NCBI GenBank assembly: GCA_031264295.1
Contig: JAISED010000038.1
Span: 1 to 36,933, forward strand
Reading direction: 5' to 3'
DNA length: 36,933 nt
DNA from: Eubacteriales Family XIII. Incertae Sedis bacterium
Lineage (GTDB): Bacteria; Bacillota; Clostridia; Peptostreptococcales; Anaerovoracaceae
Part shown: one piece after another, positions 1 to 36,933 of the stretch
How the letters are laid out: each line of letters begins with the position of its first letter
Position numbering within the stretch: the stretch's first letter is position 1
Notes under the pieces: generated by a model
Told to the model about the DNA's origin: nothing
Seen by the model: only the letters and a program-made list of their open reading frames with translations
Databases searched by the model: none
Made by a program: the position numbers and the translations under genes

Positions 1-417
1 GTCGTCTGCGGCGGCGTTGGCGTTCTCCCTGTCACCGTCGTCGCGGCGGCGGACACGGAGGTCTGCTTTATGGACTTCCAGCGGGTGATCTCAACCTGTT
101 CCTCCGCCTGTATGTTCCACACCCTGCTTATCCGCAATATGATAGGTGTGTTCGCCCGCAAAAACATAATGCTGGCGGGTAAGATGGAGCATATTACGAA
201 GCGCACCACCCGCGAGAAACTGCTGTCGTATCTGTCGGAGCAGTCCAAACTGCGCGGCAACAAGAGCTTTGAGATACCGTTTGACCGTCAGGGACTTGCA
301 GACTACCTCTCTGTTGAGCGCAGCGCTTTATCGGCTGAGATGTCGCGATTAAAGGCAGAGCGCATAATCAGCTACCGCAAGAGCCACTTTGAATTATTGG
401 AGAGATACGACTTATGA
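1..417 (+). CDS. Crp/Fnr-family transcription regulator, 3' end only
   Basis: The reading frame is open from the first base, so the start lies outside the window. What is visible is the end of the cyclic-nucleotide-type sensor barrel, the long dimerisation helix and a C-terminal winged helix. The recognition-helix region reads FDRQGLADYLSVERSALSAE, which is the typical Crp/Fnr pattern (DRQxLADYLxVxRSALSxE). The last strands (residues IISYRKSHFELL of the wing) and the natural stop are present. Family members of this kind in Clostridia respond to nitrosative or oxidative stress, or to small ligands. The ligand cannot be told here because the sensor domain is cut off. No terminator directly follows it. 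An 11-bp inverted repeat lies about 70 bp downstream. Confidence 0.85.
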   Translation, partial: VVCGGVGVLPVTVVAAADTEVCFMDFQRVISTCSSACMFHTLLIRNMIGVFARKNIMLAGKMEHITKRTTREKLLSYLSEQSKLRGNKSFEIPFDRQGLADYLSVERSALSAEMSRLKAERIISYRKSHFELLERYDL

Positions 418-484
418 GCAAGCCGACACCGAAACATTTCGTCTATATATTTCCCGTTTCAGCATTGTCCTCGGTGAAGCCCTG

Positions 485-531
485 ACTGTAATAGATGTTG
501 CAAGGAATCCATAATTTCGTTCTATTACAGT
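485..531. repeat. Inverted repeat, 11-bp arms, 25-bp spacer
   Basis: Arms ACTGTAATAGA (485-495) and TCTATTACAGT (521-531) are perfect reverse complements. No T-run follows on the plus strand, so this is not a standard terminator for the upstream regulator. It could be an operator or the scar of a small mobile element. The stretch from 418 to 779 holds no other gene: it contains this repeat, two promoters and a terminator. Confidence 0.55.
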
Positions 532-582
532 AAACCACCAAAATTTAATTCCTTTATTTTCTATTTTTTATATTATTTAACA

Positions 583-611
583 TTGACAATCTCTCTATGA
601 CACTTTATAAT
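583..611 (+). promoter_or_regulatory. Consensus sigma-A promoter, first of two in tandem
   Basis: TTGACA (583-588), a 17-bp spacer and TATAAT (606-611) form a perfect consensus promoter on the plus strand. Transcription would start near 618 and run about 135 nt into the hairpin at 723-753. No ORF with a ribosome binding site lies in that interval, so the product is most likely a small RNA. It converges on the 3' end of the small-peptide transcript. Confidence 0.75.
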
Positions 612-659
612 TATACTGCTTAGTAGATTAAACACAAGCAAAAACTTATGAACATAATA

Positions 660-688
660 TTGACAATAACCCCTGCATGTGGTATGAT
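660..688 (+). promoter_or_regulatory. Near-consensus sigma-A promoter, second of two in tandem
   Basis: TTGACA (660-665), a 17-bp spacer and TATGAT (683-688). A transcript starting near 695 would end at the terminator at 723-753, giving an RNA of roughly 60 nt. This RNA would be fully complementary to the 3' untranslated end of the minus-strand peptide mRNA, as in type I antitoxin RNAs. Confidence 0.7.
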
Positions 689-694
689 CGATTT

Positions 695-757
695 GAACCT
701 TATAGTGACATGTTCTCAAAACGAAAACCCGCAGGTGCTGACTGCGGGTTTTCATTT
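695..757 (+). ncRNA. Predicted small antisense RNA (candidate type I antitoxin)
   Basis: This RNA is inferred, not proven. It is bounded by the strong promoter at 660-688 and the hairpin with flanking U-rich ends at 723-753. It has no ORF with a ribosome binding site. A longer form from the promoter at 583-611 would begin near 618. It would be antisense to the terminator and 3' tail of the peptide mRNA from the opposite strand. Several known Gram-positive type I toxin-antitoxin pairs, such as TxpA/RatA, have this geometry. Confidence 0.45.
723..753. terminator. Bidirectional rho-independent terminator
   Basis: Arms GAAAACCCGCAG (723-734) and CTGCGGGTTTTC (742-753) form a perfect 12-bp stem with a 7-nt loop. 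A-rich and T-rich ends on both sides let it act on both strands. It would end the small plus-strand RNA and the minus-strand peptide mRNA. Confidence 0.85.
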
Positions 758-779
758 TGGGTTATCTGTCGACGTTGTT

Positions 780-857
780 TCAGTCTAACCACTTGCAAAC
801 ATAGTAACTGATCATGTTTGCCATAACTGAAATTACAAAACCTATAAAAAGTGACAT
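780..857 (-). CDS. 25-residue hydrophobic peptide, candidate type I toxin
   Basis: The coding strand has an excellent ribosome binding site, AAAGGAGGTGAG, 5 nt before the ATG. It encodes 25 residues: a start MSLFIGFVISVMANM, one membrane-spanning stretch, and an end SYYVCKWLD with the stop straight after. Very short peptides ending in YYxCKWLD recur in Clostridia and related Bacillota; I recall them as unannotated or holin/toxin-like. Its own promoter (901-928) and terminator (723-753) give an mRNA of about 170 nt. With the convergent strong promoters on the other strand, the locus has the layout of a type I toxin-antitoxin. Toxicity is inferred only from size, hydrophobicity and layout. It is not homologous to anything I can name. 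Confidence 0.65.
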   Translation of the reverse strand: MSLFIGFVISVMANMISYYVCKWLD

Positions 858-900
858 ATTCTCACCTCCTTTCGGCTGAAAGAGGTTCGACAGCAGATAT

Positions 901-928
901 AGTATATCACAAGTAAATGGGAAAGCAA
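901..928 (-). promoter_or_regulatory. Promoter of the 25-residue peptide
   Basis: On the minus strand: TTGCTT (923-928), a 16-bp spacer and TATACT (901-906). The expected start is near 894, leaving a leader of about 36 nt that includes the strong ribosome binding site. Confidence 0.55.
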
Positions 929-974
929 GAAAATTGAATAAAATGTAAAATAAGTAATTTTAAAGGAGATAAGG

Positions 975-1817
975 ATGGAGAGACAAAAACGCGCCGCCGC
1001 TATACATGATATTTCTTGTTTCGGCAGGTGCTCGCTCACTGTAGCATTACCTGTGTTGTCAGCCGCCGGAATCGAGACGTCCGTGATCCCGACGGCGGTG
1101 CTGTCAACGCATACCGGCGGCTTTGACGGATTTACGTATCGCGACCTGACGGAAGACATACTTCCCATCGTCAAGCACTGGAATTCTCTTAACCTCGGCT
1201 TTGACGCTATTTATACCGGTTTTCTGGGTTCATTCGAACAGATCGAGATAGTTATGGAGGCTATTCGCATCATTCGCGGCAAGGACACATTGGTGGTTGT
1301 CGACCCGGTGATGGCCGACAACGGCGAGCTGTATTCGTTGTTCCCAAAGGAGTTTCCTACAGGTATGCGCAAGCTCTGCGCCGTCGCGGACATCATCGTG
1401 CCCAACATGACGGAGGCCGCCCTTTTGCTGGGCGAAGATTACCGTGAACCCCCATATACCAGGGGCGAGACATCCCGCTTGCTGTGTGCGCTTTGCGAGC
1501 TTGGCCCTAAAAAATCCGTATTAACAGGCGTCAGTTATGACGGCGAGTCGCTCGGCGCGGCGTCATACGACTCAGACACCGGCGAATTTGGCTATTATGG
1601 GGTACCCCGCATCGGTGGTATGTATCATGGAACCGGCGACGTTTTCGCCAGCGCCCTTGTTGCAGCCATGCTGCGCGGCCACAGCCTTGCATCCGCAATT
1701 CGGGCGGCAGTCGACTTCACTGTAAACAGCATTGCGCGGTCTAAAGAGGCAGGCAGTGATAACCGTTACGGCGTGAATTTCGAGGCGGGACTCGGCGAGT
1801 TCGCGGCCGGTCTGTAA
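975..1817 (+). CDS. pdxY: Pyridoxamine/pyridoxal kinase
   Basis: This cytoplasmic kinase of the ribokinase-like fold phosphorylates pyridoxal or pyridoxamine in vitamin B6 salvage. The N-terminus carries the substrate site (HDISCFGRCSLTVALP and the VLSTHTGGFDGF loop). The middle has VVDPVMADNGE and VPNMTEAALLLGE, and the C-terminus holds the catalytic HGTGDVFASALVAA motif with its aspartate. At 280 residues it has the usual family length. AAAGGAGATAAGG precedes the ATG. The annotation could equally be pdxK; the motif order fits the PdxY-like pyridoxamine kinases common in Clostridia. The oxidoreductase gene 78 bp downstream is co-oriented and may be cotranscribed. Confidence 0.9.
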   Translation: MERQKRAAAIHDISCFGRCSLTVALPVLSAAGIETSVIPTAVLSTHTGGFDGFTYRDLTEDILPIVKHWNSLNLGFDAIYTGFLGSFEQIEIVMEAIRIIRGKDTLVVVDPVMADNGELYSLFPKEFPTGMRKLCAVADIIVPNMTEAALLLGEDYREPPYTRGETSRLLCALCELGPKKSVLTGVSYDGESLGAASYDSDTGEFGYYGVPRIGGMYHGTGDVFASALVAAMLRGHSLASAIRAAVDFTVNSIARSKEAGSDNRYGVNFEAGLGEFAAGL

Positions 1818-1895
1818 CATGATATGCGGATCACGCGCCGTAGCCGGGATGTAAGCGCAAACGCCGAGGCCACAGGTGCGTAAGGAGAATACAAA

Positions 1896-4187
1896 ATGGA
1901 ACTCAAACGGCTGTTTTCACCGATTATGGTCAAGAACATAATGCTCAAGAATCGCGTCCTCATGCCCGCCCTGCACCATTTGTATACACCCGAAGGCTAC
2001 GCCACCGAACGTTTCAATGAATATTATTGGCGGAGGGCAGAGGGCGGCGCGGGGCTGATCTTTGTGGGCGGCTGTCGCTTTGATGATTATGGCGGCGCTC
2101 CCTTGATGATGAGTCTTCAAAGCGACGACTTTATCCCGGGATTTCGTGAGTTCACAGACGGTATGCACCAGCGCGGCGCCAAAGTGGGAGTGCAGTTATA
2201 CCACGCCGGCGCATACGCGTCCAAAGCGGCAATCCCCGGATTCAGAGAAGCTTTGGCGCCCTCCGAAGTGTTCAGCAAGTTCACCAAGGAAATGCCGCAT
2301 GAGATGACAAAGGCCGATATCAAGCAGGTCACGCTGGATTGGGCGGCCGGCGCCGCTCGCGCTAAAAGAGCCGGCTTCGACATCGTGGAAATACTCGCGT
2401 CCGCCGGATATATCATATGCCAGTTTCTGTCTCCGCTGAAAAATCTGCGCTCCGATGAATACGGCGGCAGCTTCTCGAACCGCACCCGTTTCGCCCGCGA
2501 GGTCGTAAGCGCGGTTCGCGCGGCGGTGGGTGACGATTACCCCCTTAGCATGCGTATTGCAGGGAACGATTTTGTCGAAAATTCCAATACAAATATCAAC
2601 GCGGTAAGCTTCTGCAAACTCATGGAGGAATGCGGAGTCGATATGTTCAACGTGACCGGCGGCTGGCACGAATCAACTATCCCGCAGATCACCGGCGATC
2701 TCCCCAGAGGCGGCTTTGCCTATCTCGCCGCCGCGATCAAGGATGCTGTCGGCATACCCGTAGCGGTTAGCAATCGGATCAACGATCCCCTGCTCGCTGA
2801 AAAACTTTTGGCCTTGGGCGTTGCGGATATGATAAGCGTCGGCCGCCCGCACATCGCCGATCCTGACTGGGCGGTCAAAGCGCAATCGGGCAGGTTCGAT
2901 GAGATCCGCCGCTGTGTCGCTTGCAACCAGGGCTGTCTCTCAAGGATGTTTTCCGCAAAGCCTGTGGCATGCACCGTAAACGGCGCCGCAGGCCTGGAAT
3001 ATATGATAAAGGCGTCCGCCCCCGCTGATCCGGTTAAAAATATATTGGTGATCGGCGGCGGTTCGGCGGGTTGCGAGTTTGCGATTAGAGCTGTCGAACG
3101 AGGGCACAAAGTGCAGATATGGGAATCCGGCGCTAACCTCGGCGGACAGTTAGAATTAGCCGCGGCGCCTCCGGGCAAGGGTGAATTTTCCACCCTGATA
3201 AGCTACTTTACCGCAATGCTGAGAAAGCTTGATATACCTGTCGTACTGAATAAGACGCTTTCTATTGAGAATATAGAAGAAATCCGCGGGGGCGGCTTCG
3301 ATCTCGTCGTAACCGCCACAGGCGCTACGCCAAACGTAATCCCCCTGCCAGGCATAACTACGGCGCCTTTGCCCGGCAAGCCGGGCGCCGCCGGTGAGTC
3401 CGGCATTCTCTGCGAGGCCGACCGACCCGGCAAGTCAGATGTACATGCCGAGTCCGGCATCCCCGTATACACCGCTTACGATGTGTTGAGAAATGAGGTC
3501 ATACCCGGCAGAGATGTCCTGATCATCGGCGGGGGCGCCGTCGGCTGTGAAACCGCGCAGTATCTGGCGCGTGACGCCGGCGCATCCCCTGAACTCCTTG
3601 GATTTTTACTGGAGCATCAAGCCGAATCGATTGATAAAATCCGTTCCATTGCCGATACCACCCGCCGTAATATCAGCATTGTGGACATAGATAAGATCGG
3701 CGCCGGTTTCGAACCCGGTACCGGCTGGCCTGTATTCAAAGACCTGAAACGCTTGGGCGTCCGCCAATACCCCTTCGCCGCAATCGAGAGTATAGCCGAC
3801 CGCTACGTGACCATTGCCTTCACCGACAAGACCTCCTGCAAAGGAAGCGGACGCCGGATCGACTGCGGCACCGCCGGCCTCGACGGCTCCGGCGAAACAA
3901 CAAGACGCAGGATCGACTGCGGCACCGCCGGCACCGACGGCTCCGGCGAAACAACAAGACGCCGGATCGACTGCGACACCGCCAGCCTCGACGGCTCCGG
4001 CGAAACAACAAGACGCCGGATCGACTGCGACACCATCGTACTCGCTGTCGGTGCGAAACCGAACGACACGCTCTATCGCGAGCTTACGGCGTCCGGCGTC
4101 AACGTCCGCAACATCGGCGATTCCGCCGGAGTCCGCAAAGTCCTCGACGCGATTCGCGAAGCCGACGCGCTCGCCTTAGAGATTTAA
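1896..4187 (+). CDS. NADH:flavin oxidoreductase / 2-enoate reductase family (OYE barrel + Fe-S + FAD/NAD)
   Basis: The layout matches 2,4-dienoyl-CoA reductase and 2-enoate reductase relatives. An FMN-binding Old Yellow Enzyme TIM barrel occupies about residues 1-335. A 4Fe-4S cysteine set follows (C340, C343, C347 and one 12 residues later, in the CVACNQGC region). The FAD/NAD domain has dinucleotide folds at VIGGGSAGCEFA and LIIGGGAVGCETA. It reduces activated C=C bonds or related substrates with NAD(P)H; the substrate cannot be named. AAGGAGAATAC precedes the start. At 763 residues it is longer than the roughly 640-680 usual for the family. The excess comes from a 54-bp in-frame tandem repeat (residues ~652-713) and a shorter imperfect repeat near residues 487-525. 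Confidence 0.88.
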   Translation: MELKRLFSPIMVKNIMLKNRVLMPALHHLYTPEGYATERFNEYYWRRAEGGAGLIFVGGCRFDDYGGAPLMMSLQSDDFIPGFREFTDGMHQRGAKVGVQLYHAGAYASKAAIPGFREALAPSEVFSKFTKEMPHEMTKADIKQVTLDWAAGAARAKRAGFDIVEILASAGYIICQFLSPLKNLRSDEYGGSFSNRTRFAREVVSAVRAAVGDDYPLSMRIAGNDFVENSNTNINAVSFCKLMEECGVDMFNVTGGWHESTIPQITGDLPRGGFAYLAAAIKDAVGIPVAVSNRINDPLLAEKLLALGVADMISVGRPHIADPDWAVKAQSGRFDEIRRCVACNQGCLSRMFSAKPVACTVNGAAGLEYMIKASAPADPVKNILVIGGGSAGCEFAIRAVERGHKVQIWESGANLGGQLELAAAPPGKGEFSTLISYFTAMLRKLDIPVVLNKTLSIENIEEIRGGGFDLVVTATGATPNVIPLPGITTAPLPGKPGAAGESGILCEADRPGKSDVHAESGIPVYTAYDVLRNEVIPGRDVLIIGGGAVGCETAQYLARDAGASPELLGFLLEHQAESIDKIRSIADTTRRNISIVDIDKIGAGFEPGTGWPVFKDLKRLGVRQYPFAAIESIADRYVTIAFTDKTSCKGSGRRIDCGTAGLDGSGETTRRRIDCGTAGTDGSGETTRRRIDCDTASLDGSGETTRRRIDCDTIVLAVGAKPNDTLYRELTASGVNVRNIGDSAGVRKVLDAIREADALALEI
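3849..4034 (+). repeat. 54-bp in-frame tandem repeat, 3 full copies plus a partial one
   Basis: Units start at 3849, 3903, 3957 and 4011; the last ends near 4034. Each encodes 18 residues of the form (G/R)RRIDCxTAxxDGSGETT. The array sits just before the strand TIVLAVGAKPN of the NAD(P)/FAD domain, in what should be a surface loop. The copies differ by a few bases, so expansion is recent but not brand new. The frame is kept throughout. Confidence 0.92.
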
Positions 4188-4191
4188 TAAC

Positions 4192-5550
4192 TCAACCACC
4201 CTGCATGTTCTTCGCGATTGTCGCCGCTTGCAAGATACGATCCGCCATGCTGATCCCATCGCGTATATTCCCGGCAAGCGTCAAGCCCGGATAGAGGTTT
4301 TGCAGGTGTTCAACAGCCGCAAACCGCTCACCCGAGTTCTTCTCGTACTGTGGTATAGCGTAAGGATGACGGAAAATACGGATCATATCCGGAGATTTAT
4401 CCGGCGGGAATCGAAGCATGGCGTGAAACTCTTCTTCCACCAAGCCGATCAGTTCATCGTCTGTAAGAGACGCCAAAGAGGATTTCATGCCTCCGATAAA
4501 GAATGAAAGAAGCGCTCCGTGCTCAGGGGCGCGTCCCCGGAAACAAGCGGAGGGGAATAAAATCCCCAGTGCCCTTCTTTTTTCACATGAAGGTATCAAG
4601 CCGCCGAAGGCATTAAACCGAATCCCCTGAGTGTCTTTTATCCCTACGGCGATCTGCACGATCGGCGCATAACGGAGATTCACAATCGCAGCCATCTTTT
4701 CTTTACCGGCAAACGGAAGCATGTCCGCCAACGCGTAAGCGCCCACAGTGCTGATCACCTTTGACGCGTATATGGTCTCTTCACCGCCGGGCGTATTATA
4801 TGTCAGCTGCCAGCGGTTTTCAAACGGTCTGACTTTTATCCGCTCCGCCGATAATGTGATATTATCCATACCTATGGCCTTCGTCAGCGCCGATGTCAGC
4901 TGACCCAATCCCCCGCATGCGGAAAACACTTTTTTAGTCGCCAAACGATCGCGCTCCGTTTTGGTTTGCTTGGCCTTCGCGATACTTCCCTTAATAAAAC
5001 TCCCATGGTTTTGCTCAAGATTATACAATTTAGGCAGTGCATAGCGTGTAACCAAAGCGTCCGGATCGCCGGCGTATATCCCCGAAATGAACGGGTCTAC
5101 CGCATAATCCAAGAATGATTTCCCTAAACGCCGCCTGGTCAATTGAGCGACCGATTCGCTCGGATCCGTCCCTTTACTGCGAAACGGTTCACCCAATATG
5201 CGGAATTTGTCGGGGAATGTGAACAGAGGTGTTGTAATTCCACCGATCAACCCCGATGGAAGTGCATGGAAGCGTCCGTTTTTCCAGATTAGCCTGCGTT
5301 TAGAGTTCTCGCTCGCCGTCTCCATTTCACAGTTCGGCGACAGGTCGTTGAAAAGTTCCGTAACTTCCGGATGAGAAACAGAACCTGTATTCGGTCCGCT
5401 TTCAAAAATAAATCCGCTTTCGTTAAAAGTCTGTATATTCCCGCCTAGTCGCTCGCTTTTTTCCAAAATCCGCACGCGTTTCCCGCCCTTATGCAGGTAG
5501 AACGCCGTAACAAGACCGGTCAATCCTCCCCCTATAATTACAATTTCCAT
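4192..5550 (-). CDS. Oxygen-dependent protoporphyrinogen/coproporphyrinogen oxidase (PPOX family)
   Basis: FAD enzyme of the HemY/HemG/CgoX family, which oxidises protoporphyrinogen IX or coproporphyrinogen III in heme synthesis. The N-terminus has the dinucleotide motif IGGGLTGLVTAFYL, then ILEKSERLGGNIQT and FIFESGPNTGS, which are PPOX hallmarks. The C-terminus has the family motif LAGNIRDGISMADRI close to the usual GNYxxGxGxxD(C)I position. The 452 residues are normal for the family. AAGGAATGT precedes the ATG. It lies 20 bp after ligA and is probably in the pcrA-ligA transcript. The class (HemY or CgoX) cannot be settled here because no other heme genes are in the window. Confidence 0.85.
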   Translation of the reverse strand: MEIVIIGGGLTGLVTAFYLHKGGKRVRILEKSERLGGNIQTFNESGFIFESGPNTGSVSHPEVTELFNDLSPNCEMETASENSKRRLIWKNGRFHALPSGLIGGITTPLFTFPDKFRILGEPFRSKGTDPSESVAQLTRRRLGKSFLDYAVDPFISGIYAGDPDALVTRYALPKLYNLEQNHGSFIKGSIAKAKQTKTERDRLATKKVFSACGGLGQLTSALTKAIGMDNITLSAERIKVRPFENRWQLTYNTPGGEETIYASKVISTVGAYALADMLPFAGKEKMAAIVNLRYAPIVQIAVGIKDTQGIRFNAFGGLIPSCEKRRALGILFPSACFRGRAPEHGALLSFFIGGMKSSLASLTDDELIGLVEEEFHAMLRFPPDKSPDMIRIFRHPYAIPQYEKNSGERFAAVEHLQNLYPGLTLAGNIRDGISMADRILQAATIAKNMQGG

Positions 5551-5570
5551 ACATTCCTTCCTATACTGAA

Positions 5571-7640
5571 CTACATCCCGCCGTCAAATCCGCCGTCAAG
5601 CCACGCTCTGATCTGCGCCTCGTCTATTATCCCCACCCCTAATTCCTTAGCCGCCTTGTTCTTCGCCGAACCCGAAAGCTTGTCATTGTTGATGAGGTAA
5701 TTCGTTTTCGCGGATACGGAACCCGCGACTTTGCCGCCTTTTGCTTCAATAGCGCTCTTCAATTCGCCGCGATTGGCATAGGTTTCGAGACTGCCCGTAA
5801 TTACAAACGTCAGACCCTTGAACGTGTCGTCCCGTGTCACGGCGACCTCTTCAAAGTTTATCTCATCGATGATGTTCTTGACAATGAGCAGGTTTTCATC
5901 GTTTGTGAAATAATTCACAATGCTGTCCGCCATAACATCGCCGATCCCGTTAATCATGACTAAGTCGTCTTTTTTCGCCGTCCGGATCTTTTCCCAGTCG
6001 TATTCATAAGCGCCGCATATCAGTTTGGCATTCGACAGACCAACACCCGGAATCCCCAGGCTATACAACAGTCTGACTTGAGATGTCTCCCGCGCTTTGC
6101 CGACGGCGGCCGTGAGATTTTCATATGAACGCTCGCCGAACCCGTCCATTTCCACTATTTCGCCGCGGAAACGCTCCAGCTTGAACAGATCCGCCGGTTC
6201 ATGAATAAACCCCGCCGCGATGAATTTCTCTAAAGTAGCTTCGGATAGTCCCTCTATGTTCAGCGCGTCTCTGCTCACAAAATGCGTAAATGACTTGACG
6301 CGTCTCGCCAAGCATTTTTCATTTGTGCAATACAGTGATTTCACGCCGTTTTCATCCTTGATGGAGGTAGCGCCGCCGCATACAGGGCACTCGCTTGGCG
6401 CGGCCGCGGCGCCGCTCATCGTCAAGTTCTCGGCTATCTGAGGTATGATCATATTGGCCTTGTAGACCTTTATCCTGTCGCCCACGCCCAGCTTCAATTC
6501 TTCCAATATGCTTATATTGTGTACGCTGGCGCGGCTCACCGTCGTTCCTTCCAGTTCAACCGGTTCGAAGATGGCGACAGGGTTTATGAGGCCCGTCCTT
6601 GACGCACTCCACTCGATTTCGCGCAGCGTGGTCTCGCGCTGTTCATCCTCCCACTTGAACGCGATCGAATCCTTCGGAAATTTCGATGTACTGCCGAGGG
6701 ATTCGCTGTATGCGATATCGTCGAATGTAAGTACAAGCCCATCGGAAGGCAACTCGTTCGTTTCAATATGATCCGCAAACCATTTGACCCTCTCCTCTAC
6801 ATCTTCAGCCGTAACCTTAAAATACTCCACCGTCTGAAATCCCAATGAAGAAATAAATTTCAGCTGCTCGTCCCTTGACGCTGTCGGCGCAACATAAACC
6901 GCCGACGTCCGGGTAGAAGCAGCCACTGTCGCGATAGTACCTGCGGCAGTAATCGCTTCAGCTGCGGGGACTGTCCCGGCGCCCTGCCGCGCATCAACCG
7001 TCACCAGTGTGAAGGCGTAAAACTTCACTCGCCTCTCCGCCGTCACCTTACTATTCAGCTGCCGCACGCTACCGCTGCTCAAATTCCTGGGATTTTTATA
7101 TTTCTGGGCGACATCCTCGATCTCTTCGTTGATCTTTTCGAAATCCGGATAACTAATTACAGCCTCGCCCCTGAGCAAGATCTCCCCTTCATATGGAATC
7201 TTCAAGGGGATATTGGCAAACGCCCGCGCGCTGCCCGTTACCACCTCGCCTACCTGCCCGTTGCCGCGGGTTACCGCCTTGACCAACCCGCCCCCCCTAT
7301 AGGTAAGCGCTATGGTCAGCCCATCAAGCTTCCACGACAACAGACCCTCTTTATCCCCGAGCCACTCGCGGAGCGCCGATTGATCCTTTGTCTTGTCCAA
7401 AGACAGCATAGGCGCCGCATGTTCTTCTTTGGGCAGTTCAGAAACGACCTCATAGCCCACCTTAGACGTCGGGCTGCCCGAAAGCACTATGCCTGTCTCA
7501 TTTTCCAATGCTGCCAGCTCATCATAGAGCCTATCGTATTCCAGATTCGACATTATCTCCGAATCTTCCGCATAATACGCCCTTGCCGCCGCGTTCAGCA
7601 CAGCAGTCAGCTCTCCCATTCTCTTCCTTTTGTCTTCCAT
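5571..7640 (-). CDS. ligA: NAD-dependent DNA ligase LigA
   Basis: This ligase seals nicks in replication and repair using NAD+. The order is a Ia domain (YYxxDSEIMSNLEYDRLYDEL), the adenylation domain with active-site lysine in WKLDGL, an OB fold, a four-cysteine zinc finger (CPVCGG...CTNEKC), HhH repeats (GIPGVGLSNAK, MINGIGDVMADSI) and a C-terminal BRCT domain. I start at the ATG at 7640 because GAGGA lies 8 nt upstream. An ATG 15 nt earlier lacks a ribosome binding site. Near residues 215-255 there is an alanine/threonine-rich insert (AAEAITAAGTIATVAAST) between TVDA and SRDEQLK, which are normally close together. It lies 49 bp downstream of pcrA, a conserved pairing. Confidence 0.95.
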   Translation of the reverse strand: MEDKRKRMGELTAVLNAAARAYYAEDSEIMSNLEYDRLYDELAALENETGIVLSGSPTSKVGYEVVSELPKEEHAAPMLSLDKTKDQSALREWLGDKEGLLSWKLDGLTIALTYRGGGLVKAVTRGNGQVGEVVTGSARAFANIPLKIPYEGEILLRGEAVISYPDFEKINEEIEDVAQKYKNPRNLSSGSVRQLNSKVTAERRVKFYAFTLVTVDARQGAGTVPAAEAITAAGTIATVAASTRTSAVYVAPTASRDEQLKFISSLGFQTVEYFKVTAEDVEERVKWFADHIETNELPSDGLVLTFDDIAYSESLGSTSKFPKDSIAFKWEDEQRETTLREIEWSASRTGLINPVAIFEPVELEGTTVSRASVHNISILEELKLGVGDRIKVYKANMIIPQIAENLTMSGAAAAPSECPVCGGATSIKDENGVKSLYCTNEKCLARRVKSFTHFVSRDALNIEGLSEATLEKFIAAGFIHEPADLFKLERFRGEIVEMDGFGERSYENLTAAVGKARETSQVRLLYSLGIPGVGLSNAKLICGAYEYDWEKIRTAKKDDLVMINGIGDVMADSIVNYFTNDENLLIVKNIIDEINFEEVAVTRDDTFKGLTFVITGSLETYANRGELKSAIEAKGGKVAGSVSAKTNYLINNDKLSGSAKNKAAKELGVGIIDEAQIRAWLDGGFDGGM

Positions 7641-7689
7641 GTAATTTTTCCTCATATTTATTTGCGTTATCGCCGATCCGGCGGCGGCT

Positions 7690-9903
7690 TCACACTATCC
7701 TCGTTATCGGCGCTATATCACGCGCAAGTTTCTTTTTACCTACACCGTCGAACATGACGGTTATGGTTTTCTCATCCGATTCAAGCACCATGCCGTCGCC
7801 GAATTTCCGGTGATTCACCCTGTCGCCGTTCACAAGCATTCGCCCGTCCCCCACCATCTCAGGAACTTCCATGCTTTGTTTTATATATTTCAACTGGTCG
7901 AAAGGCTTGAAAACACTCTTCGAGGCAAAGCCGTCGTTACCGGTCTGGGCGGGATGAAAGACCCCGCTCTTCTGGCCCTGCGGCGCGTCGCCCTCCAGAT
8001 ACTCCCTGTCGAGTTCCCTGAGAAAACACGATTCCCGCGTATAATCCGTCTTTCCGTATATCGTTCTGACCTGCGCCCCGGTCATATAGAGCTTCCTCAT
8101 CGCCCTGGTCATGCCCACATAGCACAAGCGCCTCTCCTCTTCAATGCCGTCGGGCTTTTCGAGCGAACGCCAGCCCGGGAACAGGCCGTCCTCCATACCC
8201 GGCATAAACACAAGCGGAAATTCCAAGCCCTTAGCGCTGTGCAAGGTCATCAGCGTAACGGCGTCTTCATTGGGGTCGTGGTTATCCACATCCGCGATCA
8301 GCGTGATCTTCTCCAGAAAATCGGCTATAGAGAGCTGTGAGTCCTGTGCCTCATACTCTAATATTACCGATTTAAATTCAAGCAGATTTTCGATGCGGCC
8401 TTCCGCCTCGACATTGTTCTGCTCCTGCAATGCACCCACATACCCTGTGCGCACCATCAACATGTCATAGATATCGCTTACGCGCAGATCATCCTTTGAA
8501 TCGGCGATCTTAGCGATGAGTTCGATCATCTCTTTTACGGCCGCCCCTGACTTTGACGGCATACCGGATATCACATCGTCATCCGACGCCGTTTCGAAAA
8601 GGCTTTCATTCCGAACCGCCGCAAGCGCCGCCATTTTTTCAAGTGTCTTTCCGCCAACGCCGCGTTTCGGTTCGTTTATTATCCGCGCGAAAGCGAGATC
8701 GTCAGCTGGGTTTTGCACCAGCCGCATATAGGCGAGCATGTCCTTGATCTCTTTCCTTTCATAATAACGCACGCCTCCCATCACCCTGTATGGAAGACCA
8801 TGTCCGGACAGCGCCTCTTCGAATGTTCGGGACTGAGCGTTTGTGCGGTATAGGATCGCGATATCCTTATAGCTGTAATTATTCCCCAACGAGGCGATGA
8901 TCTGATCCGCTATATACTCCGCCTCGCGTTTCTCATTCTCCGCGCGGTGATAGCTTATTTTCTCGCCCTTCTCCTTATCCGTCCACAGTTTTTTCGCCTT
9001 GCGCGATTTATTCTTTTCAATGACTGAATGCGCACCCTCGATAATATTGCCGTATGATCGGTAGTTCTGCTCAAGTTTGATCACCTTCGAACCCCTGAAA
9101 TCCGCCTCGAAATCAAGTATATTCCTGATATCCGCGCCCCTCCATTGGTAGATGCACTGATCATCATCCCCGACTACACATATATTGTTGTGGGCTTTCG
9201 CCAAAAGCCTGATAAAACGGTATTGCATAGAATTCGTGTCTTGATACTCGTCTACCATGATGTATCTGAATCTCTCCTGATACGACTTCAATATATCGCG
9301 ATCGTTTTCGAAAATCGTCACTGTGTTGAGAATCAGATCGTCGAAATCCATTGCGTTATTCTTTTTAAGCACACGCTCATAGCCCTTGAACAGCGGGGCG
9401 ATTATCCGTCCGGTCGGTGAATTTTCACTCTCCGCTTCAAAGGTTTTAGCGTCTTTACCCTTCTCCTTGCAGTCGCTGATTACACCCAGCACATACGCCG
9501 GCGTGAATTTTTTATCCGCGACGCCCTGCTCCTTCAGCAGGGTCTTCATAACGACCTTCTGATCCGATGGATCGTATATGACAAAGCCCGTTTCATAGCC
9601 CAGCGATGTTGCGTGCTTCCGCAATATACGCAGGCACGCCGAATGAAATGTGAGTATCCACATATTCATCCCGCTGCCGATCAGCGCTTCTATCCTTTCG
9701 CGCATCTCACCAGCCGCCTTGTTTGTAAACGTCACCGCCAGAATATTGTAGGGCGCCACCCCCTCTTCACGCACCAGCCACGCGATGCGGTGGGTCATCG
9801 TGCTCGTCTTGCCGCTTCCCGCCCCCGCAAGTATAAGTAAAGGCCCGTCCTTATGGGTCGCCGCCTCCCTCTGCCGATCATTCAATTTCTCAAGATAGTC
9901 CAT
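7690..9903 (-). CDS. pcrA: ATP-dependent DNA helicase PcrA/UvrD
   Basis: SF1A 3'-5' helicase for repair and replication-conflict resolution. It has the Q motif (LNDRQREAATH), Walker A GAGSGKT with Lys32, Walker B VDEYQDTN, motif III DDDQCIYQWRGAD, motif V TLHSAKGLEFPLVF, and motif VI RRLCYVGMTRAMRKLY. The C-terminus is a Tudor-like tail (GDRVNHRKFGDGMV) that binds RNA polymerase in PcrA. The 737 residues are usual. GGGGAG lies 5 nt before the ATG, and a hairpin-forming inverted repeat (9915-9940) sits directly upstream of it. It is first gene of the pcrA-ligA-PPOX minus-strand group. Confidence 0.95.
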   Translation of the reverse strand: MDYLEKLNDRQREAATHKDGPLLILAGAGSGKTSTMTHRIAWLVREEGVAPYNILAVTFTNKAAGEMRERIEALIGSGMNMWILTFHSACLRILRKHATSLGYETGFVIYDPSDQKVVMKTLLKEQGVADKKFTPAYVLGVISDCKEKGKDAKTFEAESENSPTGRIIAPLFKGYERVLKKNNAMDFDDLILNTVTIFENDRDILKSYQERFRYIMVDEYQDTNSMQYRFIRLLAKAHNNICVVGDDDQCIYQWRGADIRNILDFEADFRGSKVIKLEQNYRSYGNIIEGAHSVIEKNKSRKAKKLWTDKEKGEKISYHRAENEKREAEYIADQIIASLGNNYSYKDIAILYRTNAQSRTFEEALSGHGLPYRVMGGVRYYERKEIKDMLAYMRLVQNPADDLAFARIINEPKRGVGGKTLEKMAALAAVRNESLFETASDDDVISGMPSKSGAAVKEMIELIAKIADSKDDLRVSDIYDMLMVRTGYVGALQEQNNVEAEGRIENLLEFKSVILEYEAQDSQLSIADFLEKITLIADVDNHDPNEDAVTLMTLHSAKGLEFPLVFMPGMEDGLFPGWRSLEKPDGIEEERRLCYVGMTRAMRKLYMTGAQVRTIYGKTDYTRESCFLRELDREYLEGDAPQGQKSGVFHPAQTGNDGFASKSVFKPFDQLKYIKQSMEVPEMVGDGRMLVNGDRVNHRKFGDGMVLESDEKTITVMFDGVGKKKLARDIAPITRIV

Positions 9904-9914
9904 TCGCTCTCCCC

Positions 9915-9940
9915 ATAGGCAAGCTCCGAAAGTTGCCTAT
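9915..9940 (-). promoter_or_regulatory. Leader hairpin next to the pcrA ribosome binding site
   Basis: ATAGGCAA (9915-9922) and TTGCCTAT (9933-9940) are perfect 8-bp arms with a 10-nt loop. On the mRNA the hairpin ends 1-2 nt before GGGGAG, the pcrA ribosome binding site. It could modulate translation, or be an operator for a repair regulator. A TTGACA lies about 25 bp further upstream on the same strand, but its -10 partner is weak. Confidence 0.45.
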
Positions 9941-10075
9941 TCAATATAAATATAAGCATGTCAATGTCCTCTAATTGTACCACAAAAAACATCCTTATAC
10001 CGTTCTCCATTTAAATTACACTCGAAATTATTGAGCGAAATTGCTCGGCGGACAGTGGTCAAAAAATCGAAAATC

Positions 10076-10108
10076 AAAAGCCCGCAGTCGCTTATCCTGC
10101 GGACTTTT
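10076..10108 (-). terminator. Rho-independent terminator of the amt-PII gene
   Basis: The minus strand reads AAAAG-TCCGCAG-loop-CTGCGGG-CTTTT, with one internal mismatch. It lies just after the stop of the transporter gene and matches intrinsic terminator form. Confidence 0.75.
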
Positions 10109-10118
10109 GATAATTCAC

Positions 10119-11891
10119 TTACTCATCCTGCAAGGCATCGTACCCTTCAGCGCCGGTTCGCACTCTTACAACATTTTCTACATCATATATAAAGATCTTT
10201 CCATCGCCGTAGCTTCCTGTGTAGAGCGCCTTCTTCGCCGCTTCAACAACCGTCCGCACCGGTACTTTTGAAACCACTATTTCCACCCTTATCTTAGGAA
10301 GCAGCCGCGATTGAACCTCGACGCCCCGGTAATACTTGGAGTGCCCCTTCTGCGCTCCATAGCCTAAAAGGTTTGTTACAGTGAGTCCGGTTATGCCTAT
10401 TTCACTCATCGCAGCTTCCAGGGCGTCGAACATGCTCTGCCTCGTTATTATAGACAGCTTCGTCATCTTAACCAACTTTGTTTCATCCGCCGCCATTCTC
10501 TCGCCCGCGCTGCCCGTAATAATGTCCGCCGCCATTCTCTCGCCTGCGCTGCCCGTAATAATGTCTGCCGCCATTCTCTCGCCTGCGCTGCCCTCAGCAG
10601 ACGCCCTTTCATATCCTCTGCCGCTCCTCACGCCGCCAGCGCCGTTCTGAACCATAGGCATGAAGTCGGCGTAGCTGCTTTCTATACCGTGTTCATGTAT
10701 ATCAAGTCCCTCAACCTCTTCTTCTTTCGAGACGCGCAATCCCACCGTTGTTTTGATTATCGCGAACGTTATAAACATCGTAACTCCGACCCATACCGCG
10801 ACCGACAAAACCCCCAGCGCCTGTATGCCGAGTGTCCTGAAGCCGCCGCCGAAGAAGAGTCCGCCGTCAACAGCGAATAAACCAACACACAGCGTCCCCG
10901 CCGCCCCGCACAGTCCATGAACGCCTATGGCGCCCACCGGATCGTCTACCTTGAGCTTCTTGTCGATGAAGGCAATCCCGCCGACTACAACAAGTCCTGA
11001 GATCAATCCCGTCAGCGTCGCCCCCATCATATTCGTAGCGTCGCAGCCCGCAGTTATCCCCACAAGCCCCGCCAATGCGCCGTTAAGCGTCATGGATACG
11101 TCTGGTTTCTTATATAAGATCCAAGTCACCAGCATGACTATCGTCGCGCCTGCCGCCGCCGCTATATTGGTATTCGCGAATATCACGCCCATAGAAGCGA
11201 TGATATCATCGCCTGTGGCGGATACGGTCGAAGCGCCGTTGAACCCGAACCAACCGAACCACAGGATGAATACCCCCAATGCGGCCAGGGAAAGACTATG
11301 CCCGGGGATCGCTCTGGATTTACCGCTCTTTGAATACTTCCCTACCCTGGCGCCCACAAGCGACGCGCCTACAAAGGCGGCGACGCCTCCTACCAGATGT
11401 ACCGCGGTCGAACCCGCGAAATCGTGAAAACCGAGGGACGCAAGCCAACCGCCGCCCCATATCCAGTGCCCCGAAACAGGATAGACAATCATGCTTATTA
11501 CAATCGAATAAATGCAATATGCGGAAAACTTCGTGCGTTCCGCCATCGCCCCCGACACTATCGTCGCGGCAGTTGCGCAAAAAACCGTCTGGAATATCAT
11601 AAAAGCCCACGGCGCAACCCCTTCAGGCGCCGCACTATTCACAACATCTCCGCTTAAAAACAGATCCGGAGCGCCGAAAAAGCCGCCCGTCGACGCGCCG
11701 AACATGAGTCCGAACCCCACCGCCCAATACACTATAGCGCCTATACTCAGATCCATTATATTCTTCATTATAATATTGCCGACATTCTTCGCGCGGATAA
11801 GCCCCGCCTCCAGCATGGCGAACCCCGGTTGCATGAAAAACACCAAAGCGGCGCCGAACAAGACCCAAATAGTATCAACTGATGAAAACAT
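10119..11891 (-). CDS. amt: Ammonium transporter Amt fused to a C-terminal PII signalling domain
   Basis: Residues 1 to about 400 form an 11-TM Amt/Mep/Rh channel. Visible are FFMQPGFAMLEAGLIRAKN, the twin histidines in STAVHLVGG and GAIGVHGLCGAAG, and the GFNGAS pore region. After a repeat-bearing linker, residues ~475-590 are a PII (GlnB/GlnK) domain: KLSIITRQSMFDALEAAM, the T-loop GAQKGHSKYYRGVEV with the tyrosine at the modifiable position, then LPKIRVEIVVS and the nucleotide site TGSYGDGKIFIYDVENVVRVRTG. PII normally binds the Amt pore from the cytoplasm, so the fusion tethers the plug to its own channel. GGAGGTGGG precedes the ATG. Amt-PII fusions are known but uncommon. Confidence 0.92.
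   Translation of the reverse strand: MFSSVDTIWVLFGAALVFFMQPGFAMLEAGLIRAKNVGNIIMKNIMDLSIGAIVYWAVGFGLMFGASTGGFFGAPDLFLSGDVVNSAAPEGVAPWAFMIFQTVFCATAATIVSGAMAERTKFSAYCIYSIVISMIVYPVSGHWIWGGGWLASLGFHDFAGSTAVHLVGGVAAFVGASLVGARVGKYSKSGKSRAIPGHSLSLAALGVFILWFGWFGFNGASTVSATGDDIIASMGVIFANTNIAAAAGATIVMLVTWILYKKPDVSMTLNGALAGLVGITAGCDATNMMGATLTGLISGLVVVGGIAFIDKKLKVDDPVGAIGVHGLCGAAGTLCVGLFAVDGGLFFGGGFRTLGIQALGVLSVAVWVGVTMFITFAIIKTTVGLRVSKEEEVEGLDIHEHGIESSYADFMPMVQNGAGGVRSGRGYERASAEGSAGERMAADIITGSAGERMAADIITGSAGERMAADETKLVKMTKLSIITRQSMFDALEAAMSEIGITGLTVTNLLGYGAQKGHSKYYRGVEVQSRLLPKIRVEIVVSKVPVRTVVEAAKKALYTGSYGDGKIFIYDVENVVRVRTGAEGYDALQDE
10486..10593 (-). repeat. 39-bp in-frame tandem repeat in the Amt-PII linker
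   Basis: Two full units (10486-10524, 10525-10563) and a third of about 30 bp (10564-10593). They encode copies of AGERMAADIITGS. The array sits in the linker between transporter and PII domain, so copy number would change linker length without breaking the frame. Copies differ by single C/T changes. Confidence 0.92.
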
Positions 11892-12012
11892 AAACCCACC
11901 TCCGTCCGATAATAGCCATCCGCATAAGGCTTACACCTCAGAACAACTCGGTGCAATGGCAGATTGGCACAATAAATAAAAACAAATAAATGAAAACCTG
12001 GCGTCTAAAAAC

Positions 12013-12044
12013 AAAAAAGCGCGCATCCCTTTGTGAATGCACGC
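12013..12044 (-). terminator. Terminator-like hairpin upstream of amt-PII
   Basis: The minus strand reads GCGTGCAT, a 10-nt loop, ATGCGCGC, then TTTTTTG. It points toward amt but lies about 120 bp upstream of its ATG. It could end a lost upstream transcript or act as an attenuator in the amt leader. No upstream minus-strand gene remains that needs it. Confidence 0.55.
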
Positions 12045-12114
12045 CATTGTGTCCTATTATTTAATTTTTGGATCCAATTAAAAAAATAAGACAAGAACGC
12101 TTTTCACGGCGCCC

Positions 12115-13184
12115 TTGCCTATCAATATGTACAGTTTACACGGCTTTCCTCTAACTGTCAATAAGAAATCCTTGAAAATACTCGGGCTTCTGAATCCCGA
12201 AAAGCTGACTGCGGATTTTTGGAACACAGTCAAAGCTTATCGCAATGTTATGAAAATATCTCGTCCCGATCATGTTTGGGCGAAATTGGATGATGATGAT
12301 TTTTTACTGAAGCTCGGCGCAATAAGCAGGGGCGAAGATGAGAGATTGCATCCAACGTCGGCCGGGCTTCTTATGTTTGGGTTTGAGTATGAAATCGTGC
12401 GGGAATATCCGTATTATTTCCTTGATTATCAAGAACATTTCGAATCCGGCCTACGCTGGACGGATAGAATAACGTCCACGTCAGGCGAGTGGAGCGGAAA
12501 CTTGTTCGAGTTTTATTATAAAGCCTACAATAAACTCATACAAAATCCCAAGATCAAGATCCCATTTAAAATTGAAAATGGTCATCGTGTGGATGATACG
12601 CCCGTGCATAAGGCGATCCGAGAGGCACTTGCAAATTGCCTTATAAATGCCGATTACTACGGCGAGGGCGGTGTGGTTATCAAGAATAATACCGATAAGA
12701 TAAGCCTTGAAAATCCGGGCAGCCTTCGAATACGGGTTGATGAAGCTATTAGCGGCGGGTTTTCGAACCCCAGGAATTCAACCTTGATGAAAATGTTCAA
12801 TCTGCTTGATATCGGCGAGCGTGCCGGCAGTGGCATACCGAATATTTATAGTGTTTGGAAAATGCAGAAATGGAATGCTCCGCAGATCGCCGAAAAGCTG
12901 GATCACATCGAAAGAGTCTGTTTGACGCTTCCAACTACAAAAGCAGCGGTAAAAAAGTAGCGGTAAAGGGTAACACTGCTGTCAAGCCGACGAAAAGCGA
13001 GAGTCAAAAGCTTATAATTCTTGAACTTGTCAAACAACATAAACAGATAAAGAGCGCGGAATTGCCGGGTGCGCTAAATGTCGGAGAGCAAAGAGTCCGC
13101 AAACTTTTGCTGGAATTAGTGAATGATGGTTTGCTTATTACTGAAGGCAGCTACAGGTACAGAACATATAGGCTGCCCGATTAA
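12115..13184 (+). pseudogene. AlbA_2/AAA-4-type (RecG-related) protein, N-terminally truncated and frameshifted
   Basis: Frame 1 runs to a stop at 12960 and covers the central region and HATPase-like domain (AIREALANCLINADYYGEGG, LENPGSLRI, GERAGSGIPNIYSVW), typical of AAA-4/'ATP-binding' proteins. The sequence then continues in the -1 frame with a C-terminal winged helix (ILELVKQHKQIKSAELPGAL to YRTYRLPD, stop at 13184). The N-terminal AlbA_2/Schlafen-like DNA-binding half is missing: an in-frame TAA at 12079 closes the frame and only a TTG start is available, with no good ribosome binding site. The break is at AAAAAAG (12951-12957) followed by TAG. Truncation argues for decay. The exact slippery heptamer leaves programmed frameshifting open. 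Confidence 0.75.
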
Positions 13185-13202
13185 TCCGGTTGATATTCAT
13201 CT

Positions 13203-13445
13203 TCAAATCTCCAACCAAGTCTCCCAGTCACCTGCCTGTTCTGCTGTAATCATGTCCATGATATACGCAGGGCTTTCGAGAAACAGGAACGACTTAGGAT
13301 TCAACAATAATTGGTACGTCTTAGTCGCCATGAACTCACGCAGTGCGTCCGTAGGTGGTTTCCCTGTTTCACATGAGAGCATTTCCGCCACTTTCGCGGC
13401 GATTATATCTATCGTAAAACGCGTTGATTGTTCATTCACAATCAT
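13203..13445 (-). CDS. Hypothetical 80-residue protein
   Basis: I do not recognise a named family. The ATG at 13445 is chosen because AGGAGG lies 8 nt upstream; a longer start at 13472 has no ribosome binding site. The protein is small, mostly helical by composition, without membrane segments, and has a LSCETGKPPTDALREFMAT core and an acidic, Trp-containing end (AGDWETWLEI). It is of the size of antitoxin-like or accessory proteins next to Rpn/toxin remnants in Clostridia. It lies between two decayed genes and is read away from the Rpn-like fragment. Confidence 0.6.
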   Translation of the reverse strand: MIVNEQSTRFTIDIIAAKVAEMLSCETGKPPTDALREFMATKTYQLLLNPKSFLFLESPAYIMDMITAEQAGDWETWLEI

Positions 13446-13546
13446 CGAATTTTCCTCCTGTCCTTGAAACATATCATATCACTTTCACCAGGAGTTTTCC
13501 ACCGAAAGTTCACCATTCTGTTAAATTCATGTTTACCAAAAGCCCC

Positions 13547-13575
13547 TTGCAATCCCGCAGGGCATTGCATATAAT
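13547..13575 (+). promoter_or_regulatory. Sigma-A promoter before the Rpn-like fragment
   Basis: TTGCAA (13547-13552), a 17-bp spacer and TATAAT (13570-13575). The spacer contains the inverted repeat TGCAAT/ATTGCA, which could be an operator. The promoter reads toward the fragment at 13647. Confidence 0.6.
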
Positions 13576-13646
13576 GGAGATATAGAGATGTTGATGGCAG
13601 AGTCGGTAGCATCAAAAAAGCCCTTACGCTAGAGGAGGCATCGGAG

Positions 13647-13826
13647 ATGACATATGCGATAGGAAGAGCTATTGATGAAATCGAACGACATAGCAAACGT
13701 GAGGGCATACTTGAAGTGGCGAACAAAATGCTCACCCTCGGCAGGTCGGTTGAAGAAATTATTGAATATACAGGATTGACATATGCAAAAGTTGAGGCTC
13801 TACGCACAAAGGAACCATTAAACTAA
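13647..13826 (+). CDS. C-terminal fragment of an Rpn-like PD-(D/E)XK nuclease/transposase
   Basis: The 59 residues end in MLTLGRSVEEIIEYTGLTYA followed by KVEALR. That is the conserved C-terminal tail (helix-turn-helix-like, 'xxIIxxTGLTxxEVExL') of Rpn family recombination-promoting nucleases/PDDEXK transposases. The catalytic N-terminal domain is absent. The frame is open upstream to about 13574, but only short residual sequence is found there. GAGG and GGAG precede the ATG. It is either a relic or a stand-alone small protein of the kind produced from internal starts in rpn genes. Confidence 0.55.
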   Translation: MTYAIGRAIDEIERHSKREGILEVANKMLTLGRSVEEIIEYTGLTYAKVEALRTKEPLN

Positions 13827-13863
13827 GCCGAAGAGCGTTCATTCATTAACAATCAGCGAATTT

Positions 13864-13897
13864 CCTTTTTGACCTTGATACTATCAATGTCAAAAGG
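13864..13897 (-). terminator. Hairpin at the end of the accessory operon
   Basis: Outer arms CCTTTTTGAC and GTCAAAAGG and inner arms TTGATA/TATCAA form a long near-perfect hairpin overlapping the Hsp70 stop codon. It is followed on the minus strand only by a short A/T-rich tract, so it may end transcription or protect the 3' end. It marks the downstream limit of the 23 kb minus-strand cluster. Confidence 0.55.
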
Positions 13898-15389
13898 TTT
13901 TTATCTGGATCTCAATCTCCTCTTTCTTTCCCGTTTTCTTATCTAATGCCTCTACATGTAGAAGTCCCGATTGGTCAATCTTCATTGTGGTAAGTGTTTC
14001 GTCCTGGGTCGTATGATCTACTAAATCGAAGATCTGAACATGTCCAATCTCTGTGCCTCTTTCAGGCAAGTAGTAGTCATCAGTACATTCAGATTCAAAA
14101 ATATTAATCCGAGTCGACGTCTGATTATCTTTAATGGGAACTGTTGTTATTTTTGCAGATATAGGCAACTGGCTGCCCTGTTTAATAAGGTTAGATATCT
14201 TCGTTCTGTTTTCATCGTAGTATCTATGCCATTGGTCAAGAACCTCAATACCATAAGAGAATTTACAAATATCACGAAGGTACTGCGCCTCGGTCAAATG
14301 CTCCGCATAGATTGCCGCGCCGAAGGCAATCGCCGCTGCCGGCTGGTATGTTTTAATAGGAATCTTAGGATATGCCTTTTCAAATGCCTTTTTCACTTGA
14401 GGCATATTTGAACTACCGCCAACGCAGACAATGTAGTCTATGTCGTCTAAATCGTCTATTTTCCCCTTGGTGATGCACTTTTCTACCATTTTTCTAACAA
14501 GTTTCATCGTGCTTTGCAAAATTTCAGAACTTGCCTTTTCAAATTCTTCGATTGATATATAACAAGAGTGAGTCTTTCCGCGTATATTTACAGATGCAAT
14601 TGCTGTTGCGCATTCAGAAAGAATATGTTTTGTTTCTATAGCTTGTTTTCGGATGCTGTTTTCTGTCTCTGCATCAAAACTGATATTCCCCGATTTCTCT
14701 TGATACTTGCGTTTTATCATATTGATGAGTACCCGATCCCAATCACGCCCACCGATCCTCTCCATACCGACACCAAGGACATCGTACCAGTAATCTGATT
14801 TTCTGTTTGCTCTTACGATGGCAGTATCACAAGTCCCTCCGCCCAAATCGTACACCAATATTGTCTTTTCATCTTCGACTGCGGGTGCACTGAAATACGC
14901 GATAGCAGCCGCGACAGGCTCAGGAATAAGGCGCAATACCTTAAGCGCCGCGCCGCCGTTTGATTCAAGTGCTTCAACCGATTCCTTGATATATCGTTTC
15001 TCCCTATCCTCAAACTCAGCAGGGACTGAAACAACTACGCCATCAATACTCTGCGAACTCAATGCCCTTGTCTCACATTCTCTACACGATATGCGTGCAA
15101 TTTCTTTAAAAATATGTCCTATGATTTGCTTTTTACTGAAAGCCTTCCCTCCGACTACAAACGAATCATCATGGGTTTTAATTTCCATTTTGATGTCACG
15201 TTTAACATTATCCGATCGTAAGTCGCCATAGTTCTCTGCGACCTTTCCAATCTGAACCCCTAAATCTTCATCATAATAAAACACCGATGGTATCCCATAT
15301 TCGCCGCTCGGCAACAGTGTCGCCGGTGCACCATTGATCATACCCGCCGGCAGTGAAAAGCTAGTACCAAAGTCAATTCCGATTTTCAT
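13890..15389 (-). CDS. Hsp70/DnaK-family chaperone of the accessory cluster
   Basis: The actin-like ATPase domain is complete: MKIGIDFGTSFS (phosphate 1), VYDLGGGTCDTAIVR (phosphate 2), GGRDWDRVLINMI, and YIVCVGGSSNMPQVKKAF (adenosine site). A short substrate-binding beta domain follows (ISAKITTVPI, LLHVEALDKKTGKKEEIEIQ). At 499 residues it lacks the alpha-helical lid and the C-terminal EEVD-like tail of true DnaK (about 610), so it is a dedicated paralog. Last gene of the cluster. Upstream are a zinc-ribbon membrane protein and a GrpE-like protein, which suggests a private chaperone set. No J-domain protein is seen. Confidence 0.9.
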   Translation of the reverse strand: MKIGIDFGTSFSLPAGMINGAPATLLPSGEYGIPSVFYYDEDLGVQIGKVAENYGDLRSDNVKRDIKMEIKTHDDSFVVGGKAFSKKQIIGHIFKEIARISCRECETRALSSQSIDGVVVSVPAEFEDREKRYIKESVEALESNGGAALKVLRLIPEPVAAAIAYFSAPAVEDEKTILVYDLGGGTCDTAIVRANRKSDYWYDVLGVGMERIGGRDWDRVLINMIKRKYQEKSGNISFDAETENSIRKQAIETKHILSECATAIASVNIRGKTHSCYISIEEFEKASSEILQSTMKLVRKMVEKCITKGKIDDLDDIDYIVCVGGSSNMPQVKKAFEKAYPKIPIKTYQPAAAIAFGAAIYAEHLTEAQYLRDICKFSYGIEVLDQWHRYYDENRTKISNLIKQGSQLPISAKITTVPIKDNQTSTRINIFESECTDDYYLPERGTEIGHVQIFDLVDHTTQDETLTTMKIDQSGLLHVEALDKKTGKKEEIEIQIKTF

Positions 15390-15422
15390 AGTAACGTTCC
15401 TTTCTATAAGATCAAAATGTAA

Positions 15423-17153
15423 TCAGTTAGTCATTACCGATTTTGAAATGCGCAGAGTATACGCTCCAAACTGCGAGTTTTGCTGTATCCTTAGTTGATA
15501 TACTTGCCCTGCTGTTAATTGAACTCCCTTAATACCCTTTCCAATCCCGTAACTTCCAGAATCCACATTTTGACCGCCTGCGTTGTAGATAGTGGCGTAC
15601 ACACTCATCCCTTCGGGCATGGATTCGAACAGAAAATCATACTTTCCACTTGAATTTGGTGAAAATGTGAAGTTGTTCTGCTGTCCGGAAAATTGGATAC
15701 TGTCATATACAGTATTGTAATTGGAAATGTCTTGTGTAGGCTTGGCAAAGCCTATGAATAATTTATACTCGGGCAACCCATTGTTTTGCTGAATTTGTAA
15801 CTTATAGGTTTGACCTTCCATTAGGTCAACATTAAATCCGCCGCCGTTAGCATAGGCGCCGGACTCTATGCTTTGGCCTCCTGCGTTAAATAGACTCATG
15901 TAAACTCTCATACCTTCAGGCATTGAAGTCATTTCAAACCGGTGGCGTCCGGTTGCAGCGGCTGTAAACTCATAGATATTCATTTGTTGCGTAAACATCA
16001 TCAAATCATTCACTTCGGAGAAACCGCTGATGTTTTGAGTTGCAGTTTGGCAACCAATATTCACCTGATAGCTGGGAAGACCATTGTTATGCTGAACATG
16101 TAACAGATACGACTCTCCTGCAGTCAGATATTCACTAAACCCCTCATTGTTATAATAAGTCCCAGAGTCTAAGGATCTTCTTCCGGCATTGTAGAGGTTT
16201 AAATATATATTCATCCCTTCCGGCATACCCGTGACTTCTACCCGATAATAGCCGCTATTGCTTGCAACAAAAGTATGGTCATCCATCTGCTCCTCATTAC
16301 TTAGGTTTCCGATTTTTGTAATAATTTCTGCCGGGGCAATTGCTCCAAACGTTCGAGTGTCCAGCAGCGGAACTGAGAGTTTTTTGTCACTGTCAGTCAT
16401 TGCGGAAGGCGTCGGAGAAACCTCCGTTTTGTCTTCTGATGTTACAATAGGCATTGTTGATTCTTCGCTTTCTTCAGCGGCATAATCATTGGAAATGTCC
16501 GAGTTGGGTGTGTAATCATATGTGCTTCTGTTAGCGTTTTTTACAGCATTGGAAATCATGCCGATTATTATTATTAGCAAAATCATACTGCCAATTCCTA
16601 GTCCAATGAACAACTTCTTCTTGTTGCCGGCTATCGCTGCCTTAATTAGAGAAGCATATGGAACATGTCGGCCATATAGCTGCATTTTGGCGAAGGCATA
16701 CTGAGCTTGCGTTATAGGTACAGTTTGATGGCTTGACGCAGTCTCTTGACTCGGAGGGTATAGCTTACCTGTCAAGCCAAAATATAGTGCCGCCATCGCC
16801 TCGTGAACACGGACAGAGTCTGCGCCCTCTGCATCCGCCGTTTTTCGTTCGAGCTTATACAGGTCGGAATAATTAGAAGCACCTGCTTTGTATATAGACA
16901 AGATTTGGCCAGGTACGCCTCTGTCGGCAATTGCACCGAATACCTTCGGGTGGAGGGAGTTGTCTTTGCACAAATCCATAACAAGCCCTTTGAGCTTTGA
17001 GCGGGCTTGATAAATCGTTTCACCTTCTATGCCGACAATGCCTCGCAGGATCGTTTTGAGGTCATAAGTTGTTCCGCACCCTTTACAGCAAGAACTCGAC
17101 AAGGAACCGGCCACATTCTCTGCTTTACCACATTTATTGCATTTGATTTCCAT
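15423..17153 (-). CDS. Zinc-ribbon, helical, single-TM protein with three PPC-like beta-sandwich repeats
   Basis: The start at 17153 is chosen for GAGGGGG just upstream. The N-terminal zinc ribbon has CNKCGK and CCKGCG. A helical part (~residues 30-130, LKGLVMDLCKDNSLHPKVFG and AMAALYFGLTG) resembles module X of its neighbours at a distance. One transmembrane helix follows at about 185-210 (LFIGLGIGSMILLIIIIGMI). An acidic Ser/Thr/Glu linker leads to three tandem domains of about 90 residues, each with 'MPEGMxxYxxxYNAGxxxxxSG' and 'GxxYxLxxQxN' patterns, similar to pre-peptidase C-terminal (PPC) sandwiches. The topology would put the zinc ribbon inside and the sandwiches outside. They could bind carbohydrate or protein. 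It is 33 bp upstream of Hsp70. Confidence 0.75.
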   Translation of the reverse strand: MEIKCNKCGKAENVAGSLSSSCCKGCGTTYDLKTILRGIVGIEGETIYQARSKLKGLVMDLCKDNSLHPKVFGAIADRGVPGQILSIYKAGASNYSDLYKLERKTADAEGADSVRVHEAMAALYFGLTGKLYPPSQETASSHQTVPITQAQYAFAKMQLYGRHVPYASLIKAAIAGNKKKLFIGLGIGSMILLIIIIGMISNAVKNANRSTYDYTPNSDISNDYAAEESEESTMPIVTSEDKTEVSPTPSAMTDSDKKLSVPLLDTRTFGAIAPAEIITKIGNLSNEEQMDDHTFVASNSGYYRVEVTGMPEGMNIYLNLYNAGRRSLDSGTYYNNEGFSEYLTAGESYLLHVQHNNGLPSYQVNIGCQTATQNISGFSEVNDLMMFTQQMNIYEFTAAATGRHRFEMTSMPEGMRVYMSLFNAGGQSIESGAYANGGGFNVDLMEGQTYKLQIQQNNGLPEYKLFIGFAKPTQDISNYNTVYDSIQFSGQQNNFTFSPNSSGKYDFLFESMPEGMSVYATIYNAGGQNVDSGSYGIGKGIKGVQLTAGQVYQLRIQQNSQFGAYTLRISKSVMTN

Positions 17154-17195
17154 GATGCCCCCTCGCACAAAAACTGAGTTTTTTAACACTAAATA

Positions 17196-18383
17196 CTATT
17201 TGGCTTTAGCAAGTTCCACCTCTGCCTTTTCAAGTACTATATTTTTATACTCAAATCCAATCTTCACGACTTTAGTTATCTTTACACCCAGAGTTGCTGA
17301 ACAGCCCGGCGCCGCCTTATGTTTTTTAGGGGCAAATGGCTTTCCGATATCGTTTATTACCGTGACTCCAAGTCTTGTAAGCGATTGCTCAACATGCGCC
17401 AAGAAGTTTATACTGCTGCCGATTAAATTGTAATAGCTATCTTTATTTTTGTCGTCCGGATGGTACTTCAATGTTTCACTTACCAATGAAAACAGTAATA
17501 TAAATTGCCTAATCGCCTCCTGTAATATCTCATAGTTGATCCCATCACGTATTGACATAATTTCCTGTAGTTCATTCTGCAAAGACAACTGGAGCTTTTC
17601 GATCCGTTTCGACAGGGCAGCATCATCTGCACGCCGGTCTTCGGCATATTTATTTAGTTTTTCGGTCAATTCCAGATCGTGAGTTTGAATAATAAGCTCA
17701 GACGCCTTTGTTTTTAGGGTTTCTTCAGCTTTCGGGACTCCATTGACTCCTTGAGTTCCTTCAACTTCCGCCGTCACCTTGGTTTTTGAGTCTCCCGCTG
17801 ATTTTTTGTGTTCCTCTGTCTTTTGCAGTCTCTCGGTTTTGGACGCTTCATTGATATTTTGAATTTCCGCTGCTTCGTCTGTCTTGATTTTTGACTGTGT
17901 CTCATTAACGCTTTTAACAGGTACTGCTATTGTCCTCTTGATATTTTCATCTAAAAGCTGCAACATCCCTTTTAGCCATTCAATATTTGGGCTGTTGTTA
18001 TTAAATGTACTACTGTCAAAGGTATACTGTTGGTAATTTAATCTATACAAACGTCTGCACTCTTCAAATCCCGCTGAAAAGTACATATTGAGTCCATCAA
18101 GGATAGGCAATAGATCGAAATAAGTCCTTTGTGTATTCAAATCCTCATAATCTATATTGAAATTTGTGGCTTCAACACGAATCTTATTTACTGAACAAAG
18201 CCAGGATAATAATGTCGACTCTTTATTCTTGATAAGTTCACAGAACATCATACATATTATTTGGATATAATAGGATTCTAAATCAGGAGACGTACCGTAG
18301 CCATAGCGCCGCAGATTTTTAATATATGACTCCTTAGAGCGGCAGGCCACTTCGTAAAGCTGTTTGCTGTCTGTTATACTCAT
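17196..18383 (-). CDS. GrpE-like protein with an extra N-terminal domain and coiled coil
   Basis: The ATG at 18383 is used because GGAGGT lies 5 nt before it. Residues ~1-140 are an unrecognised helical domain, followed by a charged repetitive linker and a coiled coil (EKLNKYAEDRRADDAALSKR region). The last ~110 residues have the GrpE pattern: a long helix, then SLTRLGVTVINDIGKPFAPK with K-HKA after it, then VVKIGFEYKNIVLEKAEVEL. This corresponds to GrpE 'LxxxGVxxIxxxGxxFDPxxHxA...VxxxGYxxxxxxLRxAxVxV'. GrpE releases ADP from Hsp70, which fits the Hsp70 two genes downstream. The N-terminal domain could place it at the cluster's complex. GrpE identity is by pattern only. Confidence 0.65.
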   Translation of the reverse strand: MSITDSKQLYEVACRSKESYIKNLRRYGYGTSPDLESYYIQIICMMFCELIKNKESTLLSWLCSVNKIRVEATNFNIDYEDLNTQRTYFDLLPILDGLNMYFSAGFEECRRLYRLNYQQYTFDSSTFNNNSPNIEWLKGMLQLLDENIKRTIAVPVKSVNETQSKIKTDEAAEIQNINEASKTERLQKTEEHKKSAGDSKTKVTAEVEGTQGVNGVPKAEETLKTKASELIIQTHDLELTEKLNKYAEDRRADDAALSKRIEKLQLSLQNELQEIMSIRDGINYEILQEAIRQFILLFSLVSETLKYHPDDKNKDSYYNLIGSSINFLAHVEQSLTRLGVTVINDIGKPFAPKKHKAAPGCSATLGVKITKVVKIGFEYKNIVLEKAEVELAKAK

Positions 18384-18491
18384 GTTTACCTCCATTTCGC
18401 CGCATTGCAGCGGTATAAATTCGTTATAGAACATAGAACTACGATTTTATTTTTGCATTTATACTCAACTCAGTATTGCGCCTCGCCCGTG

Positions 18492-20171
18492 TTATTGTTG
18501 CAGCCATATCGCGGGACGCACTCCGGGGCGTATACCCACACTGCTTGTCCCACCATCGTCGCCGACCAACTCGCCGCTCAGAAATACGACTCCGTTAGCG
18601 TTCACATAAGCGGCTTTCGATTTTGATTCGCCCGGCGAACGCAGCCACCACCAGGTTTTCTCGCCTTTGTGCCTTGCGCATCGTGCATCGTTATATCTAT
18701 CATCAATAGCGCGAGATGAACTGTCGGCGCTTGTTACGTCCATCCATGAGTTTTTCGGTCTCAGTCTTAGTTGTTCGTTATCGCCAAGGTTGCTGATAAG
18801 CTCTGTAATACTGAGCAAGTACACCTTGTCCCAGGTTTGGGCACCTGCATCTGTCCTATACCACGGATTAGTCTCCGCTTGTGTCCTATGCGTTAATATT
18901 CTCTTTTGCTCTGCCTGCGAGAATCTCTTTAAAAATTCGGAATTCAGCCACTCCCGTATCCAGCTTCTCTCCCACGATACATCCCCAAAATTTAGGTTAT
19001 ACGGTATCCCGACATCGGTTATTTCATCGGCAAGCAGCAAGGCGGTTTTTCCTTTTACAAATAACACACGCCATTTATAATACTTTCCGAAGGGAATTAC
19101 CGCCCCTTTAACGAATGGATCGTCTACTTTTTCTGTTATTTCGTCCGGCTTCTTCTGCTGCTTTTGCAGTACATCGTGCAAATGCAATACATCATGCGAA
19201 TGCCGAACATCTCCGGAAATAGCCACATCTCCCCAACCGAGAGCTGAGGCAAAAACTTTGAGAATGCTGTCACTTGCTCTCTGTGAAAACATACACTCTT
19301 CAATCAATATAGTACCGGCGACGCTAAGCGCCCGCACTCGCTCTGCAGTCGTCTTTGAAGCAGCTTTAAGCAGTTCTTTCCCGACGCCTCTTTTTATTGA
19401 TGAAATCAGTAGTTCCCGTGCTATCTCCCAATAACTGCCGGGTATAAAATCTCCGATGGTAGATTTAAACATCGTCGCATCCGCCAAGACTCCAAGACCT
19501 TGATGAGATATTGTATTTTTTACAGCCTTGCTCATAGTGTCTACGTTTAAAGTTTTCCCTGATGAGCTTAGCGGTTGCGATATTATCTTAGCGGTTGCAG
19601 CATTATCATTAAAGCCATTGTTTCCTTCGTTCTCATTCATTCCCGGTGCCGTTTTAGCCCTCTGCATCATTTGCTCAAGATATCGTCTTATTTGTACTGA
19701 AATCGACTTCTTTAGGCTATTGCTTCCACAAAAATCCATACAAGGGTATTGCTGGATTCTTAATGACTTTTTGTACCTCTTTAAACGTTTTTTTTCAACA
19801 GGTTTAGCCGCGTTATAACCATTTATGGAGAAGTAAACCCAAACATGATCATTCCCATACTCATCATGGGCTTTATGAATCTCTTCGTCTGTTCCTGACT
19901 CATATCCATGTATAGGTGTACCGAGTTTACCTTCAAAGACAGCGAGCACAATATCGGCCGGTTCTACAAGCTGACTATTTATTAGTTTCTGAGTGTCGCC
20001 CCATTGTCTGTAGGCGTCACGCTCCCAACTAAACACCTTAAAGTCAACTGATTTCAAGATTCCATAATTCTCATTTGCCTCCTCAAACGTACGCTCTATC
20101 ATCGGCAAATACTTCGACGCGTCTGACGGATGAGCAAACATCACTTTCACTAGGTCTAATTTAGGCATCAT
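18492..20171 (-). CDS. TIR-like (DUF4062-type) domain + module X + C-terminal lectin-like (DUF6273-type) domain (E)
   Basis: Residues 1 to ~180 are a TIR-like domain: VKVMFAHPSDASKYLPMIER, ADIVLAVFEGKLGTP, and ESGTDEEIHKA, a pattern seen in DUF4062/TIR-like proteins of conflict systems. Residues ~240-320 match module X at low identity (ELLISSIKRGVGKELLKA, SDSILKVFASALGWG). The C-terminal ~190 residues are the same fold as the variable lectin domains: KYYKWRVLFVKGKTALLLAD, WWWLRSPG, and GVRPAIWLQ. Its variable-region counterpart has no preserved NNC/NNT pattern and has an insert before GVRP, so it looks like a fixed, ancient member. The gene starts 11 bp inside the PP2C gene, hence translationally coupled. 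GGAGG precedes the tandem ATGs. Confidence 0.75.
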   Translation of the reverse strand: MMPKLDLVKVMFAHPSDASKYLPMIERTFEEANENYGILKSVDFKVFSWERDAYRQWGDTQKLINSQLVEPADIVLAVFEGKLGTPIHGYESGTDEEIHKAHDEYGNDHVWVYFSINGYNAAKPVEKKRLKRYKKSLRIQQYPCMDFCGSNSLKKSISVQIRRYLEQMMQRAKTAPGMNENEGNNGFNDNAATAKIISQPLSSSGKTLNVDTMSKAVKNTISHQGLGVLADATMFKSTIGDFIPGSYWEIARELLISSIKRGVGKELLKAASKTTAERVRALSVAGTILIEECMFSQRASDSILKVFASALGWGDVAISGDVRHSHDVLHLHDVLQKQQKKPDEITEKVDDPFVKGAVIPFGKYYKWRVLFVKGKTALLLADEITDVGIPYNLNFGDVSWERSWIREWLNSEFLKRFSQAEQKRILTHRTQAETNPWYRTDAGAQTWDKVYLLSITELISNLGDNEQLRLRPKNSWMDVTSADSSSRAIDDRYNDARCARHKGEKTWWWLRSPGESKSKAAYVNANGVVFLSGELVGDDGGTSSVGIRPGVRPAIWLQQ

Positions 20172-21702
20172 CTCCTCCCTCTTGCTGCATGGGTTTGTAC
20201 GGATCTACGCCCTGTGAGTCCGCACTATGTGATTCAGGTTGCTTTTGAAAGGTTTCAAGCCGCGTTTGAAGTTTAGCGGCCTTTTCCTCTTGCATTAGAG
20301 CTTGCGCTTCCGCTTCCTTGCTCTCATCTTCAGCCAAATGAAACCTCTGCTCTAGCTCACCGGCTTCCGATTTTGCCTTCAATAATTCTCCTTTTGCCTT
20401 TTCATTCTCCTCTCTGAACCTGTTCAAGTTTCCTTTAATGCGCGCCGTGTCCTTTGCCCTTTTTATGTTTATTGGTTTATCCCTTAAGTGTTTCAAGTCT
20501 GACTCCCTAAGGCTTGCCATCATCCCGGATTGCTCAAATTTATTCCGTAATTCAAGTTCACAGTTCTTCGCTTGTCTAAATTTGGTCTTGGCAGCCTGCA
20601 CTGCCTGTTTTTTGGCTTCGGCATCCTTTTGTACTTCGATAAGCTTTTCGTTTTCTTTATCAAACTCCGCCTGCAATGAAATGTGTCCAATCAGTTCCGG
20701 CTTTAACACTCCTACTATGCCGGCTATGGACACATCGTCCTGACTGCCCTGCTCTGCCAGTCTTTCCGTGAGTTTGAAGATTTGAGCCTTTGCGTTTTCA
20801 AAGTCGTCAGTGGCGGCAATGCTCAATATGACCGCGCGATATAGAGATTCAAGATGCTTCTCATTATCATATACCGGGTATGTGTCGTCAACGCCGTCAG
20901 TTCCGATAAAAACCGCTATCGGTCTGGTGCTCAACGCCTCGCCTCCATCTTTGTACTGCCCGTCAATGCCGTAACTATACTCGGCGAAAGTCCCGTCCGC
21001 TCTGCGAAATCCTAACCAATAACGAAATTCATTTATAGAATTGTCGTCGCAGATTGATGTCGTTGAGTTAAGGAAGCACTTGTCGTCCCACGGAATCGGC
21101 TGCTTCCACACGCCGTCCTCATACAAGGCTTCGCATTTTCCGTCGCCTATATGAAATCCAAACCAGTAATCACGCGTTATGGCTGCAGCGATAAGTGTTG
21201 TTCCATAAGCGTGACAAAAGTACTGATGGTTCGGATCGTTAAGATATCGATCCTTATACTTGTCTTCGAGACTTGCTATTTTGTCATCCTCTGATATAGG
21301 ATCAGCGCATTCATCCTCCGCGACGCGGGTGAACCACGAAGAAATGACATGTCTCACCAGACGATCGAGGACTTTCTTGCCACCGCCGTTAACAAAGACC
21401 TCAGGTACGCCGATGTTTTGCCGGATAAATTCCCTAATCCCCTCAAGTGTCACCTCGACCGCTATTTTAGAACCCCTGTCACTGCGAAAATACTGAGGAC
21501 TTCCATGACCGTCGGCAACAACGGCAATGCTCATCTCCCCACTACTATCGGTTTTTTTAGCCGAATCGGCGCTGTTATCCGGCGCGGCGTCTTGCCTAGT
21601 TATGCAGCCACTGCTATCCAGCGAAGCGTCTTGGCAAGGAAGCTCGCTTTTTTTATGGCTTACTCCTTTTGCACTATGTGAAAACGAACGAAATTCTCCC
21701 AT
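20161..21702 (-). CDS. PP2C-type protein phosphatase with C-terminal coiled coil
   Basis: Ser/Thr phosphatase of the PPM fold. Metal and catalytic motifs are present: VVADGHGSPQ, GTTLIAAAITRDYWFGFHIG followed by DG, FIGTDGVDD and SQDDVSIAGIVGV. The last ~180 residues are a long charged coiled coil with EKENEKLIEVQKDAEAKKQA-like heptads. A low-complexity insert (SGCITRQDAAPDNSADSAKK) interrupts the N-terminal region right after the CQDA motif normal for this group, repeating the theme of in-frame inserts in this genome. Together with the vWA gene and the kinase upstream it makes the kinase-vWA-PP2C trio ('TerY-P triad') known from tellurite/conflict-type systems. It is expected to reverse phosphorylation by the kinase. 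Confidence 0.88.
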   Translation of the reverse strand: MGEFRSFSHSAKGVSHKKSELPCQDASLDSSGCITRQDAAPDNSADSAKKTDSSGEMSIAVVADGHGSPQYFRSDRGSKIAVEVTLEGIREFIRQNIGVPEVFVNGGGKKVLDRLVRHVISSWFTRVAEDECADPISEDDKIASLEDKYKDRYLNDPNHQYFCHAYGTTLIAAAITRDYWFGFHIGDGKCEALYEDGVWKQPIPWDDKCFLNSTTSICDDNSINEFRYWLGFRRADGTFAEYSYGIDGQYKDGGEALSTRPIAVFIGTDGVDDTYPVYDNEKHLESLYRAVILSIAATDDFENAKAQIFKLTERLAEQGSQDDVSIAGIVGVLKPELIGHISLQAEFDKENEKLIEVQKDAEAKKQAVQAAKTKFRQAKNCELELRNKFEQSGMMASLRESDLKHLRDKPINIKRAKDTARIKGNLNRFREENEKAKGELLKAKSEAGELEQRFHLAEDESKEAEAQALMQEEKAAKLQTRLETFQKQPESHSADSQGVDPYKPMQQEGGDDA

Positions 21703-21742
21703 TGATTTACCTTCATTCCGAAGACTTATCCACGCAAATAGT

Positions 21743-21760
21743 ATCGGCTTTTTTGCCGAT
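21743..21760 (-). other. Short hairpin between vWA and PP2C genes
   Basis: ATCGGC, a loop of six T (plus strand), GCCGAT. It lies in the 84-bp gap between the two genes. With no U-run behind the stem it is not a classic terminator. It may set the ratio of the two proteins through mRNA processing. Confidence 0.35.
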
Positions 21761-21786
21761 CTTGCGCGCGCTTCACTCTCGTATGC

Positions 21787-22539
21787 TTACCAGATATCAT
21801 CGTCATCCGCGTCGGCGCTGTCTGCTGCCTCAATCTTAAAGTTGTTAAGTTCGGCGATGAAGGTGTCTTGTTTGTTCTCTTCGTAGTCGCCGTCGCCGAC
21901 ATTAGCGCTCTTGCTGGCGACCTCAGAAGCCCTGACAGTGACGAATTTAACATGCTTTCGCAGCATTTTGGGGTTACGTGCTTCAAGCACCGCCTCGGCA
22001 TTTCCAACAAACTCTTCAAGAACAAATTTGTCTGCGTCCTCGCCGATAGCCACGGCTACCTTTATTGCCTTCTTGAACCAGTTGTTCTGTTTCAAGGCAT
22101 CCAAGCCTTTATTATAGTCGTCTGTTGGACCGCCGTCAGAGAGCAGGAATATCACCGGGGCAAACGATCCTGTAGCTGCCTTCATAAAGCCTTTACCGAC
22201 CGACAATGCCTCGTTTAACTTACTGCAAGCATCACCGAGATCTGTTACACCGCTGGCGTCCATATCGTTCCATATGAAGTTCTCAAGTTCAATAGGACCA
22301 TTAGGCGTGAGCCACTGCGCTCCCGAAGCAAATTCGAGTACGGCGATTTTGAGCTGCGCATCCGCATTTTTATCCGCCACATCCTTCAGTAAAGGGATAA
22401 TTTCTTCTATGACGGAGTTGACCGTCCCTATTTTGGAACCCATCATACTGCCTGATGTATCCACTACAAGGAAGAGCACCATTGTTCTGCGCGGAATGAC
22501 GAAAGTTTCGAGAATATCCATATTTGCATCATTGCTCAT
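21787..22539 (-). CDS. TerY-like vWA domain protein
   Basis: A single von Willebrand A domain with an intact metal site (MIDAS): DTSGSM, the threonine of GVTDLGDACSKLNE, and the aspartate of LSDGGPTDDY. This is the TerY/YegL pattern. The 250 residues end in an acidic tail (DSADADDDDIW). vWA proteins of this kind bridge the kinase and phosphatase partners or sense metal/ligand. It stands between the kinase (18 bp away) and PP2C (84 bp). A second copy with a broken MIDAS sits at 31027-32013 and is closely similar over its length, so one arose from the other by duplication. Confidence 0.9.
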   Translation of the reverse strand: MSNDANMDILETFVIPRRTMVLFLVVDTSGSMMGSKIGTVNSVIEEIIPLLKDVADKNADAQLKIAVLEFASGAQWLTPNGPIELENFIWNDMDASGVTDLGDACSKLNEALSVGKGFMKAATGSFAPVIFLLSDGGPTDDYNKGLDALKQNNWFKKAIKVAVAIGEDADKFVLEEFVGNAEAVLEARNPKMLRKHVKFVTVRASEVASKSANVGDGDYEENKQDTFIAELNNFKIEAADSADADDDDIW

Positions 22540-22557
22540 TGTTTTAAATCTCCTTTT

Positions 22558-23853
22558 TTAATTTCCGACGATCTCGGCAATCAAGTTTTTGCCGAAATTT
22601 ATGCTTAATCCGCTTGCGATTTTAAGGACTTCGCCCTTAGCCCTCGGCGCCTGCACACCGTCAGCTCCCGTTACATACCAAGTAACATCAGAGAGATTTC
22701 TGATGCCCATGTTGCCTGGATTGTTCTTGCTTACAATCACCTCGGCGGTGGATGTTTTAAAGTCTTCACTGTCACTGACTGTGTGACAGGCAAACAAGTT
22801 CATAGCCGGATACAGCGGCACGTTCAGTTTTTCGAATTTCAGGTAGGCTGGGACATTTATCTGCTTGCCGCACCTGCTGCATGTGACGCCTTTCGTCGGA
22901 TCCGCGAAGTTCTCACCGCCGCAGCTGCACGGAACTATCTCGCTCCTGAGTCGTATAAATGTTTCCAACCAAACCTTCTCCATGACTCTGGGTTCTCTGC
23001 CATGAAGCTGTTCATATCCGAAGACTTCAATGAATATATCCCGTATATACTGCGGGTATAGCGGCCATTTAGCGATCACGCTCTTGTGGATACCTCGTAT
23101 GGGTATGTTATCCTTGTTCACTGGATCGAGTATGAAGACCGGGTCAGTTCCGTAGTATTTCTTCTCCAACTCCTCCGTCAGACATGGAGGATTGGTCGCC
23201 TTACCTTCCAGCGGATGATTCCCAAACAGGAGCAGGAATAAAACGACTGCCAAAGAAAAACGATCGGTCTGCTTGTCCGGCAGTTTGTCATGTGTGACGA
23301 CCTCCGGCGCCATATAGCGGCACTTCCCGGCTATACCGGAGTTATAGCCATGTCCCATAACATTGTCGTTATCGCAGATAAGAACGTCGCCTGTATCGAA
23401 ATTAACGAAAAAGTTTCCGTCATTCAAATCTTGATAGTTGTAGCCTTCGCGATGCAGTGCGGCAAAACCCTCAACGATATTCAGCGCGGTGTTTATAAGA
23501 GTACGCAGACTTTTAAATCTGACCTTCGCCAACAAGTACTTGGAAAAATCCTCATACTCGGGTGGACGAAGCGGCATAATATACCCGAACGTCCCGTCAA
23601 GCCATTCGGTGATATCCTCCGGCCATAGAAACGCGTCAGTCGGGGCGCCGTGGTCTATGTTGTTCTTAATGTTGTCGTAGAACTTTTCGGGATTCTTCAT
23701 CTTGTTCTTGAAATACCATTTAAGAGCCTTTTGCTTCCCGCCGTAGTCCGCCTTGTAGACTATACCTTGACCTCCTTCACCCAGTTGCTCCAGCACCTTG
23801 ACGGGCACAAAACCCTTAGTCTGGATAATCTGTCCTTCCTGTAATTCGCTCAT
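22558..23853 (-). CDS. Ser/Thr protein kinase with zinc ribbon and FHA-like tail
   Basis: I start at 23853, where AAGGAGGG precedes the ATG; the frame is open 54 bp further, but those codons come from a short repeat. The kinase fold has a Gly loop (GEGGQGIVYKA), Lys of ALKWY, the catalytic loop YQDLNDGNFF in place of HRDLKxxN, and CDNDN in place of DFG. The catalytic Asp and the metal-binding residues are therefore kept, and I expect it to be active. After the kinase come a four-cysteine zinc ribbon (CSCGG...CSRCG) and ~90 residues resembling an FHA-like sandwich (NMGIRNLSDVTWYV). No transmembrane helix is seen. It belongs to the kinase-vWA-PP2C trio. Confidence 0.85.
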   Translation of the reverse strand: MSELQEGQIIQTKGFVPVKVLEQLGEGGQGIVYKADYGGKQKALKWYFKNKMKNPEKFYDNIKNNIDHGAPTDAFLWPEDITEWLDGTFGYIMPLRPPEYEDFSKYLLAKVRFKSLRTLINTALNIVEGFAALHREGYNYQDLNDGNFFVNFDTGDVLICDNDNVMGHGYNSGIAGKCRYMAPEVVTHDKLPDKQTDRFSLAVVLFLLLFGNHPLEGKATNPPCLTEELEKKYYGTDPVFILDPVNKDNIPIRGIHKSVIAKWPLYPQYIRDIFIEVFGYEQLHGREPRVMEKVWLETFIRLRSEIVPCSCGGENFADPTKGVTCSRCGKQINVPAYLKFEKLNVPLYPAMNLFACHTVSDSEDFKTSTAEVIVSKNNPGNMGIRNLSDVTWYVTGADGVQAPRAKGEVLKIASGLSINFGKNLIAEIVGN

Positions 23854-23863
23854 AATTGCCCTC

Positions 23864-23920
23864 CTTCTTTGTGTACGCTTCTTTATGTACTTACTCTTTA
23901 TGTACACTTCTTTGTGTATA
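23864..23920. repeat. Four tandem ~14-bp repeats in the kinase leader
   Basis: The plus strand reads CTTCTTTGTGTACG, CTTCTTTATGTACT, TACTCTTTATGTACA, CTTCTTTGTGTATA (positions 23864-23877, 23878-23891, 23892-23906, 23907-23920). It fills most of the gap between the ATPase gene and the kinase start, and its first copy adjoins the kinase ribosome binding site. Copy-number change here could alter kinase translation. Confidence 0.8.
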
Positions 23921-23931
23921 TTAATGTATTA

Positions 23932-25245
23932 TTAAACAAGCAGTGTATGCGCCAGCTCCTGCGTCAAGCTGTCAAATATATATACCTCGCCCGGCCGCAT
24001 CCGGTTTATCTCTTCCGGCTTGATGATGAATTCTCGTTTTATATTATAATTCGTCGTGCTGGTCGTGTTCGACCCGGGGAACAACTTAAACGGGCTTTGG
24101 TTGTACTTCCCGGTGGAATGTGCTGTAGATGTTTCCATCTTGTCATAATAGCCAATCGCCTCCGCCCACTTTGTTGCGCCGGCGCCGGATGAATGTGCGT
24201 AAAGCACTATTTTACCGCTGTTGCCTATTATAGTGTGAAATATCTTCTCTTCGCCGCCGCACATAGCGAAGACGTCCCTGCTGCATACAGTCAATTTGCA
24301 ATGTTCATTATGCATTCGTATCAAACCGGCAAACAATTCGCTGTTCTCGGTTGAAAGCTCGTCGGCGATGAATGAGACATATTTACCCTTGCCCATGGCC
24401 ATGCGAATCTGTGCGATCAGGACATTGAGCATAAGTTTATTTACGTTCGAAGTAATGTCTACCACGATAACATCTGACTCTTCTATGGTGCGCGTGATGC
24501 TTTTCCGGTCATGTGAAGTTTTGCGGCTCAATATGCCCGCAAACTGAGCCTCCAGCGACTGGAAACAGTTTTCCAACTTGTAGCGTTCAGATTGCCCTTG
24601 CATCAGCCTGGATTTGATATCCTGTCCCTTCGCGCTGTCAAACACGCCGCCGATGACAAGTCCGTCTACTTTGTTGAATAAATCCGAGTGGGGACATTTA
24701 ACAAAGGCATTGAGGCTAGGCGCCTTGTTGAGCGCCCGAATATAGGCGTTCATACCGTCGATATAGTATTTTGCGTTAGGCTTGATATCGAATTCTTTAG
24801 CCGCGGCTTCCATAATGAGCTTACTTATTTCGTTGTCTGACAAGCCTATAAACGGATCGTACATCGGGTTATTATGGTTGATCACCGTTAACCTGCCTGA
24901 GTTTGCGAATGTTATTTGAAGCATGCTCTCCAAGTCTCGATCTGCCTCGTGCAGAACAACAACGGGCATGTTGTTTACACAAGCGGCATAGGCGATGGCG
25001 CTGATCGTCTGTGAGCGCCGCCTGTTATCACCTCCCGATATGACGACATTTGTCGGCAGCGATTCGGGCAAGAAGAATCCGCCGATTTCACTGGGGCGAT
25101 ATTCTATCACCCCGCGCCCTATTTGATTTGCCTTGTCCAAGCGCTGTCTCTTAATCAATGCTGTAATTGACTTAATCACTTCCGTCATCCCTCTATACAT
25201 AACTGCGAACAGGCCGATAAACATTTTGACGAATATTCTAAACAC
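23932..25245 (-). CDS. VirD4/FtsK-like ATPase homolog with degenerate Walker A
   Basis: GTG start with GGAGGGG 4 nt upstream. A hydrophobic N-terminus (FVKMFIGLFAVMY) may anchor it to the membrane. The fold resembles its neighbour's RecA-like domain, with Walker B-like YVSFIADELS, but the P-loop position reads ISGGDNRRRSQT, with no GK(S/T). It probably does not hydrolyse ATP. A pair of active and inactive AAA/RecA-like subunits often form a mixed ring or a regulatory partner. It lies 18 bp after the active ATPase. No relaxase or other conjugation gene is present, so a role in DNA transfer is not supported. Confidence 0.65.
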   Translation of the reverse strand: MFRIFVKMFIGLFAVMYRGMTEVIKSITALIKRQRLDKANQIGRGVIEYRPSEIGGFFLPESLPTNVVISGGDNRRRSQTISAIAYAACVNNMPVVVLHEADRDLESMLQITFANSGRLTVINHNNPMYDPFIGLSDNEISKLIMEAAAKEFDIKPNAKYYIDGMNAYIRALNKAPSLNAFVKCPHSDLFNKVDGLVIGGVFDSAKGQDIKSRLMQGQSERYKLENCFQSLEAQFAGILSRKTSHDRKSITRTIEESDVIVVDITSNVNKLMLNVLIAQIRMAMGKGKYVSFIADELSTENSELFAGLIRMHNEHCKLTVCSRDVFAMCGGEEKIFHTIIGNSGKIVLYAHSSGAGATKWAEAIGYYDKMETSTAHSTGKYNQSPFKLFPGSNTTSTTNYNIKREFIIKPEEINRMRPGEVYIFDSLTQELAHTLLV

Positions 25246-25263
25246 TGATCCCCTCCATCCCCG

Positions 25264-26574
25264 CTAATACCTGTCAAAGCTGAATCGGAAGGGCTTCGAA
25301 AACGGCAACCCGACTATTGCTTCACCTACTTGCAGGCTGTTCATATCCCAGTCCTCTACCGTTGAACCCTTACGTTTTTCCTCAATTATCTCTGTATCGA
25401 ATTTTTGGTACTGTTCCAGCATGATGTTTTTTCCGAAAAGCCCGCTCACATAATCCCTTGTGGAAACATCGTTCGCTCTAAACGCGAAAAGTGTAGAAAA
25501 TCCCGCCGCTATATTCATTCCACGGCTCTTGCCGTATATCTCAAAAAGCTGCTCTATACTTTGAATGCCGGCCATGACTTTAACGCCGAGACTGCGGCCA
25601 AAGTTTACCCCATCGTCGATGTGCCTCAAATGTGGAAGCAGTTTGAACTCATCGCAAATAAGATAAACATTACCCTGCGGCTTATTACGGCCAAGCGCCT
25701 CTTTCAGCGCCAAGTCAAACATCAGTCGGTAAACAGGCGTGAGTATACTGCCGATGGAGAGGTCATACTCGATGAAAAGCGCTTTATTCTCTTTCCTTCG
25801 GACAAATTCACGAACAGAGAATCCGCCCTTATCGGCGAACACGCCTATGAATATCTCTCTCATTACCGAGAACATTTCCGATATAACGCCTTGAGATTGA
25901 GAGCCATCTCCGTCAATGTAAGAGAGCACAGCGCCCAGATCAATATGCCCTTCCAATATCCCCGCTATTTTTTCAAAGTTGCAGGAGTCCAACAAGCCTT
26001 TTAATTCCTTATTGAAAAGGTTCTCTTTTCTTAAAGCGTCGTTTTGCTTCCCTTCACGTATTATGGCAATGATAATAGCCGCCATCAAGTCGCGCGCCGC
26101 ATTGGGAAAGAAGGCGTTTGTCGTATTCTTCGTCCGTTCCTCAAAGAATGACTTACAGATTTCCTGTGTGTTTAAGACAAAGTCTTTATCCTCCCAACCG
26201 TCAGCGAGAATCTCCTTATAGATGTTCCACTTTTCGGATTTACTCGCGTACTGCCGGGAGTTACCGATGAGCAAATCGCCGGGCTTATAGAACTGTGAAA
26301 TGAAATCGCCCTTGCTGTCGAAAATTATCATCACATCGTCAAGGCTCATCGCCTTGCGAATCTGATCGACAAAGTGATAGAACAAGGTTGTTTTACCGCA
26401 TCCGGTTCCGCCCATCAACAGCATATGTTTGCTCAACTCGTCCTGCCCTATATCAAATGACGCTGGTTTGCCACACCACTTGCCTTTCAGACGAATCATC
26501 GATGAAGCGGCCTTGGCGGGTGGCGGGTTCTCGGACACGCTATTCCCATATAATAATTTGAAATTTACAGCCAT
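25264..26574 (-). CDS. VirD4/TraG-FtsK-like P-loop ATPase
   Basis: Walker A is GGTGCGKTT (Lys61), in a typical LLMGGTGCGKTTLFYHFVDQ segment. Walker B is VYLICDEFKLLP. Further coupling-protein features are VMIIFDSKGDF, ATPase core GVKVMAGIQSIEQLFEIYG with the conserved Gln, and FSTLFAFRANDVSTRDYVS. These are the T4CP/TraD signatures (TraM-recognition domain). There are no N-terminal transmembrane helices, unlike conjugative VirD4. AAGGAG precedes the ATG. I infer a motor that moves protein or DNA for this cluster rather than for conjugation. Confidence 0.85.
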   Translation of the reverse strand: MAVNFKLLYGNSVSENPPPAKAASSMIRLKGKWCGKPASFDIGQDELSKHMLLMGGTGCGKTTLFYHFVDQIRKAMSLDDVMIIFDSKGDFISQFYKPGDLLIGNSRQYASKSEKWNIYKEILADGWEDKDFVLNTQEICKSFFEERTKNTTNAFFPNAARDLMAAIIIAIIREGKQNDALRKENLFNKELKGLLDSCNFEKIAGILEGHIDLGAVLSYIDGDGSQSQGVISEMFSVMREIFIGVFADKGGFSVREFVRRKENKALFIEYDLSIGSILTPVYRLMFDLALKEALGRNKPQGNVYLICDEFKLLPHLRHIDDGVNFGRSLGVKVMAGIQSIEQLFEIYGKSRGMNIAAGFSTLFAFRANDVSTRDYVSGLFGKNIMLEQYQKFDTEIIEEKRKGSTVEDWDMNSLQVGEAIVGLPFSKPFRFSFDRY

Positions 26575-26598
26575 CGCGATCTCCTTTTGGTGGTTCGT

Positions 26599-27414
26599 TT
26601 ATCTGGACTGCCCGCCTCTCGAATGAGCTTGCACGCTTTTTACCTGTGACTGAGGCCGGGATTTCTCCGGTGCCGCAGAAGGCGTGCCACTTTGTGATGA
26701 CCCACTGCCTTTACTCTCGGCTACAGCTGTTTTATCTGCCGCTTGCTGCGGTGGCGCTGCTTGCTGTGGTCTTGCTTGTTGCTGCGGCGTCGTTTGCTGC
26801 TGCGCTTTTGACTGATAGCGTTTGTCTATATCCTGTCTGATACGCTGCTCATAGTTTTCACCATACTGCATTTTCGCATAACACTCAGTGCGTCTGTCGT
26901 TTTGGTCGCGAGCCGCCGAAAATTCGACATAAGCGGAGTCTCTGCCGTACTGGGAGGAAAGCCCGTTCATCTCACCTTTAGCATAGCTGTTTGCATCCGC
27001 TTCAACCGGCTGATACCTGTAGTTTACACCATCCGTGTTATAAACCCCGCCGCGTCCAGGCATATTGTGTGTCCACGACTCTGCTTTACTACGGTCTTGC
27101 GGCAGAGGCTTTGCTTTCCCCTGGATACAATCGTCCTGATACGCGTGCCGCCCTTCGTGAATCGTTGTCTGCATCGCTTGGTAGTTCCCCTTATCGCTTT
27201 TTATCAAGTCCGCGTTGACGCGCAGCTTGTCCGGTTCGCTTGGGCTATATTGCCCCCGTCTTGCACCAGGCATATTTTTATCCGGCGTAATAGTCCTCGG
27301 TGCTCTTCCTTGCTTCGCGGCCATCGTGTTTTCCAAACCTTGCAAGGCTTCGATCCGTTGTTGCATGGGCAACTGTTTCCAGTTGGATGTTTCAAACGCA
27401 TTTAAGTTAGCCAT
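26599..27414 (-). CDS. Putative zinc metallopeptidase-like protein (HExxH)
   Basis: Start at the ATG at 27414, with AGGCGG 6 nt upstream; a TTG six bases earlier would overlap the previous stop. Residues 86-90 form HEGRH within QTTIHEGRHAYQDD, the gluzincin/metzincin zinc motif. An acidic residue follows about 45 residues later in PVEADANSYA, a likely third ligand. The last ~70 residues are Gln/Ala/Pro-rich and disordered (QQQTTPQQQARPQQAAPPQQ). No signal peptide is seen. Small zincins of this type occur as toxin or processing domains in conflict systems. It could cleave a cluster protein or a host target. The family is unrecognised and activity is inferred from the motif. Confidence 0.6.
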   Translation of the reverse strand: MANLNAFETSNWKQLPMQQRIEALQGLENTMAAKQGRAPRTITPDKNMPGARRGQYSPSEPDKLRVNADLIKSDKGNYQAMQTTIHEGRHAYQDDCIQGKAKPLPQDRSKAESWTHNMPGRGGVYNTDGVNYRYQPVEADANSYAKGEMNGLSSQYGRDSAYVEFSAARDQNDRRTECYAKMQYGENYEQRIRQDIDKRYQSKAQQQTTPQQQARPQQAAPPQQAADKTAVAESKGSGSSQSGTPSAAPEKSRPQSQVKSVQAHSRGGQSR

Positions 27415-27416
27415 AG

Positions 27417-27719
27417 TCAACCGCCTATATAGTCAGCGTCAAATCCCATCGCTTTGTAGTCTGCGATAAAATCGGGATTTTTCAGCAGCAAGTCCATAGT
27501 TAAAACGGCTTGGATATAGGCGCTGTTTTCCTTCGCCATAATATCGTCCAGCGAAATTCCATCATACTCGAATCCGGCGCGTTCGTCGTGCAACCACGCG
27601 CTTACTACAGGTCTGAGCGATTCATGCACAGCGGCAAGCTTCTGCGCCATCTGCTCTGACATATCCCGGCTCTTGCTTGTTTCCCGTGATATCTTTTTTG
27701 CTACGTTTTCCAGGCTCAC
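27417..27719 (-). CDS. Hypothetical 100-residue protein
   Basis: GTG start with GGGAGG a few nt upstream. Not recognised. It is mostly helical, with no membrane stretch: a charged first half (SRETSKSRDMSEQMAQKLAA) and a hydrophobic second half (AYIQAVLTMDLLLKNPDFIA). Its stop lies 2-5 bp before the start of the metallopeptidase-like gene, so the two are coupled. It could be a chaperone, inhibitor or partner of that protein. Confidence 0.65.
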   Translation of the reverse strand: MSLENVAKKISRETSKSRDMSEQMAQKLAAVHESLRPVVSAWLHDERAGFEYDGISLDDIMAKENSAYIQAVLTMDLLLKNPDFIADYKAMGFDADYIGG

Positions 27720-27785
27720 TTTCTAGACCTCCCTTTGTTTTATGTGACCCCTGTTTTCCCCCAATTGTGCTTGTGTATCTCCTGC

Positions 27786-28934
27786 TTATGCGCTTTTACC
27801 CTCGGGAGCTTTTTCAGAAATTTTCGATAGTTTTCTCACCAACTCAAGCCTTCGAAGATTTTTGAGTTCTTCCGACGGCAATTTGGAAATTGCCATTCTA
27901 TCGCGCACTACTTCCCCAATAGAAGCCACTCCTGGTACAGTAACAAATATCAGCGCTATAACACCAACTGGAAGAGTTGCTAATATTGCCAAATATATTG
28001 GAATGCCCACTAATACTAATAAGTTGATAAATAAAGGAACCTTATAACGCCATCCCAATTCAATTTTTTTCGTGTTACGCCGTGCGGTTCTTCCTATTGG
28101 TATATCTTGACCTGCTAAGGATGATTTTCCGATCACAAGATACGCCTCACCCCGTAACTTTTTATTTGTAATATCACCCGCCAGTTGAAGAGCCGCTTGT
28201 TTTTCATACAATTTACGTAGTTTGCGCAATACAAAAATCACAATTCCCATTGTCAGCGCTGTCGCTGGGGGAAATGCTTTTGTTAAAAAAGAAAGGATCT
28301 GCGGTGGCAATTCTAAATTTCCAATAAGCTCAGCTGCAACAGTGTCGCTTGTGCCACTCACAAGAATCTTACTTGCGATGAACGACAGGAAGATTGCGGC
28401 AACATCAGACACCATTTCAAGGATAAAAAATATATCGAACACTGCATTATCGCTTAGCGAGTATTTTTTCTTTTCGTCTTCTCTCTTCGGAGACCCTTTA
28501 GTATCGCCACCCGCAGACACATTCGCCGCTTTGAATTCTGACGTCGCCGAGTCCTTATTCTCTGCACTATCATCTCCAGATGTTTTTGACACTGATGTTG
28601 CCACATTCAAATGCGCTTTAATATCTTCGATTATTTGTACTTCGGCTGACTCAGGTTCTGTTTCACCCCTGTCAAGCAGCAATCGTCGCATTGGCATCGT
28701 TCGCCGTTTGCGTAGATTATCCTCCATATTAAGTGTCGCTGATTCATCATAAACTACCGCATTCGTTAATTCATCATCGATTGTTGTATTGCCGTGTTCC
28801 GGCGCTTCAATAGCGCTGAGGCGAGCACTGTTCTCCCCGCTGCCTATTGGTTCTCTGCAAAATGGGCACGATATCCCTGAATCAGATAAATGTTTATCCG
28901 ATTCCCATTCTTTATTGCATTTATCGCATTTCAT
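27786..28934 (-). CDS. Zinc-ribbon membrane protein
   Basis: Four cysteines near the N-terminus (CDKCNKEW and SCPFCREP) make a zinc ribbon like those of proteins A, B and C. An acidic Ser/Asp/Glu linker of about 120 residues follows. Then come three or four hydrophobic segments: IFFILEMVSDVAAIFLSFIA, ALTMGIVIFVLRK, and LFINLLVLVGIPIYLAILAT followed by a further hydrophobic stretch. It contains neither module X nor a lectin domain. I infer a membrane anchor or pore with a cytoplasmic zinc ribbon. No known family. Confidence 0.65.
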   Translation of the reverse strand: MKCDKCNKEWESDKHLSDSGISCPFCREPIGSGENSARLSAIEAPEHGNTTIDDELTNAVVYDESATLNMEDNLRKRRTMPMRRLLLDRGETEPESAEVQIIEDIKAHLNVATSVSKTSGDDSAENKDSATSEFKAANVSAGGDTKGSPKREDEKKKYSLSDNAVFDIFFILEMVSDVAAIFLSFIASKILVSGTSDTVAAELIGNLELPPQILSFLTKAFPPATALTMGIVIFVLRKLRKLYEKQAALQLAGDITNKKLRGEAYLVIGKSSLAGQDIPIGRTARRNTKKIELGWRYKVPLFINLLVLVGIPIYLAILATLPVGVIALIFVTVPGVASIGEVVRDRMAISKLPSEELKNLRRLELVRKLSKISEKAPEGKSA

Positions 28935-29004
28935 GAACTAGCGTTCCTTCCTATTAAACCTCTGTCTGATCAACTTCGCCTTCGAGGAAACTTAACCAAG
29001 CAGC

Positions 29005-30984
29005 TTAAAATTTCAGATTCAGCCATATGGCGGGACGTACGCCGCCGCCTTTGAAGTCAACACCGCGACCGTCTAAGTTGAGACTGCCATCACTGCGCAC
29101 GTATACAGTGAGACCGCCGCAGTAGCCGGGTGAACGGAGCCACCACCAAGCCCATACGCCGTTTCTATATTTTAGCGCCCTCTCACTGTTGTACTCATCG
29201 TTGATGATATATCCCTTTCCGTCGTTTAGCGCTATTTTATCGTTCTCCCAATACCAGCCTTTATGGTTTGCCAAGTCGCCGCTATCTCCAAAGTATTTCA
29301 CTACTTCATCTATACTGAGCAAAAACACTTTGTCTGCCGTATCGTTACCGCCCCTTGTGCCATACCATTGGTTATTCGGGTTAGAGTGCCTGGTTTCTAA
29401 AATCACTGCTTGCTCATGGCTGTTAAATTCTCTGAAAAACTCGCCATTCAGGTATTGACGTAATGTACAGCTTTCCCAAGTCACAGGCGCTTGTTTTGCA
29501 TTATATGTGCGTCTATCAATGATGCCTTCAGTTAGCAACAACGCTCTGTCATTTCTGATTTTCAACACTCGCCATTTATATCCGCCGAAATTAATGTTGC
29601 GTCTTTCGCCTTGTCGTATCTCGTCGGCTGCGTTCATCGTAAGGCCGGATTGATGCGTGTACTTTGACAATGGCGCTTGCTGTATTTGAGTCGGCGGCGT
29701 TGGAAGCGACATTTTCAAGCGTAGCTTTTGCCGCATTTGAATCGGTAACATTGACAATGCTGCCGGTTGCTCCGTTTGGCTCAACAGCATCTGCTTCTCA
29801 ATACTCAGATTAAGCCATAAAGCGGGACGAACACCCCCCTCTTCATCAGTGACAGTGGCGCCGAGCATACCGAGGCTGCCGTCATCGTCCACGCCTGCGG
29901 CGCCGCTATTGCCGTCACCGGGCGACCGGAGCCACCACCACACCGTGTTGTTGACAAACTTCCCCACCCTTTCATTGTTGTACTTGTCGTTGATGAAATA
30001 TCCGTTCCCATCCCTTATCTCATCTTTGCTATTCTGCCAGTACCAGCCTTTACGGTTCGCCAAATCTCCGCTATCTCCAAAGTATTTCACTACTTCATCT
30101 ATACTGAGTAAAAACACTTTGTCCACCGTATCATTACCGCCCATTGCGTCATACCATTGGTTATTGGGGTTGGTATTACAGATTTCCAAAATCCCCGCTT
30201 GTTCATAACTGCTGAACTCCCCTAAAAATTCACAATTCAAATATTGGCGTAATGTACAGCTTTCCCAAGTTACATCCGCATATTTAGTATTGTAGGGACG
30301 CGTTTCAATGACATCTTCGGTCAGCAACAACGCCTTGTCGCCTTGAATATCCAAAACCCGCCATTCGTACTCGCCGAACTTAATGTTACGCCTTCTTCCT
30401 TGTATGACCTCGGCTGCTGCGCCCCTAGCAACGCCTGACTGATATGTGGTTGACCGTTGCTTAGACTGCTGTGATGATGGCAACGACAGTGACGACACTC
30501 GTTTCGGCAGCATCGGCGCCATTATTCGCTGTATCGGTGGTGGCTGTGCTGTTTGAAGTCTGCGCAGCGGCGCCTTTGAAATCGCTCGCAGAGTGTGACC
30601 CTTCACGCTTAGCTGCCAGCCAAGCGCCTCCGTGAACTCACTTATTATATTCTCTGCAGCTTCCTCTGTTATAAACGCCTCGGTTAGTTTTGCAACTGCT
30701 TGCTTAAAGGCTATTTCTTTATCCTCTTGCTCTGCATTGAGATAGTCTTGCAGGATTGCTGCTACACCCTTTTCATATACGGCGAATACAAGACTCTTGA
30801 TATTCGCCGATACCTGCGGCGCATAGTCCGGAAAGAACGCCTTTAATTGCTTACCAAGGAGTACTTCATAACCATGCTTCTGTGCAATGAAGATGAGGGC
30901 GTCTTTCGTGTTGTCGAATATTTTTGACTGCCCTTCGTCAATGTCTCTTTTTATCCCGCTCCCGCGTTTATTGTCCCGCATCAT
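29005..30984 (-). CDS. Protein D: module X followed by two lectin-like (DUF6273-type) domains
   Basis: ATGATG start with GGGAGG upstream. Residues ~25-125 are module X (FDNTKDALIFIAQKHG to FTEALGWQL). There is no N-terminal zinc ribbon. Two domains follow, each starting with RRN-NFG-Y-WRVL and ending in WWWLRSPG...GVRPA(L/I)WLNL, so they are copies of the variable lectin domain of A-C. The linker between them is Pro/Gln/Met-rich. The first copy keeps the exact flank GGT-GTT-CGT-CCC-GCT of the variable proteins; the second has drifted (GGC-GTA-CGT-CCC-GCC). Neither is followed by the hairpin of A-C, though a damaged version is visible after the second. This may be a retired or slowly varying member. 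Confidence 0.82.
   Translation of the reverse strand: MMRDNKRGSGIKRDIDEGQSKIFDNTKDALIFIAQKHGYEVLLGKQLKAFFPDYAPQVSANIKSLVFAVYEKGVAAILQDYLNAEQEDKEIAFKQAVAKLTEAFITEEAAENIISEFTEALGWQLSVKGHTLRAISKAPLRRLQTAQPPPIQRIMAPMLPKRVSSLSLPSSQQSKQRSTTYQSGVARGAAAEVIQGRRRNIKFGEYEWRVLDIQGDKALLLTEDVIETRPYNTKYADVTWESCTLRQYLNCEFLGEFSSYEQAGILEICNTNPNNQWYDAMGGNDTVDKVFLLSIDEVVKYFGDSGDLANRKGWYWQNSKDEIRDGNGYFINDKYNNERVGKFVNNTVWWWLRSPGDGNSGAAGVDDDGSLGMLGATVTDEEGGVRPALWLNLSIEKQMLLSQTEQPAALSMLPIQMRQKLRLKMSLPTPPTQIQQAPLSKYTHQSGLTMNAADEIRQGERRNINFGGYKWRVLKIRNDRALLLTEGIIDRRTYNAKQAPVTWESCTLRQYLNGEFFREFNSHEQAVILETRHSNPNNQWYGTRGGNDTADKVFLLSIDEVVKYFGDSGDLANHKGWYWENDKIALNDGKGYIINDEYNSERALKYRNGVWAWWWLRSPGYCGGLTVYVRSDGSLNLDGRGVDFKGGGVRPAIWLNLKF
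29041..29169 (-). other. Variable region D2 (degenerate)
   Basis: 27 codons between SPG and GVRP, aligned without gaps to A-C. Variable columns still end in C or T in most places, but silent changes and altered flanks show drift. Probably not an active mutagenesis target. Confidence 0.6.
29833..29961 (-). other. Variable region D1 (older, internal)
   Basis: Aligned without gaps to A-C, with the same flanks CGG-TCG-CCC-GG and GGT-GTT-CGT-CCC-GCT. It lies inside the gene rather than at the 3' end and has no hairpin behind it. Several third bases differ from those of A-C, so it is less likely to be a current target. Confidence 0.65.
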
Positions 30985-31026
30985 ACAATCCTCCCGGTCT
31001 AGTCCTTCAGGTAATCTTGTGCGTTT

Positions 31027-32013
31027 CTATTCTTCGTATCGGCTGATGTCTCTTGGCTTAATCATCTTAATCAACCTCGTGGGGTTGTCACTTCTAAGTA
31101 CTGCCTCTTTGCTTCCGGCAAACTCTTCAAGCATTGATTCATTCACTTCCTCGCCTACAGCAATAGCTACCTTGATTGCTATCTCAAACCAACGGTTCTG
31201 TTTTAATGAGTTCAAACCCTTTTTATAGTCGTCCGTCGGCTTGCTGCCGGAGATTAAGACTATCGCCGGGGCGAACGTACCAGCTATTTCTTTCATAAAC
31301 CCTTTATAAACCGACAACTTTTCGTTTAACTTACTGCAAGCGTCTCCGAAGTCGCTTGCGCCGCCGGCCTCTATATAATGCCAGAAAAAGTTTTCCGCTC
31401 TAATCGGTTCGTTGGGCGTAAGCCACTGCGCTCCCGAAGAAAATTTGAGTACAGCTACTTTGACCTGCACATCCTGATTTTCATCTTCAAGAGTCTTCAG
31501 TTCAGGGATAAATTCTTCTATTATTGAGTTAATAGTCCCTATTCGGGAACCAATCATATTGTCGGATGTATCCACTAAGAGGAATATCATGAAATTTTTA
31601 TGCGGCATGGATACAAGTTCCAACATACCCATATTTCGTGCTTCGTTCCTCGCACTCAACTGCCAGCCAAGCGCCTCCGCGAATTCACGGATGATATTCT
31701 CTGCGGCCTCTTGTGTTATAAACGCCTCGGTCAGCTTAGCAACAGCTTGTTTAAATGCTATTTCTTTATCCGCCTGCTTTGCATGAAGATAGCTTTGCAG
31801 AATTGCTGCGGCGCCATTTTCATAGACGGCAAATACCAAGCGCTTCCTATTGACTGATACCTGCGGCGTATAGTCAGGGAAGAAGGTTTTTAGTTTCTTT
31901 CCAAGAAGTACTTCACTGCCATGCTTCTGCGCAATGAAGATAAAGGCTTCTCTTGTGTTGTCAAAGGTTTTGGATTTGTCTTCATCCGTGTCTATGCCAT
32001 TGATGTGCTTCAT
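31027..32013 (-). CDS. Module X + vWA domain with broken MIDAS (F)
   Basis: The ATG at 32013 is used, with GGAGG 11 nt upstream; a TTG 18 bp earlier is an alternative. Residues ~10-120 are module X, nearly the same as in A-D. The rest is a vWA domain closely related to the TerY-like protein at 21787, but the metal site reads DTSDNM for DTSGSM, the Thr of GVTDLGD is Ser (GASDFGD), and SDGGPTDD is SGSKPTDD. It should not bind metal normally. I infer a duplicate fused to module X, perhaps acting as a decoy or scaffold linking X-bearing sensors to the kinase/phosphatase. It lies 42 bp upstream of D. Confidence 0.8.
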   Translation of the reverse strand: MKHINGIDTDEDKSKTFDNTREAFIFIAQKHGSEVLLGKKLKTFFPDYTPQVSVNRKRLVFAVYENGAAAILQSYLHAKQADKEIAFKQAVAKLTEAFITQEAAENIIREFAEALGWQLSARNEARNMGMLELVSMPHKNFMIFLLVDTSDNMIGSRIGTINSIIEEFIPELKTLEDENQDVQVKVAVLKFSSGAQWLTPNEPIRAENFFWHYIEAGGASDFGDACSKLNEKLSVYKGFMKEIAGTFAPAIVLISGSKPTDDYKKGLNSLKQNRWFEIAIKVAIAVGEEVNESMLEEFAGSKEAVLRSDNPTRLIKMIKPRDISRYEE

Positions 32014-32078
32014 TACTATACATTCCTCCAATGTGGCAGCTGAGCATTCCCTTTTCAGCGGCTACACAGACTACACTG

Positions 32079-32116
32079 TTTTATAACCACTGTTAATTCA
32101 TTTTTGGAACACTCAT
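32079..32116 (-). pseudogene. Remnant of a second avd start, downstream of C
   Basis: The minus strand from 32116 reads ATGAGTGTTCCAAAAATG and continues for about 38 bp closely matching the first bases of the avd-like gene (ATGAATGTTCCAAAAAAC at 33792), including GAATTAAC and GTGGT. A one-base loss breaks the frame and the rest of the gene is gone. It shows that C once had its own avd copy, as B still does. Confidence 0.7.
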
Positions 32117-32149
32117 CTCTATATTCTCTCTCATCTCAAAATTTTCTCG

Positions 32150-32189
32150 GCCGCCTATGGCGGCAAGGTCGATTTCGCCTCCGGCGAAA
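32150..32189 (-). other. Post-variable-region hairpins of C
   Basis: TTTCGCC-GGA-GGCGAAA (32173-32189), then GCCGCC-ATA-GGCGGC (32150-32164), both reading on the minus strand right after the stop of C. The position and form match the cruciform element that follows targets of known DGRs. Confidence 0.65.
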
Positions 32190-32202
32190 CAGATTAAGAG
32201 AT

Positions 32203-33402
32203 TTAAGATTTAAGATTCAGCCATAAAGCGGGACGAACACCGCCGTAATCGTTGTAGACAAGGCTGCCGAGCACGTCGAGCCCGCCGTCATTGTGCACGT
32301 TCGCCGCGCTGATACCGTTGTAGCCGGGCGACCGGAGCCACCACCACGCCCCCACATTCCTGTATTTTGCCATCCTTTTATCGTTGTATTGATCCCTAAT
32401 AATCCACATTCTTTTGCCGCGCAGATTCTCCAGATTCCCACTATCTCCAAAGTATTTTACTACTTCATTTATGCTGAGCAGAAACACCTTATCCACTGTA
32501 CTTTCGCCGCCCTTTGTTCCATAGAATTGGTTATTTGGGTTGGCATTCCTCGTTTCTAAAATCTTCGCTCGCTCCTGCCTGCTGAACGTATTAAAGAACT
32601 CGTCATTCAGGTACTGACGTAAAGTGCAGTTTTTCCATGTCACATCCTCATCTTGGACATTGTACGGACGTTGCTCAATGATGTCTTCAGTCAGCAATAA
32701 TGCCTTGTCTCCCTGAATATCCAGCACCCGCCAGCTATATCCACCGAACTTTATGTTACGCCTTTTGCCTTGTCTAATCTCGGCGGCAGTACCCGTAGCG
32801 GCATCTGATTTGTATGTAATATTCGACCCTTGCATAATCTGCACTTGCGGTTGAACTGATTGTTCTGTTTGGTTCAACGATGTTTGCGCCGTTTTCTGTT
32901 GTCCCGTTTGAGTTGATGCCGTTTGGTGAAGTACTGACTGCGTATTAGCTTGTTGTGGTTGCCCGCCCGTGCCCACCTTCCAACCAAGTGCCCCTGCAAA
33001 CTCGCGTATAATATTCTCCGCCGCATCCTGCGCTATAAACGCCTCAGTCAGCTTTGAAACAGCTTGCTTAAATGCCGTCTCTTTATCCGCCTGCTTTGCA
33101 GCAAGGCAACTTTGCAGGATTGCTGCGGCGCCTTTTTCATAAACCGCGAATACCAAGCTCTTAATATTTTGATGCATCTGCGGCGCGTAATCAGGTAAAA
33201 ACGCCTTTAGCTTATTTCCAAGAAGCACCTCGGCACCATGCTCCTGTGCGATGAATATAAGAGCCTCTTTTGTATTGTCAAAGGTTTTATGCTTGTCCCC
33301 ATTCCCTTGAACAAGGCGCTCACCGCAAAATGGACAGGAAACAAGCGACGCCGATATGCGCCTGTCGGTTTCCCATTTGCTCTTGCACTTATTACATATC
33401 AT
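32203..33402 (-). CDS. Variable protein C: zinc ribbon + module X + lectin-like domain with DGR-type variable region
   Basis: Start ATG with AGGGAGGG upstream. N-terminal zinc ribbon (CNKCKSKW, SCPFCGERL), module X (residues ~38-145), a Gln/Thr-rich linker of about 60 residues, then the lectin-like domain (NIKFGGYSWRVLDIQGDKAL, FLLSINEVVKYFGDSGNLEN, WWWLRSPG). Ends GVRPALWLNLKS. No TM helix. The last 27 codons before GVRP differ from A and B in the DGR manner (see the variable-region entry). The lectin fold of this type (FGE/C-type-lectin-like) is the usual DGR target fold and would display a variable binding face. It is separated from avd by 27 bp. Confidence 0.88.
   Translation of the reverse strand: MICNKCKSKWETDRRISASLVSCPFCGERLVQGNGDKHKTFDNTKEALIFIAQEHGAEVLLGNKLKAFLPDYAPQMHQNIKSLVFAVYEKGAAAILQSCLAAKQADKETAFKQAVSKLTEAFIAQDAAENIIREFAGALGWKVGTGGQPQQANTQSVLHQTASTQTGQQKTAQTSLNQTEQSVQPQVQIMQGSNITYKSDAATGTAAEIRQGKRRNIKFGGYSWRVLDIQGDKALLLTEDIIEQRPYNVQDEDVTWKNCTLRQYLNDEFFNTFSRQERAKILETRNANPNNQFYGTKGGESTVDKVFLLSINEVVKYFGDSGNLENLRGKRMWIIRDQYNDKRMAKYRNVGAWWWLRSPGYNGISAANVHNDGGLDVLGSLVYNDYGGVRPALWLNLKS
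32239..32367 (-). other. Variable region C
   Basis: Between SPG and GVRP the residues read YNGISAANVHNDGGLDVLGS and then LVYNDYG. Codons differing from A and B are almost all NNC/NNT; invariant codons carry no A. A short variable stretch KYRNV precedes WWW. Flanks are identical to those of A and B. Confidence 0.88.
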
Positions 33403-33429
33403 ATGACTTTCCCTCCCTAATCTCTCCGG

Positions 33430-33792
33430 TTATCTTGTGTATCGGCGACTTATCATTAATAATGATGTGACATAGCCTGATAACCTGTCGAGAGCGAAAT
33501 GCGTTCCCTTTTGCGTCATCGCCATCTCCGCAAAGTAAGCGAGGATTTTCAGCGATGTCAGCGCTTTATGCTGGAAATCCAGCCTCTTTTCCGGATCACT
33601 TTGAGTTCCTCTTCCTATCAGCACCTCATTCGCCCTGTAAATATTCTCAACGATGTCCATCGCTAAATTCTGCATGCGGCTCACGAGGGTAAAACGGAAC
33701 TGCTTGGGCGACTTCTGCGTCACAGTTATGACATATGTGCAGATGTCCTTTGCTTTCATGACCACGGTTAATTCGTTTTTTGGAACATTCAT
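33430..33792 (-). CDS. avd: Avd-like DGR accessory protein (four-helix bundle)
   Basis: 120 residues, with AGGTGA upstream of the ATG. It is built of four helices with DGR Avd motifs: KAKDICTYVITVTQKSPKQF, then SRMQNLAMDIVENIYRANEV, RLDFQHKALTSLKILAYFAE, and a final basic helix (YVTSLLMISRRYTR). This pattern (KxxxxYVxxVTxxSPKxFRFTxxxRxQNL) is the four-helix-bundle family that in DGRs binds the reverse transcriptase and template RNA, and it is basic as expected. In standard DGRs avd lies between the variable gene and the template repeat or RT; here it stands between two variable genes with no RT beside it. I am fairly sure of the family, less sure that it works with a distant RT. Confidence 0.85.
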   Translation of the reverse strand: MNVPKNELTVVMKAKDICTYVITVTQKSPKQFRFTLVSRMQNLAMDIVENIYRANEVLIGRGTQSDPEKRLDFQHKALTSLKILAYFAEMAMTQKGTHFALDRLSGYVTSLLMISRRYTR

Positions 33793-33823
33793 CTCAATAT
33801 CACCTCATCTCAAAATTTTCATG

Positions 33824-33863
33824 GCCGCCTCCGGCGGCAATGGCGATTTCGCCTTCGGCGAAA
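33824..33863 (-). other. Post-variable-region hairpins of B
   Basis: TTTCGCC-GAA-GGCGAAA (33847-33863) and GCCGCC-GGA-GGCGGC (33824-33838), right behind the stop of B. Both are perfect stems. Same arrangement as for C; A keeps only the first. Confidence 0.65.
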
Positions 33864-33876
33864 CAGATTAAGAGAT

Positions 33877-34995
33877 TTAAGATTTTAGATTCAGCCATAA
33901 AGCGGGACGAACACCGACGTGTCCGCAGTCGACACTGAGGCCGCCCATGATGAGTTCGCCGTCAGTGAACACGTGCGCCGCGTCGCCACTGTTGTGGCCG
34001 GGCGACCGGAGCCACCACCACGCCCCTTCGTCCCCGCACTTTGCCATCCTTTCATTGTTATACTGGTCGTTGATGTAATAGCCTTTCCCATCTTTTAGTT
34101 CAAATTTATTGTTGCGCCAGTACCAACCTTTATGGTTTGCCAAATCCCCGCTGTCGCCAAAGTATTTCACCACTTCATCTATGCTAAGCAGAAACGCCTT
34201 ATCTGTTGTTCTTTTGCCTCCATTTATGCCATACCATTGATTGTTTAGGTTGGTGTTCGTAGTTTCTAAAATCATTTCTTGCTCCTGGCTATTAAACTTA
34301 CTTAAGAACTCACCGTTCAGATACTTGCGCAAGGTGCAACTTTCCCAAGTCACGTCCATGTAATCTGTATTGTAGGGACATTTCTCAATGATGTTTTCGG
34401 TCAGCAGCAATGCTTTGTCCCCTTGAATATCCAGCACCCGCCATTTGTATCTGCCAAATTTGAGGTTACGCCTTTTGCCCTTTATAATCTCGCCGGCTGC
34501 ACCCGTAGCGGTACCTGATTTATGTGAAGGCTTCAGCGAAGTCGATTGCTGCGTTTGACCCACCGCACTCAACTGCCAGCCAAGCGCTTCCGCGAACTCA
34601 CGGACGATATTCTCCGCTGCGCCCGGCTCGACAAATGCCTCGGTCAACTTAGAAACAGCTCGTTTAAATGCTATTTCTTTATCCGCCTGCTTTGCATTGA
34701 GATGATTCTGTAAGATCGACGCAGCGCCATTTTCATAGACGGAAAACACCAACTTCTTAATGTTCATTGATACCTGCGCATAATCAGGGAAGAATGCCTT
34801 TAGTTGCTTTCCAAGAAGCACCTCATTGCCGTGCTTCTGCGCAATGAATATAAGAGCATCCTTCGTATTATCAAAGGTTTTGGGCTTGACTTCGTCCGCT
34901 TGAGCAAGACTTTCCCCGCAAAACGGACAAGAAACAAGTGACGCCGATATGCGTTGGTCTGTTTTCCATTCGCTCTTGCACTTATTACATATCAT
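33877..34995 (-). CDS. Variable protein B: zinc ribbon + module X + lectin-like domain with DGR-type variable region
   Basis: Start ATG with AGGAGG upstream. Zinc ribbon CNKCKSEW/SCPFCGESL, module X, a short linker, then the lectin-like domain (NLKFGRYKWRVLDIQGDKAL, FLLSIDEVVKYFGDSGDLAN, WWWLRSPG), ending GVRPALWLNLKS. With 372 residues it is the shortest of the three because its linker is short. It has no TM helix. The variable region differs from A and C at most A-containing codons. B is followed by hairpins and then the avd-like gene, the classical variable gene-avd order. I infer it binds variable ligands through the C-terminal face, with zinc ribbon and module X signalling inward. Confidence 0.88.
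   Translation of the reverse strand: MICNKCKSEWKTDQRISASLVSCPFCGESLAQADEVKPKTFDNTKDALIFIAQKHGNEVLLGKQLKAFFPDYAQVSMNIKKLVFSVYENGAASILQNHLNAKQADKEIAFKRAVSKLTEAFVEPGAAENIVREFAEALGWQLSAVGQTQQSTSLKPSHKSGTATGAAGEIIKGKRRNLKFGRYKWRVLDIQGDKALLLTENIIEKCPYNTDYMDVTWESCTLRKYLNGEFLSKFNSQEQEMILETTNTNLNNQWYGINGGKRTTDKAFLLSIDEVVKYFGDSGDLANHKGWYWRNNKFELKDGKGYYINDQYNNERMAKCGDEGAWWWLRSPGHNSGDAAHVFTDGELIMGGLSVDCGHVGVRPALWLNLKS
33913..34041 (-). other. Variable region B
   Basis: Residues between SPG and GVRP: HNSGDAAHVFTDGELIMGGL then SVDCGHV. The invariant codons are GCG, GCG, GTG, GGC, CTC, GGC and GTC, none of which contains A. The variable stretch KCGDE precedes WWW. Confidence 0.88.
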
Positions 34996-35090
34996 ACGGT
35001 CCTCCTGTCATGTGGCACTTTCCCTCATCTCAAGATTTTCGTACCCACCTCCAGCGACGTGCTTGTTTCCATCTTCGGCGGCAAGGTCGA

Positions 35091-35107
35091 TTTCGCCTTC
35101 GGCGAAA
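35091..35107 (-). other. Post-variable-region hairpin of A
   Basis: TTTCGCC-GAA-GGCGAAA, just downstream of the stop of A, on the minus strand. The second hairpin of B and C is damaged here (only one arm, GCCGCC, remains). Confidence 0.65.
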
Positions 35108-35120
35108 CAGATTAAGAGAT

Positions 35121-36518
35121 TTAAGATTTTAGATTCAGCCATAAAGCGGGACGAACACCGCCGCGATCGTAGAGGACATTGTAGCCGCTCAAGAGGAGTA
35201 CGCCGACATTGCTCACGTGCGCCGCGTAGTCACTGTCGAAGCCGGGCGACCGGAGCCACCACCACGCCCCATCATCCTCGTACTTTGCCACCCTTTCATT
35301 GTTGTACTGGTCGCTGATGTAATATCCTGCTCCATCTCTTAGTTCATATCCCTCGTTCCCCACATACCATCCTTTACGGTTTGCCAAATCGCCGTTGTCA
35401 CCAAAGTATTTCACTACTTCATCTATGCTGAGCAAAAACACCTTATCCGTTGTACTGTTGCCTCCATCTGTGTCATACCATTGATTTTTTAGGTTGGTGT
35501 TCGTGGTTTCTAAAATCATTTCTTGCTCCTGACTACTGAACTTATTTAGGAACTCACCGTTCAGGTACTTGCGCAAGGTGCAGCTTTCCCAGGTCACATC
35601 CACATACTCTGTATTGTATGGACATCTCTCAATGACATCTTCAGTCAACAACAACGCCTTGTCACCTTGAATATCCAGCACCCGCCAGTCATATCCGCCG
35701 AACTTAATGTTATGCATTCCGCCTCCTAGAATCTCAGCGATGGCCTTGTCTACGCTCCCATCCATCTCAACGATGGTGTCAGTGTCGCTACTTGCCTCAG
35801 CGTCGGCGTTTGTATCATTGTTTAACTTATTATGTGTAAACAAGCCCACCACCAACGCCAGCGCCACTATCAGAATCAATACCGGCGCCAGCGCCTTCCT
35901 CCCCTGCTGCTTGTTCGGCAATGGCGGTGGCGATGGCGATAGCGGCGACTTCGTTGACTGTGACTGTGATTGCGATTGCTTGCTCTGTGGCTGCGGCTGT
36001 GCTTTAGTCTGCGCTGTTTGTAACTGTATCGCCGCTGTTTCCGGCTGCAGCGCCTGTTGAACATCTTGCTGCGCTTTACCCGCCGCACTCAGCTGCCAGC
36101 CAAGCGCTTCCGCGAACTCCCGAACGATATTCTCCGCTGCGTCCTGCGCGACAAACGCCTCGCTCAACTTCGCAACAGCCCGCTTAAATGCTATTTCTTT
36201 ATCCGCCTGCTTTGCATTGAGATGGCTTTTCAGGATTGACGCGGCGCCCTTTTCGTAGACGGCAAATACTAGGCTCTTCCTATTCGGCGACACCTGCGGC
36301 GCATAGTCATGAAAGAACGCCTTGAGCTTCTTTCCGAGCAGCACCTCATTGCCGTGCTTCTGCGCAATGAATATAAGAGCATCTTTTGTATTATCAAAGG
36401 CCTGGGGCTTGTCTTCGTCCGCTTGAGTAAGCCTCTCCCCGCAAAACGGACATGAAATAAGCGACGCCGATATGCGCCTGTCGGTTTCCCACTTACTCTT
36501 ACACTTATTACATATCAT
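35121..36518 (-). CDS. Variable protein A: zinc ribbon + module X + TM helix + lectin-like domain with DGR-type variable region
   Basis: TAGGAG lies 9 nt before the ATG. Zinc ribbon CNKCKSKW/SCPFCGERL, module X (residues ~38-145), a Gln/Ser/Pro-rich linker, one TM helix (VLILIVALALVVGLF, about residues 213-230), a short acidic segment, then the lectin-like domain ending GVRPALWLNLKS. A is the only membrane-anchored member. The hydrophilic lectin domain would be outside and zinc ribbon/module X inside, making it a plausible receptor. The variable region follows the same rule as B and C. It is the first gene of the cluster. Confidence 0.88.
   Translation of the reverse strand: MICNKCKSKWETDRRISASLISCPFCGERLTQADEDKPQAFDNTKDALIFIAQKHGNEVLLGKKLKAFFHDYAPQVSPNRKSLVFAVYEKGAASILKSHLNAKQADKEIAFKRAVAKLSEAFVAQDAAENIVREFAEALGWQLSAAGKAQQDVQQALQPETAAIQLQTAQTKAQPQPQSKQSQSQSQSTKSPLSPSPPPLPNKQQGRKALAPVLILIVALALVVGLFTHNKLNNDTNADAEASSDTDTIVEMDGSVDKAIAEILGGGMHNIKFGGYDWRVLDIQGDKALLLTEDVIERCPYNTEYVDVTWESCTLRKYLNGEFLNKFSSQEQEMILETTNTNLKNQWYDTDGGNSTTDKVFLLSIDEVVKYFGDNGDLANRKGWYVGNEGYELRDGAGYYISDQYNNERVAKYEDDGAWWWLRSPGFDSDYAAHVSNVGVLLLSGYNVLYDRGGVRPALWLNLKS
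35157..35285 (-). other. Variable region A
   Basis: Between SPG and GVRP: FDSDYAAHVSNVGVLLLSGY then NVLYDRG. Compared codon by codon with B and C, 20 of 27 codons vary. All differences can be derived from A in a common template. Confidence 0.88.
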
Positions 36519-36630
36519 ATATTTTGCTCCTAGCCCTTACTGCGATAGCATTGTTCGGAACTCTATGCTTGATATTCATACTCTTCCACATAGATGCTAT
36601 AAATTCCGCCCGAAGCCGGATATTTGACGC

Positions 36631-36828
36631 TCACTTTATAAAACGCTCTACATTCACTAACCACGCCGCCGCATTTACAATATATCTATCTGTTCCGGCG
36701 GAGTTCCAGTCGACATACAGTCGTGTAAAACCTCCATCAATTAGCGCTCGTTTGCCATTGCAATCATAATAAGCTGTAACAACTTTCCCGTTTGAACCGT
36801 ATATTAGCGGTTTAACCTCCCTATACTG
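36631..36828 (-). pseudogene. C-terminal gene fragment upstream of A
   Basis: An open segment of 65 codons with a natural stop, closed upstream by TGA (36829-36831) and without a start codon or ribosome binding site of its own. It reads VKPLIYGSNGKVVTAYYDCN, then RALIDGGFTRLYVDWNSAGT and AAAWLVNVERFIK. I recall this pattern from the C-termini of larger bacterial conflict-type proteins, but cannot name the family. Upstream sequence (36829-36933) has a short open stretch in the same frame with two stops (SRRRYVEISMIKAHF and on), possibly mobile-element debris. The rest of 36519-36630 shows no gene. Confidence 0.5.
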
Positions 36829-36933
36829 TCAAGCAGTTTTTCCTTAAAAATCAAGGTTTTTTGAATTATTCGAATTACATATCTCAGTAAAATGAGCCTT
36901 AATCATGGATATCTCTACGTATCTTCTACGAGA

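Follow-up and report, generated by a model that had tools for sequence, protein, structure and literature searches.

How have three neighbouring genes come to differ from one another in the manner of targets of a diversity-generating retroelement (DGR) when the DNA around them holds no intact retroelement, and what might proteins diversified in this way be doing? The question is raised by a contig of 36,933 nucleotides (hereafter the window) from an uncultured member of the Clostridia, probably a gut dweller, whose assembly comprises 2.79 Mb in 88 contigs and is 86% complete. The genes concerned all lie on the minus strand:

32203-33402, minus strand: VP A, zinc-ribbon-like N-terminus, helical domain, DUF6273 (PF19789, 133.3 bits)
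33877-34995, minus strand: VP B, zinc-ribbon-like N-terminus, helical domain, DUF6273 (PF19789, 126.5 bits)
35121-36518, minus strand: VP C, zinc-ribbon-like N-terminus, helical domain, hydrophobic segment, DUF6273 (PF19789, 134.5 bits)

The original prediction described them as three tandem genes; they are indeed neighbours on one strand, but a broken reading frame of avd and reverse transcriptase (RT) lies between B and A. By eye, the hydrophobic segment of VP C is membrane-like. The expectation that the targets have C-type-lectin (CLec) folds agrees with the PF19789 (DUF6273) matches and with a predicted CLec-like structure: the AF2 model of VP B has a mean pLDDT of 91 and CLec structural matches, and Foldseek by itself returns a single match at E ≤0.001. 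The prediction of a CLec-like fold is therefore supported, and the model, which places two strands inside the variable repeat (VR), is consistent with the variable residues forming a ligand-binding face.

Each VR comprises the 27 codons between the SPG and GVRP motifs:

32242-32322, minus strand: VR of A
33916-33996, minus strand: VR of B
35160-35240, minus strand: VR of C

As had been claimed from the sequence, these codons align without gaps in all three genes; seven are invariant (GCG, GCG, GTG, GGC, CTC, GGC and GTC) and 20 are variable, 18 of these keep a single third base while codons 14 and 25 do not, and the flanks CGG TCG CCC GG and GGT GTT CGT CCC GCT are the same in A, B and C. Two more target genes (F and G) and one VR remnant, all on contig C55, match the same template:

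C55:1423-1518: VR remnant, keeping the signature, without a hairpin

Across A, B, C, F and the remnant 60 of 96 columns are invariant, and the VR of G, which has a one-codon gap, shows 0 mismatches at the template columns compared. Third codon positions in A, B, C and F are 94-97% identical within the VR versus 56-77% in the preceding domain, while codon positions 1 and 2 are less alike within the VR than in the domain before it. The drift at third bases that had been named as the outcome speaking against a DGR is thus absent, and its opposite is seen.

Template repeats (TRs) of relatives stand in for the missing TR of this strain. In 5 of 79 relatives' loci (L089, L092, L097, L101 and L118) a DUF6273 gene precedes matches to Avd, TR and RT, arranged in this order; the RT frame is full-length in L092, L097 and L101, and the interruption in L089 looks like an assembly artefact. 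The TR of L092 carries A at 24 of the 25 columns that vary among A, B, C and F versus 3 of the 62 invariant ones (Fisher 4e-17). When the columns variable in A, B and C are compared with adenine positions in five independent TRs, the Fisher values run from 1.8e-11 to 6.2e-16 (87 columns), well outside chance; for the sets ABC and ABCF together they run from 4.1e-17 to 3e-11. At codon 27 position 2, where A, B and C read G, T and G (GTGGG once F and the remnant are added), no copy has A, and this difference is probably an ordinary substitution. Measured against the L092 TR, two places depart from the adenine rule or are ambiguous: the third position of codon 14 and the second of codon 27. Codon 1 position 1 has no A in A, B, C, F or the remnant, yet has A in all five relatives' TRs. 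A genome of the same family (G058) possesses Avd, TR and RT together with two DUF6273 genes carrying a repeat that in the best windows differs from the TR at its adenines only (24 of 24). Since A, B, C and two genes elsewhere vary mainly at the A of relatives' templates, they have very likely been rewritten by a DGR, and the adenine-directed diversification and DGR origin first proposed for A, B and C gain support from both the TR-adenine match and the third-position contrast. Our main reading, to which we give a probability of roughly 90%, is that the VRs of A, B and C were very likely written by a DGR from one A-rich template with errors at its adenines, and that the adjacent copy of this DGR is broken, its avd having been cut at codon 94 and joined to what is very likely a piece of the RT.

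The state of that copy can be read from three features:

33511-33792, minus strand: avd (DGR accessory protein), first 94 codons, C-terminus missing
33469-33510, minus strand: RT scrap KGTHFALDRLSGYV, fused in frame to avd
32079-32116, minus strand: second avd stub behind VP A, covering the first ~13 codons with a frame shift

The open reading frame 33430-33792 thus encodes Avd residues 1-94 fused to a scrap of DGR reverse transcriptase. Its Avd part, the sole Avd match in the genome, shares 57% identity with the L092 Avd across 97 aa and matches phrog_3206 ('Avd protein of DGR') with 52.6 bits, and it stays under the cut-offs of PF22296 (27 of 40 bits) and NF033474 (36 of 80 bits). An intact Avd between B and A was considered and rejected, since the homologues stop aligning near residue 94: among the matches listed, the alignment ends at residue 96 or earlier in 118 of 119 Avd homologues (158 found). 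The tail joined to avd is very likely a reverse transcriptase fragment. It is 14 residues long and reaches a tblastn E of 0.014 over 57 kb; of 7460 27-mers from window ORFs of at least 60 aa, only five reach a score of at least 50 with the L101 RT, these five overlapping with starts at 33516-33552, and the score against the L092 RT, one of five RTs, is reached by 4 of 2000 shuffles. The second stub belongs to a tract of ~124 nt that is homologous to the stretch from the end of VP B into avd (score 159 versus 28 for the best of 300 shuffles).

An RT and a ~130-bp TR, which the original prediction proposed to look for across the genome, were searched for, and neither was found in the 86%-complete assembly, one of the RT searches having been run without a positive control; the window itself contains no TR, and of the RT just the 14-residue scrap. 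The RVT_1 profile used on this assembly does find a DGR-type RT in the same-family genome G018. A one-mismatch match to the VR pattern at C24:95273 of genome G000 was rejected as a TR because it is not A-rich; such one-mismatch matches also occur in six further genomes. In a relative of the same genus (G001, 71% complete) there is a single DUF6273 place, with neither an RT nor the VR motif on the contig examined, and five stretches of this genome and of G055 gave no match to the motif. The missing RT and TR are no simple refutation, because the assembly covers 86% of the genome and a truncated avd-RT fragment lies in the window itself. That fusion points to a DGR core once present in the window; what the locus holds is a group of DGR targets whose core is broken, and it is no intact DGR. 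One or more deletions would have taken the Avd C-terminus, the TR and the first ~110 residues of the RT, a span of perhaps 0.8-1.0 kb between the joined points as judged from relatives, and the remainder of the RT would have been lost as well. The locus shows a DGR after core loss, and RT-based surveys would overlook loci of this kind.

A further mark of the targets lies behind the VRs:

35091-35107, minus strand: hairpin TTTCGCC-GAA-GGCGAAA after VP C
33847-33863, minus strand: hairpin, loop GAA, after VP B
32173-32189, minus strand: hairpin, loop GGA, after VP A

The exact hairpin TTTCGCC-GNA-GGCGAAA, with a 7-bp stem and a 3-nt loop, starts 37 nt past GGT-GTT-CGT-CCC-GCT; it follows all five complete targets, in the place where DGR targets have such a structure, and occurs nowhere else in the 2.79 Mb assembly. 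Hairpins are not a family-wide trait: of the 86 DUF6273 C-termini that have a stop close by, 15 show a stem of at least 7 bp within 110 nt; in this census, which included TR copies and counted rows with the same 40 downstream bases once (so that C was dropped), four of the eight triloops outside the window's genome are GNA. The remnant on C55 bears the signature and lacks the hairpin, so the two coincide in five of six cases, and the rule that a VR without a hairpin always lacks the signature was rejected on its account.

Two paralogues in the window extend the comparison by three DUF6273 domains:

29005-30984, minus strand: paralogue D, two DUF6273 domains that miss 9 and 15 of the 60 template columns, without hairpin
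18492-20171, minus strand: paralogue E, PDC-S60-like N-terminus, helical domain (by eye), DUF6273 without the signature

At a glance the DUF6273 domain of E differs from the VR template. The domains D1 and D2 and a further paralogue, H (12 mismatches), seem to have drifted from the template. This single genome thus holds a series: targets with template match and hairpin, a matching remnant without hairpin, and paralogues with neither. In available portions of PMC3240598, phage DGR hairpins have a 4-nt loop, GRNA, and lie 4-34 bp behind the VR. Like the Bordetella phage BPP-1 DGR, our locus combines adenine-directed VR variation, Avd and a hairpin with a 7-bp stem behind the VR, and the first G and last A of the loop are kept; unlike the phage hairpins, the loop here has 3 nt (GNA) and the distance is 37 nt, and unlike that of BPP-1 the stem is just 4/7 G+C. 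The present locus is moreover bacterial, with several targets at two places and a broken core.

Because the template columns show no drift, rewriting would either have ended recently or go on in trans via an RT and TR in unassembled DNA. For the latter course, with the local core dead, we allow not quite an even chance. It would explain how six VRs on two contigs show no mismatch at the 60 template columns when, in the domain that precedes the VR, third positions are 23-44% different among A, B, C and F; the assembly, in 88 contigs, is 86% complete, Avd, TR and RT are all present in G058 of the same family, and degenerate loci are written in trans in Thiohalocapsa, according to the accessible part of PMC10907252. 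Against it stands the assembled part of the genome, where neither RT nor TR was found. A frozen repertoire, in which the local core was the only one, a recent deletion ended rewriting and the VRs will drift, falls likewise a little short of even odds: the two degraded avd copies and the RT scrap in the window favour it, as do the paralogues that are already off the template columns and without a hairpin, but the six copies without drift would need the loss of the core to be very recent.

Two other explanations fare far worse. Paralogous genes of one genome can convert each other, and ordinary diversifying selection or gene conversion might thus be invoked with no retroelement at all; conversion, however, would equalise all codon positions, whereas in the VRs positions 1 and 2 are less alike and position 3 more alike, and the variable columns coincide with the adenines of foreign TRs, so that plain positive selection or conversion was rejected and keeps a next to negligible chance. 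A slim chance is left to the targets being receptor-binding proteins of a phage or prophage. DUF6273 targets of DGRs have been described before in phages, and gut-phage tentaclins and Faecalibacterium prophages resemble the VPs in carrying the VR at the DUF6273 C-terminus, in a CLec-like fold with a VR beta-hairpin (PMC10743442, PMC11792537, as far as the consulted portions extend); the DUF6273 part of VP B also matches phrog_10993, a Hoc-like head decoration protein, with 44 bits. Those proteins belong to phages, and Ig-like or tail-fibre-like parts occur in some of them, in contrast to the zinc-ribbon-like and helical or PDC-S60-like N-termini and the adjoining signalling genes found here. 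No structural phage gene is present among 18 window proteins scanned with Pfam, the other ORFs having been judged by eye, and no Avd relative turned up in viral contigs with a single-protein query that reaches close relatives only; phage tail genes were rejected on these grounds.

The genes adjoining the DGR targets suggest where diversified proteins might act:

31027-32031, minus strand: vWA protein (PF00092) with the same helical N-terminal domain as the VPs
25264-26574, minus strand: ATPase, VirD4/TraD class (PF10412; mad8, 42 bits), ahead of the kinase
23932-25245, minus strand: protein ahead of the kinase, no match in Pfam, NCBIfam, PADLOC or PHROGs
22558-23907, minus strand: Ser/Thr kinase (PF00069, 60 bits; mad6, 51 bits), four-Cys stretch in its C-terminal part
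21787-22539, minus strand: TerY-like stand-alone vWA protein (PF00092)
20161-21702, minus strand: PP2C-type phosphatase (PF13672, 82.5 bits)
17196-18434, minus strand: GrpE-like protein (PF01025, 32.7 bits)
13890-15389, minus strand: Hsp70-family protein (PF00012, 190.5 bits), 55% to the L134 copy

The helical part of 31027-32031 is one of five copies of a repeat (D2). The kinase/vWA/PP2C operon with its GrpE-like and Hsp70 genes, predicted to signal by phosphorylation, runs on the same strand as the VPs, and its TerY-like vWA protein, PP2C and kinase with a C-terminal ribbon make up a TerY-P triad, three domains having been assigned by profile and the ribbon cysteines and gene order read directly. 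Such a triad, and in GAP1-N2 systems Hsp70 with GrpE alongside kinase-PP2C-vWA themes, are described in the available extracts of PMC11090510 and PMC7159879; here, unlike there, DUF6273 proteins lie inside and beside the operon, and the scanned window proteins include neither a recognisable McrBC/CoCoNuT part nor a GAP1-N2 GTPase. For the MADS defence system PADLOC gives two weak matches, mad6 at 51 bits and mad8 at 42 bits.

The helical domain that the VPs share with the vWA fusion, together with the DUF6273 protein inside the operon, suggests, at about even odds, that the diversified DUF6273 proteins might be exchangeable sensors reporting ligands, perhaps phage or foreign proteins, to a phosphorylation switch; gene neighbourhood and common domains are the basis of this proposal. 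It would bring retroelement-diversified sensors to the Clostridia and to a kinase/phosphatase/Hsp70 operon. Rather unlikely, in our estimate, is the wider combination in which at least five lectin targets at two loci would be linked through the helical domain to a TerY-P/Hsp70 switch, those with a GNA hairpin being written in trans and those without being fixed; if true, it would amount to an antibody-like repertoire in gut Clostridia. With the series of targets, remnant and paralogues, direct tests become possible both of the rule that a target needs VR plus hairpin and of the coupling between a diversified lectin and a phospho-switch.

A close precedent is Thiohalocapsa PB-PSB1 where, in the sections of PMC10907252 at hand, complete and degenerate loci coexist, VRs match a distant TR at all non-A sites, and the CLec targets, which are putative antigen sensors, are linked with predicted conflict systems that contain vWA, TIR and kinase domains. 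Those are MoxR/VMAP and STAND systems of multicellular bacteria, unlike the kinase/vWA/PP2C/GrpE/Hsp70 operon with DUF6273 in Clostridia considered here. A literature search in which most subscription papers were absent found no report tying DUF6273 to TerY-P. The kinase, vWA and PP2C queries were matched in 2 of the 79 relatives' loci (L099 and L134), both with DUF6273 beside them and neither with a TR or RT found, so that among the loci examined DGR targets and this operon are paired in the window only. In Enterococcus sp. 669A this gene set surrounds a single DUF6273 gene and is arranged as in the window. The gene order of L134 parallels that of the window's operon. Within the latter, the N-terminus of paralogue E appears TIR-like by eye.

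The variable repeats (VRs) of the DUF6273 proteins described here were, close to certainly, written by a diversity-generating retroelement (DGR). DUF6273 sequences occupy ten places in the genome, six on contig C73, which the window spans in full, and four on contig C55. Three of those on C73, A, B and C, are the ORFs named in the original prediction, and their common 27-codon block between SPG and GVRP is present as claimed, all on the minus strand. Foreign templates provided an independent test of the proposal that the differences trace to template adenines. A scan of genome contigs yielded 79 loci of relatives, five of which (L089, L092, L097, L101 and L118) hold a second, A-rich VR copy close to a DUF6273 gene; all five also have matches to the DGR accessory protein Avd and to a DGR-type reverse transcriptase (RT), the L089 Avd match spanning just 25 aligned residues and the L118 RT match just 217. 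Across A, B, C and F, a complete target on C55, 24 of the 25 variable columns among 87 ungapped ones are A in the L092 template, compared with 3 of the 62 invariant columns (Fisher's test, 4.1e-17), and A, B and C alone give 1.8e-11 to 6.2e-16 against the five templates; the adenine reading is borne out. Within the window genome's own family, genome G058 has Avd, RT and a template repeat (TR), and the repeats within two of its DUF6273 genes depart from the TR, in the best windows, only at template A's (24/24). The 10.1 kb L089 contig (BNUF01000079.1) seems to consist of two inverted copies of one sequence: each strand carries the same ORFs, mirrored in their order, and the RT breaks near the contig centre; this layout is probably an assembly artefact.

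At third codon positions A, B, C and F are 94–97% alike within the VR as opposed to 56–77% in the preceding domain, whereas at first and second positions similarity is lower within the VR than in that domain. Drift and conversion were considered as sources of the VR pattern and rejected, since neither yields this contrast between codon positions. When the VR remnant on C55 is included, 60 of 96 columns are invariant over five VRs, and the VR of G, the other complete target on C55, agrees with the template at every column compared once a gap of one codon is allowed. The six sequences, spread over two contigs, therefore look like copies of one template, and their non-A columns have stayed free of drift since. 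Mismatches at the 60 template columns number 9 and 15 in domains D1 and D2 of the window paralogue D, and 12 in a further paralogue, H.

Behind each of the five complete targets (A, B, C, F and G) stands TTTCGCC-GNA-GGCGAAA, at a constant 37 nt behind the common GGT-GTT-CGT-CCC-GCT and with the loops GGA, GAA, GAA, GCA and GTA. A whole-genome search returned five exact copies, those of the five targets, plus one with a mismatch elsewhere; there is no such hairpin behind D1, D2, H or the C55 remnant. As single-stranded DNA each folds at -6.6 kcal/mol, equalled by 0 to 7 of 200 shuffles each. DNA triloops of the GNA type may be unusually stable. Phage DGRs are described as having a hairpin 4–34 bp behind the VR, with a GC-rich stem of 7–10 bp and a 4-nt GRNA loop, which BPP-1 needs for efficient homing (PMC3240598). 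The hairpin of the five targets differs in its 3-nt GNA loop, a stem with 4/7 G+C and a slightly greater distance from the VR, and is a variant of the phage target mark. Outside the window genome 4 of the 8 triloops found are GNA, and the relatives thus share the mark in part. In one MAG (WRLV01; L100 and L108) two DUF6273 genes on separate contigs are followed by similar hairpins with 11-bp stems and differing loops (AAA, GTA), which may be another instance of one template serving several targets.

The original prediction was to be checked by a search for an RT and a template in the genome, and neither was found in the assembly (2.79 Mb, 88 contigs, 86% complete). An RVT_1 profile, which finds a DGR-type RT in the same-family genome G018, had no match in it; a search with the L092 RT protein, run without a positive control, gave no RT, and a VR-pattern search gave no further A-rich VR-like copy. 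The ORF at 33430–33792 is Avd-like (57% over 97 residues to L092; phrog_3206, 52.6 bits), and for 118 of 119 listed homologues, out of 158 found, the alignment ends at residue 96 or earlier. After the Avd part comes KGTHFALDRLSGYV, similar to a segment of DGR RT; the four RTs that were aligned all share K-G-T-H-F. Among the 7460 27-mers of window ORFs, only those over the Avd/RT-like junction score at least 50 against the L101 RT, and the score of the RT-like tail was reached by none of 2000 shuffles for four of the five RTs and by 4 for L092. In L092, L097 and L101 the two joined points lie about 0.8–1.0 kb apart, separated by the Avd C-terminus, the TR and the RT start. Furthermore, a tract of about 124 nt behind A is homologous to that behind B and enters a second avd start, which ends after some 13 codons. 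The DGR core in cis is very likely broken; rewriting may go on in trans or may have ended.

Beyond the targets the same strand continues with the following features:
31027–32031, minus strand, helical-domain/vWA protein
29005–30984, minus strand, DUF6273 paralogue D
three unassigned genes
operon-like run, minus strand, including DUF6273 paralogue E at 18492–20171

The run starts with a VirD4-class ATPase, an unassigned neighbour gene and a kinase whose C-terminal part contains a four-Cys stretch, and proceeds through vWA, PP2C, E, a GrpE-like protein, a protein with a membrane-like segment and Hsp70. Enterococcus sp. 669A has the matching order kinase, vWA, PP2C, helical-domain/DUF6273, GrpE-like and Hsp70, and because this order is kept a DUF6273 protein appears to be an original part of the operon. 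The helical domain (repeat D2, not the DUF6273 domain of that name) is common to A, B, C, D and the vWA protein, and by eye a related one occurs in E and in the Enterococcus DUF6273 protein. The TerY-P triad is described as a combination of vWA, PP2C and kinase-ribbon proteins of this kind (PMC11090510), and predicted conflict systems include Hsp70/GrpE and kinase/PP2C/vWA sets (PMC7159879). From this neighbourhood and the common helical domain we infer a sensor role for the DUF6273 targets. Protein kinase and DUF6273 appear together among the Pfam domains listed for three database proteins (P0273, P0274 and P0303). The longest contig with P0273 equals in length (39025) that of the Avd homologue P0132.

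The closest published picture found is that of complete and degenerate DGR loci in Thiohalocapsa (PMC10907252). In the portion of the literature consulted there was no counterpart to the present host group, to the setting of DUF6273 with TerY-P and Hsp70, to the triloop as a target mark or to the scar that joins avd to RT. The host probably belongs to the Clostridia, and its relatives suggest a gut habitat, which is a guess.

The window also contains two tandem arrays. One (3850–4034; period 54, 3.4 copies) falls within the final part of a reductase-like ORF (1896–4187) and encodes 18-residue protein repeats. The other (10486–10593; period 39, 2.8 copies) precedes the C-terminal part of the ORF at 10119–11891, which we take, by eye, to be ammonium-transporter-like with a PII-like C-terminal part.
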